From assembly GCF_003325355.1 (NCBI RefSeq), contig NZ_CP030850.1, positions 2,108,001 to 2,172,000 of the forward strand: a stretch of 64,000 bases of DNA, written 5' to 3'. This DNA is from Runella rosea. GTDB taxonomy: Bacteria > Bacteroidota > Bacteroidia > Cytophagales > Spirosomataceae. The position numbers and the translations under genes are program-made. Positions 1 to 64,000 of the stretch are shown here, one piece after another; the stretch's first letter is position 1; each line of letters starts with the position of its first letter. The notes below the pieces were generated by a model, which was not told the DNA's origin, did no database searches, and worked only from the letters and a program-made list of their open reading frames with translations.

Positions 1-44
1 TGAGTTACCTGTCAGGTGGTTTATTTTTCATATAGTTGTTAAGC

Positions 45-66
45 GGAGGAGATTAATCTCTCCTCC
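45..66 (-). terminator. Hairpin after the giant adhesin gene
   Basis: An 8-bp inverted repeat (GGAGGAGA / TCTCCTCC, 6-nt loop) lies 17 bp past the stop codon of the adhesin read on the minus strand. There is no clear T-run after it, so termination is inferred from position and stem only. Confidence 0.4.
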
Positions 67-83
67 ACGATTGGTAGTGCATT

Positions 84-3000
84 TTACTTAGGCAATTGCT
101 GCTGTATGATATAGAAGTTTTGTTTGAGGGCGTTACCGGGATGATTGTTGATGACGTTTTGGTAGATGTACTCTACATCATTGGTCGTTCCCTGGAAAAT
201 CACTTCCCCATCCATATTTATGTCTCCTGTGTAATAGCCCTGAAGGATGAAGAAAGGCAGTCCAATCACATTACCCACCGCCCCAATGACTTGCTGATAG
301 ACGACATTGACATCGTTGCCAGTGCCCTGATAAGTCACTTGGTCATCATAAAGTGCATTACCTGCCCAGAGGGCTTTCCCCTGTACAACATTTACCTGCG
401 ACTGATGAATCGGAGCGTTGGAGAAAACATAGGTGGGCGTCGTTGTTAATCTAAAATCGACAACTGTAGCAATATGTGTTAATGGAAGCGCATTTTTTGT
501 CATAACCCCCAAATGATTACGATGTTTGACGACTACAAAGTAGCTTGCTGGAATTGCGTTGGTGAAAACAATGGATGAAGTTCCATCTACGTCTACAATA
601 TCGCCATCTCGTTGTACAAGCGCCGATCGGCTATCGATAATATCAGTAGAGTCCGTGGCACTGCGAAGTTCTACAAATACCCAATCCACAATGGCATCCT
701 GTCCGGTGACAGTCAACACCGTGTTTGAGGTAATGGTATCGGCGGGAGTAGTTGGATTCCAGGCTGCGTAAGGCGATTTTCTTGGAATCAGGTTTTTCAC
801 CCGCAAATCATCTCGCATCAAATTACCTGAGAATACCCCAAACAACGAACCTTGTAAGTAAACTTTTGGCAGGAGTGCTACCTTACTGACTTGCAATATG
901 GTTATATAGACCGTGGCGGTATCACACAGATTAGGCGTGCCGTTGTCGCAGACCTTATAAATAAATCGGTCAGGACCTACGTAGTTATTATTCGGCGTGT
1001 ACGTGTAAGTGCCGTTCGGATTAAACACCACCGTTCCGTTAGTCGGGTTGGTCAGTTTTGTAAACGTGAGCGGGTCGTTGTTAGGATCGCTGTCGTTCGT
1101 GGCTACCGTTCCACTCACAGGCGTATTAACTTGGGTAACGTTGGCATCATCCACGGCCACAGGCGGGTCGTTTCCAGGAATCAATGGCAATACATCTATC
1201 GTCACCGTCGCCGTGTCGCAAGCGCCTTTCACATCGCAAAGCAGATATTTGAAGCTGTTCTTGCCGACAAATGCACCCGTTGGGCTGTAAGTGAAGCTGC
1301 TGTCGGATGGATTGTAAACCACCGTACCGTTGGTCGGATTAGTGATTTTGGTCACCGAAGCAAACTTGTCGCCCTGCGGATCAAAATCATTGCCCAACAC
1401 CCGTATTTTCACAGGTACGCCCACTTGCGTTTGGGTCGCATCGTCGTTGGCTACCACGCTGTTGGTGGTGACTGGAGGCAATATATCAATAGTCACGATG
1501 GCCGTATCACACAAGCCTGCACTGTTGCACACCACGTAGCAGAATTTATCCGTTCCTACGAAGTTGTTCGTTGGTGTATAGACATAGTTACCGTTGGCCT
1601 GCAGCACCACTGTTCCGTGTTGCGGCGGGCAAATAACTGGTATCGTAGTGTTGACCGTCAGCGGTAATCCTTGCGGGTCATCATCATTGGTCAACACATT
1701 ACCTGATACAGGGGTGTTGATTGGCGTATTGTTGATGTCATCGGTGGCCACAGGAGGCGATACCAATACCGTTATATAGACCGTGGCGGTATCACACAGA
1801 TTAGGCGTGCCGTTGTCGCAGACCTTGTAAATAAATCGGTCAGGACCTGCGTAGTTATTATTCGGCGTGTACGTGTAAGTGCCGTTCGGATTAAACACCA
1901 CCGTTCCGTTAGTCGGGTTGGTCAGTTTTGTAAACGTGAGCGGGTCGTTGTTAGGATCGCTGTCGTTCGTGGCTACCGTTCCACTCACAGGCGTATTAAC
2001 TTGGGTAACGTTGGCATCATCCACGGCCACAGGCGGGTCGTTTCCAGGAATCAATGGCAATACATCTATCGTCACCGTCGCCGTGTCGCAAGCGCCTTTC
2101 ACATCGCAAAGCAGATATTTGAAGCTGTTCTTGCCGACAAATGCACCCGTTGGGCTGTAAGTGAAGCTGCTGTCGGATGGATTGTAAACCACCGTACCGT
2201 TGGTCGGATTAGTGATTTTGGTCACCGAAGCAAACTTGTCGCCCTGCGGATCAAAATCATTGCCCAACACCCGTATTTTCACAGGTACGCCCACTTGCGT
2301 TTGGGTCGCATCGTCATTGGCTACCACACTGTTCTTGGTTACCAAAGGTAGGATGTCTATCGTTACCGTGGCCGTATCACACAAGCCTGCACTGTTGCAA
2401 ACCACGTAACAGAATTTATCCGTTCCTACGAAGTTGTTGGTTGGTGTGTAAGTGTAGTTACCATTGGCCTGCATCACCACGGTTCCGTGTTGCGGCGGAC
2501 AAATCGTCGGTATCGTTGTGTTGACCGTCAGCGGTAATCCCTGTGGGTCATCATCATTGGTCAACACGTTACCTGATACAGGGGTGTTAATCGGCGTGTT
2601 GTTGATGTCATCGGTGGCTACCGGAGGCGATACCAATACCGTTATATAGACCGTGGCGGTATCACACAGATTAGGCGTGCCGTTGTCGCAGACCTTGTAA
2701 ATAAATCGGTCGGGTCCTGCGTAGTTATTATTCGGCGTATAGGTGTAGGTGCCGTTCGGATTGAACACCACCGTTCCGTTAGTCGGGTTGGTCAGTTTGG
2801 TGAACGTGAGCGGGTCGTTGTTAGGGTCGCTGTCGTTCGTAGCTACCGTTCCACTCACCGGCACATTGACTCTGGTGATGTTGGCATCATCCACTGCTAC
2901 CGGCGGATCGTTGCCCGGAATTATTGGCAACACTTCTATCGTCACCGTGGCCGTGTCGCAAGCGCCTTTCACATCACAAAGCAGATATTTGAAGCTGTTC

Positions 3001-6000
3001 TTGCCGACAAATGCGCCCGTTGGGCTGTAAGTGAAGCTGCTGTCGGATGGATTGTACACCACCGTACCGTTGGTCGGATTAGTGAGTTTGGTCACCGAAG
3101 CAAACTTGTCGCCTTGTGGGTCAAAGTCATTGCCCAACACCTGTATTTTCACAGGAACACCTACTTGGGTTTGCGTTGCATCGTCATTGGCTACCACGCT
3201 ATTCTTGGTTAACAAAGGTATGATGTCTATCGTTACTGTGGCGGTATCGCACAAGCCTATGCTGCTGCACACCACGTAGCAGAAGGTATCCGTTCCTACG
3301 AAGTTGTTGTTTGGTGTGTACGTATAATTACCGTTGGCTTGTATCACCACTGTACCGTTTTTCGGCGGACAGATGGTCGGTATCGTTGTGTTGACTGTCA
3401 ATGGTAAACTTTGCGGATCACTGTCATTGGTCAACACGTTGCCTGATACAGGGGTGTTAATCGGCGTGTTGTTGATGTCGTTGGTGGCCACTGGAGGAAG
3501 TGCGGCTACTCTGATAGTTAACAAGCCATCATCACACAAACCCGTTGGATCACAAACTTTGTAAGGAATAGTAACGATCCCCACAAAATTTAAAGCCGGG
3601 GTAAAGGTAAATGAACCATTATTTGTCGTGTCCCACACGATGACGCCTTCACTGGCCAAAGGTGCCGCCAAAGGATCAAACAACAACTCGGCCAACGTAT
3701 TGTCAGGGTCGGAATCATTGGGGGCGACCGTACCACTAACGGGCGTATTGAAAGGGGTCGTATAGTTGTCATCAACTGCTACCGGCGGCTGACAATTCGG
3801 CGCAATCAAAGTACCGGAGGCGGTGGCTGTACAATTGTTGGCATCGGTTACGGTTACTGTGTAAGTACCCGATGATAAACCAGTTAAATCTTTAGTGGTA
3901 ATGCCGCCCGGGGACCATGAGTAAGTGTATGGCCCTATCCCACCTGTAACTACTGAAAATGCTTTACCGTCAATTGCCTGACAACTACGATTTTCAACTA
4001 TTACGCTAACGGTGAGCGCAGGGGCACTACCTACAGTAGCGGATATACTTTTGGTACAGCCCAGTGCATCAGTCACGATAACAGTATATGCACCTGATAA
4101 TAAGTTTGATGGATCTTGAACATTCCCGATGGCGGTTGGGCCAGTCCATACGTAAGAGAATGGGGCCACTCCATTTTGTATAATTAAATCGATTGAACCC
4201 TTGTTGACACTGCACGAAGAGTTATTCGAGACGGTGACAAAAAGTTCTATTTCGTTGGCGGGCTCAGTAATAACGACAGAGGCAGTAGCAGTACATCCAT
4301 TGGCGTCTGTAACGAATACATTGTATGTGCCTGCCTGTAATCCCGTTGCGGTCGCTGTCATCGCTCCATTGGACCAATTATACGTGTAAGGGGCGGTTCC
4401 ACCACTACCCGTAACGGTTGCTTCACCGTTGCTCCCTCCTTTACAGCTTACGCTTTTTGTTTGCGAAGCATTGGCCGTTAAAAGAGCAGGTTGAGTAACG
4501 GGACTTGCCGTTAATGTTTTCACACAACCAATAGCATCCGAAACAGTAACTGAATAAGTCCCTGCTGACAAGCCCGAAATGTCTTCTGTGATAGCACCAT
4601 TTGACCAGCTAAACGTAACGGGTGCAACGCCACCAGTAACGATTAGGTTTACTCTACCATTGTTATTACCAAAGCAACTGATAGAAGTAGTTATCGACGA
4701 AAGCGAAAGATTGGAGGTATTGTTAACGGTAAAGGTTTTAGAAACTTTACATCCAGTATTATCTGTCACTTCTAATGTATAATTACCCGCTATTAAATTA
4801 GTACGATCTTTTGAAGTCGGCCCATCTATCCATTTGTAGGTGTAAGGAGAAGATCCACCGGTTACTGATACCGTTATAGCGCCAGTTGCACTACCAGAAC
4901 AAAGGGCATTGGTGATTGCCCCCGTTATGATAATTTGGGTAGGTTCACCCACTGAAGTTGTGAATACTTCCGTACAAGAATTGGCATCAGTAACTGTAAC
5001 CGAATAATCTCCTGCCGGTAAATTGAACAGATTTTGGCTTGTCGAGCCGTTACTCCACAAATAGGTATAAGGAGGTGTGCCGCCACCGTTTGTAATAGAA
5101 ATCTCGCCAGTGGATGCACCAAAACAATCCGCATCAGTAGGCGTTATGGTCGCAGATATTGGGGCAGTGGGTCCAGAAATAGTAAATATGTTTGAAGTAA
5201 CCGAACAGCCATTGGCATCCGTTACTACTACATTATAGTTCCCGGGATTCAGCCCACTAATATCTTGGGTAGTAGCACCATTGTTCCACCCATAAGTATA
5301 AGGCGGCGTACCGCCGGTAGCATTAACATCTATACTTCCATTCCCATCCCCAAAACACAATACATTGGTTATGGCAACAGGAGCTACCGCAATCAAAGAG
5401 GAAGGTTGTGTAATGACCATGTTCACTAGTGGGAAGGTGCAGCCATTCGCATCAGTGATGGTCACATTATACGTACCCGCCGGGCGATTGGTGATGTCTT
5501 TCGTAGTTGCTGTAAAGCTGTTTGGACCCGTCCAAGCGTATGTATATGGCGCTGTACCGCCGGTTACGGTCAAAACAATTTGGCCATTTGTGCCATTTCG
5601 ACAAGTTACATTGGAAATAGCTCGAGTTGCACCTAAAACCGCGCTTGGCTGAGTTATTACGATGGTCTGCGTTGCTGTACAGCCATTGACATCAGTAACC
5701 GTTACCTGGTAAGTACCAGCTCCTATAGAGGGCTGATCTTGAATATTACCCGAAAAAGGAATTGAGTTACGAGTCCATACATAATTGTACGGTGCAGTAC
5801 CACCCGATACGCTTAAGTCTATACTTCCTGTTAAGCCTCCGAAGCAATTGACATTCGTTTTAACATTATCAAGGACAATACCCGCAGGCTGCGTTATGGT
5901 AGCAGACGTAGCACTTACGCATCCCGTGGCATCCGTAACGACTACACTGTAAGTCCCAGCCGCTAATCCTGTTCTGTCTTCGGTGATAGCTCCATCAGAC

Positions 6001-8888
6001 CACAAGTAGGTATAGGGGGCTGTGCCGCCCGTCACAGTCACGTTTATAGTGCCTGTGCTTGCACCGTTGCAAGTTACATCTGTCTTTGTGTTTGTTACTG
6101 TTGGCCCATTGGTACTGATGACGGCAACGGTGGAAGTCTGAAAACAACCTTTTGAATCCGTAACAGTTAGGGTATAACTGCCACTGCTCAAATTGGTCAG
6201 GTCTTCGGTTGTGGCGCCATTATTCCAATCAAAATCATAAGCGGGTGTTCCACCAGTTACGGTAATATTAATTGCTCCGTTTGATTGGTTACAGGTAGCA
6301 TTCGTAATCGACGCAGTTGTAAGCACGGGGTTATCTTCTACCGTAACGTTCACGGTAGCCGTAGCCTTACAACCTGAAGCATCCGTAACGACAACCGTGT
6401 ATATACCGTTGTGGATTGCTGCATTAGCATTTAGTATGGTGGGGTTCGGGCTAGATGACGTAAAACCGCTGGGCCCCGTCCAAGAATAGGAAACTCCACC
6501 AGTAGCTTGCAAACTGATTGTTCTGTCTTTACAAACGGGCAAAACAACGAAAGCCTGCGCGGTTGGTTGAATGACATCTACATCAATGCAGGTCTGGGCA
6601 CTTTCGTTACAATCATTCACCGCTACAACGCACACTTGGTAAGTTCCGGGCGTGACACCGGTCCAATTAACCCTGATTTCCGGTGTACCTTGTCCTGATA
6701 CGATGATTGCCCCGGCAGGAACCGTCCAGGTGTAGGATATATTGGCAGGGTTTGGAGCAACCGAGAAGACCTCAGCAACACTACTCCGGCAAATATCAAT
6801 GGGGTCGCAATTTGCGGGAGCATTCAAAACAATATTGCCAGTTGAAACCGTACAGCCTTTGGAGTCAGTAACGGTCAGACTATACGTACCAGCGGCTAAA
6901 CCTGTTCGGCTATTGGTATTATTGGTTCCAGCTAGGTCCGCCCAGTCGTAAGTATAAGGTGCTGTTCCTCCAGTTACGGCAGGTGTTATGCTTCCTGAGG
7001 CAAAACATTGTGGTTGTACCAATGATTGGCTAACGGCCAACGCTGCCGAAGGTTGCGTAATTGTAACATTTACGGTCTCCTCACAACCGCCAGCATCCTT
7101 AACAGTGATGACGTAAGCGCCGGCAGTTAAGTTGGTAAACGTACCTGAACTGCCAAAAGCGCCGCTACCCAGTTTGTAAGTGTATGGAGCAACCCCATTT
7201 GAGCCTGCAACGGTGACAGCACCAGTTGAGGCGCCAAAGCAATTTATATTCGTTTGTGATGTTACGGAAGCAGTGATAGCACCACAAAATAACGTAAGCG
7301 CCGCTGAGCGTTTGAATCGAATGCAATCATTAGAACTATGCGTGACCACTACGTAATAATTATTTGCGTATAACCCCGTACTGTTCGTAATATTGAGCGT
7401 AGCCGTTGTTACTCCGCTGTATACGCCCGTGTTTGTCAGCGTTGTTCCACCGGCATCAGGATCACCCAAATACCATTGGTAAATTAGGCCCGCGTTTGAG
7501 TTTGCTGCTGTACCGTAGCTGGGTGTACCGCCAGTGTATGAGGTGGCGTTATCACCGCGAGCGGAGATACTGAAGGTGGCAGGTGCAGCTAGAGCCACAG
7601 ATTGATTACTCGGGTTGGTCACAATAACAACCCGAGTAGCCACCTGACTGCCTCCAACGGTTTGACCACCGCCCGCAAAGTTTGGAACACCGTTTGTGCC
7701 AACTGCTCCGGTCAGTCGGCCATTGGCATCTACATTTGCCGTTGTAAAAGCAGCCCCGCCTTCGATAGCATCAAAGCATCCATCCCCGTCAGAATCGTTA
7801 TCCAATGAATTAATCAGACCGTCGTTGTCTATATTTCCGGCACCCTCCACCGTATCCAATATGCCGTCGTTATCATCGTCTAAATCGCACGCGTCCGAAA
7901 TATTATCCCCGTCGGAGTCGGGTAAACTGCCGACCACAAGGGGATTGGGGGTGAGCGTTGTTTGGTTCGTGATATTATTCGCATCTCGTATCTGCACCGT
8001 ATAGTTTCCAGCCGTAAGGCTGTTAAATACATTGCTGTTCTGCCAAGCACCGGCGTTGATTCGGTATTGATACGTACCGCTTCCTCCCGTTGGATTGGAT
8101 ACGGTTATTGAACCATTGGCCGTGCCAATACAGGCGTCCGTTTTACTGGCCGTTCCACCTACCGGTGGAAGCGAATAGTTGACAACAAGCTGTGGACGGT
8201 TATTCGGATCAGTTGCATCATCACTGTACATGTAGTACCATGATTCTTCTTTGTCACCTACAAGAGTAGCAGGTACTATACCCAAACCATTATTCGGAGA
8301 TGTACCATTGTACCACTCCTGAACCAACGTTGTAATGGTGATATTATAGACTGTACCCGTAGCATCAGATGCACCGGCCGTTAGTGTGCCATAGTTGGTG
8401 CCTGCAAAATTCCCTCCAGTCCAACTGCCAGTCCCAGGACTGTTCCAAGTGGATGACCCTGACTGAGCGGCATTACAGGCTGTACCTTCTACCCAAGGAG
8501 TAGTAACCCTTCTGATGATTGACGTGAACGCTGAACCTGCCTCGTTATCCCATCCTGTACCGTTTGGTGCGTGTACCATTCTGAGGGTTGCCGAGGTGAT
8601 GGTTGCCCCAGCAGGAATAGTCGACAAATCAAACTCAAGGAGGGGATTTTGTTGGTAATTGGTAGCGTTATCCGGGCCGATTCCCTGGCATGAGCCGAAG
8701 TTGCGAGTATTGGCTCCTTTATAAACCTGAGTTGCTTTGGTTGAGGGAATGGTTGTAGTCTGTGCATGAATAACCGCTACACCACCAAAAAACAGGCATA
8801 AAACAAGTGTGATACGCGACAAATGACAATAAATCTTCGAAGACTTACCTTTTATTTGTTTAGATACGTAGGTATAAATCGCTTCCAT
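84..8888 (-). CDS. Giant secreted SprB/cadherin-like repeat adhesin (2934 aa)
   Basis: A very large exported surface protein. It starts with a long basic n-region and a hydrophobic signal segment ending near VIHAQ (about residue 43). Then come a DNRLRE-like domain (about 50-240), a SprB repeat, a calcium-binding thrombospondin type 3-like Asp-rich stretch (DSDGDNISDACDLDDDNDG, about 325), about 14 further SprB-type repeats (C-x-G...G-x-I...GGTAPYTYxW) with two PKD/Ig-like modules among them, then about ten cadherin/Ig-like repeats beginning PPVAxDD or NSVVANDD. The C-terminus carries a dockerin-like loop (GDINMDGEV) and ends QQQLPK, with no clear type IX secretion CTD. Three 290-aa blocks of the cadherin-like part are near-copies at DNA level. 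SprB repeats are known from the gliding adhesin SprB of Flavobacterium; a role in adhesion or gliding is inferred. It lies 47 bp downstream of the spermidine synthase-like gene and may be cotranscribed with it. Confidence 0.9.
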   Translation of the reverse strand: MEAIYTYVSKQIKGKSSKIYCHLSRITLVLCLFFGGVAVIHAQTTTIPSTKATQVYKGANTRNFGSCQGIGPDNATNYQQNPLLEFDLSTIPAGATITSATLRMVHAPNGTGWDNEAGSAFTSIIRRVTTPWVEGTACNAAQSGSSTWNSPGTGSWTGGNFAGTNYGTLTAGASDATGTVYNITITTLVQEWYNGTSPNNGLGIVPATLVGDKEESWYYMYSDDATDPNNRPQLVVNYSLPPVGGTASKTDACIGTANGSITVSNPTGGSGTYQYRINAGAWQNSNVFNSLTAGNYTVQIRDANNITNQTTLTPNPLVVGSLPDSDGDNISDACDLDDDNDGILDTVEGAGNIDNDGLINSLDNDSDGDGCFDAIEGGAAFTTANVDANGRLTGAVGTNGVPNFAGGGQTVGGSQVATRVVIVTNPSNQSVALAAPATFSISARGDNATSYTGGTPSYGTAANSNAGLIYQWYLGDPDAGGTTLTNTGVYSGVTTATLNITNSTGLYANNYYVVVTHSSNDCIRFKRSAALTLFCGAITASVTSQTNINCFGASTGAVTVAGSNGVAPYTYKLGSGAFGSSGTFTNLTAGAYVITVKDAGGCEETVNVTITQPSAALAVSQSLVQPQCFASGSITPAVTGGTAPYTYDWADLAGTNNTNSRTGLAAGTYSLTVTDSKGCTVSTGNIVLNAPANCDPIDICRSSVAEVFSVAPNPANISYTWTVPAGAIIVSGQGTPEIRVNWTGVTPGTYQVCVVAVNDCNESAQTCIDVDVIQPTAQAFVVLPVCKDRTISLQATGGVSYSWTGPSGFTSSSPNPTILNANAAIHNGIYTVVVTDASGCKATATVNVTVEDNPVLTTASITNATCNQSNGAINITVTGGTPAYDFDWNNGATTEDLTNLSSGSYTLTVTDSKGCFQTSTVAVISTNGPTVTNTKTDVTCNGASTGTINVTVTGGTAPYTYLWSDGAITEDRTGLAAGTYSVVVTDATGCVSATSATITQPAGIVLDNVKTNVNCFGGLTGSIDLSVSGGTAPYNYVWTRNSIPFSGNIQDQPSIGAGTYQVTVTDVNGCTATQTIVITQPSAVLGATRAISNVTCRNGTNGQIVLTVTGGTAPYTYAWTGPNSFTATTKDITNRPAGTYNVTITDANGCTFPLVNMVITQPSSLIAVAPVAITNVLCFGDGNGSIDVNATGGTPPYTYGWNNGATTQDISGLNPGNYNVVVTDANGCSVTSNIFTISGPTAPISATITPTDADCFGASTGEISITNGGGTPPYTYLWSNGSTSQNLFNLPAGDYSVTVTDANSCTEVFTTSVGEPTQIIITGAITNALCSGSATGAITVSVTGGSSPYTYKWIDGPTSKDRTNLIAGNYTLEVTDNTGCKVSKTFTVNNTSNLSLSSITTSISCFGNNNGRVNLIVTGGVAPVTFSWSNGAITEDISGLSAGTYSVTVSDAIGCVKTLTASPVTQPALLTANASQTKSVSCKGGSNGEATVTGSGGTAPYTYNWSNGAMTATATGLQAGTYNVFVTDANGCTATASVVITEPANEIELFVTVSNNSSCSVNKGSIDLIIQNGVAPFSYVWTGPTAIGNVQDPSNLLSGAYTVIVTDALGCTKSISATVGSAPALTVSVIVENRSCQAIDGKAFSVVTGGIGPYTYSWSPGGITTKDLTGLSSGTYTVTVTDANNCTATASGTLIAPNCQPPVAVDDNYTTPFNTPVSGTVAPNDSDPDNTLAELLFDPLAAPLASEGVIVWDTTNNGSFTFTPALNFVGIVTIPYKVCDPTGLCDDGLLTIRVAALPPVATNDINNTPINTPVSGNVLTNDSDPQSLPLTVNTTIPTICPPKNGTVVIQANGNYTYTPNNNFVGTDTFCYVVCSSIGLCDTATVTIDIIPLLTKNSVVANDDATQTQVGVPVKIQVLGNDFDPQGDKFASVTKLTNPTNGTVVYNPSDSSFTYSPTGAFVGKNSFKYLLCDVKGACDTATVTIEVLPIIPGNDPPVAVDDANITRVNVPVSGTVATNDSDPNNDPLTFTKLTNPTNGTVVFNPNGTYTYTPNNNYAGPDRFIYKVCDNGTPNLCDTATVYITVLVSPPVATDDINNTPINTPVSGNVLTNDDDPQGLPLTVNTTIPTICPPQHGTVVMQANGNYTYTPTNNFVGTDKFCYVVCNSAGLCDTATVTIDILPLVTKNSVVANDDATQTQVGVPVKIRVLGNDFDPQGDKFASVTKITNPTNGTVVYNPSDSSFTYSPTGAFVGKNSFKYLLCDVKGACDTATVTIDVLPLIPGNDPPVAVDDANVTQVNTPVSGTVATNDSDPNNDPLTFTKLTNPTNGTVVFNPNGTYTYTPNNNYAGPDRFIYKVCDNGTPNLCDTATVYITVLVSPPVATDDINNTPINTPVSGNVLTNDDDPQGLPLTVNTTIPVICPPQHGTVVLQANGNYVYTPTNNFVGTDKFCYVVCNSAGLCDTAIVTIDILPPVTTNSVVANDDATQTQVGVPVKIRVLGNDFDPQGDKFASVTKITNPTNGTVVYNPSDSSFTYSPTGAFVGKNSFKYLLCDVKGACDTATVTIDVLPLIPGNDPPVAVDDANVTQVNTPVSGTVATNDSDPNNDPLTFTKLTNPTNGTVVFNPNGTYTYTPNNNYVGPDRFIYKVCDNGTPNLCDTATVYITILQVSKVALLPKVYLQGSLFGVFSGNLMRDDLRVKNLIPRKSPYAAWNPTTPADTITSNTVLTVTGQDAIVDWVFVELRSATDSTDIIDSRSALVQRDGDIVDVDGTSSIVFTNAIPASYFVVVKHRNHLGVMTKNALPLTHIATVVDFRLTTTPTYVFSNAPIHQSQVNVVQGKALWAGNALYDDQVTYQGTGNDVNVVYQQVIGAVGNVIGLPFFILQGYYTGDINMDGEVIFQGTTNDVEYIYQNVINNHPGNALKQNFYIIQQQLPK
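901..3500. repeat. Three tandem 870-bp repeats inside the adhesin gene
   Basis: The same sequence restarts at 901, 1771 and 2641, an exact 870-bp period (290 codons, in frame). Each unit encodes three cadherin/Ig-like modules. The two units nearest the 3' end of the gene (901-1770 and 1771-2640) are nearly identical over long stretches, for example 1009-1290 and 1879-2160 have the same translation in another frame. The third (2641 to about 3500) has more substitutions. This indicates recent duplication or gene conversion. Confidence 0.95.
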
Positions 8889-8935
8889 ATTATTGCTTTT
8901 AATTCGATTAAGACATAAAATACTTTGTTGTTGAA

Positions 8936-10576
8936 TCAGTAAATTGGTACCCCTTTTTTGATGAGTCCATTTACTGTGTATTCAATCTTATTTTTTCTCC
9001 AATTCAAAACAGTTGGAGTATTCAGTAATTCTAAGTTTGGCTTGTCATCAGTCATCACATCAACATCCCCTAATTCATACCCTGTTATTGGGGCATAATC
9101 TGTCGCAGAAAAAGAATCGTTCGGCAACAGCTCATTATATCTTAAGTTTTGGCTGAGAGCCTCTTTGATATTTAGTGAACCTGGGGTTCCGTAGATCAGT
9201 AAATCCGCAGATATTGATTTACTTTCATTCTTAACAGCAAACATTTTGTAACCAATGGATTCAAATGTTTTGATAACCGAACGAGGGGCAAGTGAAAGTC
9301 TTGGGTCTTCTGTATCTAGTTGACCCTGAAAATTCACAATAACCAACGCATCCTCATTTAATGCAGCCTTTAACTCCCTTAAGCCTTCTTGGGTAAACAT
9401 GTGGGAGGGCTGGACCTCCCCATTTACAATATCTAATATGACTACATCGTATTTTTTAGCTGTATTTCGAATGTAATGACGTGCGTCATCAATGGTTAGA
9501 TTAGCAGAGGTTGGATCATATCCAAACCATTGCTCAGCAATAAACGGAATCCGTTCGTCCAATTCCACAATATCGAGTTCAAAACCCAGTTTAATCAAGT
9601 TATAAGCAATACTTCCTCCACCCATTCCCAATAGCAAAGCCTTGCTTTTAGCCGGTTTTATCCCCGCCAAAGCTGTAACTTTATGGGGGTATCTCCATAC
9701 TGAAAATGGCTGGATGCCTACATTAGTAAAAGTTTGGTCTATTCCATTAAGCAACAACTGCCTTGTGTTCACTTGACGGCCGTCTTTGGCAAAACCTTTA
9801 TGATCCACAACCGCCCATTCTCCCAATATACCGCTGGACTGATACTGTATTGTGATTGCGGGGTCACTAGTTGGTTTACTATAGACGAACGGAACGGAAA
9901 AAACAAAAAGGCCAAAGGTGAGAACAGCTTGCGTTTTTTGTTTGTGGCTTAACATACCGATTGCCGAAATGACTATCAAAACAGCTCCTGTAAAAGTTGC
10001 AGTTGTTCGGATACCGAGTTCGGGGATTAACACAAAGCCCGCAAGAAACGTAGCGAGTATGCCCCCGACGGTAGAGATGGCATAGATTGTACCAGCTGTT
10101 TGCCCTGAATTTTCCTGTGATTGATTAATTAGCTGTATAATGATTGGCGAAACCATCCCCATACAAAAAATGGGAGGCAATAAGTATATTGAAACCGAGA
10201 TTAGTGAGCCGATACGAACCCCAAAATCAGCTGTAGCCATCATGATAGCTGGAGCAATTCTGGGGGCAATTATTGTTAATATTGCCCCAACAGCAAGTAC
10301 AGAAAAGAGTGGGCTTTTGTCTTTGTATTTATTAGAAACATTACCACCAATAAAATATCCGCAGGAAAGAGCAATTAGCGTAACCCCCAATACAGATGCC
10401 CAAACATACATCGAGGTTCCGTAAAATGGTGCTACAATCTTTGCACCCAGTAACTCTATAATCATAACCGCTGCCCCCTCCACAAAAGATACTATTAAGA
10501 ATAGCTTCCTTTGGCCTGGAGGTAGCACATTATCTTTATGTGCAATACTGGATTTAATATTCAGTTTGTCTTTCAT
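8936..10576 (-). CDS. Membrane protein with C-terminal spermidine synthase-like methyltransferase fold
   Basis: The N-terminal half (about residues 25-220) consists of several hydrophobic membrane segments like those of fused MFS/spermidine synthases. The C-terminal half is a Rossmann methyltransferase fold of the spermine/spermidine synthase family: nucleotide loop GMGGGS (about 315-320), acidic VELDE (about 338), DDARHYI (about 364) and VVILDIVNGE (about 382). In true aminopropyltransferases the last motif carries a catalytic Asp near D-x-T/S-D-P; here it reads DIVNGE, so polyamine synthesis is not certain and another small-molecule or peptide transfer is possible. The gene lies between two secreted repeat-protein genes on the same strand, 47 bp before one and 120 bp after the other, which suggests a shared unit. 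The neighbourhood function is unknown. Confidence 0.8.
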   Translation of the reverse strand: MKDKLNIKSSIAHKDNVLPPGQRKLFLIVSFVEGAAVMIIELLGAKIVAPFYGTSMYVWASVLGVTLIALSCGYFIGGNVSNKYKDKSPLFSVLAVGAILTIIAPRIAPAIMMATADFGVRIGSLISVSIYLLPPIFCMGMVSPIIIQLINQSQENSGQTAGTIYAISTVGGILATFLAGFVLIPELGIRTTATFTGAVLIVISAIGMLSHKQKTQAVLTFGLFVFSVPFVYSKPTSDPAITIQYQSSGILGEWAVVDHKGFAKDGRQVNTRQLLLNGIDQTFTNVGIQPFSVWRYPHKVTALAGIKPAKSKALLLGMGGGSIAYNLIKLGFELDIVELDERIPFIAEQWFGYDPTSANLTIDDARHYIRNTAKKYDVVILDIVNGEVQPSHMFTQEGLRELKAALNEDALVIVNFQGQLDTEDPRLSLAPRSVIKTFESIGYKMFAVKNESKSISADLLIYGTPGSLNIKEALSQNLRYNELLPNDSFSATDYAPITGYELGDVDVMTDDKPNLELLNTPTVLNWRKNKIEYTVNGLIKKGVPIY

Positions 10577-10696
10577 TAGAAATATTTTTTAATTTTTTCC
10601 TTTCTACCTATGTTGAACCCGGCTTAGACAATCCATGAGTGTCCTTTTGAGCACCTCTTTTTTGAAGGCCATTAGCTTATTCGAGCCGTTAAAATG

Positions 10697-13303
10697 TCAG
10701 TTATTATTTATTGTGACCGGTTTAACCGGTGAAGGATTTATGGCTGTAAGTGTCACTGAAGTACTGGCTGTGCACCCCCCGGCATCCGTTACGGTTACAT
10801 TATAAGTTCCCGCAGACAGGCCTGATTGATCCTGATTTGTTGGCACAAGGCCTGACCCATTTGAGGTTGTCCAATTGTAGGTAAACGGTGCTGTTCCACC
10901 CGTAACCACCAAATCAATTACCCCGTTTTCACCCAAAGGTGCATTGGAGCCAGGTGGACAAGTCGGGGGCGTAACATTAGTAGTCAATACAATTGTTGCA
11001 GCGGTTGACAAGGTGATGGAAACAATAACGGAACAGTTTTTGGCATCGGTTACAGTTACCTGATAATTCCCTGAGGCCAAACCAGTAATGGTAGCAGTTC
11101 CGTCTCCAGTTGGTGTGCCGTTCCAGTCGTAGGTATAGGGGGCGGTGCCACCCGATACTGAAGCCGTAACACTCCCGTTGGTTGCTCCGCAGCTTGGATC
11201 TGTTTTTGATAAAGTAGCCGTAAGTGCTGCTGAAGGCTGCGTCACTAAAATGTTGTTTACTGTTTGGATACAACTGTTTGCGTCAGTGATGGTAACGCTG
11301 TACGTTCCCGCAGATATATTCGTACGGTCTTTGGTGGATGCCCCATCGTTCCATTGATACGTATAGGGGGCGGCTCCGCCAATGACTGCAAGCGTTATTG
11401 AACCCGTAGACTGCCCGAAGCAAGGCACATTTGTTACTGTTGGTGTAGCTGCTATTACTGCGGATTGGGGTACGCTGATGTTATTGGCGGTAGCGGTACA
11501 AGATTTCGAATCAGTAACCGTGACCGAGTAGAGGCCTGCGGTTAGTCCGCTTCTATTTTGAGTAGTGATACCACCGCCCCAATCATAGGTATAGCCTGGC
11601 GTACCACCCGAAACCGCCAAGCTGATGGAGCCCGTGGCACCGCCACTGCAAGCCACCCCAACCGGCGTAGGTGTAATGACAATGGGAGGATAAGTACCTA
11701 CCATAGCGGTGAAAGTATTGGCACATCCGGTAGAAGACGTAATCGTAACGGTATAGGTACCGGCAGCAAGGCCAGATATGGTGGTGCCAGCCCCTGAGCC
11801 AGAGCCGCCGCCAGAGCGGGTCCATGTATAGGTATAAGGCGCAGTACCGCCCGTAACAGTCATAGCAATGACACCCGTATTGGCAGCACCCACACACAAG
11901 GGCGTCACCGTAGAAGTGACCGATTGACTACAGGGCTGAATGGTGATAGGCGTGGCAGTGGAGGTTTGCCTGCCGCAGGCGTCGGACACTGTGACGGTAA
12001 TCATACAGGAGGTAACGCCACTCACATTGGGAGGGGTAAAGGTCGTACTGGCAGCAGAGGAATTGGCAAAAGTACCTCCACAGCTACTCGTCCATTGATA
12101 AGTAAGCGGGGAAGATACAGGAGAGGTAGCCGTGACACTGACTGCATAGCCAACACCTATTGACATGGTTACAGGAACATTTGCCACACTGATAAAAGGT
12201 ACTTTATCTACAGAAGATAAAAGGCTGAAATTAAAAAAGGCACGAATAGCGGCTACGCTGGCCGTACCGCCTGCTTTTTTGATGTCGTGGCCGGCCTCGT
12301 ACATCACATAGCCTGAAGTGTTCAGGCCAAAACCACGGCCGAAGACAATCACGGCTGCCGGCCCGGGAGATAACCCCGGTACATTGGATTGGCTAGGGTC
12401 GAAAGCGATAACTTGGGTAGAAGGCCGCCAGCCTCCCCCTGCTTTGGGCAGATAGATCTGTTCGGCACCTCCAGGATGGGCTGCGTCTGTCGAACCCATA
12501 TATTGCGAAGCAGGACTGCTTGGGTTAAGACGAGTGTAAGGAGGAGACCCATCACTGTGTGAACCAGAAAATACCAAGGCATTTCCAACGCCACCTACGT
12601 TGGTAGCCAGGAAGTTGGTTTGCAAACTGCCATTGTTCATATTCTCTAATTCCGAAACGGCTTTGCAACCCGCCCAAATCGCCCCAAACTGCGTACGATT
12701 CCAGTTGTACAAATTGCTGTGAGTACTCCATGTGGGGTCGGCGTGGGGCATCACAAAAATATCATCGCAACCTCCCAATGATTGGGGGTCTTTAAAGTTG
12801 TAAGCTGAAGATGGAACCCCCGCCTGACTGAAGAAGCCTTGAGCAATTCCTCCATTCTGGTCGTCCAACGTCCATCGGGGCGCTGACGTGAGGGTATAGG
12901 TTACGTTTACCGTCAGAGGGCTCGTCGTGGTTGTGCCCGTAACTCCATAGCTGCTTATCTTGCCATTCACCGATGCGTTCCGAAAGGGGGCGGGGATGAT
13001 GAATGTTCCGCCTCGATAATCTACGCCCTGGTGGTTAAAATCCACACCATCAATGCCTTTACTCTGGCTGATGACCCATTTGACAGGGATTTTGTTGTTC
13101 TTCAACAAATCGTATATCAACCCGTAGGGTTTCAGAGCGTTGGCTGCAGTCTGGGGTGTGATACCCATATTGATGATATACGAGCCCGCAGGGAAAGTTT
13201 CGGTCTGTGCATAAGACCTTAATATTCCCGTCAGCATACACAACAAAGAAAGGATTGTTGTCAATAAATATTTAGAGAGACGGAAGCGGTAAAAAACAAC
13301 CAT
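10697..13303 (-). CDS. Secreted SprB-repeat protein (868 aa)
   Basis: A signal peptide is clear (hydrophobic LLTTILSLLCMLTGILRSYAQ, cleavage near residue 33). Residues about 35-360 form a domain I cannot name; it contains GCDDIFVMPHADPTWSTH and GFGLNTSGYVMYEAGHDIKK. An Ig/PKD-like module follows (about 365-455), then five SprB-type repeats (C...G-x-I...GGTAPYTYxW) to near residue 850. The protein ends SPVKPVTINNN without a recognisable sorting domain. A surface or matrix role is inferred from the signal peptide and repeats. The upstream region carries a palindrome-containing block that also occurs upstream of the caspase-like gene at 14879, so the two secreted proteins may be co-regulated. 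Confidence 0.85.
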   Translation of the reverse strand: MVVFYRFRLSKYLLTTILSLLCMLTGILRSYAQTETFPAGSYIINMGITPQTAANALKPYGLIYDLLKNNKIPVKWVISQSKGIDGVDFNHQGVDYRGGTFIIPAPFRNASVNGKISSYGVTGTTTTSPLTVNVTYTLTSAPRWTLDDQNGGIAQGFFSQAGVPSSAYNFKDPQSLGGCDDIFVMPHADPTWSTHSNLYNWNRTQFGAIWAGCKAVSELENMNNGSLQTNFLATNVGGVGNALVFSGSHSDGSPPYTRLNPSSPASQYMGSTDAAHPGGAEQIYLPKAGGGWRPSTQVIAFDPSQSNVPGLSPGPAAVIVFGRGFGLNTSGYVMYEAGHDIKKAGGTASVAAIRAFFNFSLLSSVDKVPFISVANVPVTMSIGVGYAVSVTATSPVSSPLTYQWTSSCGGTFANSSAASTTFTPPNVSGVTSCMITVTVSDACGRQTSTATPITIQPCSQSVTSTVTPLCVGAANTGVIAMTVTGGTAPYTYTWTRSGGGSGSGAGTTISGLAAGTYTVTITSSTGCANTFTAMVGTYPPIVITPTPVGVACSGGATGSISLAVSGGTPGYTYDWGGGITTQNRSGLTAGLYSVTVTDSKSCTATANNISVPQSAVIAATPTVTNVPCFGQSTGSITLAVIGGAAPYTYQWNDGASTKDRTNISAGTYSVTITDANSCIQTVNNILVTQPSAALTATLSKTDPSCGATNGSVTASVSGGTAPYTYDWNGTPTGDGTATITGLASGNYQVTVTDAKNCSVIVSITLSTAATIVLTTNVTPPTCPPGSNAPLGENGVIDLVVTGGTAPFTYNWTTSNGSGLVPTNQDQSGLSAGTYNVTVTDAGGCTASTSVTLTAINPSPVKPVTINNN

Positions 13304-13688
13304 ACAATTTGAGAATAAATTTGATCGGATAAACTAAGAACTACTTAGCCGTTCTGTAACAAGAACTAATCCGACGATTTAGCCAAATCGTTATACTGTT
13401 TATCGTTTTTGTTTTTTGTGATACACGAAGAAGATTATTCTGACGAGGGTAAAAAAAGGGAAGGTAAAAAGTGCCTGATTTTCGGCCTTTGAACAGGTTT
13501 TCAAAAGACAAAACAGCGCCAAAGGAAAGGATGCTCTCCCGGTTTGAAGGCAAAAATGGGGGAACTTGGACAGAAAAAAGCTGCGCTCCCTTGCACAATT
13601 TTCATGCCATATTGAAAACAATGGACGTCTAAAGCGTGATGGCGATGATAAATTTTCAAAATAGCCAGCAAAACATGCTGAATAGACA
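13304..13688. other. Intergenic region upstream of the 868-aa secreted protein
   Basis: A 385-bp gap between two minus-strand genes. Short open frames here show no recognisable protein. The only structure I see is the regulatory block at 13348-13421. The rest is unassigned. Confidence 0.6.
13348..13421 (-). promoter_or_regulatory. Shared upstream block with palindrome, copy 1
   Basis: About 74 bp that align to 14940-15013 with few differences (both read AGCCGTT...CAAGAA...CCGA.GATTTAGCCAAATCGT.ATACT.TTTATC). The core CGATTTAGCCAAATCG is a perfect 6-bp inverted repeat with a 4-nt centre. Both copies sit 45-60 bp before the start of a secreted-protein gene, as an activator or repressor site would. 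Function is inferred. Confidence 0.5.
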
Positions 13689-14879
13689 TCAATGGGAAAC
13701 ATTGCCCCAGGTTTCGGAAACCGATAGCTGCTTAATGAGTGGTTGCTTGGAATGGGTATTGTCGGTTTCTAATTTGCCAATGTGTAGGTACATCATGTTG
13801 GGTAGTACTTCTTGAGTACCCGGGTTTTTACTCGGCAGGTGTATTGTATCAAAGTACGTTTCTAAAGCATATTCTTTTGGTTTTGGTACTCGGTTCATCC
13901 CATACAATCGAACGACTCTGATGGTGGCGTTGGGGGTAAAATAAGCGGCAAGCTGTTGCTTAATTTGGTGGCGTTGGAGCGTATCTTTGTTTTGAGCCAA
14001 AGAGTTGAGTAGTCCTCCTACCACTTTTGTAGGAGCTGCCAAAGAATCGGGCCGCGATTCTATTGTGATGCTGGAGGTACTGTCTTTGCAATATTTAATT
14101 TCCAAAGCGGGTGTTTGGCTAATCGGTATGTCGTTGAAGTACTTATTTAAATAGGAAGAAGAGTAAGCATGAAACTGCTGAAAAGAAACATGCTTCAAAG
14201 CACTCGAATCCAGCGGCATGAGCATCCGCTCAAAAGCACGCACAAGCGACTCGGTAAATAAAGACGCACTATGGTTTTTATTGACCCAAGAAGGCTCATA
14301 AGGTAGCGAGCTTCCCATTTTAACGATGCCACAATGCCCTAAAAACAGTTTTTGAACTACCTGTTGACGATACGCCATCGAAGTCCCCAGCGTGTCGGGT
14401 ACTCGTTGGGGTGAATGAATGCTTTGCGCGCTATATTCCGATAAAATCAAACCCAAATGCAGTTTTCGAGCTTTTTGTTTGGTTTCCAGCCAGCCCGCCA
14501 CTTCATCTACCGAAAGGCCTTGGGTAGGGTTGTCCCGCAGTTTCCAATTGGCAAAAAAGCCCTTGTTATTTGAGGGAGGGAGTCCATACCCAGAATAATA
14601 TACCACAACAATGTCTTTTGCACTGGTTGGAAGGGTAACAATGGCTTGTTGAAGGTCTGTAGCAGTAAATTTTTGCTTTGATAGGTGCATTACCTCCATT
14701 TTATAGCCCAATCCCCACTCTACAATGCCTAAGATTTGAAGCATATCTGCTTCGTTACGTAGTTGTGGTAAGCCAAATCTACTATCTTCATTTTCGATAA
14801 CAAACAGTACGTGCAGTTTTTGGGCAGGAAGGGATAGGGTGATAAAAAAAGCCCCCAAAAGCGTCAATAGGTATTTCAT
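13689..14879 (-). CDS. Secreted caspase-fold protein lacking the catalytic dyad
   Basis: A 396-aa protein with a signal peptide (ends near LSLPAQ, residue 20) and a peptidase C14/caspase-like core. The strand KDIVVVYYSGYG (89-99) matches the family motif that normally reads YYSGHG, so the catalytic His is Tyr98 (codon TAT, one base from CAT). The second motif, normally DACxS, reads LILSEYSAQS (144-153), so the Cys is replaced by Tyr149 and the preceding Asp by Ser147. The fold assignment rests on these two motifs and their spacing. The protein is therefore probably a non-catalytic caspase homologue, perhaps a binding or scaffold protein outside the cytoplasm. It is followed (upstream on this strand) by two sensor kinases that could sense extracellular signals. 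Confidence is good for the gene, moderate for the fold. Confidence 0.75.
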   Translation of the reverse strand: MKYLLTLLGAFFITLSLPAQKLHVLFVIENEDSRFGLPQLRNEADMLQILGIVEWGLGYKMEVMHLSKQKFTATDLQQAIVTLPTSAKDIVVVYYSGYGLPPSNNKGFFANWKLRDNPTQGLSVDEVAGWLETKQKARKLHLGLILSEYSAQSIHSPQRVPDTLGTSMAYRQQVVQKLFLGHCGIVKMGSSLPYEPSWVNKNHSASLFTESLVRAFERMLMPLDSSALKHVSFQQFHAYSSSYLNKYFNDIPISQTPALEIKYCKDSTSSITIESRPDSLAAPTKVVGGLLNSLAQNKDTLQRHQIKQQLAAYFTPNATIRVVRLYGMNRVPKPKEYALETYFDTIHLPSKNPGTQEVLPNMMYLHIGKLETDNTHSKQPLIKQLSVSETWGNVSH

Positions 14880-14939
14880 GTTTTGACTGTTAGCGTGTAT
14901 CGTTTAGATGCACTTGGCTCGGACAAATACGAGCTGCAT

Positions 14940-15013
14940 AGCCGTTATCTGACAAGAATTACTCCGATGATTTAGCCAAATCGTCATACTATTTATCATT
15001 TTTGTTTTTCTAC
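14940..15013 (-). promoter_or_regulatory. Shared upstream block with palindrome, copy 2
   Basis: Second copy of the 13348-13421 block, 60 bp upstream of the caspase-like gene, again containing the inverted repeat GATTTAGCCAAATC. Conservation in two otherwise unrelated intergenic sequences supports a regulatory role. Confidence 0.5.
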
Positions 15014-15068
15014 TTCAGCAGTGAGGCTTTAGCAAGTTTGTAGAAAATGGGAGGGATAAAATACTTAC

Positions 15069-17171
15069 TTAAGCCTCCAAGGTCAAACGAAAACAAGACC
15101 CTTTATTGACTTCGCTTTCGATGGTCAAAATGGCCTTTTGTTTCTGTACAAAATGATGAATCAATACCATACCCAGCCCCAATCCGTGTATTCCTACTTC
15201 AGGTTTGATTTTTCCCGCAAACACTTGTTTCATATAGTCTAGTTGGTCAGGGGCAATTCCTTTGCCGGTATCGGCAATGATGAGTACCGTCTTGTTAGAC
15301 GACTCATTGTCAGCTGCTGAGTGGGGGCTGATACGTACCATAACCGCCCCCTCAGCGGGCGTGTTTTTAAGAGCATTGTCTAATAGGTTACGTACCGTCA
15401 TCAAAAAGCCATTTGGAGCAACAGAAACTACCGAACTTGGCGGTAAATCGGTTGCCAAAACAATTTTTTTAGCTTCGGCAAAAGGAAGATACGTTTGGTA
15501 TAGTTCTTGGAGCAAAGGTACTACATCCATCGGTTGCCGAGCTTCCTCAACGTCAGGCGTAAAATACTGACTTTTGCCCCATTCAAACAGGTTGTTGAGG
15601 AGTAGCTGGGTCTTTTGTTTCATGCTTTCTATTTGTTGAATGACTTTGTCCAACTCCTGTTTTTTACCTTCTTGGATGAGGTGATGCAACAATGCTCCCA
15701 TGTCATTGAGGCTATTTATGGGGGAGCGCAAATCGTGGGCAATGATGGTATAGAATTTGTCACGACCCTGTTGGAGCGCCAACAGTTTCGTATTTGTTTG
15801 CCGAAGTTTTATTGAAAAAACAAGTATGGTTCCAATCAATCCCAAAGCGACCAGCAAACCGCCGAATAAAAGTTGTTTTTGGGATTCTGCCAGTTGGATG
15901 GCACTTTCTTGTTTTTGAACTTCTATTTGGCTTTGGAGCAGTTGGGTTTTGCTTTCAGTTGCTTGGTTTTCTAGGGCAAGGTTTCTTAAAGCGGCTTCGC
16001 GTTTTTCGGCATCATACTGTGCTTGAAGCAGTTTATTTCGACTTTCAACGATCTGTTTTTCCAAGGAAATTCGTTTAAGTTGCGCTTCTTTTTCGGTAAA
16101 GGAGTATTTTTCCTTGATTTCATACACGGCCAGTCTACGGTCACTGTCACGAATCAGATTATTATACTTGTCGTATTCATCATAGGCTTTTACACCCTCT
16201 TTCCACTTTTTTACCTCAAAGTATGCGTTTTTTAAACGTCTGTTCATTCCCCGTAACGCCTTTATATTCTTAGGATCTTCAATCTTGACCCGCCTAATAG
16301 CTTCCTCCATATACACAATAACACTGTCGTATTTTTTTAAATGTGTGTAAGTATTGGCTACATTTCTATAATCCGGATAAGTGGCTTTAATGTCAGGATG
16401 GTTCAGTATTTTCAAACCCAATTCCAATAGTTTATCAAATTTTTTGGAATTTAAGTAACCTTGTTGAGCAGCTCGATAAATACCTTTTCTTAAGAATACC
16501 AAGTGCGGGTTTTTATCCAGTATTTCATTGGCCGCTCTGAAGGCTTCCATTTGTTGTGTTTCGGTTATTCCTCGGGAAAAAGATGGATGACTGTTCAAAA
16601 TAGTACGATAGTACGTAAACCTGTCAATGGCGTGCTTTGATTTTTCGGATAAGGCCACTAGCTTAGCGAAATTCTCCTGATTCATTTTTAGTAAATCCTT
16701 TTTAACTAATGAACCGTAGGTTGGGTCATCCTGAGTAAATTGTCTCAATGACCAACTAAGGCATTGAACGATGCCTGACGTATCTTTTTGTTGGGCAAAC
16801 AGGCTCTGTGCTTTCATAATTTGTTCATAGGCAACCTCTTCTTGCCAAGTCGAGTTGTTCAAGCCCATGATATAATTTGCCATGGCAAGCCCCAAGGTTG
16901 ATTTATGCTTGGTGGCCAATTGTACTATTTTATTGTACTGCTGCGCAGTGATCGAATCGTCCCGATGCGACTTACCCAACTCAATGGCAATCAATAAATG
17001 CAGGTATTGGCTTGATTGTGAGTTTTGTGCCATGCTTCGTTCTACTTTTATCAAACTGTCCAAACGAGAAGCAGGGACGAGATAATCACGAAAAGATTTA
17101 AAGGATTTATTCTGGGTATATCCCAACCTAACAACACAAACTGAAAAAATAAAAAGGATAGCGTATTTCAT
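15069..17171 (-). CDS. TPR-type periplasmic sensor histidine kinase (700 aa)
   Basis: Signal peptide (1-20), then a long periplasmic helical region with TPR-like repeats (about 60-345), a coiled coil (about 350-430), one membrane segment (LLFGGLLVALGLIGTILVF, about 435-455), a HisKA domain with IIAHDLRSPI and phospho-acceptor His479, and a HATPase_c domain with N box RNLLDNALKNT, ADTGKGIAP and GLGLGM. The coiled coil contains duplicated segments (LENQATESKTQLLQ, LEKQIVESRNKLLQ). No receiver domain is present, so it should signal to a separate regulator; the LytTR protein at 20520 and its kin are candidates. It is a close paralogue of the next kinase (17220-19115), 48 bp away, so the pair arose by tandem duplication. 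Confidence 0.92.
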   Translation of the reverse strand: MKYAILFIFSVCVVRLGYTQNKSFKSFRDYLVPASRLDSLIKVERSMAQNSQSSQYLHLLIAIELGKSHRDDSITAQQYNKIVQLATKHKSTLGLAMANYIMGLNNSTWQEEVAYEQIMKAQSLFAQQKDTSGIVQCLSWSLRQFTQDDPTYGSLVKKDLLKMNQENFAKLVALSEKSKHAIDRFTYYRTILNSHPSFSRGITETQQMEAFRAANEILDKNPHLVFLRKGIYRAAQQGYLNSKKFDKLLELGLKILNHPDIKATYPDYRNVANTYTHLKKYDSVIVYMEEAIRRVKIEDPKNIKALRGMNRRLKNAYFEVKKWKEGVKAYDEYDKYNNLIRDSDRRLAVYEIKEKYSFTEKEAQLKRISLEKQIVESRNKLLQAQYDAEKREAALRNLALENQATESKTQLLQSQIEVQKQESAIQLAESQKQLLFGGLLVALGLIGTILVFSIKLRQTNTKLLALQQGRDKFYTIIAHDLRSPINSLNDMGALLHHLIQEGKKQELDKVIQQIESMKQKTQLLLNNLFEWGKSQYFTPDVEEARQPMDVVPLLQELYQTYLPFAEAKKIVLATDLPPSSVVSVAPNGFLMTVRNLLDNALKNTPAEGAVMVRISPHSAADNESSNKTVLIIADTGKGIAPDQLDYMKQVFAGKIKPEVGIHGLGLGMVLIHHFVQKQKAILTIESEVNKGSCFRLTLEA

Positions 17172-17219
17172 ACGTTAAATGTCTAATCAATGAAGGATGT
17201 ATACACTTTTGTCTTTAGT

Positions 17220-19115
17220 TTAAGATTTCCAAACGATGCTGAAACTGGATCCAACCCCTGATTCACTCATTATCTGAAGCTTAATCTTATTTTTTTTGGC
17301 AAAATTATAGACCAGTATCATGCCCAGCCCCAGTCCTTTTACCCCTACTTCTGGTTTGGTTTTACACGAAAACACTTGCTGTAAGTACTTTAATTGCCCA
17401 GGAGCAATCCCTTCGCCCGTGTCGGCAATCATGATAGAATGATTGGGGGTGCCTTCTTCACTGCTGCGGCCGCTTACCGTAATTTTTCCGCCAGTGGGGG
17501 TATGTTTCAGGGCATTGTCGAGTAGATTACGGACGGCCGTTTCGAATCCTTTTTGATCGGCTTTCAGGGGCAAAGAAGAAGGCAATGCCAATGCCAAAGA
17601 TACTCCCTTCGCTTCGGCAAAAGGAAGATAGTGATTACATAACGTTTGTAAAGATACGGCAGCATCGAATGTACCAGGCTGCGCTCCGGACTCATTGATA
17701 AAATATTGACTTTTACCCCATTCAAACAGATTATTAAGTAGCAAATGTGTTTGTTGTCTCATGTTTTCAATCTGTTGGATGACTTTATCCAATTCTTGTT
17801 TTTTCCCCTCACTGATAAGATGATGCAGTAATGCCCCCATATCATTAAGGCTGTTCATGGGCGAGCGCAGATCGTGGGCAATGATGGTATAGAATCTATC
17901 ACGGGCCTGCTGAAGGTGCAACAATTCAGCGTTGGTTCTTTGAAGCTTTATGGAGAAAAAAAGTATGATTCCAACCAATACGAGGGTCATAATTAAGCCT
18001 CCAAACAAGAGTCTTTTTTGTGAGTCTGCTATTTCCTTTTCTAAAGCAAGTCTTTTGAGCACCGCTTCCTTATCGGCAAATGAGTATTTTTCCCGCAGGT
18101 GAAACAGCGCTACGCTACGGTCATTGTCTCTGATGACACTAACCAGGCTGTCATACGTTTCATCTGTCTGAATGCTTGCTTTCAGATTTCCTGCCTCGTA
18201 ATAAGCTTTTTTCAAAAAAAAATATATATTCCTTCGCCGCATGAGCGCCATTGGCCTTTCAATTTCAATTCGCTTTCCTGCTTCTTCTAAAGCTACTACG
18301 GCCAGGTCATATTTTTTTACTGACAGATAGGCATTGCCTAGGTATTGATAATCCATAAAATCTATTTTTTTGTTTGTATGGTGCATCACCTTAAGGGCAA
18401 ATTCAAGCACTTTTTCATGCCTTTGCTTACGTAAATACCCTTCCTGAATATTCTTATAAACATTGGCTCGTATATACTCAAAACGAGGGTACATATCAAT
18501 CATCTTAATTGTTTTATTCAGGGTCTGTGCTATCTGACTTTCGGTTGGCTGAGGCTCAAAATAAGGATCGCATGCCATAATAAGTAAGTAATACATATAA
18601 TTGTCAATGGGATACTTTGATTTTTGGCCAAGTGCCACGACCCTGTCAAAGTAAAATTTTGGCAAATTTTTGTCTGCTCTTCTTGTATGGGAACGCAAGA
18701 GTTTGGAACAATGAATTATTCCCGTAGTATCATTGCCTGCTGTAAAAATTTTTTCTGCCTTTGTTAAATAACTGTAAGAAAGGGAGTCGTCTTGGTCAAT
18801 GGTATATTCTCTTCCAAGTATGTAATAAGCCATAGCTAAACCAAGCTGTGACTTTTGTTTTGAAGCAAGCTCTATGATTTGCTTTATTTTTTCCTTATTG
18901 ATCGTATCATAAGCATTTTGTTTTCCCAACTCAATGGCAATCAACAAATGCAGATATTGGCTTGAAATAGGGTTGATGTGCCCTCCAGTTTTTTTAAAAC
19001 TATCCAGATTAGAGGCCGGAAGGAGATAATCACGAAAAGTCTTAAAGGATTTATTTTGGGTATATCCTACCCCGACAAACCAAATCGTAAAGACAAAAAG
19101 AATAGGGTATTTCAT
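17220..19115 (-). CDS. TPR-type periplasmic sensor histidine kinase (631 aa), paralogue
   Basis: Same architecture as the 700-aa kinase: signal peptide ending near GYTQ, shared start of the mature part (NKSFKTFRDYLLPAS), TPR-like helices (about 50-335), a shorter coiled coil, one membrane segment (LLFGGLIMTLVLVGIILFF, about 370-390), HisKA with IIAHDLRSPM and His414, and HATPase_c with RNLLDNALKHT, ADTGEGIAP and GLGLGM. It lacks about 70 residues of the coiled coil found in its neighbour. Remains of a third copy lie just upstream at 19204-19690. The three-copy cluster points to repeated tandem duplication of a sensor with diverging periplasmic domains. Confidence 0.92.
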   Translation of the reverse strand: MKYPILFVFTIWFVGVGYTQNKSFKTFRDYLLPASNLDSFKKTGGHINPISSQYLHLLIAIELGKQNAYDTINKEKIKQIIELASKQKSQLGLAMAYYILGREYTIDQDDSLSYSYLTKAEKIFTAGNDTTGIIHCSKLLRSHTRRADKNLPKFYFDRVVALGQKSKYPIDNYMYYLLIMACDPYFEPQPTESQIAQTLNKTIKMIDMYPRFEYIRANVYKNIQEGYLRKQRHEKVLEFALKVMHHTNKKIDFMDYQYLGNAYLSVKKYDLAVVALEEAGKRIEIERPMALMRRRNIYFFLKKAYYEAGNLKASIQTDETYDSLVSVIRDNDRSVALFHLREKYSFADKEAVLKRLALEKEIADSQKRLLFGGLIMTLVLVGIILFFSIKLQRTNAELLHLQQARDRFYTIIAHDLRSPMNSLNDMGALLHHLISEGKKQELDKVIQQIENMRQQTHLLLNNLFEWGKSQYFINESGAQPGTFDAAVSLQTLCNHYLPFAEAKGVSLALALPSSLPLKADQKGFETAVRNLLDNALKHTPTGGKITVSGRSSEEGTPNHSIMIADTGEGIAPGQLKYLQQVFSCKTKPEVGVKGLGLGMILVYNFAKKNKIKLQIMSESGVGSSFSIVWKS

Positions 19116-19203
19116 AAAGTCGTCATTTTCTAAGCCTCTAAAACAAACGAAAACATGATCTTATGTCTACTTCGTTGATTATAGTAGTTAGGCTGGCATT
19201 GTT

Positions 19204-19690
19204 TTACGGGTTTGATGGTCTGTATTTTCCCAAAATGCGTTGATAAATCCACATTTGGGTGGTGTATTTTCGAGTAGTATCGAGCATGTTTCGTAGAACT
19301 GAAACAAAAATGTTAGAATCAGCCCTGAGTTCTAACGCGTCGGGTATTTCTATGGACATCACTGTTCCTTTGGCTTCGGACAACGCTTTGTGGCTATTGT
19401 ATAACTTATTAATTGCCTGCACAGTATCAAATACTTATTCTTTGGTGATGATTTCATATTTACTTGACTTTCTCCATTGGATCAGTTTATTGGGTAGTAG
19501 TTCATGCTTTTACTTTGTCGGATTACTTTATACTGCCCCTGTTTTTTTCCTTCTCGGATAAGATAATCCACATTATTGTAGGCTGGTCATGGGTGAGTTC
19601 AGGCTGTGCCAATGATGTCGTTAGTAGATTCCAAAAAAGCAACGGCTTGGTTAAGATGAGCAAACACTGAAGCAGAAGCCATAACAGCTC
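19204..19690 (-). pseudogene. Decayed third histidine kinase
   Basis: Reading the minus strand through several frames recovers the kinase core in order: HLNQA then IIGTA-stop-THP (matches HLQQA...IIAHDLRSP), YLIREGKKQGQYKVIRQ (matches HLISEGKKQELDKVIQQ), LLPNKLIQWRKSSKY (matches LLLNNLFEWGKSQYF), then SEAKGTVMSIEIPDALEL and VLRNMLDTTRKYT (matches AEAKG... and VRNLLDNALKHT). Stops, frame changes and a loss of about five codons interrupt it, and the ATP-binding glycine boxes are gone. The 72-aa open stretch 19204-19422 is the longest intact piece. It is a dead duplicate of the two neighbouring kinases. Confidence 0.8.
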
Positions 19691-20519
19691 TGCCTTTGAT
19701 GGAATGATACATGGCAAATGGCAAACAGTTGTTGAGTATACAGGCTTTTTATTGTTTCGAAATCTTGCCCAAATTGGTCACTTATCCCAAAGAGACTGTA
19801 TTCGAACCATATCAGTTCGTGAAGAAAACTGTATTGAATAGTTTCCATTAGCGTAAATAATATTTTCTAAGGCTTGGGGGGGGCTGTCAACAAATAATAA
19901 CCCCTGAAAGAGTTGTAGATGCCGTTGTCTTGTCTTCGAGAAGAATATAGAAAGAGGAAATTCAAAAACAATAAAAAGCCGGTCATTAAGCCTTTAGAAA
20001 ATCTTATAATATACAATGACATAATTTTTTAATTTCTGGGTAGGGAAGAGCTTTTCATTCTTATAAACATTAGTGAATAAGAATATTTTCAGCTCAAAAA
20101 ATACTGTCCAAAGTCATATTTGTTAAAAATATTCTCTGGATTATGGCTAGGGGCGAGAGAATAACAGTCCACACAATTATCATCAATGATATAGGAGTAA
20201 AGTGGAAGCTGAAAATTATAACATAACGTTTAAGATGAACCATAGTGTAGTGCTTCGATGAGAATTACAACGTTTACCCCTAGTAGTAAACAGATACCTT
20301 AATTTTGAAATAAAATTAGTTGTTTGCTCTAAAAGAAGCATTGACAACAAATTAGCCAAAACGCTTTTTGGCTTACCCAAAATGGTATTTTTTTTATCGA
20401 CATAGTTTCAAACGGCCCACGGTTCTATTTTTATGCCTTAAAAGCCTTGACTAAATTGTATATTCTTTAAACATAGTGCATAATAAATTGTTTGAATCGG
20501 TACACAAAAGACAGAAAAT
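19691..20519. other. Long intergenic region before the LytTR regulator
   Basis: About 830 bp with no convincing gene. The part next to the kinase remnant could be its unrecognisable 5' portion. The rest is A+T-rich and probably holds the promoter of the 20520 gene; I found no clear TAnnTTTG pair. Confidence 0.5.
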
Positions 20520-21257
20520 ATGCCGATCAGTGATATTGTAATAGCAATGCTGGAAGATGACCCAATTGACCAGATAAAAATAGAAATTATGCTTGCCGAG
20601 CGCATTTCTTCTAAGTATAAGTACCACTTAGGGGCTACTTATACGCAATTGGAAGATCTTGTTAAGTATCTTAATGACCACGAGGTTGATTTGGTTCTGT
20701 CAGATATTATGATTGAAAACAAACCTATCGGTATAGAGCTTCTTAAAATACTTAGGGATACTCTCGTACCCGTCGTACTAATGACCACCTCCCAAGACCA
20801 AAAGCTATTTTTAGAGGCACAAAAGAACCTCAGCGTTCAGTACCTGATTAAACCTTTTCATGCTATTACGCTTCAATCGGCCATCGAAAACACTCTGGAA
20901 GCGCACAAAAAAAGTAAACAATATAATTTTATAGACAAAAAGTACCTGTACTTGAGCAGCAAGCCAGGTCACCAGGAGCAGGTTTGGTTTACTGAAATTG
21001 TTTATATCGAAGCAGACGACAGCCACTGTTACATACATACGTTCTCCAAAAGGTACGTGCTAAAAAAGTCATTGACTAGGCTGTTGGGAGAAGATTTAAA
21101 CGGACATTTTATTCGTATCCATCACAAATTTGCGGTTAATAAAGTACATATTCAGCAATCGGAGGCCAATACACTTAAACTGGCAGGGCTGGTAGTGCTT
21201 CCTGTGGGGAAGAGTTTTAGAAAAGAGCTGAACAGCTTGCTAAAACGACATATATAA
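20520..21257 (+). CDS. LytTR-family response regulator
   Basis: A 245-aa two-component regulator. The receiver domain (about 5-125) has the acidic pair ED at 12-13, the phospho-acceptor Asp62 in LSDIMIENK, the Thr in LMTTS and the Lys in YLIKPF. A LytTR DNA-binding domain follows (about 145-240: VYIEADDSHCYIHTF, LTRLLGEDLNGHFIRIHHKFAVN, LPVGKSFRKEL). The LytTR part normally contacts direct repeats in promoters. It is the nearest regulator to the two orphan kinases on the other strand and so a likely partner. A second LytTR regulator is at 54047. Confidence 0.92.
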   Translation: MPISDIVIAMLEDDPIDQIKIEIMLAERISSKYKYHLGATYTQLEDLVKYLNDHEVDLVLSDIMIENKPIGIELLKILRDTLVPVVLMTTSQDQKLFLEAQKNLSVQYLIKPFHAITLQSAIENTLEAHKKSKQYNFIDKKYLYLSSKPGHQEQVWFTEIVYIEADDSHCYIHTFSKRYVLKKSLTRLLGEDLNGHFIRIHHKFAVNKVHIQQSEANTLKLAGLVVLPVGKSFRKELNSLLKRHI

Positions 21258-21280
21258 TGCAAAATGATCCAGTTACCACC

Positions 21281-21346
21281 AAAAATATACCATTTACCAT
21301 ATTTTTAGCTATTTTGCTCCAAATGGAATATAAAAATATACCATTT
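21281..21346 (+). promoter_or_regulatory. Repeated AAAAATATACCATTT boxes before an AraC gene
   Basis: The 15-mer AAAAATATACCATTT occurs at 21281-21295 and 21332-21346, with partial inverted versions between them (CCAAATGGAATA). The array ends about 30 bp before the AraC-type gene, so it may be its operator or that of the LytTR regulator. Binding protein unknown. Confidence 0.45.
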
Positions 21347-21377
21347 TTGGTTTTGTACACATACAGTGCATTACCTC

Positions 21378-22211
21378 ATGGCCAGCATAAAGTTAGATTT
21401 TTACTTAACGTACTTCAAAAGAAAACCCTTTGATGAACCCAGCGGAGCTAGGGTCAGAAACAACCTTAAATTGTTCGATTTTGGGTCGGACTACACTTAT
21501 TTTTATTCAATATTACCTGGAAACAACAAAGATTTACGTGTCTTAACTGATTCACTTCAAAGTATCATTGAAGGCGACTACTGTTTAATAAGTATTATTT
21601 ATGACCAAGGGCGACCTTTTGTGGTGGGAATTCGCACTGATTGGCTTATTAATCAGGTTAGAAATCTCCCCTCAGACTTAGATGATATTATCGCTAAAGT
21701 GCTAAGTAACTGGAATAATCAATACAGTTTATTCACTTTGAAATACTCACTATTCCACAAAGAATATCAGCAGGCGGTCAATCCTGACTTGCTGGCAAAA
21801 AGCTACTTTTTTCAGTTTATCCTTCTTTTTATAGATGATTTGTACACACAAATTTTAAGCAAAACCGCGAAGAATTTCAAGGAAATTGATTTACGAAGGA
21901 TTAAAGAGGTAGAGGCGCAAATAACGTACGATTTTAAGAAATCTACTCCTTCAATCAACGAAATGGCAAAAATGGCCGGAATGAGTGTGAGTAAATTCAA
22001 GAATTTATTTTCTGAATTGTTTAAGACCAGCCCCCATCAGCACATTTTAGAAAAAAAAATGATGTATGCCCAGAGCTTGCTTCAAACAGGGAAATATTCT
22101 ATTACTCAGGTAGCCTATCAAGTTGGTTATCACCATCCATCGGGTTTTACGCGTGTGTTTAAGCAAAAATTCAATCACTCACCCAATACTTCCTACTTTG
22201 AAAAATCGTGA
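21378..22211 (+). CDS. AraC-family transcriptional regulator
   Basis: About 277 aa from ATG at 21378; an in-frame GTG at 21366 would add four residues. The N-terminal 180 residues are an unnamed sensing region. The C-terminal 95 residues are a two-helix-turn-helix AraC domain: INEMAKMAGMSVSKFKNLFS, then YSITQVAYQVGYHHPSGFTR and FKQKFNHSP. This type of short-NTD AraC protein is common in Bacteroidota. Its stop overlaps the possible GTG start of the next AraC-like gene, so the two are almost certainly cotranscribed and translationally coupled. Confidence 0.85.
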   Translation: MASIKLDFYLTYFKRKPFDEPSGARVRNNLKLFDFGSDYTYFYSILPGNNKDLRVLTDSLQSIIEGDYCLISIIYDQGRPFVVGIRTDWLINQVRNLPSDLDDIIAKVLSNWNNQYSLFTLKYSLFHKEYQQAVNPDLLAKSYFFQFILLFIDDLYTQILSKTAKNFKEIDLRRIKEVEAQITYDFKKSTPSINEMAKMAGMSVSKFKNLFSELFKTSPHQHILEKKMMYAQSLLQTGKYSITQVAYQVGYHHPSGFTRVFKQKFNHSPNTSYFEKS

Positions 22212-22768
22212 ATATGATCCAAATCCCTTCGACTGTTGAACTTGTGATTCCAGCCGAAAACGCTCAAACGGTAGTCGCACTACTGCTGTCCAATAAGATT
22301 TCTTTTACCCTAACCTCTTCAACTCACAGCGAAAACTCACCCCAAACAATTGACTCTTCCTCCGAGACAGAGCAGGATACAAAGACCTACAGTGCTTTTG
22401 TCTCTGTTAACTCGAAAGTGGCTGTATTTGAATCTATCTGTTTAAAATACTTTAAAAGTAATATAGAACAGTTTCCTCCCAAAGAGGGTAAAATTGCGGC
22501 TGAATTAGGGATTTCTATCGGGTCGTTTAAAAATGGGTTTAAGGCTGTTTATGGAAAAACTTTTCACCAATTATTCATGGAGAAACGAATAGAGTATGCT
22601 AAAACGTTGCTTTTGCAGGGTTTTAGAGCGGTTGAAATATCCCAACGACTCGGGTATTCGCAACACATCAAATTCAACAAAGTTTTCCAGAAATATGTCG
22701 GGATGACGCCTAAAAAATATCAGGACAGTCATAATCTAAAGAAAAAAAGCCAGACTGTACCTCTGTAA
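22208..22768 (+). CDS. Small AraC-type HTH protein
   Basis: A 186-aa protein whose last 100 residues form an AraC-type domain (IAAELGISIGSFKNGFKAVYGKTFHQL, RAVEISQRLGYSQHIKFNKVFQKYVGMTPKKYQ). The N-terminus (about 1-75) is short, with a Ser/Thr-rich linker and no recognised ligand domain. Start may be GTG at 22208, overlapping the previous stop, or ATG at 22214, just behind it. It may act together with the upstream AraC protein. Targets unknown. Confidence 0.8.
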   Translation: MNMIQIPSTVELVIPAENAQTVVALLLSNKISFTLTSSTHSENSPQTIDSSSETEQDTKTYSAFVSVNSKVAVFESICLKYFKSNIEQFPPKEGKIAAELGISIGSFKNGFKAVYGKTFHQLFMEKRIEYAKTLLLQGFRAVEISQRLGYSQHIKFNKVFQKYVGMTPKKYQDSHNLKKKSQTVPL

Positions 22769-22927
22769 TGAGTCTTATGTTTTGGTGGTTGCTACTGTTA
22801 TGAATTCCTGACCCGTTTAACATATCCCCCCTCCATAAACTCCAGTTTTACCTAGTCGTTTTTTCAGTAGAAACAGCATGTCTCTCACCACCGTTGACAG
22901 AATATCTTCTTCTGTCAGCATCACCGA

Positions 22928-23122
22928 TTAGTTATGAAATGAATTGTCGAGAGGAAATTCGAGGGCATGTTCTTCAAAAAGCAGTTGTGTCAACTTCTCC
23001 CCAAACAACCGAAGCTTGGAAAGGCAATAGACGGGGCCTCGATGCAGGTAATTTTCGGCGGACACCCCGATATTGAAGAGAATGGGAAATTCGTCTTTAA
23101 GAAAGAAAAAGTTGGAATCCAT
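22928..23122 (-). pseudogene. Fragment of a type I restriction/DEAD helicase subunit (DUF4145-like N-terminus)
   Basis: The 64 residues read as the N-terminal region that precedes the nuclease and helicase domains in EcoEI-type HsdR proteins: NFFFLKDEFPILFNIGVSAE, then a Y-L segment, LSKLRLFGEKLTQLLFEEHA and DNS. The order F-L-x-x-E-F-P, A-E-x-Y-L, K-L-R-x-F-x-E, D-N-S is the basis for the call, made from memory of the family. No nuclease or helicase part follows, so it is a relic of a lost restriction system. Confidence 0.5.
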
Positions 23123-23500
23123 ACTCTATGATGTGGTTTAGGTGGGGGTAAACGTCGAGCTATTTTGTTTATTCCCCTATTGGTACAATGCTTTGGCAAT
23201 TTACACAAAAGTTACCTGGCCATATTAACAAGATCATAGTTTTTGAAAAATTAAAGAGCATCACCGCCAATAGCCTGTAAGTGTCGGAACATTTTGGATT
23301 CAGATATATACAAACCGAGAACTGATATCTAAAATAGTTGAACTTGGGATGGATTTTGAGGTAAGTGCTCCTTTAGGGTTAAGAAACTGGATTGCTGACA
23401 ATCTAAAAAACTCACCGCAAAAGTATGATACAGGGTGATGTCAAGGATTTTTGACTGACATTCATTTGTAATAATGAGAACAATGAAGCCTTAATTATAG

Positions 23501-23539
23501 GTTTAAACTATTCGATGATTGTTTAAACTATGTTTAAAC
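23501..23539. repeat. Three GTTTAAAC palindromes
   Basis: The octamer GTTTAAAC occurs at 23501-23508, 23521-23528 and 23532-23539, three times in 39 bp, just before the tRNA-Pro terminator. Possibly a protein-binding cluster; no known role. Confidence 0.6.
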
Positions 23540-23546
23540 CAACGAA

Positions 23547-23583
23547 AAAAGCACTTACAACTTTTCGTCGTAAGTGCTTGATT
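23547..23583 (-). terminator. Terminator of tRNA-Pro
   Basis: On the minus strand the hairpin AGCACTTAC / GTAAGTGCT is followed by a run of six T, 10 bp past the tRNA 3' end. Confidence 0.8.
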
Positions 23584-23591
23584 TTCAGATG

Positions 23592-23665
23592 TCGGGATAG
23601 CGGGATTTGAACCCACGACCCCTTGCCCCCCAGACAAGTACACTACCTGGCTGTGCTATATCCCG
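23592..23665 (-). tRNA. tRNA-Pro (GGG)
   Basis: A 74-nt cloverleaf. The acceptor stem is CGGGATA/TATCCCG with discriminator A. The anticodon stem CTTGT/GCAAG encloses loop CTGGGGG, giving anticodon GGG. The T arm contains GGTTCAAAT. CCA is not encoded. It has its own promoter and terminator. Confidence 0.95.
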
Positions 23666-23676
23666 ATTCTTGGGTG

Positions 23677-23706
23677 CAAAAGTAGAAAATTTTATTTAAG
23701 TGTCAA
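23677..23706 (-). promoter_or_regulatory. Promoter of tRNA-Pro
   Basis: Read on the minus strand, TTG (23704-23706), 19-nt spacer, TACTTTTG (23677-23684), the Bacteroidota sigma consensus, 12 bp before the tRNA. Confidence 0.8.
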
Positions 23707-23727
23707 GACAAACTTTATCAGAAAAAT

Positions 23728-24099
23728 TTAATCAGCGTTAAGTTGTTTTGTTTCTTCTTCCAAAAAAATCTGAAACCGTTGTCTCAACCGATGATAAAAG
23801 GCAATCAACTCACGGGCTTCTTTCGTAATAATAGCACCTCCCCCTTTTTCACCTCCCGTCTGTGTCAGTACCAGAGGGCTGCTTGATTGAGCATTAAGTG
23901 AGTTGACCATCTCCCATGCTTTTTTGTAAGACATGCCCATTTGCTTGGCCGCCCGATTGATAGAACCCATTTCATCAATGTGTTCCAAAAGCTCTACCCT
24001 ACCAGGCCCTAAGAACCGATCTTCGGCACTTTCAACCCACAAACTTCCCTTTACGCTAAAATTAAGCTCTTTCAATAAATGTTTTATCGACGTGTCCAT
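23728..24099 (-). CDS. ModE-like winged-helix regulator without ligand domain
   Basis: About 123 aa from ATG at 24099 (in-frame ATGs at 24129 and 24159 would extend it). It matches the N-terminal LysR-like winged helix of ModE: GPGRVELLEHIDEMGSINRA, KQMGMSYKKAWEMVNSLN, then TGGEKGGGAIITKEARELI. The molybdate-binding (TOBE) domains of full-length ModE are missing, so it is one of the single-domain versions that act on molybdate or related genes. I prefer the 24099 start because a 17-bp palindrome lies just upstream at 24139-24155 and the extra N-terminal residues do not resemble the family. No molybdenum genes are in the window. Confidence 0.8.
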   Translation of the reverse strand: MDTSIKHLLKELNFSVKGSLWVESAEDRFLGPGRVELLEHIDEMGSINRAAKQMGMSYKKAWEMVNSLNAQSSSPLVLTQTGGEKGGGAIITKEARELIAFYHRLRQRFQIFLEEETKQLNAD

Positions 24100-24138
24100 A
24101 CTTGTTAAAACTATTTCAAAAATATTTTTCATCCAAAA

Positions 24139-24155
24139 GTACTGATTATCAGTAC
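24139..24155. promoter_or_regulatory. Palindrome upstream of the ModE-like gene
   Basis: GTACTGAT-T-ATCAGTAC is a perfect 8-bp inverted repeat 40 bp before the preferred start of the ModE-like gene, well placed for an autoregulatory operator. Inferred. Confidence 0.5.
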
Positions 24156-24192
24156 CCAAAAATATTTATTCAAAAAAATATTCACCCAACTG

Positions 24193-24222
24193 TTGACACT
24201 GTCAAATTTAAACGTACCTTTG
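24193..24222 (+). promoter_or_regulatory. Promoter of tRNA-Glu
   Basis: TTG at 24193-24195, 19-nt spacer and TACCTTTG at 24215-24222 match the Bacteroidota TTG / TAnnTTTG consensus, 40 bp before the tRNA. Confidence 0.8.
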
Positions 24223-24262
24223 CACCACGTTTCACCCACGCAGCGAATATATGGAACCAGTC

Positions 24263-24334
24263 GGCCCATTCGTCTAGCGGTTAGGACACGACCCTTTCAC
24301 GGTTGAAACAGGGGTTCGATTCCCCTATGGGTCA
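24263..24334 (+). tRNA. tRNA-Glu (TTC), insertion target of island 1
   Basis: A 72-nt cloverleaf. Acceptor stem GGCCCAT pairs with ATGGGTC, anticodon stem CGACC/GGTTG encloses CTTTCAC (anticodon TTC), and the T arm is GGGGTTCGATTCCCC. The 3' part is the left attachment site of island 1; integration restores the complete tRNA. Confidence 0.95.
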
Positions 24335-24355
24335 CAAAATCGCTCTGCGGAAACG
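24312..24355 (+). repeat. attL of island 1
   Basis: 44 bp, from GGGTTCGATTCCCC in the T arm of tRNA-Glu to GCGGAAACG, identical to 33763-33806. Confidence 0.92.
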
Positions 24356-24357
24356 AA

Positions 24358-24392
24358 AAAGCTCCAAAACATCACGTTTTGGGGCTTTTTGC
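24358..24392 (+). terminator. Terminator after tRNA-Glu
   Basis: Hairpin with arms AGCTCCAAAAC and GTTTTGGGGCT followed by TTTT, just inside island 1. A homologous terminator sits beyond the right attachment site at 33811, so the island carries a replacement. Confidence 0.75.
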
Positions 24393-24410
24393 TTTTTGGG
24401 CCATCTCAAA

Positions 24411-24443
24411 ACGTACTGTGAATTTTTTATAAAACGTACTGTG
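24411..24443 (+). promoter_or_regulatory. Candidate arm-type recombinase sites, left end
   Basis: ACGTACTGTG occurs at 24411-24420 and 24434-24443. The reverse complement core CAGTAC occurs within two longer repeats at the right end (33588-33605 and 33703-33720). Placement inside both ends fits integrase or excisionase arm sites; inferred. Confidence 0.5.
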
Positions 24444-24532
24444 GTTTTTTGAGTAAAACCTTAATTATATTAACTTAATGTATAGAATTATTAAATCATT
24501 CATATTATTTAAATAAACTATCATTAGCAGTA

Positions 24533-26992
24533 ATGTCTACTATTATTACTCAAACTCCAGAAAATTACCAAGATACAAAATTATACGCTCTACTTTTAAA
24601 AATAAGTTCTCCTAGTGATGGCTTAGTAGATAAAGTGACAAACTTCATCAATACTGTAAGGCCGCTTCAAGAGTTAATAATTGCAGGACCATTTAAAGAT
24701 TATACTCTTCATAATCCGAATCATTCAAAAAAACTACTCCATTTAGCTGGATTTATCATACCTGAAGAGACGCTTCAGAAGTTATCATCATTAGAGATTT
24801 CTGTTCTAATAATGTCTTTTTACCTACATGATTTGGGAATGGTAGTAACTCAAATCGAACGGGAGAGGATAATAAAATCAACTGATTTTATTGAATTTAT
24901 TCAAACTCATACAGAATATGATGAGAAAATGGAACGAATTCGAAAACTTATTTTGGATGATAATGGAAAAACTAGTAGCGATACACTTACTTATGAAACT
25001 ACTTTATATCAATTGACAGAAGCAGCCTTAGCAGATTTTTTAAGACCTCTTCATGCTACAAAATTACGATATGAAGAATTAATAGATACTGTTAAAAAAA
25101 CCTTTGGAAGGAACGATTTATTTGAAGTTTGTGGAGTTTCTTTCGAAAATGAGCTAATTGAAATCTGTGTAAGCCATAATTTAGGAGCAAATGCTTTGAT
25201 TGAAACAAAGGGGATTTATAATGAACGTTTTCAAAGAAATCAATTAATAAATAATCTCCCACTAAACTCTCAATTTTGCGCTGCTGTTTTAAGAATTGTT
25301 GACATTTTAGACTTCGATAAAGAGAGAACACCTAAATCCCTATTTAACTCATTAGGCATTCAAAATAAATTGCTTCCTGGTTTTGAAATATCTTTAAGAG
25401 AATGGAATAAACATTTATCTATTCATTCTATAGCTATATATGACAACGAAATAGTAATTTCGGGAGATAGTCGCCATCCAACGATTGAGCACACTATAAA
25501 AGAGTTCTGTAAGATTATTGAGTCAGAAATAAGAGAGACACAGACGATAATAAATTCGAACTCTCAAGAAGTTCAATTAAAATATAAATTAAATTTACCA
25601 TTTTTAATAAGGGCAAATATTCGTTCTATTGATTATATTTATAAAGATTTTTCTATAAAGCTGAATGAGTCAGCAATTGTGAATTTACTTATGGGAGAAA
25701 ACCTTTATATAGATTCCCCAGTTGCACTTAGAGAGCTTATTCAAAATTCTATTGATGCTTGTATTATAAGAGCTAAAGTAGAAAAAGTTGGCTACAGCCC
25801 ATTGATTAGGATTTCAATTCATAAAGACTCAGATTCTAGAAGCTGGTTAAAAATAATTGATAATGGGATAGGTATGGATGAATATGTACTCTCAAACTAC
25901 TTTTTTAAAATTGGAAATAGTTATTATAGTTCTAGTGATTTTAAGCGATTTTCATTAAAAAACCAAGTTGATGATTTTGTTTCAATATCTCGTTTCGGTA
26001 TTGGCTTGTTATCAGTTTTTATGATAGGTGAATTAATTAAAGTTACAACTAAGAACGCATTTTCACTTAGAAATGACTTTAAGGAAAGAACACTGCTGAT
26101 TGATGGAACTGATTCTTTAGCAGTTGTAACAGAAAAAGAATTTGGAATTCAAGGTACTACAATTGAAGTTCTTTTAAGGAAAGGCCATGACGATGAATCT
26201 TATTCTACAAAACTATACGGCTATATTAAAGAGAATGTTATAAGACCTCAAATTCCAATAGAATTATATGATTCTTCAGGTAAAACTACTATTGTATCAG
26301 ATAATTACATAAGTGTAAATAATAAGATGAATGAAAAATTAAAAAAATTCAATATTGAACTTGTTCAGATTGACCTTAGTAGATTTAGTAATTTATTAAA
26401 GGGAAAATGTATTTTTTATTTCTTTATAAACCCAGATGAAACACTTTGTTATTATGACAAATCAGGTAAATTATCTTGGGGTTTATACCCACTAAAAGAT
26501 ACATATCTTTTTGAAAATTTTGCAGGCGGTAGCAGAATTACAGTAAATGGAATAATGATGAGGTTGAAAAAGATTGGAAGCCTATTTAATATGAAGAATC
26601 GCCAAACAGCAGTAGTTTTGGATATTGAAGTTTTAGGGGTGAAAGATATCGAATATGATGTATCAAGAGATAGAGTTTTTGGTAAAGGTCTCAGTATAAT
26701 CAGAAAAGAAATATTTACCTCAATCAAAAATGGCTTACAAGCTTTAGGTGTATTTGACAGACTAGATGAAGAAACGGTTAAACATCTTGAAATTTCAAGC
26801 ATACGTAAAGTTTCGTCCGAACCGCTTGATTTTGAATTAATGGAAAAGGTAAAGAAGCTTTTACCGTCGGATAGAAAATGGGAAACTGGAATTCATAAAA
26901 AAATTGCTGATGAATTACAGATTGGAAATTATAAAGCATCACAAATTATCAATGCAATGATTAAATTAGGGAAAGTTATAAAACCAGAATAA
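24533..26992 (+). CDS. HD-domain / GHKL (Hsp90-like) ATPase with C-terminal winged helix, island 1 cargo
   Basis: An 819-aa cytoplasmic protein. Residues about 40-330 carry an HD-type phosphohydrolase signature: LHNPNHSKK (His60, His64), YLHDLGM (His99-Asp100), CVSHNLGA (about 217) and RIVDILDFD (about 255). Residues about 390-620 are a GHKL ATPase of Hsp90/MutL/gyrase type: N box LRELIQNSIDAC (about 400), DNGIGMDE (about 443), RFGIGLLSVF (about 488) and a strand GTTIEVLL. The last 50 residues look like a winged helix (IHKKIADELQIGNYKASQII). It is the only gene at the tRNA end of the island and faces away from the replication genes, a typical cargo position. Nucleotide or nucleic-acid processing coupled to an ATP-driven conformational switch is inferred; anti-phage action is possible but unproven. 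Confidence 0.82.
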   Translation: MSTIITQTPENYQDTKLYALLLKISSPSDGLVDKVTNFINTVRPLQELIIAGPFKDYTLHNPNHSKKLLHLAGFIIPEETLQKLSSLEISVLIMSFYLHDLGMVVTQIERERIIKSTDFIEFIQTHTEYDEKMERIRKLILDDNGKTSSDTLTYETTLYQLTEAALADFLRPLHATKLRYEELIDTVKKTFGRNDLFEVCGVSFENELIEICVSHNLGANALIETKGIYNERFQRNQLINNLPLNSQFCAAVLRIVDILDFDKERTPKSLFNSLGIQNKLLPGFEISLREWNKHLSIHSIAIYDNEIVISGDSRHPTIEHTIKEFCKIIESEIRETQTIINSNSQEVQLKYKLNLPFLIRANIRSIDYIYKDFSIKLNESAIVNLLMGENLYIDSPVALRELIQNSIDACIIRAKVEKVGYSPLIRISIHKDSDSRSWLKIIDNGIGMDEYVLSNYFFKIGNSYYSSSDFKRFSLKNQVDDFVSISRFGIGLLSVFMIGELIKVTTKNAFSLRNDFKERTLLIDGTDSLAVVTEKEFGIQGTTIEVLLRKGHDDESYSTKLYGYIKENVIRPQIPIELYDSSGKTTIVSDNYISVNNKMNEKLKKFNIELVQIDLSRFSNLLKGKCIFYFFINPDETLCYYDKSGKLSWGLYPLKDTYLFENFAGGSRITVNGIMMRLKKIGSLFNMKNRQTAVVLDIEVLGVKDIEYDVSRDRVFGKGLSIIRKEIFTSIKNGLQALGVFDRLDEETVKHLEISSIRKVSSEPLDFELMEKVKKLLPSDRKWETGIHKKIADELQIGNYKASQIINAMIKLGKVIKPE

Positions 26993-27048
26993 TTACCTCC
27001 CTAATTGTTTTAGTATGTATATAAAGTAATTCTTAACAATATTTAGGT

Positions 27049-27264
27049 TTATTCCCTTATTTGTCTCCTTCGATAAGCCTTTTGGCAATTATGCGAACAA
27101 AAGGCAGTATCCACCCTACGGGCTTCAAAGTTCACCTTGCAGTAAAGGCACTCTTTGCGGTAAAACATCCCTATCTCCGTTACTTTTCCATAATGTTCGT
27201 AATGAACTTTGTCTTTCTTAACGCTTACAAAATTGTAGTTGCGGTTGCTTTTCTTCTTTTCCAT
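27049..27264 (-). CDS. Small Cys-rich zinc-finger protein
   Basis: 71 aa, very basic at both ends. A four-cysteine cluster CLYCKV...FCSHNCQ (about 39-60) followed by AYRRRQ looks like a treble-clef/zinc-ribbon nucleic-acid-binding unit. It follows the primase-like gene on the same strand, 170 bp away. Not recognised as a named family. It may bind DNA or RNA for the island. Confidence 0.6.
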   Translation of the reverse strand: MEKKKSNRNYNFVSVKKDKVHYEHYGKVTEIGMFYRKECLYCKVNFEARRVDTAFCSHNCQKAYRRRQIRE

Positions 27265-27281
27265 GTGTCTGAGTTGTTTCT

Positions 27282-27337
27282 GGTTTAGTTTCGCGTTATT
27301 GTTGGTTTATTTTCGGGTTATTGGTGGTTTAAAGGTG
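27282..27337. repeat. Short imperfect tandem repeat
   Basis: GGTTTAGTTTCGCGTTATTG and GGTTTATTTTCGGGTTATTG follow each other, then GGTGGTTTAAAGG. Three TTTCTGCC copies come just after (about 27360-27394). Together with the next hairpin this 170-bp gap is unusually structured. Confidence 0.6.
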
Positions 27338-27394
27338 GCCTAAACAGCCATTTTGACTGGTTTTCTGCCATCATTTCTGCCTAATTTTCTGCCT

Positions 27395-27428
27395 CCCTAC
27401 GCGCGTGCGTGTCGGCACGCGCGTAGGG
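27395..27428. repeat. GC-rich perfect inverted repeat
   Basis: CCCTACGCGCGTGC and GCACGCGCGTAGGG form a perfect 14-bp stem with a 6-nt loop, strikingly GC-rich in an A+T-rich island, 7 bp past the stop of the primase-like gene. There is no T-run, so it may be a structured replication or nicking site rather than a terminator. Confidence 0.8.
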
Positions 27429-27434
27429 AAACGG

Positions 27435-28307
27435 TTACCGCATCAAAAAATACTTCGTCAAATAATCGTTTACGTCTTCATAGGGTTTATACAACTCCCT
27501 GCAATCCGTTACGTTTATCCCTGCCATCGCTAGGGATTTCATTCCCGTTTCCCCTCCGCCATCGTTATCAAGGTAGCCATAAACCGTTTGATGCGTTTTA
27601 AGCAATGAGATTGAGGTTGGGATATTGGAAATAGAATTGAATACGATAACATCACAATTCGGTTCTTTGCCTTGCCAAACGATGTATGAGAGAAAATCAA
27701 TAAAGCCCTCAAAAATCAACGCTGTTGAATTATCCGTTCCTTTCATCGTGGTTATCGCTTTGGGGTTGGTCGATAGCTGTACATAAACGTTTCGCAGTTC
27801 TAAACCCTTCAAATCATTTTCAAAGCAAACAGCAAACTGATTTTTGTCGTTGACTTTAAAATAACACTCTTTCAAGTACTTGGAAGCAATGGCAAACGGA
27901 ATGCCTCGTACATTGCCCAAATACGCTATCAAGGCTTTATTTTCCAGTGCCTTTACTTTGAGTACTTCAATCGCTGATTTTTCATTGTAGGGCTTTATTG
28001 AGCCGCTAAAAGAAAAAGAACGGGTTATTCCGTCGAACGCTTCCAGTAATTGAACGGCATTGGCAAAATCACAGGCTTTTAAGCGACGTACTAACGTGAT
28101 TACATCACCTCCTTTGTCGTCGGTCGTAAAGTCTTTAAAAACGTTTTTATGTGGGTTTACAAAAAATGACGGGGAATGTTCGTCTTTGAAGGGAGAATAA
28201 TAAAGCAATTGCCCGTTTTGCTCTTTTTCGGGTTCAATGCCCATACTCGAAAGATAGGCCGTTATCGGTATAGTCTTTAGGCGTTGTATTACTTCGTTTG
28301 GTATCAT
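27435..28307 (-). CDS. Toprim primase-like protein of island 1
   Basis: About 290 aa from ATG at 28307; an in-frame upstream start would add 20 residues that look unlike the family. The N-terminus resembles the CHC2 module of mobile-element primases (YYSPFKDEHSPSFFVNPHKN, FKDFTTDDKGGDVITLV), but the zinc-binding Cys/His are absent, as in many Bacteroidota element primases. The C-terminal half is a Toprim domain: the glutamate in LIFEGFIDFLSY (about 200) and the acidic D-N-D in YGYLDNDGGGETGMK (about 255). It would make primers on the island's DNA together with the helicase at 28632. The iteron array lies between the two genes. Confidence 0.8.
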   Translation of the reverse strand: MIPNEVIQRLKTIPITAYLSSMGIEPEKEQNGQLLYYSPFKDEHSPSFFVNPHKNVFKDFTTDDKGGDVITLVRRLKACDFANAVQLLEAFDGITRSFSFSGSIKPYNEKSAIEVLKVKALENKALIAYLGNVRGIPFAIASKYLKECYFKVNDKNQFAVCFENDLKGLELRNVYVQLSTNPKAITTMKGTDNSTALIFEGFIDFLSYIVWQGKEPNCDVIVFNSISNIPTSISLLKTHQTVYGYLDNDGGGETGMKSLAMAGINVTDCRELYKPYEDVNDYLTKYFLMR

Positions 28308-28371
28308 TTCTTCTTTTCTTTTTAGCGGCTTAAAACAAACTTTAAAAATTGTATTGACCCTTTGCAAATGC

Positions 28372-28628
28372 CTTCAAAAGTGCCACTTTCAGCGTTTTAT
28401 CAAAAAAGTGGAACATTTGGAACAAACTGAAAAAAGGCTAAAATTCTGGAACATTTGGAACAGGTTTGGAACAATTTTGGAACAGTATAAATAAATGAAT
28501 ATCAATGATATATATCACTTTGTTCCATTGTTCCATTTTTTTACTCATTTTTGAAAGTGGCACTTTTGAAGCTTTTTTCTGTTCCAAAAATGTTGCAACT
28601 CTGTTCCAAAGGTGTTCCAAATGTTCCA
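28372..28628. other. Candidate replication origin of island 1 (12 iterons around an A+T core)
   Basis: TGGAACA occurs at 28409, 28418, 28447, 28456, 28467 and 28478 (7 bp each). The inverse TGTTCCA occurs at 28521, 28529, 28580, 28602, 28613 and 28622. Between the two arrays lies an A+T-rich core (28485-28520). A perfect 20-bp inverted repeat, 28372-28391 against 28552-28571 (arms contain AAAGTGCCACTTT / AAAGTGGCACTTT), frames the left array and core. Inverted iteron arrays around an A+T-rich segment between a helicase and a primase gene are what replication origins of plasmids and satellites look like. The open frame 28438-28629 here is not a gene. Confidence 0.75.
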
Positions 28629-28631
28629 AAA

Positions 28632-29999
28632 TCAGAGAGAGTCATTTGTACTTTTCCATGATTCAGCATCAAACTTGTGAAAGTTGTAATACGACTTATT
28701 TTGGGGAATCTTACCTAAAAAGGGTTCTTTACTCATTTCGGCAATTTTTCGGCTGTGATAGGTGTAGCGGCCTCTTTCCTCGGACTCTAACTTTAGCTCT
28801 CTTTCTACGGCATACTTGACTTGCTCACGCGTTATATTCTTTAATTCAACCTTCAATTCATCAACGATGTCGGCAATACCAAAGGAAAGTAATTGCTCTT
28901 CGGGGTATATGTCAAACGTGTCAATAATGAGTTGTTTAATCATTCGCCCTACCCTACTGATACTGTTATCGTAGTACAATTGAAGTTGTGCAGTTTGGTA
29001 AACCACAGGAGCAAAGTACATTCGGCTTTCTTTTTTGTAGCAAAGCTTCCTGTTGACCAAAAAATGAAGGAAATGAGGGATTTCTTTTTCTATCAATAAC
29101 TCAATTAAAGGATTGTCTTTGATACCCTTTTCGGCAAATGTAGGCACTTTAAATACTGCCCAACGGGGGTCTCCGCGTTCAATGAAAAGGGCTTTCCCTT
29201 CTTCATTGGAAACAAAAATGAACTTGCCAAAAAAATCAACTTCGGATTGGGCTTTGTTCTTTTCGTTGACCGTTACTTTTCCCGTTTCTGTACTGAAACG
29301 TTTCAACATTTGAGTAATGCCCTTTTTTTCCAATGATGTTTCATCGACAATAATTGCCAGACGTTTTACCCAAACAGAATTAAAATCGCTTTGAAGGTCA
29401 TTGTTGCCTATTTTAATGGCATTATCTTGGAATATCTTATAAACCACGTTGGCAAACGTTGACTTTCCCGTATTTTTTTCCTGAGATTCAAGCAACAAAA
29501 TTGGTAAACGTTCATAAGGATTTGTGTAAAGCAACTGCAAATAATCAAGTGCAAAATCATAATAGGCTTCTCCAAATACGTGCTGAATAATGCCTAAAAT
29601 TGTATTACAATTACCTTCTTTTGGCTTGTGAGTCAATTCACTGTATTCATTATAGAAGCCGTTGATTACCTGTCTGTAGTTGGTGTGAGAGGCGACCATA
29701 CAAAAATCATCATATTTGGAAATGTATTTGATTACTCCGTGGGTATGGTCATCAATGATAGTGCCTTTATTCAGCTTCAAATAATCTTTAAGAGGTTTCC
29801 CTTCTTTATCAGGTCGATACACAATCTTGTAATAACTATCCGCTATCCGGATGTAATTTTTAGCCTTTTCTTTTAAATTTTGTTTGGTCTTTTCATCCTC
29901 TTCCTCAGTGGTAGTACCGCCTTGAATACCTGATGTTTTGGGCTCAGATTTTAGCTTATTAACTTGCTTTTTATCAGGAATATTAGTAGTTTTACTCAT
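28632..29999 (-). CDS. SF3/DUF5906-type replicative helicase of island 1
   Basis: 455 aa. After a charged linker, a helicase domain like that in P4-type phage and plasmid primases: Walker A LLESQEKNTGKST (GKS at 178-180), Walker B LAIIVDE (218-220), then FGKFIFVSNEEGK (sensor-like motif C) and RGDPRWAVFKVP. The C-terminal 120 residues may be DNA-binding (ITREQVKYAVERELKL). No primase active site is visible at the N-terminus, which fits a separate Toprim primase. The gene ends 3 bp from the iteron array, so the protein probably binds it as an initiator-helicase. It starts 100 bp from the integrase stop, with a terminator between. Confidence 0.85.
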   Translation of the reverse strand: MSKTTNIPDKKQVNKLKSEPKTSGIQGGTTTEEEDEKTKQNLKEKAKNYIRIADSYYKIVYRPDKEGKPLKDYLKLNKGTIIDDHTHGVIKYISKYDDFCMVASHTNYRQVINGFYNEYSELTHKPKEGNCNTILGIIQHVFGEAYYDFALDYLQLLYTNPYERLPILLLESQEKNTGKSTFANVVYKIFQDNAIKIGNNDLQSDFNSVWVKRLAIIVDETSLEKKGITQMLKRFSTETGKVTVNEKNKAQSEVDFFGKFIFVSNEEGKALFIERGDPRWAVFKVPTFAEKGIKDNPLIELLIEKEIPHFLHFLVNRKLCYKKESRMYFAPVVYQTAQLQLYYDNSISRVGRMIKQLIIDTFDIYPEEQLLSFGIADIVDELKVELKNITREQVKYAVERELKLESEERGRYTYHSRKIAEMSKEPFLGKIPQNKSYYNFHKFDAESWKSTNDSL

Positions 30000-30057
30000 G
30001 CTTTTAAAGTTTTGACCTGATTGGGGAATCAGGTATTTTGAAAGATTCTTGGCATTA

Positions 30058-30095
30058 GAAAAAGACCTACCGTTTGGCAGGTCTTTTTTGTTTTG
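30058..30095 (-). terminator. Bidirectional terminator after integrase 1
   Basis: AGACCTACC-GTTT-GGCAGGTCT hairpin (30063-30084) with T-runs on both strands, 18 bp past the integrase stop. Confidence 0.75.
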
Positions 30096-30101
30096 TTAAG
30101 G

Positions 30102-31310
30102 TCATAATTTTGCCCAGGCTTCATTTACCGCGTTGATAGTGGTTTCATCGTGGTATTTAGCATAATGCTTTGTAAGGGTCTGCGTATTGGTGTGACCAGT
30201 AGCATTTTTTAAAATGTCCGTTGGTACGCCCAAATTTGCCAAAAGAGTAGAAAAGGTTGAACGACCTATTCGTGTAGTAAGCGGGAAACGGTCAAATTTG
30301 ATTTGAGCCTGAATAACCTTTAGTCTATCGTTCGCTTTTTGTGCTAATTCAGTAGGCAATAACAAACCCGTTTTTTTACAATGGTCTGAATACATTTCAA
30401 GTATTTTTAGCGCTACAGGTGGTAAAGGCACTACACGCCCTTTATTATTTTTCGTTCGGGGTTGCCTCAAAAGGATAACAGAATCTGAGAGCTTTTCTAA
30501 ATGTTGGGGGCGAAGTACCCTCATATCGGAATGATTAAGACCTGCATAGCAGGAAAAAACAAAAATCCAGCGTACTTTATCCGTTCTTGGGTCTAAATTT
30601 TGCAACCCCTCAATTTGCCGTAACTCATTTAACATGAGAGGTTTAATATTGCGTTCTACGGGGTCTGCTTTGTAAGTACCAAATACATTTCTTTCTGTCC
30701 ACCCATTCAAAATAGCAAAATTAAGAACCCGCTTCATAAACCCTAAATCCTTGTTTATTACCTCTTTACAGTACTTTTTTTGGGTTTTTAGAAATGTCTT
30801 GTATTCAGTGCAAATAATAGGCTGTATTTGGTCTAAAGGCAGATAGTGAGTTTTGTACTTTCGGGTTAAGAAGTCAGCAATATTATTTCTACGAACTCTA
30901 AAACGCCCAAAGGTTATTTTTTTGATTGAACCACTTTCCAGTTCATCTTTACGGCTTTCGATATACGAATCAATACAGCCCAATAAATTGGGGATGTCGT
31001 TTGTCCAGTCCCTTTTATTGGTTACATAGTCAAGCAACATATTTGCATTGATACTTTGCCGTTTTGCTTTGAACGTGTAGTAGATTTCGTTCAAATCTGT
31101 TTCTATCTGCCTGACAAGTGCAGTCTTTTGGTCATTGGGAATAATCGAACGGGTTGCGTTATGCCATCGCTCACCGTCTTCTATCTTTATCCCTATGCTC
31201 CGATAGTTGCTTTCTTTTCCCCCAAATTTGACCGCCATGTGTAGGTGGTTTACCCTTGTCTTAAAATAGGGTTTGGGATTGGTTGATGCTTTTTTTCTTA
31301 AATTTGCCAT
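30102..31310 (-). CDS. Tyrosine recombinase (integrase) of island 1
   Basis: 402 aa, with the Bacteroidota layout: arm-binding N-terminus, SAM-like core-binding domain (about 105-205) and catalytic domain (about 225-395). Catalytic positions: Arg I is replaced by Asn259 (CYAGLNHSD), Lys in RTKNNKGR (about 286-290), the HxxR box reads R347-I-G-R350, then His373 (TGHTN) and nucleophile Tyr383 (KHYAKY). Loss of Arg I is known in IntDOT-type enzymes; the His-to-Arg change in box II is less usual. It should excise and integrate the island at tRNA-Glu. Confidence 0.92.
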   Translation of the reverse strand: MANLRKKASTNPKPYFKTRVNHLHMAVKFGGKESNYRSIGIKIEDGERWHNATRSIIPNDQKTALVRQIETDLNEIYYTFKAKRQSINANMLLDYVTNKRDWTNDIPNLLGCIDSYIESRKDELESGSIKKITFGRFRVRRNNIADFLTRKYKTHYLPLDQIQPIICTEYKTFLKTQKKYCKEVINKDLGFMKRVLNFAILNGWTERNVFGTYKADPVERNIKPLMLNELRQIEGLQNLDPRTDKVRWIFVFSCYAGLNHSDMRVLRPQHLEKLSDSVILLRQPRTKNNKGRVVPLPPVALKILEMYSDHCKKTGLLLPTELAQKANDRLKVIQAQIKFDRFPLTTRIGRSTFSTLLANLGVPTDILKNATGHTNTQTLTKHYAKYHDETTINAVNEAWAKL

Positions 31311-31350
31311 AAGCTTTACAATTAATAGCTGATTGTGAAATGATTAAGCC

Positions 31351-31587
31351 CTACTTCCGCGCCAACGGAGTAGGGTTTTGATTAAATAATACTTCAAGTG
31401 GTAATCCGAAATACTTAGAAAGGCTAACAGCTTCATCATAGGTTGGACGTTTTTTTCCTTCTACCAGTTGCCAGAATCGAATGCGGTTTATACCCACGTA
31501 TGGATAAAATTTAGTTGTGGGCTGAAATTTCGTGAGGTACTTATCCTCAAAGGATTGTACAGCCGTTTGTAAGGGTGTTCCTAGCAT
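31351..31587 (-). CDS. Small HTH protein next to integrase 1
   Basis: 78 aa with an XRE-like helix-turn-helix (FYPYVGINRIRFWQLVEGKK, YDEAVSLSKYFGLPLEVLF). Island 2 has a homologue in the same place (44514), sharing the pattern P-T-x-F-Y-x-x-x-G-I-N-x-x-R-F. Its position between integrase and the divergent XRE gene suggests an excisionase or a regulator of integration. It is transcribed towards the integrase, 40 bp away. Confidence 0.75.
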   Translation of the reverse strand: MLGTPLQTAVQSFEDKYLTKFQPTTKFYPYVGINRIRFWQLVEGKKRPTYDEAVSLSKYFGLPLEVLFNQNPTPLARK

Positions 31588-31716
31588 AGACTTTAATGTT
31601 TTAGTTAATATTTACCACAAAATTTGTATTTATTAACCAATAAAACAAATATTAACACCAATATTTTGGTAAATTAACATAATATATTAGTATAGTATTA
31701 CCATTAACTTTGTATT
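31588..31716. promoter_or_regulatory. Divergent control region of island 1
   Basis: A very A+T-rich 129-bp region between two divergent HTH genes. It holds a near-palindrome ACCAATATTTTGGT and repeated TTAATATTTACC/GGTAAATTAA elements, likely operators. TAACTTTG at 31705-31712 lies 4 bp before the ATG of the XRE gene, so that transcript should be leaderless or nearly so. Confidence 0.55.
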
Positions 31717-32478
31717 ATGAACATTGAAACAAGAATTAAGGAGATAAGAGAATCAAAAAGGATAAAGCTTGCAGAAGTCGCTGCTGTGCTAGAAGTTGAT
31801 GTGTCTAACTACTCCAAACTGGAAAAGAGAGGAAGTAAACTGTCTATTGAGCAGTTAGAAAAAATTGCAAAAGCTCTGGATGTCACGCTGATTGAAATTT
31901 TAAGCGGCAAACCTCAAAATTCGGAACCTTCCCAAAATGAAAAGGCTTTACAGAAACAAAACGAAGAATTAAAGAAACGGGTTGAAGGACTAGAGGACGC
32001 CTTGAAAGACAAAGAACTCATAAATAGAAACTTAACTGAAAAGTTAACAATCTGCGAAGAATACTTAAATGAGATTTTAGAAGGCTTATTTACAGACATT
32101 GCAATAGAAGAAAACCATTTTGGAACGCTAGTTTATTTAGACAACAACAACATTGTTAAAATTACAAACAAAGAGCTTGAGGAATTGTCAAGTGAGAAAT
32201 TAGATGAAATATACAGCCACGATACAACTTATGAATTCTCAGACCATGAAATTGAAGAAACCATGAAAGAACTTTTTACCAATGAGAAACACAGAAAATT
32301 ATCATCGTTAATTATGTGGACTGGAATGATAAAGGATGAGATGTTTGTTAAGTATTTTAAGAAATATATTGTTCATACAAATCCTACTGTACAGCAGATG
32401 ATGCGAATGGTAAAATTTGAGAATAACCCGCTAGGAGTAAAAGGCTTTGATTCAAGAACTGGATTTGAGTTAGATTAA
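31717..32478 (+). CDS. XRE-family regulator with coiled coil, island 1
   Basis: 253 aa. The XRE helix-turn-helix (about 5-65) reads RIKEIRESKRIKLAEVAAVL, SNYSKLEKRG, LSIEQLEKIAKALDVTLIEI. A coiled coil follows (about 75-125), then an acidic domain that I do not recognise. It is homologous to the XRE protein of island 2 (44888) in the HTH, coiled coil and placement. It is most likely the lysogeny-type repressor controlling integrase and replication genes, and the C-terminal domain might sense an inducer. Confidence 0.85.
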   Translation: MNIETRIKEIRESKRIKLAEVAAVLEVDVSNYSKLEKRGSKLSIEQLEKIAKALDVTLIEILSGKPQNSEPSQNEKALQKQNEELKKRVEGLEDALKDKELINRNLTEKLTICEEYLNEILEGLFTDIAIEENHFGTLVYLDNNNIVKITNKELEELSSEKLDEIYSHDTTYEFSDHEIEETMKELFTNEKHRKLSSLIMWTGMIKDEMFVKYFKKYIVHTNPTVQQMMRMVKFENNPLGVKGFDSRTGFELD

Positions 32479-32535
32479 AGGCTAATTTTCGACCAATTTA
32501 TAATTTCAATGAATGTATCGTAAGATACCAAAAAT

Positions 32536-32600
32536 AGGTTGTACACCATAGGGTAAAACATGGGTTGAAATCTTAGAATGTTGGAGAAAGTAAAGCCTCA
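32536..32600 (+). pseudogene. Partial upstream copy of the 114-aa gene
   Basis: AGGTTGTACACCATAGGGTA and the following sequence align to 32811-32866 inside the next gene (encoding GFTPQGKMWVELLDG), but with a stop codon in frame. It is a broken duplicate fragment. Confidence 0.65.
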
Positions 32601-32665
32601 ACAACAGTAATTGTACAGAAGAAACATGAAAATAAAATACGGTAGCTTAAAAAGAGGCAAGTAGT

Positions 32666-33010
32666 ATGAGAGAAAACAACATTATGAATGCTGCACAAGG
32701 ACTTTATGAGTTATACAAAGCTTTACCCAAAAAAGTACAACGGGAAATAAAAAAGCTAATTGCAAATGATAAAGAAAAGTCTTTACTAACTCACACTATC
32801 AAAAAACTAGGTTTTACACCACAAGGTAAAATGTGGGTAGAACTCTTAGACGGTCGTAGAATTGTAACGCCTTTAACCCCGTTTCCTTCCATAGAAAAAC
32901 TATCTGCCCAACAGCGTAAAGCATGGCAGATTATTGACGGGGTTATGTTCTCATTTGTGGATTGTGATGAGGTTTACCATGTGTCGCAGCTACTCATAAA
33001 AGATGAGTAA
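32666..33010 (+). CDS. Small protein of unknown function (114 aa), island 1
   Basis: Starts at ATG 32666 or 32684. It has an amphipathic N-terminal helix with YELYKALPKKVQREIKKLIA, then LGFTPQGKMWVELLDGRRIV and a C-terminal part. Broken partial copies lie on both sides (32536-32600 and 33541-33590), so this gene family has been duplicated and shuffled within the island. Such N-termini occur in small accessory or antitoxin-like proteins of Bacteroidota, but I do not recognise it. It precedes the nuclease-like gene at 33055 by 44 bp and may be its partner. Confidence 0.6.
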   Translation: MRENNIMNAAQGLYELYKALPKKVQREIKKLIANDKEKSLLTHTIKKLGFTPQGKMWVELLDGRRIVTPLTPFPSIEKLSAQQRKAWQIIDGVMFSFVDCDEVYHVSQLLIKDE

Positions 33011-33054
33011 GCCGTGTTTTGTATTATAATTAATATGTTAAAATAAAAAAAACA

Positions 33055-33516
33055 ATGCAACCTATACCATTTGAATTAACATTGGATGAGCTTCGAGAGA
33101 TTTCAACTCTTTATCCTAATATAGAAAAAAATAGTCATGTAGGGCATTGGGCCGTTTATATTGTTAGAAAATATTATCTGTCATTAGATTCTAACGCTAC
33201 ATTCACAAATGGTAAAAACGGTGCTGACATCGAAGTTAACTATCTAGGGAAAACCGAGTCTTTTGAAATAAAAGGAACAAATGATAAAGGCTTGGGATGG
33301 GGAAAACTAAAAGTCTCTAGTTTACCATGTTATAACGCTCTGGTTAATGGGATGAAAATAATACGGGTCAGCAATATTGGAAATCCTAATGTAACCTTAC
33401 ATTTTTTAGAATATAATAAGGATTTTACTTTAGAAGTAGAAGCACGTTGGACAATAAAGCCAGTAATTAAAGCGAAAGCAGGGAGGCCAAAAACACATAT
33501 TAAATTAATTCTGTAA
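33055..33516 (+). CDS. Small PD-(D/E)XK-like protein, island 1 cargo
   Basis: 153 aa. The centre reads NGADIEVNYLGKTESFEIKGTN: an Asp, then Glu-x-Lys 14-16 residues later, the pattern of PD-(D/E)XK nucleases and of the DUF3883-type module (G-x-D-I...E-I-K-G-T). A His-Trp-rich helix (HVGHWAVYIVRKYYL) precedes it and GWGKLKVSS follows. The basic tail KAKAGRPKTHIKL is an AT-hook-like motif. A DNA-cutting or DNA-binding role is inferred. It is the last gene before the right end, a cargo position, and may be paired with the 114-aa gene. Confidence 0.6.
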   Translation: MQPIPFELTLDELREISTLYPNIEKNSHVGHWAVYIVRKYYLSLDSNATFTNGKNGADIEVNYLGKTESFEIKGTNDKGLGWGKLKVSSLPCYNALVNGMKIIRVSNIGNPNVTLHFLEYNKDFTLEVEARWTIKPVIKAKAGRPKTHIKLIL

Positions 33517-33762
33517 CCTCGTTTGGATTAAAAAGATTAATTACCACATATCGCAGCTACATAGTAAACACAAGTGAACCCGTTTTGTAGTACGGTTTAC
33601 AGTACAATAAGTTCATTGTACTAATTATTAATTAAATTGCTGATATACAGTCAGTTGATTGAATTTTGTACTTTGTATATCTTAGTCTGTTAAATCAAAA
33701 TTTAGTACGTTTTACAGTACGCTGTTTAGATTTTAGTCTATAAGTGCCTGATAATCAATAAA
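33517..33762. other. Right end of island 1, non-coding
   Basis: Contains a partial copy of the end of the 114-aa gene (33541-33590 aligns to 32975-33024) and two 18-bp repeats TAGTACGGTTTACAGTAC (33588-33605) and TAGTACGTTTTACAGTAC (33703-33720), one mismatch apart. The repeats contain the inverse of the left-end ACGTACTGT sites. Confidence 0.65.
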
Positions 33763-33806
33763 GGGTTCGATTCCCCTATGGGTCACAAAATCGCTCTGCG
33801 GAAACG
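33763..33806 (+). repeat. attR of island 1
   Basis: 44 bp identical to the tRNA-Glu 3' end and following bases at 24312-24355. Confidence 0.92.
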
Positions 33807-33810
33807 CTAA

Positions 33811-33845
33811 AAGCCTCAAAACCAAGTGTTTTGGGGCTTTTTACT
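33811..33845 (+). terminator. Original tRNA-Glu terminator, displaced
   Basis: AAGCCTCAAAAC / GTTTTGGGGCTT hairpin and T-run just beyond attR, related to the terminator at 24358. It was probably the tRNA-Glu terminator before island insertion. Confidence 0.65.
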
Positions 33846-33963
33846 TTTTAGCCTTTTTTGTAAAATGAGGCGCAATCCGAAAAATAGTAAACTCATTTTT
33901 TCAAAAATATCATCTCAGCATTTTACAAAACCCGTCTTCCACTTCTTCTATCCGGTAGAAAGT

Positions 33964-35511
33964 TTACTCTTTTGCGCCATTTCGGGTATAGCCGTTTTGT
34001 TGTTGTTGTTTTAATAAAGCTTGCAGATTAGCCGCAACTTTCGGATATGTCTCCATTAAGTTATTCGTTTCCGCTGGATCATTTTCAAGGTCATACAGTT
34101 GAGTGGGCAAAGCAGGATTTCTATGATTAGCTGGCCCTTTTGACCAGCCACCGCTGCCAGCACCGTCAATATATTTCCACTTTCCCGACCTAATGGCAAA
34201 CATTCCATCAATCGAATGATGAATAATACTTTGTCGTACGGGCTTTTGGGCGGGCGAGGTTGTAAGGAGTTTGGAGAGGTCAAAGCTGTCCTGACCTGCA
34301 TTTGATGGTAGCGACTGATTGGTGAGAGAAGCAAACGTAGCCATCAAATCAGTGAGGCAGATGGTGTGGTCAATGGTACGGGTTTTATGGATTACTTGTG
34401 GCCAACTGACAAGAAAAGGAACCCGGTGACCGCCTTCCCAAACATCCGACTTTTGGCCTCTGTACCCATAGTTTGCCCGATGCTTGGGGAATTTCTCCTT
34501 GTCGCCTGGCTTCCAGTCTGCTCCGTTGTCGGATGTGAAGATAACAAGGGTGTTTTCTTTTAATCCCAACGCTTCCAGTTTCGCCAACATCTTTCCCACT
34601 ACAAAATCGGTGTGCATCACGAAGTCCCCGTAAATACCCGCGTTGGATTTCCCCCGAAACTCCCCTGACGGAACCCATGGGGTATGAGGGCTCGTCAAGG
34701 GTAAATACAGAAAAAAGGGCTTTTTCTGCTTACTCATTTCGGTCATGTATTGCTGCGCTTTTTGCCCCAAAATATCCAAAGTATTTTCTACGTTAAAGCC
34801 TTTTCCAGCGGGCCCCGTTCTCCAAAATATGCCCCTAGGTTCGTTATTCCCAGCCAATTCCACGATTTCTCGTTCGGTGGGTTTACCATTTTCAAGATAG
34901 AGATAAGGCGGAATATCCAAGGATGACGGGATAATATAACTATAATCAAACCCTAAATCGTTGGGCCCTTGGGTCAAATCCGCCTGAATATTCAGTCCGT
35001 CGCCCGTGGGCCACACATCAGGCTCTGAGCGAGGCGGTAGCATTGCCCCATTTTGATGAGGCCACGCAAGCCCCAAATGCCATTTGCCAACAACGGCGGT
35101 TTGATAACCCGCATTCTTGAGCAAATCGGCAATGGTAAATCGTTCATTTTCAATCAATGGAGGAGAAAATCCCCCCAAGACCCCTTTCTTTAAAGGCGAC
35201 CGAAAGGCGTAGCGTCCCGTCAACAATCCATAACGAGTCGGGTAGCAAACCGACGAGCCTGAATGAGCATCGGTGAACCGAATCCCTGTCTGACTCAATT
35301 GGTTAAGATGAGGCGTCGGTATCTGCGAATCAGGGTTGTAGCACTGCAAATCACCGTAGCCCAAATCGTCGGCCAAAATAACAACGATGTTTGGTAGAGC
35401 AGAGGCCGATTTCTCCCCTTGACTGGTTTCATTGCTCGAAAAATAAGACCTAAAACCCAAAAGACCTATCAAAGCCCAACTGCTAAGAAAAACGCTATTC
35501 CCGAATTTCAT
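33964..35511 (-). CDS. Secreted sulfatase (arylsulfatase type)
   Basis: 515 aa with an N-terminal hydrophobic export signal (about 5-22). The sulfatase core opens with the metal-binding ILADDLGYGD (Asp48, Asp49) and carries the formylglycine motif SSVCYPTRYGLLTGRY, where Cys89-x-Pro-x-Arg93 is the site modified by the maturase. Later motifs are KWHLG and FTSDNGADW. It cleaves sulfate esters, most likely of polysaccharides, in the periplasm or at the surface. It follows the sugar-isomerase-like gene by 34 bp on the same strand, an operon for sugar use. It is core sequence, between the two islands. Confidence 0.92.
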   Translation of the reverse strand: MKFGNSVFLSSWALIGLLGFRSYFSSNETSQGEKSASALPNIVVILADDLGYGDLQCYNPDSQIPTPHLNQLSQTGIRFTDAHSGSSVCYPTRYGLLTGRYAFRSPLKKGVLGGFSPPLIENERFTIADLLKNAGYQTAVVGKWHLGLAWPHQNGAMLPPRSEPDVWPTGDGLNIQADLTQGPNDLGFDYSYIIPSSLDIPPYLYLENGKPTEREIVELAGNNEPRGIFWRTGPAGKGFNVENTLDILGQKAQQYMTEMSKQKKPFFLYLPLTSPHTPWVPSGEFRGKSNAGIYGDFVMHTDFVVGKMLAKLEALGLKENTLVIFTSDNGADWKPGDKEKFPKHRANYGYRGQKSDVWEGGHRVPFLVSWPQVIHKTRTIDHTICLTDLMATFASLTNQSLPSNAGQDSFDLSKLLTTSPAQKPVRQSIIHHSIDGMFAIRSGKWKYIDGAGSGGWSKGPANHRNPALPTQLYDLENDPAETNNLMETYPKVAANLQALLKQQQQNGYTRNGAKE

Positions 35512-35545
35512 CTTGAAAGTAGAATGTTAAAAATGTTAGCCTGCA

Positions 35546-36370
35546 TCAAGCTTCTGTCCAAGTCTGACGGGCAAATGTTACGCTTTCTTGAATGCCCTCT
35601 CTCCCTTTGTTGGCCCACTCTTCCAAACAAAGCCATCCGTCAAAGTTTTTGGATTTTAAATAACTGAAAATCTCTCTAAAAGGCACGATTCCAGTCCCAA
35701 GCGCAACGGGTTGCAATTGCCCAAATGTGGCGGTTTCGGCTACGTGGATGGTCAATACTTTGTCAAAAACGGCGTCTAGAATTTCAACGGTATTCGGGTA
35801 CCCTGCGGCTAAAATATTGGCGGTATCAAAATTAATCCCGACCGACGTTTCGCGCAGGCCTTCAGCAATCTGCAAAAAAATGGCGGGAGGATTACTAAAG
35901 TCGATATACTCCCACGCACCCGGCTTGGCGTGATTTTCGTACACGAGCTTGATGCCGTATTTGTCGGCCACGGGCGCCGCCTTTTTTAGGTATTCGATAG
36001 CCCACCCTATGCCGTCCTCCTCGTGGGTGCTGGGATGCGCCTGCCCAGCAGTTACGCGTACAAATTTGGCCCCTAAGGCCGAGGCCAACGCAATATCATG
36101 CACTAAAAAATCAAATTCCCGCTCCCGCTGCAAATGCTCTGGATGCGTAAAATCGGGGTAAGTGGTAACCATGATCAGCGGGATACCTTCTTTGGCTATC
36201 TCATTTTTTAGCTGAGCAATGTACTTGGGCGTGTGATTTTTGATTAAAGTAATACCCAAATCAAAACCGTCGAGTCCCAGATTTTTGCAAAGGCGGGCAT
36301 ATTCTGGGATGGTCATTTCATTATTCATGATAGCCGCGAATAATGACACCGATAAGCAGCTCATTTTCAT
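35546..36370 (-). CDS. Sugar phosphate isomerase/epimerase-like TIM barrel
   Basis: 274 aa of the xylose isomerase-like/AP endonuclease 2 superfamily. Possible metal ligands are the Glu in LVYENH, the Asp in NFDTANIL, the His in TIHVAE and the Glu in LCLEEW. It may isomerise or epimerise a sugar or cyclitol; the substrate cannot be read from sequence. No strong signal peptide is present. It is the first gene of the unit with the sulfatase. Confidence 0.85.
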   Translation of the reverse strand: MKMSCLSVSLFAAIMNNEMTIPEYARLCKNLGLDGFDLGITLIKNHTPKYIAQLKNEIAKEGIPLIMVTTYPDFTHPEHLQREREFDFLVHDIALASALGAKFVRVTAGQAHPSTHEEDGIGWAIEYLKKAAPVADKYGIKLVYENHAKPGAWEYIDFSNPPAIFLQIAEGLRETSVGINFDTANILAAGYPNTVEILDAVFDKVLTIHVAETATFGQLQPVALGTGIVPFREIFSYLKSKNFDGWLCLEEWANKGREGIQESVTFARQTWTEA

Positions 36371-36507
36371 CCTAATACGTTTATTAAAAGAGTAACTTCA
36401 ACAAAGAAATCCATTTCACCCGCCTAAATACTCATTGAACCACAAATCATTTGCATTCTGCAGTGCCAATTCTTTTCGCAGATGCCCTTAAATTCTGTCG
36501 GTAATAG

Positions 36508-36538
36508 TTGTGTGTCCGCCTACTTTGGATTAGTTTTG
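36508..36538 (+). promoter_or_regulatory. Promoter of tRNA-Ser
   Basis: TTG (36508-36510), 20-nt spacer, TAGTTTTG (36531-36538), 15 bp before the tRNA. Confidence 0.75.
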
Positions 36539-36553
36539 CAACCTGAAATAAAC

Positions 36554-36640
36554 AGAGAGGTGTCCGAGTGGTTGAAGGAGCACGCCTGGAAAGTGTGTAT
36601 ACGGGCAACCGTATCGAGAGTTCGAATCTCTTCCTCTCTG
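36554..36640 (+). tRNA. tRNA-Ser (GGA), insertion target of island 2
   Basis: An 87-nt class II tRNA. Acceptor stem AGAGAGG/CCTCTCT with discriminator G, anticodon loop CTGGAAA (GGA), long variable arm, T loop TTCGAAT. The terminal 12 bases lie in the 13-bp repeat of island 2. Confidence 0.95.
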
Positions 36641-36641
36641 C
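36629..36641 (+). repeat. attL of island 2
   Basis: TCTTCCTCTCTGC at the 3' end of tRNA-Ser, repeated exactly at 45728-45740. Confidence 0.75.
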
Positions 36642-36651
36642 AAAAAACTCA

Positions 36652-36687
36652 AAAACCCCTTAAATCTTGCGATTTGAGGGGTTTTCC
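36652..36687 (+). terminator. Terminator after tRNA-Ser
   Basis: AACCCCTTAAATC / GATTTGAGGGGTT hairpin followed by TTCCC, just inside island 2. The original host terminator is probably the one at 45791. Confidence 0.7.
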
Positions 36688-36949
36688 CTTAAAAACGTTA
36701 CCGATTAGCGTAACTCAAATGTAAAGCCTGCTAACGGTTATTAACGCCTTCCTTGAACGATTAAAGAGTCCAAAACAAACTATTCTAAGATATTTGTAGT
36801 ACTTACAGTATTATTCATTAATGTTATCTATGATTAGGGGAGGATAAACATTCATACCGTTTGATAACTTTTTGATTAAAAGGTAGTATACAATTATAGT
36901 TTCCTATTTTTATAATGAAAACTTAAGTATTATATTAATTTATATTGAA

Positions 36950-38740
36950 ATGAAAGAAATAAAACCTATTTCAACCTCAATACAAACTGAGCTCTCAATT
37001 AGGAATGAAAGTGTCCAAAGAATTTTTAATTTTTACAAGAATGACATTTTCTACGTTAATCGACGTTATCAGAGAAAGTTGATTTGGACTATTGAAGAAA
37101 AACAAAGGTTTATTGATTCAATAATAAACGGTCTTCCCGTTCCATTGATTTTATTGGCAGAAAGTGAAATTGATGGCAAAGATTCTTTCGAAATCATTGA
37201 CGGAATGCAGAGGCTGAATACTATTAACTCATTTATACAAGGTGAATTTAGCTACAATGGACATTTTTTTGATTTAAATACTTTAGTAGAATCAAAATCA
37301 CTACTGGACGCTGAAGAATTAACTCAAAAAGAACCAATATTAAACAGAAAACTATGTGAGCAATTTTCTAGCTATATTCTTCCATTATCAATATATTCGT
37401 TTACAGATTCGAACAAAGTTGATGAAATTTTTATACGGATAAACAGTTATGGACGTCATTTATCTAGGCAAGAATTAAGAGCGGCAGGAACACTAGAGAA
37501 TTTTGGCGATTTAGTAAGATTAGTTTCATCTGAAATTAGGACAGATGTGTCACATGATGACATCCTTAATCTTAAGCAGATGAAAGAGATAAGTATTACA
37601 AATACAGGTTTAGATTATGGAATAAATGTTGATGAAATTTTTTGGGTATCTAATAATATTATTACTAAGGAAATGGTGCGGGAATCTAGGGATGAGGAAA
37701 TAGTCGCTGATTTACTTTCGTCCATATCATTTAGCGAAATACCTGCAACTAGTTCAACAATTCTTGACGAATACTATGGGCTAAAATCGAGCACAAAATC
37801 AGAAGAACTTGACGTTGCCCTTCGTAAAATTGGAAGTAACGAATTACGTAGTCAATTTATTTCTGTGTACAATGTAATAAGGCAAATAATATCAATTTCA
37901 GGAGTTAACTTTCGGGATTTATTATTTAAAGATAATTCACAAAGGATTCCTCGTTATTTTCAAGTTATATTTCTAGCTATACATAAGTTGATGTTTAGAG
38001 AAAACAAGGAGGTAAATAGTTACACTGATTTGATAAAAAAACTTGGTGGATTATCAAACCAAATAAACATAACTGAAGGTGGAAATTGGAGCGCAACCAA
38101 TCGCTCAACAAATATAGATGCTATTGCTGGCATAATAAATTCTTGTTTTAGAGATAAAACTTCAGACCCTGCTACTTTCAAGTGGCTTACCGAGTTCGAG
38201 TCCATATTAATGCAGTCTAAAACAGAACAAGCATCATATGATTTTAAACAAGGATTTACTCGTTTAGATGGCAATAACGTATTTGATGAAGATAATTTTA
38301 ATAAAATTATCTTAACCCTAACTGCAATTGCTAATAATTCACCAAGAAGCAGTGGATATGTTTGTGTAGGTGTTTGTGATAAAAGGAAAGATTCGTTGAG
38401 AATAAAAGAAATTTATGGTATTGAATCACAACCATATCGAAATTTCTTTATTAGTGGTATTGAACATGAAATACCAAGTATTGCCAAAGATTTAGATGAT
38501 TTCTTTAGGCAACTAATACAAAAAATTAAATCTCAACCAATTTCCGATGAGGCTAAAGATTACTTCTCAAAAAATATCAGAATAATAAATTATTTTGATA
38601 AAGATGTAGTTGTTTTCAAAACTAGTTCCTTAGATACACCCATGATTTATGATAAGAAATATTACGTTCGTCATGGAGCAAATATTGATGAAGTAAAGCC
38701 TGAAAATTATGCACACTTTTTTAAATCTTATTCTAAATAA
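36950..38740 (+). CDS. DUF262 protein fused to an AlbA_2/Schlafen-like domain, island 2 cargo
   Basis: 596 aa. The N-terminal DUF262 (ParB/Srx-like) domain is clear: NRRYQRKLIWTIEEKQRFID (about 38-56), EIIDGMQRLNTINSF (81-95; family DGQQR) and EIFIRINSYGRHLSRQELR (about 158-176). A helical middle follows. From about 420 the sequence turns into an AlbA_2-like DNA/RNA-binding fold: YDFKQGF (family EFK), LTLTAIANNSPRSSGYVCVG (family TISAFANT-GG-L-x-IGV), and KKYYVRHGANIDEV (family YYVR-G-S). In known type IV restriction systems (GmrSD, BrxU) DUF262 is paired with a DUF1524 HNH nuclease, which is absent here. A sensor-effector role in defence is therefore inferred. It sits alone beside the tRNA, like the cargo of island 1. 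Confidence 0.8.
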   Translation: MKEIKPISTSIQTELSIRNESVQRIFNFYKNDIFYVNRRYQRKLIWTIEEKQRFIDSIINGLPVPLILLAESEIDGKDSFEIIDGMQRLNTINSFIQGEFSYNGHFFDLNTLVESKSLLDAEELTQKEPILNRKLCEQFSSYILPLSIYSFTDSNKVDEIFIRINSYGRHLSRQELRAAGTLENFGDLVRLVSSEIRTDVSHDDILNLKQMKEISITNTGLDYGINVDEIFWVSNNIITKEMVRESRDEEIVADLLSSISFSEIPATSSTILDEYYGLKSSTKSEELDVALRKIGSNELRSQFISVYNVIRQIISISGVNFRDLLFKDNSQRIPRYFQVIFLAIHKLMFRENKEVNSYTDLIKKLGGLSNQINITEGGNWSATNRSTNIDAIAGIINSCFRDKTSDPATFKWLTEFESILMQSKTEQASYDFKQGFTRLDGNNVFDEDNFNKIILTLTAIANNSPRSSGYVCVGVCDKRKDSLRIKEIYGIESQPYRNFFISGIEHEIPSIAKDLDDFFRQLIQKIKSQPISDEAKDYFSKNIRIINYFDKDVVVFKTSSLDTPMIYDKKYYVRHGANIDEVKPENYAHFFKSYSK

Positions 38741-38742
38741 CA

Positions 38743-38809
38743 ATTTATTTCTTGTACATTAAACAAAAAACACATTCTGAGTTTTTTGTTTAATGTACAA
38801 GAAATAAAT
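38743..38809. repeat. Perfect 29-bp inverted repeat after the DUF262 gene
   Basis: Arms 38743-38771 and 38781-38809 are exact reverse complements (outer end ATTTATTTCTTGTAC), with a 9-nt loop. It begins 3 bp after the stop codon. It may act as a bidirectional terminator or be the remains of a small mobile element. Confidence 0.85.
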
Positions 38810-38894
38810 CAAATTATCTGACAGTAATTTTATGTAATACAATTTGAATAATAACAGAAATATGTTTCGGTTGACTTCTCATATTTTGGATAAT

Positions 38895-39194
38895 TCAGGG
38901 GTAAATAACTGACAGTTGCCTCAACATTGATTTTATCATCCTTCGTGCGCTATCATCCAACAGCGCGGCATAGGACTCATCCAACTCTGGTAAATTACAG
39001 GTGTTGGCAGCATGATTGTATGCTTTGACATACATGACAGTCAGTTTTACAAGGGTGTTTTCTATTTCCTGCAATGAAGGCAGCGCGGAAATATCAACCT
39101 TTTCCATTAATTCGGCTCTCTCAAGCAGTCTTTCAAAAGCATCTTTCAACACTTTCTTTTCTTGAGTGGTAGCCTGTTTTTTTGGTCGTGCCAT
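38895..39194 (-). CDS. Small protein next to the RimK-type ligase
   Basis: About 99 aa from ATG at 39194 (MARPKKQATTQEKKVLKDAF); an in-frame ATG 42 bp upstream would overlap the ligase gene. It is helical, with basic start and acidic middle (PELDESYAALLDDSARRM). No family recognised. It starts 22 bp after the ligase stop, so the two form an operon and it could be a substrate or partner of the ligase. Confidence 0.65.
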   Translation of the reverse strand: MARPKKQATTQEKKVLKDAFERLLERAELMEKVDISALPSLQEIENTLVKLTVMYVKAYNHAANTCNLPELDESYAALLDDSARRMIKSMLRQLSVIYP

Positions 39195-39216
39195 TTTTCG
39201 ATCCGGTTTAAGTTGG

Positions 39217-40212
39217 TTATTTATTCCAAGGTGCATTGAACCAACTTTTAGCGGATGGTATGGCAGCTTGCGCGGTTGCTTCTGCTTCTTCGGGCTTCTT
39301 GGTTTTTTCTACCTTCGTTTCGATGTATTCAACCAAATCGTTAAAATAGTTGTGACCGGTGATGTCGATAATCTTCGTACCGGGGTTGCCGTTCACTTCA
39401 ATAACATACGTTTTGCCGTCCTCATCTTTGATGATGTCAACCCCTGCAAAATCAAGGTTTACCGCTTTGGCCGCTTTGATGCAAATGTCAACGTCGGAAT
39501 CCGATAGTTCAACTTTACGACCGCTACCGCCTTGCGATATGTTAGCCCTAAAATCCTTCTTGCCGGCGCGTTCCATTGCTACGCTTACCTTATCGCCCAC
39601 TACAATAGCGCGTATATCCTTTGAGCCGGCTTTAACAAACTTTTGAATCTTAACATTTGCTTTGAGTCTATACAGGCTTTCAAGTGCAGTATTGGCCGCT
39701 TGTGGTGTCTCAAGGATGAACACGCCTACACCCTGACTGCCATTGAGTAGCTTACCAATAGCGGGAAGGCCGCCTACCTTGTTGATAAGAAAGTCAATAT
39801 GTACGGGGTTAGAGGCGTAGGTAGTAAGGGGAACCCGCAAACCGCGTGCGCTTAGTCGTTGAGTGGTCTTGAGCTTGTTTGAGGCCGTTTCCAGACCGTC
39901 GGCATCTTGTGCGCAATAGATGTCAAGATTGTCGGTTAGGTGTCTTAAAATGCTTGCACCATGAACTAAGCCGCCGCCTATCCTGCTGATGACGGCATCA
40001 TAACTTTTTGCTTTGAGTCTAACGGGACTCTCAAGTGTAGCCGAACCGTTGTAAATACGGTCGTAGCCGCTTTCTGATTCGGAAACAAAAAGGTAAAGGT
40101 CGTCAGGGTTGTGATGCTCAAAGGTGTGTTCACGCTTGGTGATGGCATCAATCAAATGACGTGAGGGTGTACCCGTCGCGAGTACTAGAAAATTGAGGCT
40201 GTTACTACTCAT
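39217..40212 (-). CDS. RimK-type ATP-grasp ligase
   Basis: 331 aa. N-terminal preATP-grasp domain (about 1-110), then an ATP-grasp fold: TTQRLSARGLRVP, lysine in KLLNGSQGVGVFIL (glycine-rich loop), IQKFVKAGSKDIRAIVVGDK (family motif), and the Mg-binding DFAGVDII and VIEVNGNPG. RimK relatives add glutamate or other amino acids to a protein or peptide C-terminus, or form amide bonds in peptide products. A mobile-island location is unusual for a ribosomal modifier, so the target is probably an island or phage protein; this is inference. Its C-terminal 30 residues are an Ala/Glu/Lys-rich tail. Confidence 0.85.
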   Translation of the reverse strand: MSSNSLNFLVLATGTPSRHLIDAITKREHTFEHHNPDDLYLFVSESESGYDRIYNGSATLESPVRLKAKSYDAVISRIGGGLVHGASILRHLTDNLDIYCAQDADGLETASNKLKTTQRLSARGLRVPLTTYASNPVHIDFLINKVGGLPAIGKLLNGSQGVGVFILETPQAANTALESLYRLKANVKIQKFVKAGSKDIRAIVVGDKVSVAMERAGKKDFRANISQGGSGRKVELSDSDVDICIKAAKAVNLDFAGVDIIKDEDGKTYVIEVNGNPGTKIIDITGHNYFNDLVEYIETKVEKTKKPEEAEATAQAAIPSAKSWFNAPWNK

Positions 40213-40581
40213 GGCTATATTTTATTTAAAAGATTGAACAGCCACAAAGCAACAAAATCAACTTTGAAAAAAACAGGACACAAATTTTTGAAAAAATGAA
40301 GGGGTGTTCTAAAAAAAAATGATACTCTTTTTAGCGTATAAATGGGCGGGGTATATTCCCATTTTGTATGGTGGCAATTTCCACTACCGATAAAGTGCGG
40401 GCCACAGTATAGAGTGTAACAGGGTTCTTTATTTGATTGACAAAAAAATAACTACCTGTTTGATAGGTAGTTATCAGGGGTTTTGTTCAAAAACGAGTGC
40501 AAAACGTATGATTTAGAACGTTTTTTTTACTCAATACTTCGTTTTCATGGATTAAAAACGGCTTGCCATTGGTGATTCTAT
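40213..40581. other. Intergenic region of island 2
   Basis: 369 bp without a supported gene. It contains a minus-strand terminator at 40442-40474 for the following gene and otherwise A-rich sequence that probably carries the promoter of the ligase operon. Confidence 0.6.
40442..40474 (-). terminator. Terminator of the 40582 gene
   Basis: On the minus strand, ATAACTACCT / AGGTAGTTAT hairpin followed by seven T. Confidence 0.8.
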
Positions 40582-40893
40582 CTAAATATCAACCTCATTA
40601 AGTAGCTGAAAGGCCGTTTTAATGGTTTTTAACTTTCCTTTCAAAATTTCGCTTTCTTCTTCATTGGTTGCCTGCCATTGGTAATACTGTTTCTTTTCGG
40701 CCTCCCGTTTGCGGGTGACTTCTTCAAGCCGGGCCGCTTTTTTGGCGTAGTCTGCTATGATAAACTCAATGACGGCTTGACCCGTTTTTAGTCCTTCCTG
40801 CTTCATTACTTGGTTCATTATCTCGACCAAGTTCTTTTTATCTTCTAACCCGCGTAGGGTGATGGTTTTAAAGTCTTTGGATTCTGCTATCAT
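40582..40893 (-). CDS. Small coiled-coil protein, island 2
   Basis: About 103 aa from ATG at 40893 (MIAESKDFKTITLRGLEDKK); a longer frame exists upstream. The start resembles a ribbon-helix-helix strand (KTITLRGLEDKKNLVEIMNQ), followed by a long charged coiled coil (about 45-90). This would suit a plasmid-type DNA-binding or mobilisation accessory protein. No relaxase is nearby. Function unknown. Confidence 0.55.
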   Translation of the reverse strand: MIAESKDFKTITLRGLEDKKNLVEIMNQVMKQEGLKTGQAVIEFIIADYAKKAARLEEVTRKREAEKKQYYQWQATNEEESEILKGKLKTIKTAFQLLNEVDI

Positions 40894-41084
40894 TTTTTTT
40901 GTGTTTGGGGTTGATGGCCGCGTAGAGCTGTTGACCAGGTTATGAAAGTGATTTGTTTTTGATAGCAAATTGACGGCTGCAGGTTAAGCCTGGGCAAAGG
41001 GTCGAGTCTGTTTTTGCTATCAAAGTAGGGGTTTAAAACCTTACCCCTAAAAGAAGAAAAGCTCTTATTAAAAGCTCTTATTAA

Positions 41085-41306
41085 CTATTCATAGAAAATG
41101 GGGTCAATCCTGATATTTCGCTCTCTGGTGTTTCCCTCAAAGTAAGCGGCTGTAATGATTTCCCCTTTTGCGATTTCCTTCTTTATGACTTCAATTGCTT
41201 TACCCATGTTGGCAACTTTAAAAGTTAGTTGTTGGGTTGCGTTTGCGTTTTGTGGGTTTGGCCTTCTGACGTAAAACTTTACTTTGGCTTGTTGGGTCTT
41301 TTCCAT
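41085..41306 (-). CDS. Small basic protein downstream of the iterons, island 2
   Basis: 73 aa from ATG at 41306 (MEKTQQAKVKFYVRRPNPQN). It has a strand-rich start and ends IRIDPIFYE. It is transcribed away from the iteron array. Not recognised; similar small proteins with VKFYVRRP starts accompany replication genes in Bacteroidota elements, from memory only. Confidence 0.5.
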   Translation of the reverse strand: MEKTQQAKVKFYVRRPNPQNANATQQLTFKVANMGKAIEVIKKEIAKGEIITAAYFEGNTRERNIRIDPIFYE

Positions 41307-41463
41307 GTTCGATGGTAGTTGATTTGAGCTTTTTAATTTGAGCTTTTGAGGGCTTTTGGGGTGAAAGGTTGCGGCACTTCGTTTTCTTGGTTTTGTGCAA
41401 CTTTTCACCTTTGCGGTTTATTGGTTTTGTGCAAATGGTGTAGAGAATTTTTGATTTTTACTT

Positions 41464-41669
41464 ACTTAGTTACTTTTTATCTGTAAATCGTTGATTATCA
41501 GTACAAAATCTAAGTAAGTAGGTGAATTTTGTTAAAAATCAAGTTACTTAGTAGAGTATTAAAGACAGACTAAGTAACTAAGTAGGACTAAGTAGGTTGT
41601 ATCTTACTTAGTATTTTTAAGTATAACTAGTTGATAGTTAAATACTTATAAGTGACTAAGTAACTAAGT
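41464..41669. other. Candidate replication origin of island 2 (ACTAAGT iterons)
   Basis: ACTAAGT occurs at 41569, 41577, 41587, 41655 and 41663; its inverse ACTTAGT at 41464, 41546 and 41606; a CTAAGTA variant at 41510. That is nine copies in about 205 bp of A+T-rich DNA, at the 3' end of the VirE-type helicase gene, the same relative position as the iterons of island 1 but with a different sequence. Confidence 0.65.
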
Positions 41670-42869
41670 AAGTTGATTTTCAATTTCAATTAAATAATAA
41701 CCCTTCCTTTGAGTGCCAAACTGTTGTAAATACTTCTGTTCTTTCTTCCATTTCAGACTGCCCAACGCTTTACCAACTTGTACTTCATGCACCTTACCAT
41801 ATCCTTTATTTCTAAAGTATTCGCTTATGTCAACGCATTGGTAAAAATTAGCTTTTGGGTCGCTTTTCTCGGCACTTTTGAAGTGTTTGGTTATGAGGTT
41901 CATTTCAGAGGTTACACGCATAAACATTCGGTTTATTAACTCCGTTTGGTTAATATCATCATGCGATAATTCCCCCTTAAAACCGCCTTTTAGAAGTGCA
42001 TAGGCTTGCGCCCAAACGTTGTTTATATCAATTTGACAATACCCGTCTTTTCCCCCGTTATCGTGGTTGATATTCAGTACGTTAAAGATTATCCAACGGA
42101 CTGAACCCGTTTCATCCGTCAAAAACTCGGAGTTGTTGGTACTTGCTACAAATGAAGCCCTACGGGGGAACAAAACTTCTATACCAGAGAACAACGGAGC
42201 ATATTTAACGCCACTTTCTGACAGGGTTGATTTAAACTCATTGTTCAGGTCTTTTTTGTCAAATTGTGCTAATTCATCAAGATTGATAAGGAAGTTTTGA
42301 ACCAACGAAAATTTACTTTGCCGGCCGCCGTGAAAGTCGTACCCCTTTTTGTAGTATGGCTTTAATTTATCAGGTACTAAAAAATCAAAAAATGACGTTT
42401 TGCCGTCATGCTGTTTGCCCACAAACGTAAAGCAATGTTTGTTAAATTGGTTACTTCCCAAGGCTTGAGCAACGACGCGAACTAACATTTTTTTAAACAT
42501 TGCTTCAAACCATTTTTGGTCATCGGTTTTAACAAAAGTTGACAATTGTTGGATGTAGTCCGGCTGTGAATTATCCCACTTGCTAAGACTCTCAAAGTAT
42601 TCTTTGAAGGGGTCGTATTTGGGTATAATGGAAGAACCCAAAATAGCCTTTAATTCGCTATCAAAACGGGTATAACCTGCTTTCATAATGTTGTAACTCA
42701 AATCAGCCTGATTAATTGGCGCAAATGGTTCTTTACGGCCTTTGGGGCGTGCTTCAACGGTGTTTGTAATGACATTTATACGGATTTCGTTTGTTCCTAG
42801 AAGGAAATCTTCTATCTCATTAATCCGTAAAGTTTTACCCTTAACTTTTTGTTTTTTAGTAGTTTCCAT
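41664..42869 (-). CDS. VirE-type helicase of island 2
   Basis: 401 aa of the virulence-associated E/DUF5906-like family. Walker A is FTFVGKQHDGKTSFF (151-161), Walker B FLINLDEL (193-200), then FPRRASFVASTNNSEFLTDE and GSVRWIIF, the arginine-finger-type segment. The family supplies the helicase of primase-helicases in phages, plasmids and satellites. No primase domain is visible. Its 3' end overlaps the first iterons. It is not close in sequence to the helicase of island 1, though the layout is the same. The start is ATG 42869; a hairpin lies upstream. Confidence 0.85.
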   Translation of the reverse strand: METTKKQKVKGKTLRINEIEDFLLGTNEIRINVITNTVEARPKGRKEPFAPINQADLSYNIMKAGYTRFDSELKAILGSSIIPKYDPFKEYFESLSKWDNSQPDYIQQLSTFVKTDDQKWFEAMFKKMLVRVVAQALGSNQFNKHCFTFVGKQHDGKTSFFDFLVPDKLKPYYKKGYDFHGGRQSKFSLVQNFLINLDELAQFDKKDLNNEFKSTLSESGVKYAPLFSGIEVLFPRRASFVASTNNSEFLTDETGSVRWIIFNVLNINHDNGGKDGYCQIDINNVWAQAYALLKGGFKGELSHDDINQTELINRMFMRVTSEMNLITKHFKSAEKSDPKANFYQCVDISEYFRNKGYGKVHEVQVGKALGSLKWKKEQKYLQQFGTQRKGYYLIEIENQLT

Positions 42870-42920
42870 ATATTTGCTGTGTAGAAACGAAAAAATTAGT
42901 TGTTTAAAAAGATTGTACGA

Positions 42921-42948
42921 ACGCCCACGGTTGCCCTACCGTGGGCGT
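42921..42948 (-). terminator. Hairpin upstream of the helicase gene
   Basis: ACGCCCACGG / CCGTGGGCGT, 10-bp perfect stem and 8-nt loop, in the 85-bp gap between the helicase and the 66-aa gene. It may terminate the integrase transcript. Confidence 0.55.
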
Positions 42949-42954
42949 ATCTGT

Positions 42955-43155
42955 TTACAGGGATACTCTGCTGGTTTTAGTCGCCTCCTGAACCTTTAGA
43001 AGTGCTTCTTCTGCTTCATATAGTTCTTGCTTTAAAACAGCCTTTTCAAGTGTTAGAGAACCTATTACACCAAACAATGATATGATATAATTTTTGAGCG
43101 TATTTACATTGTTGGGTAAGTCATCGAGCTGAGATTGTAAACTTGGTGTATTCAT
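42955..43155 (-). CDS. Small coiled-coil protein coupled to integrase 2
   Basis: 66 aa (LEKAVLKQELYEAEEALLK coiled coil). Its ATG overlaps the integrase stop (ATGA), so it is translationally coupled, which argues for a real gene. Function unknown; an accessory of recombination is possible. Confidence 0.65.
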   Translation of the reverse strand: MNTPSLQSQLDDLPNNVNTLKNYIISLFGVIGSLTLEKAVLKQELYEAEEALLKVQEATKTSRVSL

Positions 43156-44435
43156 CCTGCATCGCTAAGTTTAATGTCATTGTTTTTGAAGTCATTAATA
43201 ATCCGTTCCGGGCGTGTTACGGTGTAATGTGTTTGGGTTGTGAGGGTGTTTGTATGCCCCATCATTGCCGAAACTGACTCCATTGGTACACCTTTGGTTA
43301 AGTAGTAGGTGGCCGCTGTACGACGGGCTACGTGTGAGGTTAGGCGTTTTGTCATGCCCATAACCCCGGCCAATTGTTTGAGGTAGTTATTATACTTTTG
43401 GTTGCTTATAATCGGCAACAATACCCCTTTACTGATTCGGGCGGGATGGTCTTTAAACAGGTCAATAATTCGACGGGCTTCGTGGTTTATGGGTACAATT
43501 GATTCTACGTTTGTTTTCTTACGGTTTATCTTGATGTACTCATTGCCTGTTTTTTCATCGAGCAAGATATTAGCCGTAGATACTCTCAAAAGTTCGGCAT
43601 AAGAAAGGCCGGTATAGCACTGGAATAAAAAGGCTTGACGTATATGGTCAAGAATAGGGGCAAAAATTGTAAAGCTTTGCATTTCTTCCATTTCTGATTC
43701 AGTCAAAATTTCGCCCTTTATCTTTTCCAATTTTTTACGATAGTTCATAAATGGATTTCGGTTTATCCATTCATTTTCAAGGGCATAGTTAAGAACCCGT
43801 TTGAAGTGTTGGACTATGTGTGAGGCTACATTATGGCTGTAACTATGCTCATTTTTGAGGTATAATTGGAAGCGTTTGGCATCGGCCGGGGTTATGTCGT
43901 CCAATTCAGCATTTTTGCCATATTGCACTTGAGCAAACCCCTTTATACAGGTGTTCCATTTGGCTACTTTTTGGATTACGTGTTTGCCACATTCCCCCGC
44001 TTTAAACCGCTCTTTGGTCAACTCAAAAAATAGCTTGAGGCAGCTTTCTAAATTGGGAGTATCGGAGTTTAACATTTGCCCATTGGCAACCTGCCAAATT
44101 GCCTTTAAATTGATTGGGCGGGCTGTTAGCTTAAATTCGGCAATGGTGGCATTTAGTTTGGCTCTCAAATCTTGGAGTACCAAAGTAGTAGCCGGGTTGT
44201 ATTTGATGCTCAAGGTCTCTTTATCAAATTCAGCCCGATTACAGATTATTCCCGTTGAATAGTTACGGCTTATTTTGTTGTGTGTCAGTCGAACAATAAC
44301 ACTCACCGTTTTTGCTTTTGCTTCGCTTTTTCGTACCCAAAACATGATACTTACGGTATTAGGCCGTGATTTTGTTTTACTACGTTCGGCGGCTCTAACC
44401 TGTTTTGTTAGATGACTTTTTTGTACTTTTGACAT
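43152..44435 (-). CDS. Tyrosine recombinase (integrase) of island 2
   Basis: 427 aa, Bacteroidota type: arm-binding N-terminus, core-binding domain (about 128-225), catalytic domain (about 245-410). Arg I is Ser278 (CYTGLSYAEL), the Lys is in NRKKTN, box II is HVAR (His368, Arg371), His394 in MMGHTN and nucleophile Tyr404. Ser in place of Arg I is also found in IntDOT. It should act at tRNA-Ser. Confidence 0.92.
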   Translation of the reverse strand: MSKVQKSHLTKQVRAAERSKTKSRPNTVSIMFWVRKSEAKAKTVSVIVRLTHNKISRNYSTGIICNRAEFDKETLSIKYNPATTLVLQDLRAKLNATIAEFKLTARPINLKAIWQVANGQMLNSDTPNLESCLKLFFELTKERFKAGECGKHVIQKVAKWNTCIKGFAQVQYGKNAELDDITPADAKRFQLYLKNEHSYSHNVASHIVQHFKRVLNYALENEWINRNPFMNYRKKLEKIKGEILTESEMEEMQSFTIFAPILDHIRQAFLFQCYTGLSYAELLRVSTANILLDEKTGNEYIKINRKKTNVESIVPINHEARRIIDLFKDHPARISKGVLLPIISNQKYNNYLKQLAGVMGMTKRLTSHVARRTAATYYLTKGVPMESVSAMMGHTNTLTTQTHYTVTRPERIINDFKNNDIKLSDAG

Positions 44436-44473
44436 GGTTTTGACCTGTTTTCGTTGGACATGGTGAAACTACT

Positions 44474-44507
44474 AAGGCCGCCACTGGTGAGACAGTGCGC
44501 GGCCTTT
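44474..44507. terminator. Strong hairpin between integrase 2 and its HTH gene
   Basis: AAGGCCG...CACTG-loop-CAGTG...CGGCCTT, a nested stem of 7 and 5 bp, GC-rich, 40 bp upstream of the integrase start. It could attenuate transcription into the integrase. Confidence 0.5.
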
Positions 44508-44513
44508 ACTGTG

Positions 44514-44738
44514 TTAATCGTTAAATTCATCTGTACTTACCTTGAAAAATTTGGCAAGTAATTGGGCTTCCTTTAATGTCATATCAAGTTCCCCACGTAG
44601 AATCATACCAAATCGTTTTTGGTTAATCCCTGTTCGTTGGTAAAACTGAGTGCTAGGCTTCCATTTGCCGCAAATATGTTCCTCATACTTGCTAACTACC
44701 CTTTGGAGCGGGGTTTTAGGGTGTTCAATCGTTGTCAT
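44514..44738 (-). CDS. Small HTH protein next to integrase 2
   Basis: About 74 aa from ATG at 44738 (an upstream ATG at 44768 is possible). It has an XRE-like HTH (FYQRTGINQKRFGMILRGEL, LKEAQLLAKFFKVSTDEF). Homologous to the 78-aa protein of island 1. Likely excisionase or regulator. Confidence 0.75.
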   Translation of the reverse strand: MTTIEHPKTPLQRVVSKYEEHICGKWKPSTQFYQRTGINQKRFGMILRGELDMTLKEAQLLAKFFKVSTDEFND

Positions 44739-44766
44739 AACTGAATATATGGAGTTATTTGTCTGC

Positions 44767-44835
44767 AAACATGGAATAATATATCCATAAATACAAAATA
44801 AATTTCCCTAATTATGGCAATATTATTCCATGTTT
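44767..44835. promoter_or_regulatory. Divergent operator of island 2
   Basis: AAACATGGAATAATAT (44767-44782) and its exact reverse complement (44820-44835) form a 16-bp inverted repeat between the divergent HTH genes. TCCATAAATAC also occurs twice (from 44784 and 44874). Likely XRE repressor sites. Confidence 0.65.
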
Positions 44836-44887
44836 TTAAAAATAAGTATTCGTAGTATTGTATAATAATTCCATAAATACGGACAAA

Positions 44888-45535
44888 ATGGACATAACAG
44901 GGAGAATAGAATACTTTAGGGCAGCTAACAAAATACGAAAAGCAGACATGGCAAGGGCATTAGATATGGATGCCTCCCATTATAGTAAACTAGAACAACG
45001 GGGAGAAAAACTAACAATTGAGCAACTGGAAAAAATAGCATTTGCGTTAGGGGTATCAGTAATAGAACTACTGACAGGCGAACCACAAAACGATGAACGG
45101 GTAAAAGAGCTTGAAAAAGAAGTTGACCTTCTAACTACCAATCTTAATTACTATGTAAAGCTGGAATCCCTTTACGAAGAAAGAAGAGGAAATAGAGAGA
45201 GTCAAATACAGAGTTATTTACATGATGTACGCGAGTTCTTAGCGGTACAATATGAAATAGGAATAGCTAAATACATAAATAAAGAGACAGGGCAGATAAC
45301 AAAAGTAAAAGTAGGCGAAAGTAATAGTGAGCTTGATACTGAATACTTTACTTTTAAATATGACCGTGAATTCTTGTTTACTAAAGATGAGTTAGCTACT
45401 TTAAATAAACTAATGTTCAGCGATAGCGATATTAATTGGCATATTGAAAATCTCATAAAATTAGGGCTTATAAGGGATGAAGGCATACTTTATGCCTATC
45501 GTCAGCACCTCAAAAGCCTTTATGATGAAGAGTGA
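44888..45535 (+). CDS. XRE-family regulator with coiled coil, island 2
   Basis: 215 aa from ATG at 44888; the longer frame begins with TTG and its extra residues fall in operator sequence. The HTH (RIEYFRAANKIRKADMARAL, SHYSKLEQRG, LTIEQLEKIAFALGVSVIEL) and following coiled coil are homologous to the regulator of island 1. The acidic C-terminal domain (about 110-210) differs. Likely the master repressor of the element. Confidence 0.85.
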   Translation: MDITGRIEYFRAANKIRKADMARALDMDASHYSKLEQRGEKLTIEQLEKIAFALGVSVIELLTGEPQNDERVKELEKEVDLLTTNLNYYVKLESLYEERRGNRESQIQSYLHDVREFLAVQYEIGIAKYINKETGQITKVKVGESNSELDTEYFTFKYDREFLFTKDELATLNKLMFSDSDINWHIENLIKLGLIRDEGILYAYRQHLKSLYDEE

Positions 45536-45727
45536 TTGATTAGTGAGTAAAGTCACAATTCCGATAACGGTACATTTAACGGTTACGGCAATAACTCGTT
45601 TATTTACAGCAACTTATAGAAATAGTTCATAAGTTATGCAAAAATGACAATCACGGCAAAGATATAATATATAAAAAGAAGCTTTTAAATGTCTGATTTA
45701 CAAGTAGTTACGGGCTAAGTTCTTTTG

Positions 45728-45740
45728 TCTTCCTCTCTGC
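45728..45740 (+). repeat. attR of island 2
   Basis: TCTTCCTCTCTGC, identical to the 3' end of tRNA-Ser. Confidence 0.75.
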
Positions 45741-45790
45741 CCAAATTACTCATTTTCACTAATTTACAAGAAAATACTCACATTTCCGAA

Positions 45791-45821
45791 AGCCCTAAAA
45801 TCAATTTTAGGGCTTTTTTTT
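45791..45821 (+). terminator. Terminator beyond attR of island 2
   Basis: AGCCCTAAAAT / ATTTTAGGGCT hairpin followed by eight T. Probably the original tRNA-Ser terminator. Confidence 0.85.
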
Positions 45822-46049
45822 GCTTCTCCCCTCGTTTAACGCTGCACGATTTTACAACCGCTAGATAATTTTTTCACCTAAATAAAGTAGCGTCTTTGAG
45901 TTGCTTTAAAAGTATCGTTACTTTTATGCTTCTGAGTGCTCAACTAATGAAAGTGAACAATAGCCCTAAAACAATAATAGCGCCCCTCTGGCAAACCGTA
46001 TAAATTCCATATAATCCTTAAATAATAACGCCCAAATACGCGATTTTAA

Positions 46050-46649
46050 ATGGATACGGATAATAGCATTTTACAATTAATCAAACACTTTAAGGAAATC
46101 GTTGTCCTTGATGATACCGACGTAGAATTAATTGTTCCTAGATTGGAAATAAAAAAAATAAATAGAAAAGAATACCTACTCCAACCTGGTCAGGTATCAA
46201 GGCATATGCGTTACATCGCAAAAGGAAGTATGCGCGTTTATTATATAGATGAAAAAAGTCAGGAATATACTTTACAGTTAGGTATCGAAAACTGGTGGAT
46301 TAATGACCTTTATAGCTATTTAAGTGGGAAAACTTCCCGCATGTTTATTCAAGCCAATGAGCCCACTACACTTATCCAAATCAGCCAAAAAAATTTAGAA
46401 ATACTATACAAAGAAGTACCAAATCTATCCGATTTTTTTCGCTTAAAAATGCAAAGTGCCTATGTTGCCCTGCAAGAGCGGACAATCGAAAACATGAGTA
46501 TTGATGCCTACTCAAGATATAATGCCTTCATTAAAGACTACAGAAATCTCGAACAACGGTTCCCCCAATATATAATTGCTTCCTATTTAGGTATCACCCC
46601 TGAATTTTTAAGTTTTCTACGAAAAAAACACGCTTCTGGTATTTCTTAA
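46050..46649 (+). CDS. Crp/Fnr-family regulator
   Basis: 199 aa. A cyclic-nucleotide-binding-like beta-barrel (about 15-120: LLQPGQVSRHMRYIAKGSMR) and a C-terminal helix-turn-helix remnant (YIIASYLGITPEFLSFLRKK). This short type is common in Bacteroidota and usually lacks cAMP-contacting residues. It precedes a two-gene unit (outer-membrane-like protein, DoxX) on the same strand by 63 bp and probably controls it. Confidence 0.85.
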   Translation: MDTDNSILQLIKHFKEIVVLDDTDVELIVPRLEIKKINRKEYLLQPGQVSRHMRYIAKGSMRVYYIDEKSQEYTLQLGIENWWINDLYSYLSGKTSRMFIQANEPTTLIQISQKNLEILYKEVPNLSDFFRLKMQSAYVALQERTIENMSIDAYSRYNAFIKDYRNLEQRFPQYIIASYLGITPEFLSFLRKKHASGIS

Positions 46650-46712
46650 GATACCTTAATTTTTATCATTTCTGCCATCCCTACTTTTGCTCTATAATTC
46701 AAATGAGCAAAA

Positions 46713-47333
46713 ATGAAAAATAAACACATTGCGTTTGCACTTCTTTGGTTTTTTTCAATCAAACTAACCGCGCAGCAACTTACCTACGTCCCCGATATAG
46801 TCATCGGACACCGCTCTTCTACGTATTTACATAATGTTAACTTCCAGTTTAACAATAAGATTAGGGTAAATAATCTCACCTTATTTGACACTGAATATAA
46901 AGAAAATAAAAACAATATATTCTTTATACGAAACACATTATCGTACAATATTTCAAAGAAAATTTCATTAAATGCCGCTTTAGGAATTAAAAACCCTGGC
47001 TCTTTCTTTACCATTTCTGCACAGTACCGAATACTAAAACCAACGTATTCGTTTGCCTATTCTATTGGCACCACCTATCAAAAAGGAATCACAATTGAAC
47101 AATCTATTTCAATTGAATATTATCCAAGGCTTACAGAAAACCTTCAATTGTATTTTAATTTCTTAGCTATCGCAAACGTAAATCTGGAGGAATATCAAAG
47201 AGGACTCCAATTTATTCGATTGGGATTAAAAGAAAAAAAAGTCAGCTATGGATTATTCCTTAATTTGGATCAATTCAATAATAATAACAAAACACTTGAA
47301 AACGCAGGGACTTTTATTAAATATCAATTTTAA
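46713..47333 (+). CDS. Putative outer-membrane beta-barrel protein
   Basis: 206 aa with a signal peptide (ends near LTAQQ, residue 22). The rest alternates hydrophobic and polar residues in strands and ends KYQF with a C-terminal aromatic, as in outer-membrane barrels. No named family. TACTTTTG at 46682-46689 may be its -7 element. It shares a unit with DoxX, 12 bp downstream. Confidence 0.7.
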   Translation: MKNKHIAFALLWFFSIKLTAQQLTYVPDIVIGHRSSTYLHNVNFQFNNKIRVNNLTLFDTEYKENKNNIFFIRNTLSYNISKKISLNAALGIKNPGSFFTISAQYRILKPTYSFAYSIGTTYQKGITIEQSISIEYYPRLTENLQLYFNFLAIANVNLEEYQRGLQFIRLGLKEKKVSYGLFLNLDQFNNNNKTLENAGTFIKYQF

Positions 47334-47345
47334 ACACACACAACA

Positions 47346-47747
47346 ATGAAAAAAAACAGTGATTTAGGAATGTTTATCAGTAGGATTGCTATTGGGTTTC
47401 CAATGCTAGTTTATGGAATCAGTAAATTATTTTACGGTATTGATTTCATTAAAAACTTACTGATTGAAAAAGGCTTACCTTCATTCTTCGCATACGGGGT
47501 ATTTTTAGGGGAAGTAGTGGCTCCAATCTTGATTATCGTAGGGTTTAGGACACGTTTAGCTGGACTATTTTTTGCGATAAATTGTTTGACTGCGATCTGC
47601 TTGGCACAAACATCTAATATTTTAAAACTCAACGAATATGGAGGTTGGGCTTTGGAGTTATTGGCTATCTACATGCTGGTTGGAATAAGTTTTTTATTTA
47701 CCGGTGCTGGTAAATTGTCTATTTCGACTCAAAATCAATGGGATTAG
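47346..47747 (+). CDS. DoxX-family membrane protein
   Basis: 133 aa with four hydrophobic segments. The DoxX features are visible: SRIAIGFPMLVYGISKLFYG, the helix FFAYGVFLGEVVAPILIIVG and a glycine-rich last helix. DoxX proteins are small inner-membrane oxidoreductase-associated proteins. Probably cotranscribed with 46713. Confidence 0.85.
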   Translation: MKKNSDLGMFISRIAIGFPMLVYGISKLFYGIDFIKNLLIEKGLPSFFAYGVFLGEVVAPILIIVGFRTRLAGLFFAINCLTAICLAQTSNILKLNEYGGWALELLAIYMLVGISFLFTGAGKLSISTQNQWD

Positions 47748-48338
47748 AATAATAATATGGGTTTGGCAAAAGGATGAGCGAAAAATGCACTGCTATGATG
47801 CTCCAAGGACACATTTGTAGCCACAAAACGAAATGCATCATTTAAAATTTAGTGCCCAAAGCCCTCAATTCGCCAAACCCTAAACCCTTTTTTGGACATT
47901 TCCTCAAAAGAAGGGGGGAAAATACGCCAAAGTACACGGTACGATTGATACAATTAGGGGAGATTTTTTCATGGCTAAAATTTTTTTAAGAAATTTTGTG
48001 ACCTAAAGTACATTTTTGAGTCGTGCAACAGAATAGACTACCAATTTCTTTATTCCCTCCCCCATTTCCTTTATCTCAAGAAAAACAACTCGGTACAAAG
48101 AACAAATACCACCGCGTGTCCGCTATCAATCTCCGAGTGTCCGTATACGGACAAAAACATATATACATCCCATTGATAATCAACAATTTAATTCAGTGGC
48201 ATTGCATTTGAACCAATTTATCTATCTCCTATATGCAGCCATAGAGAAATGAAATAGTAGTTTAGGTTAAGAAAACAGAAAGCACCCGAGTCATACTTGG
48301 GTGCTTTTTTGTGGAGTACAATTTTCTAGTATCTCTGC
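47748..48338. other. Intergenic region before miaE
   Basis: 591 bp between convergent genes with no supported gene. It ends with the terminator at 48278-48308. Confidence 0.6.
48278..48308. terminator. Terminator between DoxX and miaE
   Basis: AGCACCC / GGGTGCT hairpin with six T on the plus strand and a looser T-rich stretch on the minus strand, so it may serve both. Confidence 0.65.
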
Positions 48339-48929
48339 TCAGTGCATTCGGTCGCCACGTAGGTCAAGGGTGTTCATGATGTGGGCTTCGGCGGCGAGGA
48401 GTTCTTTCCAACGAGCGCGTACTTTCTCGGCGGGCAGGTATTCTTCGGCGAGTTCGATAAAATTTCGATAGTGCCCCGCTTCCGAGACCATCAGCTCGTG
48501 GTAAAATGTCCGCAAACTTTCGTCGGCAATGTGCTGAGAAAGAAGTTTAAAACGCTCGCAGCTACGGGCTTCAATCAGCGCACACACCAGCAGACGGTCG
48601 AGAAAAACCTCGTCGCGGTCACCTTTTTTCTTTACGATTTCTTGCAAACGGTTGACGTATTCGTCTTTGCGGGCGCGTCCGAGTTTATACCCACGTTTAT
48701 GAAGTTCTTTGAGCACCATTCTGAAATGTGCCCATTCTTCGGCCACTACGGGCGTCATTACTTCAACAAGTTTTTCTTTTTCGGGAAAATGCACAATCAT
48801 CGAAATACAGGCCGACGCGGCTTTTTGCTCACAGTACGCATGGTCTACCAGAATTTGTTCGAGCTGCATTTCAGCAATATTGACCCAACGCGGGTCGGTA
48901 GGGAGTTCGAGTCCGAGCGTGGTTATCAT
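48339..48929 (-). CDS. miaE: tRNA-(ms2io6A37) hydroxylase
   Basis: 196 aa, ferritin-like diiron monooxygenase that hydroxylates 2-methylthio-N6-isopentenyladenosine at position 37 of tRNAs. The iron-binding motifs are in order: DHAYCEQKAAS (about 30-40), the EEWAHF (E-x-x-H) pair (about 83), EARSCERF (about 138) and SEAGHYRNF (E-x-x-H). Length and motif order fit MiaE well. It is monocistronic. Confidence 0.9.
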   Translation of the reverse strand: MITTLGLELPTDPRWVNIAEMQLEQILVDHAYCEQKAASACISMIVHFPEKEKLVEVMTPVVAEEWAHFRMVLKELHKRGYKLGRARKDEYVNRLQEIVKKKGDRDEVFLDRLLVCALIEARSCERFKLLSQHIADESLRTFYHELMVSEAGHYRNFIELAEEYLPAEKVRARWKELLAAEAHIMNTLDLRGDRMH

Positions 48930-49039
48930 TTAAAAATTGACAGTTATCATTCAACATTTCTCAGTGTTCAATCTCTGTGTCCCTCTGTTTCTCAGTGGTA
49001 AACAAAAATAAACCACGGAGAGAAGGAGGGGCACAGAGG

Positions 49040-49990
49040 TTAGTTGCTACCAAAGGGCAATTTACCTAAGTCGACATTGCCGCCCGTGAGAATGATGCCT
49101 ACTTTTTTACCTTCAAAACGCTCTTTGTTGCGGAGCAAGGCCGCAAAAGGCACCGCACAAGAAGGCTCAATGATGATTTTCATGCGTTCCCAAATCAGGC
49201 GCATAGCGGCGATGATTTCAGGGTCGCTCACGAGCAAAATATCTTTGACGTGCAACCGAATAATTTCCAAGGTTTTATCGCCCAAATTCGTCAACAGACC
49301 GTCGGCAATGGTATCAATGTAAGGCGCTTTTTCGATGTTTCCAGTTTTGAAAGAAAGTACGGCATCGGCCGCCCCCTCTGGCTCACCAGCGATGATTTCG
49401 GTTTTGGGCGCCAGATAATGCGCCGCCAGCGCGGTTCCGCTTAGCAGTCCTCCCCCGCCCACGGGTGCCATAATCACGTCAAAAAGCCCGTGGTCTTCGA
49501 TAAGTTCTTTGGTGGCAGTAGCTTGGCCAGCAATAACCCGATAATCATTGAAAGGGTGAATCATGGTAGCACCGTGCTCGGCAATGACCCGCTCAACGGT
49601 ACTTTCGCGGGCTTCAAGCGTAGGCTCACACTCAATCACTTCGGCTCCGTAGCCGCGTACGGCATCTTTTTTCACCTGAGGAGCTGTGCGGGGCATCACA
49701 ATGTAGGCTTTGGTTCCGACCAACCCCGCCGCGTAGGCAATGGCCTGGGCGTGGTTGCCCGAAGAGTGCGTTGTGACCCCGTTTTTAAGTTCTTCGGGCG
49801 TCAGTGATAAAACGGCATTGACCCCGCCCCGGGCTTTAAAAGCACCAATTTTTTGAAAATTTTCGCACTTGAAATATAAATCAGCCCCACTGACACGGTT
49901 CAATGTTTGGCAGGTCAGCGTGGGCGTATGATGAATGTAGGGTCGAATGCGGTCGTGAGCCGCGGTGATAATGGATAGAGTTGGAATCAT
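49040..49990 (-). CDS. Threonine/serine dehydratase, PLP fold type II
   Basis: 316 aa from ATG at 49990; the frame runs 60 bp further upstream but the extra residues do not resemble the family. The PLP lysine is Lys52 in ENFQKIGAFKARGG; SSGNHAQAIAYAA binds the substrate; the phosphate loop is VGGGGLLSG; the end LTGGNVDLGKLP is typical. It converts threonine (or serine) to 2-oxobutyrate (pyruvate) and ammonia. No ACT-like regulatory domain is present, so it is the catabolic type or a serine racemase relative. Confidence 0.9.
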   Translation of the reverse strand: MIPTLSIITAAHDRIRPYIHHTPTLTCQTLNRVSGADLYFKCENFQKIGAFKARGGVNAVLSLTPEELKNGVTTHSSGNHAQAIAYAAGLVGTKAYIVMPRTAPQVKKDAVRGYGAEVIECEPTLEARESTVERVIAEHGATMIHPFNDYRVIAGQATATKELIEDHGLFDVIMAPVGGGGLLSGTALAAHYLAPKTEIIAGEPEGAADAVLSFKTGNIEKAPYIDTIADGLLTNLGDKTLEIIRLHVKDILLVSDPEIIAAMRLIWERMKIIIEPSCAVPFAALLRNKERFEGKKVGIILTGGNVDLGKLPFGSN

Positions 49991-50175
49991 TTTGCTGAGT
50001 TTTGGAAGCGAATATGGGATAAAATGTCGAAATTCGACAAAACAACTCATTTTTTTTCAATCCTCTCCCCTGAGCAAACACACGTAAGCCGCGCTCCCAG
50101 AAGCGCCTGAACTGAAATCCAGTTAGGGTACTTGCGGGGCACGGCCTACTTCCTACACTAAATTATAAACGGGCG

Positions 50176-50670
50176 CTAAACCGCTTTCCAGGTCATTACT
50201 ATTTTTACGGGTTCTCCGTCCTCTTCTTCTTCAATCTCCACTTTCAACAGTTTTGATGAAGCCTCCACTACTTTCCATTCCGAAATCTCATTTTTATCGT
50301 CGGCGTCTACGATGCGGAGCATTTTGGTTTTTTCATCGTAAGTCCATGCGCCCGCATTGCCTTCAGTGGGGCCATCGTCGTCGCAACGTTTGGCTCCGTT
50401 TTCTCCCCCAAGCTGGCCCCCTTTTTCAAAAATAATAATGTTGTCTTTATCGCAATCACGCAATAAAAACATCAAATCAGGATCGAGTTTACCATCACCG
50501 TCAAAGTCCACGGCGGGATCCATAATGAAAGACGAAAGCATAAGGCGTTTACCAACAAAGGGTAATCCATTGGCTCCTGGCTCTACTTCGATGTCATTTT
50601 TTTTGCACCCAGACACGGTCATGAGAAGGATGGCCATTGCGGCCACCACAAAAGAGTTCATTCGTTTCAC
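50176..50670 (-). CDS. Secreted lipoprotein, lipocalin-like
   Basis: 164 aa. Signal peptide with lipobox MTVSGC, Cys22 lipidated. The rest has an Asp-rich loop (DPAVDFDGDGKLDPD, EF-hand-like calcium loop) and strands with WTYDEKTKMLRIV and EWKVVEAS, as in the lipocalin-like lipoproteins of Bacteroidota. Specific role unknown. Confidence 0.8.
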   Translation of the reverse strand: MKRMNSFVVAAMAILLMTVSGCKKNDIEVEPGANGLPFVGKRLMLSSFIMDPAVDFDGDGKLDPDLMFLLRDCDKDNIIIFEKGGQLGGENGAKRCDDDGPTEGNAGAWTYDEKTKMLRIVDADDKNEISEWKVVEASSKLLKVEIEEEEDGEPVKIVMTWKAV

Positions 50671-50841
50671 AGCGTTTTGTTTTTTATTTTAAAATGGTTG
50701 TAACTAAACATCAACGCGGCCTAAGCACGGCCCATTGACGCAACAAATATGGCCCTGATGGAGCGCACAACCAATTTAAAACTGACTGAAGTGTCATTTT
50801 GGGCCGCTGAACTGGGAAAAGAAATACCAATCCGTGCTGAT

Positions 50842-52755
50842 TCAGGAGATGAACCCAAGGGTAAACATTGTTCCTTTGGTCAGCTCGCTTGTTACCGACA
50901 ATGTACCTTGATTTGCTTCCACGAGTTCTTTCACCAAAACCAGCCCTACGCCCGTGCCTTGCTCTCGGGCTGTACCCATTTGAGAAGTTGTTTTGTTGAG
51001 TTGAAACAAATTTTGAAGCTGCTCTTCCGACATTCCCACGCCCGTGTCTGCTATCACAAACTGGTGCATGTCTTTTTCTTTAGAATAACTAAGTCTGATT
51101 TTACCGCCAGAATGGGTAAACTTGAGCGCATTTTGTAGCAAATTCCTAAAAATAACAGCGACATGGTTTCGGTCGACCATTATTTGGACGTTGGCAGAAA
51201 TCTCGTTGACGATATGAATAGTTTTGATTTGAGCCATTGGTAGCAACAACTCAATCTCTTCCTCAATGATGGAGGCCACCTCCACATTTTCCCGCTTAGG
51301 GCGAATACCGCGCATTTGAGAAAAAGACCAATTCAATACATTATCGAGCATGGTATGAACATTATTGAGCTGAACCGTCAGGTTTTTGGTCGAATTCGCA
51401 AATTCCGCCTGCGTCAACACTCCCCAATCAGTAAGCATTAGATAATTTTTAAGTCCTGCCACAGGCGACCGTAAATCATGCGACAAAATGGCAAAAAGTT
51501 TATCTTTTGTGGTATTGAGCATGGTCAGTTCGGCTTTTTGGAGCTCAATGCGACTTTTATTGCGTTGCAAAAGAAAGACAAAACCAACCAGCAATACCAC
51601 AATCACGATAGTACTGAGCAGAAAAGCCTGCTGTTGTTTTTTTTGTTCAGCGAGCATCATGATTTCTGTGGTCTGTTTTTCTCTATCCAATGCTGCCTGA
51701 AGTCGGGTCATCTGCAGTTCGCTACTTTCTTTGTGTTCTTTGTTTCGGTTATTAAGCGCCAAGTTTATATACACCTGTTGACTTTCGTACGCCTGCTGAA
51801 ATTTACGCTGACCAGCATAGGCTTGGTGCTGGGCTTTATACATGAGAAGCAACGTTCCAGAATCGGGTTGGGGTTTTGCCCGTTCAATGTCCATCCCTTG
51901 CTGCACAAGTTTTTCGGCGTTTTCATAATGCGCTAGTTGAAGCTCTAATTGAATCAACGGATAAATCGTTTCTGAGTTTCCGCCTTTGGCCATAAGCGAC
52001 TTCCCCACCATTGATGCCTTTTGCAGATAGCTTTGCGCTTCCTGACTCTTCCCCCTCGTTATCAGAAGTTTACAATAATCCAAACAAGCCCATATCCAAC
52101 GGGCTTTACTATTTTTTTCGCAGAGTTTCATCATCTCAAAAGCTACCTGTTCGGCTTCTGCAAACTTATTTTTTTTAGTATAAACCACTGTAAGTACGTT
52201 GTAAGCTGCCGCGATGGTTTGCCAATCTTTGGTTTTTTTGGCATACTCCAACGCCTTAAGCAACCACTCTTCCTGCGGCAAATTCTGATGATCGGCAATC
52301 ACACCTATGATACCATAACACCTAGCCAACAGCACATTATCTTTGGCTTGTTTTGCCGAAATAACGCATTTTTTCAACCACTCCAACGCCTGAGTTTCAT
52401 CCGACAGTTTGTACATATACACATGGCCTAGCCGATACATAGACTGAGCCGTTCGTGCGGCATCCTTGCGAACCTGGGCGATATGGAGCGCTTGGCCAAG
52501 AAAATACAGGGAAGAATCAATATTAACCTCTCGGTAGGCCGTACCAAGAGCATGATAAAGCTGGTACTGAGCGGTATCGGAGGTCGCTACTTCCAACTGT
52601 TTTTTTAGCACCAGAACGTTGGTTTGAGCTCGGGAAAAAATACTAATACCCAAAAACAACGTCAATAAATGAAAACCTAACGGATTTTTAAGGGTGGGCA
52701 AACGCATATTCAGATAGGTTATGAGCAGTTTATATGATACGTTTCTCGGATTCAT
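50842..52755 (-). CDS. TPR-type sensor histidine kinase (637 aa)
   Basis: N-terminal hydrophobic export region (starts are possible at residues 1 or 18), TPR repeats (about 60-330), coiled coil, one membrane segment (AFLLSTIVIVVLLVGFVFLL, about 375-395), HisKA with AILSHDLRSPVAG (His426) and HATPase_c with RNLLQNALKFTHSGG, ADTGVGMSEEQ and GTGVGLVLV. The same class as the kinases at 15069 and 17220 but not a close copy. It lacks a receiver. The LytTR regulator at 54047 on the same strand is the likely partner, although a Crp-like gene lies between. Confidence 0.9.
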   Translation of the reverse strand: MNPRNVSYKLLITYLNMRLPTLKNPLGFHLLTLFLGISIFSRAQTNVLVLKKQLEVATSDTAQYQLYHALGTAYREVNIDSSLYFLGQALHIAQVRKDAARTAQSMYRLGHVYMYKLSDETQALEWLKKCVISAKQAKDNVLLARCYGIIGVIADHQNLPQEEWLLKALEYAKKTKDWQTIAAAYNVLTVVYTKKNKFAEAEQVAFEMMKLCEKNSKARWIWACLDYCKLLITRGKSQEAQSYLQKASMVGKSLMAKGGNSETIYPLIQLELQLAHYENAEKLVQQGMDIERAKPQPDSGTLLLMYKAQHQAYAGQRKFQQAYESQQVYINLALNNRNKEHKESSELQMTRLQAALDREKQTTEIMMLAEQKKQQQAFLLSTIVIVVLLVGFVFLLQRNKSRIELQKAELTMLNTTKDKLFAILSHDLRSPVAGLKNYLMLTDWGVLTQAEFANSTKNLTVQLNNVHTMLDNVLNWSFSQMRGIRPKRENVEVASIIEEEIELLLPMAQIKTIHIVNEISANVQIMVDRNHVAVIFRNLLQNALKFTHSGGKIRLSYSKEKDMHQFVIADTGVGMSEEQLQNLFQLNKTTSQMGTAREQGTGVGLVLVKELVEANQGTLSVTSELTKGTMFTLGFIS

Positions 52756-52966
52756 TCCGTACCATCAAAATTTATATGGACACAAAAGAGTGGTTCATGT
52801 ACGAAACAGCCCGTTTCATAAACTTCTCCTTTCTTATTGTTTTAGCATAAACCGAAATATGCTTTTTTTGTAGTGAAAAATATACCTCTTTGTGCAAATA
52901 TAACTTTAATACCGTTGAATTTACTCTGCAAAAAGTATGTTTTTTTGACCCTAACACTTAATCTAC

Positions 52967-53548
52967 GTGACTTTATTTTACCAGTACCTTCTGCGCCATT
53001 CATCTATTTCTGTGAATGAAATAGACTTTGTCGCTTCTTTTTTTCGGAAAGAAGTTTTGAAGGCTAGTGAGTGTTTTATACGACAAGGCAATACCTCTGC
53101 CAAGTTGGCATTTGTAGAAGAAGGAGTTCTTAAAACCAACTACACCTATTCCGAGGAAGAGACCATCCGTTCATTTAGCCAAAAAAATAATTGGATAGGA
53201 CACTGGGAAAGTTTTATCGGCCAAAAGCCCTCTCCTAACTCGGTTTACGCCGTTTCAAACTGCCAGTTGGTCACTATTACGCGGCACGGGTTTCAACGAC
53301 TAGAAGAAGAACTTGCCAATGGGAGTACTACTCTGCGGAAGGCCATTTTTGAAGAGCTTCAGGCCGCCTGGACTAATCCCTATAAACGCATTGAAGACCC
53401 AAAAGAACGCTACGAGAAATTTATCCAAGCTCAGCCCGAAGTAGCCTTTGAGCTCTCTACCGAAAATATTGCCACTTATTTGCAGATTCCGCACGAACTA
53501 TTGCTGCAGGTTCTGTGCGAAACACTGTTTTTTTATAAAAGTATATAA
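52967..53548 (+). CDS. Crp-like cyclic-nucleotide-domain protein
   Basis: 193 aa from GTG at 52967. A beta-barrel cNMP-like fold (about 25-115; FIRQGNTSAKLAFVEEGVLK) and a C-terminal helical end whose last part (ENIATYLQIPHELLLQVLCE) keeps only a remnant of an HTH. It lies 14 bp before an orphan transposase-type HTH gene on the same strand, an odd pairing. Confidence 0.8.
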   Translation: MTLFYQYLLRHSSISVNEIDFVASFFRKEVLKASECFIRQGNTSAKLAFVEEGVLKTNYTYSEEETIRSFSQKNNWIGHWESFIGQKPSPNSVYAVSNCQLVTITRHGFQRLEEELANGSTTLRKAIFEELQAAWTNPYKRIEDPKERYEKFIQAQPEVAFELSTENIATYLQIPHELLLQVLCETLFFYKSI

Positions 53549-53562
53549 TTCTAACAGATTGC

Positions 53563-53985
53563 ATGATTGACATGACTAGCATCCCAAAATGGCGTTATAG
53601 CCTCTTACAAAACAATGAGTTAATGCTCCGTCGTCTTACTGGTTTAAACCGCCGCAAGTTTGAAGCACTGCATCCATATTTTGAAAACACCCTGAATGAC
53701 TATTTTAATAAATTTACGATAGAAGGCACTCCCCGGAATCGTCGTCCGTTCGTTCATGGAAATGCCATCTTTACCGATACCCGCGACTCCCTTCTTTTTA
53801 TTTTGGCGTATGTAAACGGCAATGTCCGTCAAGTTCAACTGGCCGAATTTTTCGGTATTGACCAACCCAAAGTCAGCAAGTACATAAAAATACTGCGCCC
53901 CATCCTATCTCAAGCCATCAAAACCAACCCAAATGCCCTCTCAAAATACAAAAAGGAGATTCTGTTTAATAAAATAAACAAATGA
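53563..53985 (+). CDS. Orphan HTH_Tnp_4-type protein (transposase N-terminus)
   Basis: 140 aa. It matches the N-terminal part of IS5-related transposases: LRRLTGLNRRKFEALHPYFE, then DSLLFILAYVNGNVRQVQLA and FFGIDQPKVSKYIKILRPIL. The DDE catalytic domain is missing and the frame ends cleanly with KNINK-like basic residues (FNKINK). It may be a truncated transposase or a domesticated DNA-binding protein. Tight spacing to the Crp-like gene favours the latter, since that protein has a weak HTH of its own. Confidence 0.7.
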   Translation: MIDMTSIPKWRYSLLQNNELMLRRLTGLNRRKFEALHPYFENTLNDYFNKFTIEGTPRNRRPFVHGNAIFTDTRDSLLFILAYVNGNVRQVQLAEFFGIDQPKVSKYIKILRPILSQAIKTNPNALSKYKKEILFNKINK

Positions 53986-54046
53986 CAAAAGCAGGGTTGT
54001 TTATTGGAAGAAAGAAATGGCATTTCCCCAACCCTTACGCCTCGCT

Positions 54047-54763
54047 CTAACTGCTCCGACGGATCAAATGCCCTTCAATATGCTTACGGTTGATTTGCAT
54101 ACGGTATTGGTCTCCGATGGGTATGAACTCCCCAGAGCTAAGCACAATATCATTTTTAGTAATGCTCTTAATGGCACCCCGATAGACCAAATATGAACGA
54201 TGAACCCTCAAAAATGCGTCACCTTTGAGTTGTTCTTCCATTTTAGTAATTGAAATAATCGGCAAGTAGTTTTTTTGTTTGGTCACGATTTGCAGAAAAT
54301 TATCTTGCGCTTTCATATAGAGCACGTCCTCGTAAGCAATCTGCTCATAATTTAGGTTTTCCCGCACGAAAAAATAAGGGGATACCATGGCCGTCTCGGG
54401 CAAAACGGCCAAGCGCTGCCGCACTTTTTCGATGCTTTGTAAAAAACGATCCAAATCAAGGGGCTTCAACAGAAAATCAACGGGTGATACATCGTAGCAA
54501 TCCAAGGCATAATCGCGATGGGCGGTCACAAAAATAACACATGGCGCGTAACGGATACTTTTTACAAAAGCAAGACCCGACATTTCGGGCATTTCTATGT
54601 CACAAATCAATAAATCCACTTCTTTTTCGGCCATTTTTGCGTAGCCTTCCATGACCGAACCACACACACCAACCAATTCAAGAAGAGGGTTCATCTGCAC
54701 AAATTTGCCCAAGATTTTTTGCCAATTGATGTCATCATCAATAATTAACGTGTTTATTTTCAT
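54047..54763 (-). CDS. LytTR-family response regulator
   Basis: 238 aa. Receiver domain with IIDDDINWQKIL, phospho-acceptor Asp55 in LLICDIEMPEM, Thr in VTAHR and Lys in LLKPLD; then a LytTR domain (about 140-235: VLYMKAQDNFLQIVT, FLRVHRSYLVYRGAI). Likely partner of the kinase at 50842. The upstream region contains a candidate small RNA on the other strand. Confidence 0.92.
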   Translation of the reverse strand: MKINTLIIDDDINWQKILGKFVQMNPLLELVGVCGSVMEGYAKMAEKEVDLLICDIEMPEMSGLAFVKSIRYAPCVIFVTAHRDYALDCYDVSPVDFLLKPLDLDRFLQSIEKVRQRLAVLPETAMVSPYFFVRENLNYEQIAYEDVLYMKAQDNFLQIVTKQKNYLPIISITKMEEQLKGDAFLRVHRSYLVYRGAIKSITKNDIVLSSGEFIPIGDQYRMQINRKHIEGHLIRRSS

Positions 54764-54866
54764 TGCTTACTAGAACGAATAAATACGAGATCGTTTGTTT
54801 TTCATTTACCATTATTAAGGATTCACATACCAAAAGGAGTCATTCATCCATTTTCTATTTTTGGGC

Positions 54867-54897
54867 TTTGTCAAACGCACCTCGGGTTATATCTTTG
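54867..54897 (+). promoter_or_regulatory. Consensus promoter in a gene-free region
   Basis: TTTG (54867-54870), 19-nt spacer, TATCTTTG (54890-54897). A perfect match to the Bacteroidota consensus, as in the tRNA promoters, but with no gene behind it before the hairpin at 55104. Confidence 0.75.
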
Positions 54898-54901
54898 CAT
54901 A

Positions 54902-55150
54902 CCCTTTAATAATCAAACTTAATGGTATAAATACCAGATAAGGATATACAAAACTAGCAAACGTCTACAAAAAACAAACTTTACCTTACTCCTTTTTATA
55001 GCATTTTACCCTACTCTTTTTAACCGTTCACATTATTTCACTATTGTCCGAGCATCATTTTAGGACACTATCCATTTAACCAAGATTTTCTGGGAACGTT
55101 CTATTGCCCAAATCAAAAAAAGTATTTTTGATTTGGGCAACTTTACTTTT
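54902..55150 (+). ncRNA. Candidate small RNA of about 245 nt
   Basis: A transcript from the promoter at 54867-54897 would run about 245 nt to the hairpin at 55104-55140 and its T-rich tail. No open frame of useful size is present (the one ATG is followed by a stop after two codons). It could also be a leader or attenuator for the kinase-like gene at 55230. Confidence 0.4.
55104..55140. terminator. Perfect 16-bp hairpin
   Basis: Arms TTGCCCAAATCAAAAA and its exact reverse complement with a 5-nt loop, followed on the plus strand by CTTTACTTTTTG. Confidence 0.75.
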
Positions 55151-55229
55151 TGAATAATATTGCCACCATAAGAAGGCCACTCTAAAAAAAACACTCGCTG
55201 ATGTGTACAATCGGAAGTACCTTTGGGCT

Positions 55230-55730
55230 ATGCGACACATCATTAACCTCATCGGGCCACCTTCGGCGGGCAAAAGCACCGTCATTCAGGAATTGAAACG
55301 GCTCCTTCCTTTTTATGAGGTACTGGCGATTGATGATTTTCGACAACGATTGAAGGTCACCACGCCCGAAGAAGAAAATACGGCGTGGAATCAACTTTGG
55401 ATGGCCGCCCTAAAAGCCGATTACTGCATCATCGAAAGCACTGGGACCTCTCCTCAACTGAGCATGATGTTGGACCGCCTTTGGCGGGCTCCTGGCACCA
55501 ATATTTTGACGGTGGCATTGTTGGCATCTCCCCGCACCCGCCGCCTACGCGACACCCAACGTGCAAGCGAAGGGTATCAACCTTTGCCCAGACTTTCCGA
55601 ACCTGTGGGTCAGCGCTGGAAACCCCTTTCTGAACTATCGGTTTCAGTGAGTTTGGATGCCGATAAGCTGCCTGCGACCCAACTCGCCGCCCTACTGCGC
55701 GACCAACTTCCACCCGATTTTATTGATTGA
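55230..55730 (+). CDS. P-loop kinase-like protein
   Basis: 166 aa from ATG at 55230. Walker A IGPPSAGKST, then EVLAIDDFRQRL (lid or substrate-binding, Asp), and CIIESTGTS (Walker B-like). This arrangement fits a zeta-toxin/chloramphenicol phosphotransferase-like small P-loop kinase. Substrate unknown. Its end lies 88 bp before the start of the SMP-30 gene. Confidence 0.75.
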   Translation: MRHIINLIGPPSAGKSTVIQELKRLLPFYEVLAIDDFRQRLKVTTPEEENTAWNQLWMAALKADYCIIESTGTSPQLSMMLDRLWRAPGTNILTVALLASPRTRRLRDTQRASEGYQPLPRLSEPVGQRWKPLSELSVSVSLDADKLPATQLAALLRDQLPPDFID

Positions 55731-55818
55731 TTTTTTTCTCATCCAACGAGTATGCAGAGAAAGAAGTAGAAATGGGTACAAACAGCATTTATACTTGCGT
55801 TGTATAACTCCCAATGCT

Positions 55819-56727
55819 ATGAACCGTTGTCACAAATCTTTCTTCCTGTTTTCTGTCTTACTCATGCCTTTTTCATCCGCCCATAGCCAATCGACCGACT
55901 CCCCCAAATTGGTGGCGGAAGGCGCCACAATTCAATTGGTTTCGGAACAGTTCGCTTTTACCGAAGGGCCAACCGTCGATAAAAAGGGAAACATCTTTTT
56001 TACGGACCAACCCAACGATAAAATCTGGAAATACGGCACCGACGGAAAACTATCCGTGTTTATGGAGAAAGCGGGTCGTTCCAATGGACTTTTTGTTGAC
56101 AAAAAAGGGAACATTATTTCGTGTGCCGACGAAAATAATCAGCTATGGTCCATCAGTCCGAAAGGAAAAATCACGGTACTACTCGATGGTCATCAAGGGC
56201 TAAAATTCAATGGTCCCAATGATTTATGGCTCGACTCAAAAGGCGGCATATACTTCACCGACCCGTACTATCAGCGCGACTACTGGACCCGCAAAAAACC
56301 CGAAATCGAAGGTCAGAAAGTATATTATTTGCCCAAAGGCAAAAAAGAAGCGGTGATTGTGGACGATGCGTTGGTGCAACCTAACGGAATCGTCGGAACG
56401 CCCGATGGTAAGTACCTTTACGTAGCCGACATACGGGCCAGCAAAACCTATAAATACCAAATCAACGACGATGGTACGCTCTCCAATCGCCAATTGCACC
56501 TATCGCAAGGCTCCGACGGCATGACCCTCGACAGTCGCGGCAACCTCTACATCACCGGAAAAGGCGTGACCGTATATGACCCAACAGGTAAGAAAATAGA
56601 AACCATTACTGTACCTGCGGGCTGGACTGCCAATGTTTGTTTTGGCGGCAAAAACCGTGATGTCTTATTCATCACCGCTTCTAAGGCCGTTTTCACGCTC
56701 CAAATGCAGGTAAAAGGAGTTGAATAA
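55819..56727 (+). CDS. Secreted SMP-30/gluconolactonase-like beta-propeller
   Basis: 302 aa from ATG at 55819 (signal peptide MNRCHKSFFLFSVLLMPFSS, cleavage near HSQ); the frame extends upstream but overlaps the previous gene. Propeller repeats of the SMP-30 family: FTEGPTVDKKGNIFFTDQPN, NGPNDLWLDSKGGIYFTDPY (metal-binding Asn/Asp), QPNGIVGTPDGKYLYVAD and GSDGMTLDSRGNLYITG. Hydrolysis of sugar lactones in the periplasm is inferred. It precedes a Tat-exported oxidoreductase gene, so sugar oxidation followed by lactone opening is plausible. Confidence 0.88.
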   Translation: MNRCHKSFFLFSVLLMPFSSAHSQSTDSPKLVAEGATIQLVSEQFAFTEGPTVDKKGNIFFTDQPNDKIWKYGTDGKLSVFMEKAGRSNGLFVDKKGNIISCADENNQLWSISPKGKITVLLDGHQGLKFNGPNDLWLDSKGGIYFTDPYYQRDYWTRKKPEIEGQKVYYLPKGKKEAVIVDDALVQPNGIVGTPDGKYLYVADIRASKTYKYQINDDGTLSNRQLHLSQGSDGMTLDSRGNLYITGKGVTVYDPTGKKIETITVPAGWTANVCFGGKNRDVLFITASKAVFTLQMQVKGVE

Positions 56728-56886
56728 CCTACCGTTTTTGGTTAAACAAACCCTGCCCAATCCCCTAAAAATTAGTCAGTGTTAAAATCGTGGCGGATAA
56801 AAAAGTATTTGCCGTATGCAAGCCACTTTTAGAAGAGTACTACTACTAAACCGCGACGGGTGTCGCACGAAAACTTTTAATTTCTA

Positions 56887-58254
56887 ATGGATAATTTTCA
56901 CATCAACCGTCGACGTTTCTTACTCGGAACCTCAGCTTCTTTGGCCCTTACGGCAGTCAATGCCAAAGGAATGACGAACCTAAAATTGGCAAAAACCTAT
57001 CGCGTGGCGTTGATTGGTACGGGCTGGTATGGCAAAAGCGATTTGTTTCGGCTCATTCAGGTCGCATCCGTCGATGTTATTGCGCTCTGCGACGTGGATA
57101 AAAATATGCTTGAAGCCGCTGGCAAACTCGTGAGCCAACGTCAGAAATCAGGAAAAGTACCCAAGCTGTACGGCGACTATAAAAAAATGCTGGCCGAAAA
57201 CCAGTTAGACATTGTACTCATCGGTACTCCTGACCACTGGCACGCCCTCCAAACCATAGACGCGCTGAAAGCAGGCGCGCACGTGTACGTGCAAAAACCC
57301 ATCAGCGTTGACGTGATGGAAGGGGAAGCAATGGTAGCGGCGGCCCGCAAGTACGGCAAGGTAGTACAGGTAGGAACCCAACGCAAAAGTACCCCTCACC
57401 TCATTGATGCCAAAAAGAACATCGTAGATGCTGGCCTTTTGGGCAAAATATCGCACGTGGAAATGTGTTGCTACTTTCACATGCGCAACAACGGTAATCC
57501 TCCCACCGAGCCCGTACCCGCGTTTTTGGATTATGAATCATGGACTGGCCCCGCCCCCATGCGGCCTTACGACGGCCTACCGCACATCCGTTGGTGGCGT
57601 ACCTTCACTGAGTACGGCAACGGCATTACGGGCGATATGTGTGTCCACATGTTTGACACCGTTCGTTGGATGCTAAAACTAGGTTGGCCCACTAGAATAT
57701 CTTCGCAGGGCGGGATTTATGTACAAAAAGAAGGCAAATCCAATATTTCGGATACGCAATCGGCAGTATTTGAATATCCCGAACTCAACTGCGTGTGGCA
57801 ACACCGCACTTGGGGCACGCCCAACAATCCAGCCTATCCGTGGTCGTTTACGCTTTATGGTGACAAAGGTACCCTCTGGGCAAGCACCATGGCGTACGAT
57901 TTTATCCCGCAGGGCAAAGGCGAGAAAATCCACAAAGATGTGGTGTATGAAAAAGAAAAATACCCAGAAGATAACACTGAAGAGCGCATTGAACTAAACG
58001 CCGCTCCCGCTACACGCCTGCACATGCTTGATTTTATAGCAGCCATCGAAAATGGCGGCCGACCAGTAGCCGACATTGAAGAAGGCCATATTTCTACCGC
58101 AAGCTGTATTTTGGCCAATATCTCAATGAAAGTTGGACGCCCCGTGGTGTATGACCCCAAGAAACGCGAAATCGTGGGTGACCGCGAAGCCAACAGCCTC
58201 CTGACTCGGCCTTACCGCCAACCATACAAGCATCCCGACCCGGCCAAAGTCTAA
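56887..58254 (+). CDS. Tat-exported Gfo/Idh/MocA oxidoreductase
   Basis: 455 aa. Twin-arginine signal INRRRFLLGTSASLALTA at the N-terminus. Rossmann fold VALIGTGWYGKSD (about 40), IALCDVD (acidic end of strand 2), VLIGTPDHWHA, VYVQKPISVDV (the EKP-type motif, here QKP) and HIRWWRTFTEYGNGITGDMC in the C-terminal domain. It oxidises or epimerises sugars or inositols with tightly bound NAD(P). Paired with the SMP-30 lactonase on the same strand, 160 bp apart. Confidence 0.9.
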   Translation: MDNFHINRRRFLLGTSASLALTAVNAKGMTNLKLAKTYRVALIGTGWYGKSDLFRLIQVASVDVIALCDVDKNMLEAAGKLVSQRQKSGKVPKLYGDYKKMLAENQLDIVLIGTPDHWHALQTIDALKAGAHVYVQKPISVDVMEGEAMVAAARKYGKVVQVGTQRKSTPHLIDAKKNIVDAGLLGKISHVEMCCYFHMRNNGNPPTEPVPAFLDYESWTGPAPMRPYDGLPHIRWWRTFTEYGNGITGDMCVHMFDTVRWMLKLGWPTRISSQGGIYVQKEGKSNISDTQSAVFEYPELNCVWQHRTWGTPNNPAYPWSFTLYGDKGTLWASTMAYDFIPQGKGEKIHKDVVYEKEKYPEDNTEERIELNAAPATRLHMLDFIAAIENGGRPVADIEEGHISTASCILANISMKVGRPVVYDPKKREIVGDREANSLLTRPYRQPYKHPDPAKV

Positions 58255-58311
58255 CCGACGAATAAAGTAAGTCATCATTTTACATTTACGCATGAGGGGT
58301 GGGGCAATGCC

Positions 58312-61300
58312 TCACCCTTCATGCGTAATCATAATATCAGTAATCAGTTGTTTAACCAGCAGAACCTCGTCTTGGGTTTGGAGCAACAACCTCGCCACCA
58401 CCTCAGGATTAAATTCGGTCAGCAATTCTATTTCTCTAGCCAGCTCGGCTAATGCCAACGTACCCGCCGTTACCGCAGTTCCGTACAATTTATGTCCGAT
58501 TTTTTTGAGCCCAACGAGGTCTTTCTTCTCGGCTTCTTCAAGGAGTGCATTGCATGATTTCTCTAATTCACTGATTGTCAAACCCAAAAACTCCTCCAAT
58601 ATTTCATTGTCATCTCCCACGTACGACTTTATGGTTTCAACATTAAAATGAATGATGGCATCTCTTACAGAACTTCCGTCTGCCTTTTCGCCTTTTTTTC
58701 GGATTCCGCCAGTCCACTTTTCAAACAAAACAATGATTGCTTCTTCAACAAAGGGTTTGGCTACAAAATCATCCATCCCTGCCTCCAGACATTTCTCTTT
58801 TTCGCCTTTCAGATTTCCTGCCGTCACAGCAATAATGGGGATGTGAATTTCCTGCTGCAACTCTCTGATTTTTTGCGTGGCTTCATAGCCATTCATTTCG
58901 GGCATTTGAACATCCATAAATACAATATCAGGCAATTCTGTACGACAGAAATTCAACGCTTCGTTTCCATTTATGGCTTCAATAATCACCGAATTGGGGG
59001 CTGCTCGTCGAATGATGGTCTTTGCCAGCAGCATGTTGACGGGATTATCCTCGGCAATCAGTACTCGAATTACTTCCTTCTCTTGTACAGGTTCAGCCAC
59101 CAGAACCGTCTCCGACAGCACTGGCACCGTTTCGGTTTTTCGATGTAAACGCGAAAGAGTATCGTACATATCCTGCATCTTGATGGGTTTCACCAAACGC
59201 TGATTCACCATCAGTTCCTCACAGCCTTTGATGATAGTGCCATCGTCGGAGGAGCTATGTAAAAGAATCACGGGCTGCTCCTCAGGAAGTTTATTGAAAC
59301 TATTTCTTATTTTTCGTATTGTTTCCAGCCCATCCATGTAAGGCATGTGATAATCCATCATGATTACATCAAACCTTTTGCCTTGAGCCAGCAGCTGAAG
59401 TGCCTCAAAACCGTTTTGGGCTTCTTCAGAATTGATTTGTTTCAACAAAAGCATTTGCCTCAAAATCACCCGGTTATTGTCGTTATCATCCACAATAAGG
59501 ACATTTTTGACTAAATCAAGATTTTCCCAATTGATAGATTCACCAGGCTCCGTTTTGAGGGTTAAATTAAAATAAAAAGTACAACCTTGGCCGGGTACGC
59601 TTATCAATTGAAGTTGGCTGCCCATCAAGCCCAACAATTTATTGGAAATGGCCAATCCCAATCCAGTACCGCCGTATTTTTTGGTGGTAGAGGCATCTTC
59701 CTGCGAAAAGGCCTCAAATATTTTCTCTTGTTTTTCGGGCTTAATACCAATACCTGTATCGCGCACCTCAAACCGAAGCGTTACCTCCTCTTGGGTTGCG
59801 TCGGTCAGTGGCTCAATTTTTAGCTCGACTTCTCCGTCTTTGGTAAACTTAACAGCGTTGCTCAGCAGATTCACCAGTACTTGTTTCAAGCGTACTTCGT
59901 CAACCCAGATGAAGCGCGGTAGGTCCAGCGAAATGTTCAACAACATCTCCAAACCTTTACTTTGGGCTTGGTAGGTAATGATATCGGCCGTTTGGCTACC
60001 GATTTCGAAGAGGTCGCATTTATCAATGTCGAGCTCCAACTTTCCAGCTTCTATTTTTGAGAAATCAAGAATATCATTAATAATGGATAACAACGAGTTG
60101 GCCGATTGATTGACGATAGAAAGGTACTGTTGTTGGGTTTCGTTGAGCGTCGTTTTGAGTAATAGATCGGTAAAGCCAATGACTCCATTAAGCGGCGTCC
60201 GGATTTCGTGGCTCATGTTGGCCAAAAATTCGGATTTAGCTACGCTTCCCTGCTCGGCTTGCCATTTGGCTTTTTTCAATTCCTCCCGCTGTAGGCATAT
60301 CTCAGTAATGTCTTGGGTAAACATCATGATTCCGCCCACGGAGCCATCAAACTGATACCACGGCCGCACCTCCCAGCGCAAAAACTGGTCGTGGTCCCAT
60401 CCTTCGGGCCGCCATTGGTCCTCGTCGTTCTTTTCCACTGCTCCCAAAAGGCAGCGGCTATGGATGTCTTTCCACTCTTGCGATATATTTGTAAAAACCT
60501 CGTAGTGACTCAATCCCAGCACATTCCGACCGTTTAGTTGATACTCTTCCATCCAACGGTTACTGACCGCGATGTAACGAATCTCTCTATCAAACATGGC
60601 TACTGCCGCTGGAGCGTGCTCCACAAACGCAAGCAGCCGGGCTTTTTCGATAAATAGGGCTTGTTCGGTTTTTTTACGGTCAGTGATGTCGATAGCAACG
60701 CCCAGAAAACCAATGACAATACCCTCATTGTCGCGGATAGGATGAACGACCAACGAAACCTGAATTCGCGTACCATCTTTTTTGATATACGTCCATTCTC
60801 TTTGCTCAGAGCCCTCCAGTTCTGCTTTGTGGACAAACGCCCTAAACCCTTTAATGGTCTGTCCGTACTCAAGGCTCAATTGTTCACCACGCCGCAGAAC
60901 TTCCCCCAAATCATGGATGATGGACGGGTCTTGCTTACCAATAAGCTCTTCTGCATTATAGCCCAACATTCGTTCGGCACCGCTGTTGAAAAGGGTAATC
61001 ATTCCGTTGACATCCGTTGCAATAATACCCACCTCCAAAGCCGACTGGAGTACATCATTGAGGAGTTTTCGGGACCGGTTGGTTTCGACAAGGGCTTTTT
61101 TCTGAACATCAATGTCCTGAAAGGTGCCGAATATTCGGCGGCATTTTCCATTTTCAAAATCAGCATTCCCCAAGGTTCTGACCCAACGCTCATTACCATT
61201 TGCGGTCAAGATTTGCAATTCAAGGTCATAGGAAGCCCCCGTTTCAACTGCATTAGTAAAAGCCTCCATGATTTTGGTTCGATCCTTTCCTTCTTTATAG

Positions 61301-62688
61301 AAGTTGATTGCCGTTGTTATATCAGGCTCAAAATCAGGGCTTACTTCGTGGATTTCTTTGGTAACATCCGACCAAAACACCTTATTTTTTACCAAATCAA
61401 GCTCCCACCCACCCACTCGGGCTATTTGGTTGGTTTGTTCGAGCATTTCTTTGGTTTGTTTTAAATCTACTTCCAATTGATGCCTTTTGGTAATATCAAG
61501 TGCGTTGCCAATCACATAATACTCCCCGTCTGCACCTTTCTCACGGATGTTATTAAATATCCATATTCTCAGCGAGCCGTTTTTATCCAGCGTGTGCATC
61601 AAACCAGTGGATTTTCCGTCCTTGGCAATGGTTTGGAGGTATTCTGTCAGGGCTTCTTGGGCATTTTTTGGCACAATATCATACAGGCTCATGCTTTGGA
61701 TTTCGGCTACTGTATAGCCCAAAATACCCGCACCCGCTTCATTGACTGTGATAAAATTACCTTTTAGGTCATGGGTACACATCAACCCCTGCGAATTCTC
61801 AAAAAATGCCCTGAACCGATCTTCACTGAGTTTGAGTTTCAGCTCTTTTTCTTTTTCCGCCGAAACATCCCTCGCAATGGCAAAAATACTGTCGGTAGAA
61901 TGCTCAGGCGTAGCGGCCCACTCCAAGTGCCGGTAGCTCCCATCTTTGGTTCTGAATCGATAGCTAAAACTACCAGTCATTTGCCCTTGCCTCAACTTAT
62001 CTAGTTGTGCTTGAGCCGTTTCGACGTCGTCGGGGTGAATAAACTCAAAAAAAGGAGTTGCTAACAGGTAGCTATCCTCCCAGCCAAGCACCTGATGGAA
62101 AGCGGGGTTGACTCGTTTGAAATAACCATCCGTTCCAGCTACACAAATCAGGTCGTTGGAAGAGTTAAAAAGTTTTTCAAAATGCGCCTGTTCTTCACGG
62201 TTTCTTCGCTCCACAATCAATGAAATCGCGACCTCGGCTAACAATTGCAGAGAACGTTGCTGTTTTTCAGTAAGCTTCCCAGGGTGATCATCAATAACAC
62301 AAAGCGACCCCAAAGCGTAACCATTGGGGTCTGTCAGTGGATATCCTGCATAAAAACGAATGTTGGGGTCGGAGGTTACCAACGAATTATCTTTAAAACG
62401 CTCATCGAGGGTTGCGTCCTCAACTTCAAAAATCTCAGTACCCATGATGGCATACTGACAAAAAGCTAAGCTTCTATCTGTTTCAGTTACACCAAGGCCA
62501 GTCCTAGCCTTAAACCACTGTCGGTCTTCATCAATTAACGAAACGAGCGATATAGAAGTGCCGCATATCATAGAAGCCAACTCGGTGAGCCGGTCAAATT
62601 CAGCTTCGGGCAGGGTATCTAAGATTCGATAATTCTTAAGTGCTTTTAATCGTTCAATCTCGTTTAAGGGTACTGGTAAGTTCTCCAT
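58312..62688 (-). CDS. Hybrid phosphorelay histidine kinase (1458 aa)
   Basis: A cytoplasmic hybrid kinase without membrane segments. Order: N-terminal GAF domain (about 20-165), five or so PAS/PAC units (about 170-790), HisKA with [16 protein letters not shown] (His827), HATPase_c ([37 protein letters not shown]), a first receiver with [11 protein letters not shown] (Asp1112), a second receiver with [10 protein letters not shown] (Asp1259), and a C-terminal Hpt domain with [10 protein letters not shown] (His1399). A full His-Asp-His relay in one chain. The last partner (a regulator) is not encoded next to it. GAF plus many PAS domains suggests sensing of several internal signals. Confidence 0.95.
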
Positions 62689-63200
62689 TTATGGTTTTTG
62701 AGTTCTCTCAAGTTAGATTTTGTCATCAAAAGTTGAGGTCGCAACGGGACTGATTAACATTATTCCCTGAAATAATTTTAATTAAAAAAGAATCAATCTA
62801 GGAATGATGAGAAGGCGCGTCTTCAAACATACTGATTTCAATTATTATGATAGCGGGTGGCTAGACAAAAGTAGTGACAAGAAGATACATTTCTAATAAC
62901 TATCCTGAAAAAATTTATGTCGGGTTAGTGACTAAATTATGTTTGACTAGCTGTACAGAAACATCTTCAACTAACGTCATAGCTCGACCACAAACCACCG
63001 CGCAAAGATTCATCTGAGCAAGCAAATAGATTTTGTTTCCGTAATATCTCTTTCATCCCTAAAATCCACCCAGACGGTTCGGGAAATACGGTATTTTGGC
63101 GCGATGCACATCGTCCACAAAATACCAAAAGCCCCCAAAAACGCACACCATTATTTTTACGGGGCATTTCAGCACTCTTCGCAACTTTTACCTTATCAGT
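62689..63200. other. Intergenic region upstream of the hybrid kinase
   Basis: 512 bp with no supported gene. It should contain the kinase promoter. I saw no clear consensus element. Confidence 0.55.
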
Positions 63201-63458
63201 CTAATTCAGGTATCCGACAAAAAAAGCTTTGATCAATAATTCATGGCTTTTATGGCTCATCAAGGCATCTTTTTCCATCAGGCAGAATACATTTTGAAAA
63301 GGCAATTTTCCTTCCTCAATGTATTGGTGTGCAACGGGGTTTTGTTGGTTATCTTTCAACACCCAAACGTCCTTACCAGACACGTTACTACGATTTATAT
63401 CATGGCTGCCGTATTTTAACAAATCGGCAATCGGCACACAAACAAATTCATTTTTCAT
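63201..63458 (-). CDS. Small hypothetical protein (85 aa)
   Basis: A short, well-formed frame (VWVLKDNQQNPVAHQYIEEG, ELLIKAFFVGYLN) with no signal peptide, membrane segment or known motif. Codon use looks ordinary for the region, but it is isolated. Could be a small stress or regulatory protein. Real-gene status is uncertain. Confidence 0.5.
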   Translation of the reverse strand: MKNEFVCVPIADLLKYGSHDINRSNVSGKDVWVLKDNQQNPVAHQYIEEGKLPFQNVFCLMEKDALMSHKSHELLIKAFFVGYLN

Positions 63459-64000
63459 AACACGTTGAGAATAATATGTAAATTTTTATTTAACAAGAAC
63501 GCAATGGCAATAAGGCATAATTAATGAACTAAAATTAATTCATTTGGCGCAATAATTTATCAAAATAACCAAAATTTAAATTTATAGTTTAATTAAGACA
63601 ATACCTTGTACAACAAAAGCTTCCCGTAAAATAGCATTTTAAATACTTCAATATCTCATCGTATATACGTACACCCAATGCGGTCAGAGAATTGCTTTCA
63701 AGCATTTTGTTCGCGCCAGCTTAGGCTGATTCCCAAAACCCAACGAACAATAAGCGGTTTGTATGCCATGTTTATTAATCTTACCCCTACTTAGCTTTAT
63801 CTATGCCTATTGAATGTATACTACACTGAAACACGCATTTTCAAAAGAACTACAACCTGACGTTGTACTATATACGTTAACTGATTTGTATAAAAATAGT
63901 CAGGTACAATAACGAGTTTACGCGCTTGTTTCTGCCAAAAATGAGGACACCAAAAGGCATGATATACCTAAACGTCAACCCTTTTCTTTGTCCTATTTTA
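63459..64000. other. Right end of the window, no gene seen
   Basis: 542 bp of A+T-rich sequence without a supported gene. A gene may begin beyond the edge. Confidence 0.55.

What the first reader, a model, noticed from the sequence alone, without database searches (positions are those of the whole stretch)
28372..28628. Origin-like structure in island 1: two inverted arrays of six TGGAACA iterons around an A+T core
Twelve copies of one heptamer in about 220 bp, six in each orientation, flank an A+T-rich 36-bp core, and a perfect 20-bp inverted repeat frames the left array and core. It lies exactly between the helicase and the Toprim primase-like gene. This fits an initiator-binding origin of bidirectional replication.
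Basis: partly seen in the sequence, partly recalled or inferred. Interest (0 to 1): 0.85.

Follow-up and report, generated by a model that had tools for sequence, protein, structure and literature searches.

The report
Swappable replication origin of genomic islands
A short stretch of DNA in a bacterial genomic island carries a dozen copies of one seven-letter word facing each other across an A+T-rich centre; comparison with related islands suggests strongly that it is the island's own replication origin, read by the helicase gene beside it, and that helicase and origin are exchanged between islands as one cassette.

The parts
24312..24355 (+). att repeat (left), 3' end of tRNA-Glu 24263-24335 plus 20 bp
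   Evidence: perfect 44-bp repeat with 33763-33806; tRNA
33763..33806 (+). att repeat (right); island about 9.45 kb
   Evidence: the same att sequence in sister loci L178 (two copies) and L179
27049..27264 (-). 71-aa zinc-finger-like protein (reading by eye), part of the conserved backbone
   Evidence: no Pfam match; 83-96% identical in L178, L070, L212, L213
27435..28307 (-). DnaG-like primase (Zn ribbon + Toprim_2), 290 aa
   Evidence: Pfam, PHROG DNA primase; start chosen at the ATG after the leader shared with L184, L185, L186
28336..28337 (.). right-hand exchange boundary of the helicase-array cassette
   Evidence: homology with L178 resumes at 28337, with L212 and L213 at 28336 (BLAST ends)
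28372..28391 (+). left arm of perfect 20-bp inverted repeat; holds dyad 28377-28389
   Evidence: this second dyad is present in L070, absent from L071 and L072
28409..28484 (+). iteron array A: TGGAACA at 28409, 28418, 28447, 28456, 28467, 28478
28485..28520 (.). A+T-rich core (83% A+T), presumed melting site
28521..28628 (-). iteron array B: TGTTCCA at 28521, 28529, 28580, 28602, 28613, 28622, plus one-mismatch copy 28591-28597
28552..28571 (+). right arm of the inverted repeat; dyad 28554-28566 conserved in four Runella-type origins
   Evidence: 13 of 13 columns invariant in 4 sequences
28632..29999 (-). SF3 helicase (DUF5906), presumed initiator that reads the iterons
29961..29961 (.). left-hand exchange boundary, 13 codons into the helicase gene
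   Evidence: homology with L178 ends here
30102..31310 (-). tyrosine integrase
31351..31587 (-). small XRE-like protein (78 aa; label from reading by eye), possible excision or regulatory factor
   Evidence: no Pfam match; 91-94% in L212 and L213, 58% in L178, 43% in L070
31717..32478 (+). divergent HTH_3 regulator, possible island repressor

Best explanation
The region is the replication origin of the 9.45-kb island. After excision (inferred) the SF3 helicase encoded next to it binds the inverted iteron arrays (inferred), opens the A+T core and loads as hexamers (inferred from its fold and SaPI precedent); the Toprim primase from the next gene makes primers (inferred). Shown here by comparison: helicase gene and array form one evolutionary cassette, kept in place while the heptamer changes, and found on different island backbones. 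Two convergent arrays would allow two hexamers to load in opposite directions; bidirectional replication is therefore plausible but untested.
Against: No replication, binding or excision data. 32 of 108 loci show fewer than 5 exact copies; L178 itself would fail that test, its six copies being a hexamer. Not all arrays are neatly convergent: in L004 nearly all copies point one way, and the CTCATCA group is mixed. Only the L178 case isolates helicase plus array; in L212 and L213 the integrase changed too. My attempt to show which helicase region tracks the heptamer gave no clear answer: partial correlations were highest for residues 31-110, not the C-terminal part. The core is not exceptionally A+T-rich.
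Confidence: 0.87

Rival explanations
1. The array is an operator: the helicase (or an island regulator) binds it to autoregulate the primase gene and copy number, with replication starting elsewhere.
For: It lies inside the helicase-primase gene run, upstream of the primase; plasmid initiators often do both (general knowledge).
Against: 12 sites in two convergent arrays with a core are more than an operator needs; in L072 the next gene is the 107-aa gene of island 2, not a primase (contig ends there); in L074 about 1 kb lies between helicase and array, and in L095 about 4 kb between array and Toprim gene, with the arrays still present.
Confidence: 0.07
2. Binding site for another island or host protein (primase, integrase arm sites, partition or mobilization protein), not the helicase.
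For: A conserved extra dyad (AAAGTGCCACTTT) inside the array shows that a second factor may bind.
Against: Primase and zinc-finger protein stay at 82-92% in L178, L212 and L213, and the integrase at 89% in L178, while the array changes completely together with the helicase; conversely helicase and array stay together in L071, where integrases are 25-27% and primase 37%. No exact iterons lie elsewhere in the island, so none near the att sites. No relaxase or ParB domain was found in the nine named island proteins scanned; smaller frames were not scanned.
Confidence: 0.04
3. A decayed origin: the island was once a replicating satellite or mobilizable unit and is now stuck.
For: No packaging or transfer domains were recognised in the island proteins scanned; no activity data.
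Against: Helicase, primase and integrase frames are open, att repeats perfect, iteron columns more conserved than spacers.
Confidence: 0.12

Closest known systems
PICI / SaPI replicon (rep, pri, bipartite iteron origin)
   Same: Origin immediately 3' of the initiator gene, two iteron sets flanking an A+T-rich stretch (PMC6092414, passages); SaPI5 primase-helicase among the top structural relatives of the helicase; small att-flanked island with integrase and divergent regulators.
Bacteroides mobilizable units with MobV (int - DUF5906 helicase - gap - Toprim - MobV), e.g. in pBUN1; probably the NBU/Tn4555 kind (name recalled, not tested)
   Same: Same gene order from integrase to Toprim, with short arrays in the helicase-Toprim gap of about 250-275 bp.
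   Different: The window island has no recognised relaxase. 21 of 125 loci scanned have a MobV match (duplicates and short loci included), none of the 42 in the first set.
Island 2 of the same window (VapE-type helicase, CTAAGTA array)
   Same: Array directly 3' of an SF3 helicase gene in a tRNA-integrated island.
   Different: VapE-type helicase, other heptamer, mixed copy orientation.
NrS-1 phage primase-polymerase, C-terminal region
   Same: Best fold match of the helicase and the only PDB sequence match.
   Different: The solved region is 305-718 of a larger phage protein (phage origin recalled); here a stand-alone helicase.

Membership tests
[quoted passage not shown]
PICI-type replication origin | Located immediately 3' of the rep (initiator) gene | tested here: met
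   array B ends 28628, helicase stop 28632
PICI-type replication origin | Rep is an SF3/D5-type helicase like SaPI Rep | tested here: met
PICI-type replication origin | rep plus ori drives autonomous replication | not testable with these tools
   needs a plasmid assay
PICI (whole element) | Primase gene precedes or is fused to rep | tested here: not met
   primase follows the origin: order int-rep-ori-pri
PICI (whole element) | Specific att site | tested here: met
   44-bp repeats at tRNA-Glu; sister islands at the same site; use by prophages not tested
PICI (whole element) | Induction by and packaging in a helper phage | not testable with these tools
   no helper known; no packaging or capsid match among the island proteins scanned
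Bacteroides MobV mobilizable unit (NBU/Tn4555 kind) | Encodes a relaxase | tested here: not met
   no Mob domain in the nine named island proteins scanned with Pfam
Bacteroides MobV mobilizable unit (NBU/Tn4555 kind) | Integrase, DUF5906 helicase, Toprim primase in this order | tested here: met
Classical iteron plasmid (Rep_3) | Rep_3 winged-helix initiator | tested here: not met
   no Rep_3 match in the island proteins scanned; initiator candidate is an SF3 helicase

The most novel reading that the evidence does not exclude
Bacteroidota islands, including the MobV mobilizable units of the kind named non-replicating, are replicating elements whose initiator helicase and origin form an exchangeable cassette. 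Cassettes from several SF3 helicase branches (DUF5906, D5_N, VapE) plug into one island backbone at a fixed junction before the primase leader, so that an island can change its replication specificity, and perhaps its compatibility with resident islands, in a single exchange.
Probability: 0.4. Interest if true: 0.75.

Novelty: new variant of a known kind. Interest (0 to 1): 0.62.

Why it matters
Maintenance of excised mobilizable islands was headed an unexplored world in a 2017 review (PMC5704250, passages). Here a concrete origin, its likely reader and natural swap experiments are laid out for a Bacteroidota island family (helicase relatives in 29 of 291 sampled genomes of the order, own included). 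The many helicase-heptamer pairs, with the sites of an array changing together, make initiator-site recognition and its evolution directly testable, and the cassette swaps predict incompatibility between islands.

Tried and rejected
Helicase region versus heptamer: a sliding partial correlation over 31 sequences (window included; heptamers assigned by hand; 11 loci of the first set of 42 left out because the array was absent or unclear or the protein short) pointed weakly at residues 31-110 and not at the C-terminal winged-helix-like part; related sequences confound it, so no recognition domain is claimed. A first chance estimate with Markov samples kept low-complexity words and reached 12 or more copies in 52 of 5000 samples; it was replaced by shuffles without such words. 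A first primase-anchored scan ignored locus orientation and was redone on the same 30 loci, which are the best of a much longer hit list: at least 4 copies in 25 of 30, control 0 of 30; at least 5 copies in 16 of 30, control 0. L210 was sliced wrongly; one search shows 8 copies there. 'Plasmids' L075-L077 looked like proof of autonomous circles, but one (L075) carries a chromosomal-type gene (mannose-1-phosphate guanylyltransferase) and they may be mislabelled contigs, so they are not used as proof of replication, though they are counted as loci. The phage collection gave only two weak matches, records of one phage. Loci left out of the counts: 9 with too short a 3' flank and 8 duplicates, of 125. 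Literature: ten searches; judged by titles and starts of abstracts, none listed a paper on iteron origins of Bacteroidota islands, but many subscription papers are not held, among them the SaPI replicon paper (Ubeda 2007), the SaPI helicase structure paper and two NBU1 papers. NBU1/NBU2/Tn4555 gene orders are recalled, not read.

Full report
WHAT IS THERE. The window holds a 9.45-kb island between perfect 44-bp repeats at 24312-24355 (3' end of tRNA-Glu) and 33763-33806. On the minus strand run a 78-aa XRE-like gene, a tyrosine integrase, a DUF5906 SF3 helicase (28632-29999), the finding, a DnaG-like Toprim primase (27435-28307) and a 71-aa zinc-finger-like gene; a divergent HTH_3 regulator (31717-32478) and a cargo gene with HD-CE and HATPase domains (24533-26992) read the other way. 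3000 shuffles gave at most 6 copies of any heptamer.

HOST. The closest named relatives of the helicase found are Runella contigs (87, 78 and 75% identity) and Emticicia (54 and 53%). The MAG contig of L070 and G298:C382 (same genus as the window) have the same length, 14530, and mirror-image hits, so the host genus is probably Runella (inference).

RELATIVES KEEP THE ARRAY. The Runella loci L070, L071 and L072 and Emticicia L073 and L074 carry 10 to 13 exact TGGAACA copies, largely convergent. In four aligned Runella-type sequences 71 of 84 iteron columns are invariant, 56 of 126 spacer columns, and 13 of 13 columns of the first dyad (columns are not independent, so the Fisher value of 4e-9 is only indicative). 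In the order, 29 of 291 sampled genomes (own included) have a match to the helicase. Over 108 non-redundant loci (42 + 83 gathered, 9 short and 8 duplicates dropped, window included) at least 5 exact copies of one heptamer lie within -60 to +440 of the helicase stop in 76; the same test gives 1 of 101 upstream and 1 of 88 at +1500 to +2000, that last one being L064, whose own array lies there. In L074 about 1 kb, with what reads by eye as a C5-methyltransferase gene, separates helicase and array, but the array is present before the primase.

THE HEPTAMER CHANGES, THE DESIGN STAYS. Heptamers include TGGAACA, TAGAACA, AGTTACA, TGTAACA, GTCAACA, TTCATCA, CTCATCA and CGCATCA; many end in CA. In the Runella and Emticicia loci, L037-L039, L053 and L057 the inner copies converge on the centre, mostly with steps of 10-12 bp, and outer pairs are 8-9 bp apart (read by eye). 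Outer pairs point the other way in L037-L039, L053 and L057 but not in Runella, so there are at least two geometries. Others are less tidy: L004 copies point almost all one way, and the CTCATCA group is mixed.

NATURAL SWAPS. (1) L178, a sister genome with an 8.5-kb island at the same tRNA-Glu att: integrase 89%, primase 89%, zinc-finger protein 83%, XRE78 58%; no match to the window helicase; instead a 509-aa D5_N/DUF5906 helicase and six AGTGAC copies, three in each orientation, 9 bp apart. Nucleotide homology ends at window 29961 and resumes at 28337. The heptamer scan alone would have missed this array. (2) L212 and L213: XRE78 91-94%, primase 86 and 82%, zinc-finger protein 90-92%, but another integrase (28-30%) and VapE-type helicases 63% like that of island 2, with TACTCGG-type arrays; homology on the primase side ends at 28336 in both. 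Here the integrase changed too. (3) L072: helicase and array 74% like island 1 over 29881-28373, followed 50 bp later by 224 bp that are 98% identical to the 3' flank of the array of island 2; its integrase is 35% like that of island 2. (4) L071: helicase 78% and array kept, integrases 25-27% and primase 37%. The array thus follows the helicase gene and not the primase or regulators, and in L178 not the integrase. This is the strongest evidence that the helicase reads the array.

COMPARISON WITH THE KNOWN. PMC6092414 (passages read) states that the region immediately 3' of the replication initiation gene is the origin in Gram-positive PICIs, that in the E. coli PICIs shown there are always two iteron sets flanking an A+T-rich region, that rep plus ori of EcCICFT073 supports a plasmid, and that no other known bacterial replicon has this organisation. 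The window fits as an origin. As an element it is not shown to be a PICI: gene order differs and no helper phage is known. PMC10061031 (passages) says that SaPI helicases are preceded by or fused to a primase, which is not so here. Bacteroides relatives with MobV relaxase, one on pBUN1, have the same integrase-helicase-gap-Toprim order with short arrays. They resemble NBU/Tn4555-type mobilizable units (recalled); PMC6764341 (passages) spells NBU1 as non-replicative Bacteroides unit 1. If those units share this origin, the name would be wrong. PMC5704250 (passages) says replication of excised IMEs had never been studied and does not list this helicase type in the passages I saw. PMC10803314, PMC7145576 and PMC10111431 were seen as passages only.

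VERDICT. Very probably a genuine origin, of the PICI/SaPI kind in design, in a Bacteroidota island family, with exchangeable initiator-origin cassettes. Shown: sequence anatomy, conservation, linkage to the helicase. Inferred: binding, melting, hexamer loading, priming, direction.

Noticed in passing
36629-45740 (array 41463-41670): Island 2, about 9.1 kb at tRNA-Ser with a 13-bp repeat, has a VapE-type helicase (41664-42869), an integrase (43152-44435) and nine CTAAGTA copies directly 3' of the helicase gene: a second origin-like array.
   Followed up: partly
28554-28566 and 28377-28389: Dyad AAAGTGSCACTTT; the helicase-side copy is invariant in four Runella-type origins at +64 to +66 from the helicase stop and has no exact copy in the Emticicia and seven other loci checked: site of an unknown second factor.
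   Followed up: partly
24533-26992: Cargo protein with HD-CE and HATPase domains, no PADLOC match: possible uncatalogued defence gene.
   Followed up: no
36950-38740: GmrSD_N protein in island 2 with a sub-threshold Schlafen AlbA_2 match and a PADLOC NsnA match: probable defence cargo.
   Followed up: no
L178:8902-9948: Cargo of the sister island matches the PADLOC candidate defence family PDC-S31, so the backbone carries different cargo genes in different genomes.
   Followed up: no
L074:11249-12235: About 1 kb, reading by eye as a C5-methyltransferase gene, lies between helicase gene and array.
   Followed up: no
L075, L076, L077: Circular 'plasmid' records of Bacteroides/Phocaeicola TSDC17.2 strains with this helicase; L075 carries a chromosomal-type gene and they may be mislabelled contigs.
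   Followed up: no
L078:7935-11949: The same module with MobV relaxase stands beside a beta-lactamase gene on Bacteroides uniformis pBUN1 (described only).
   Followed up: partly
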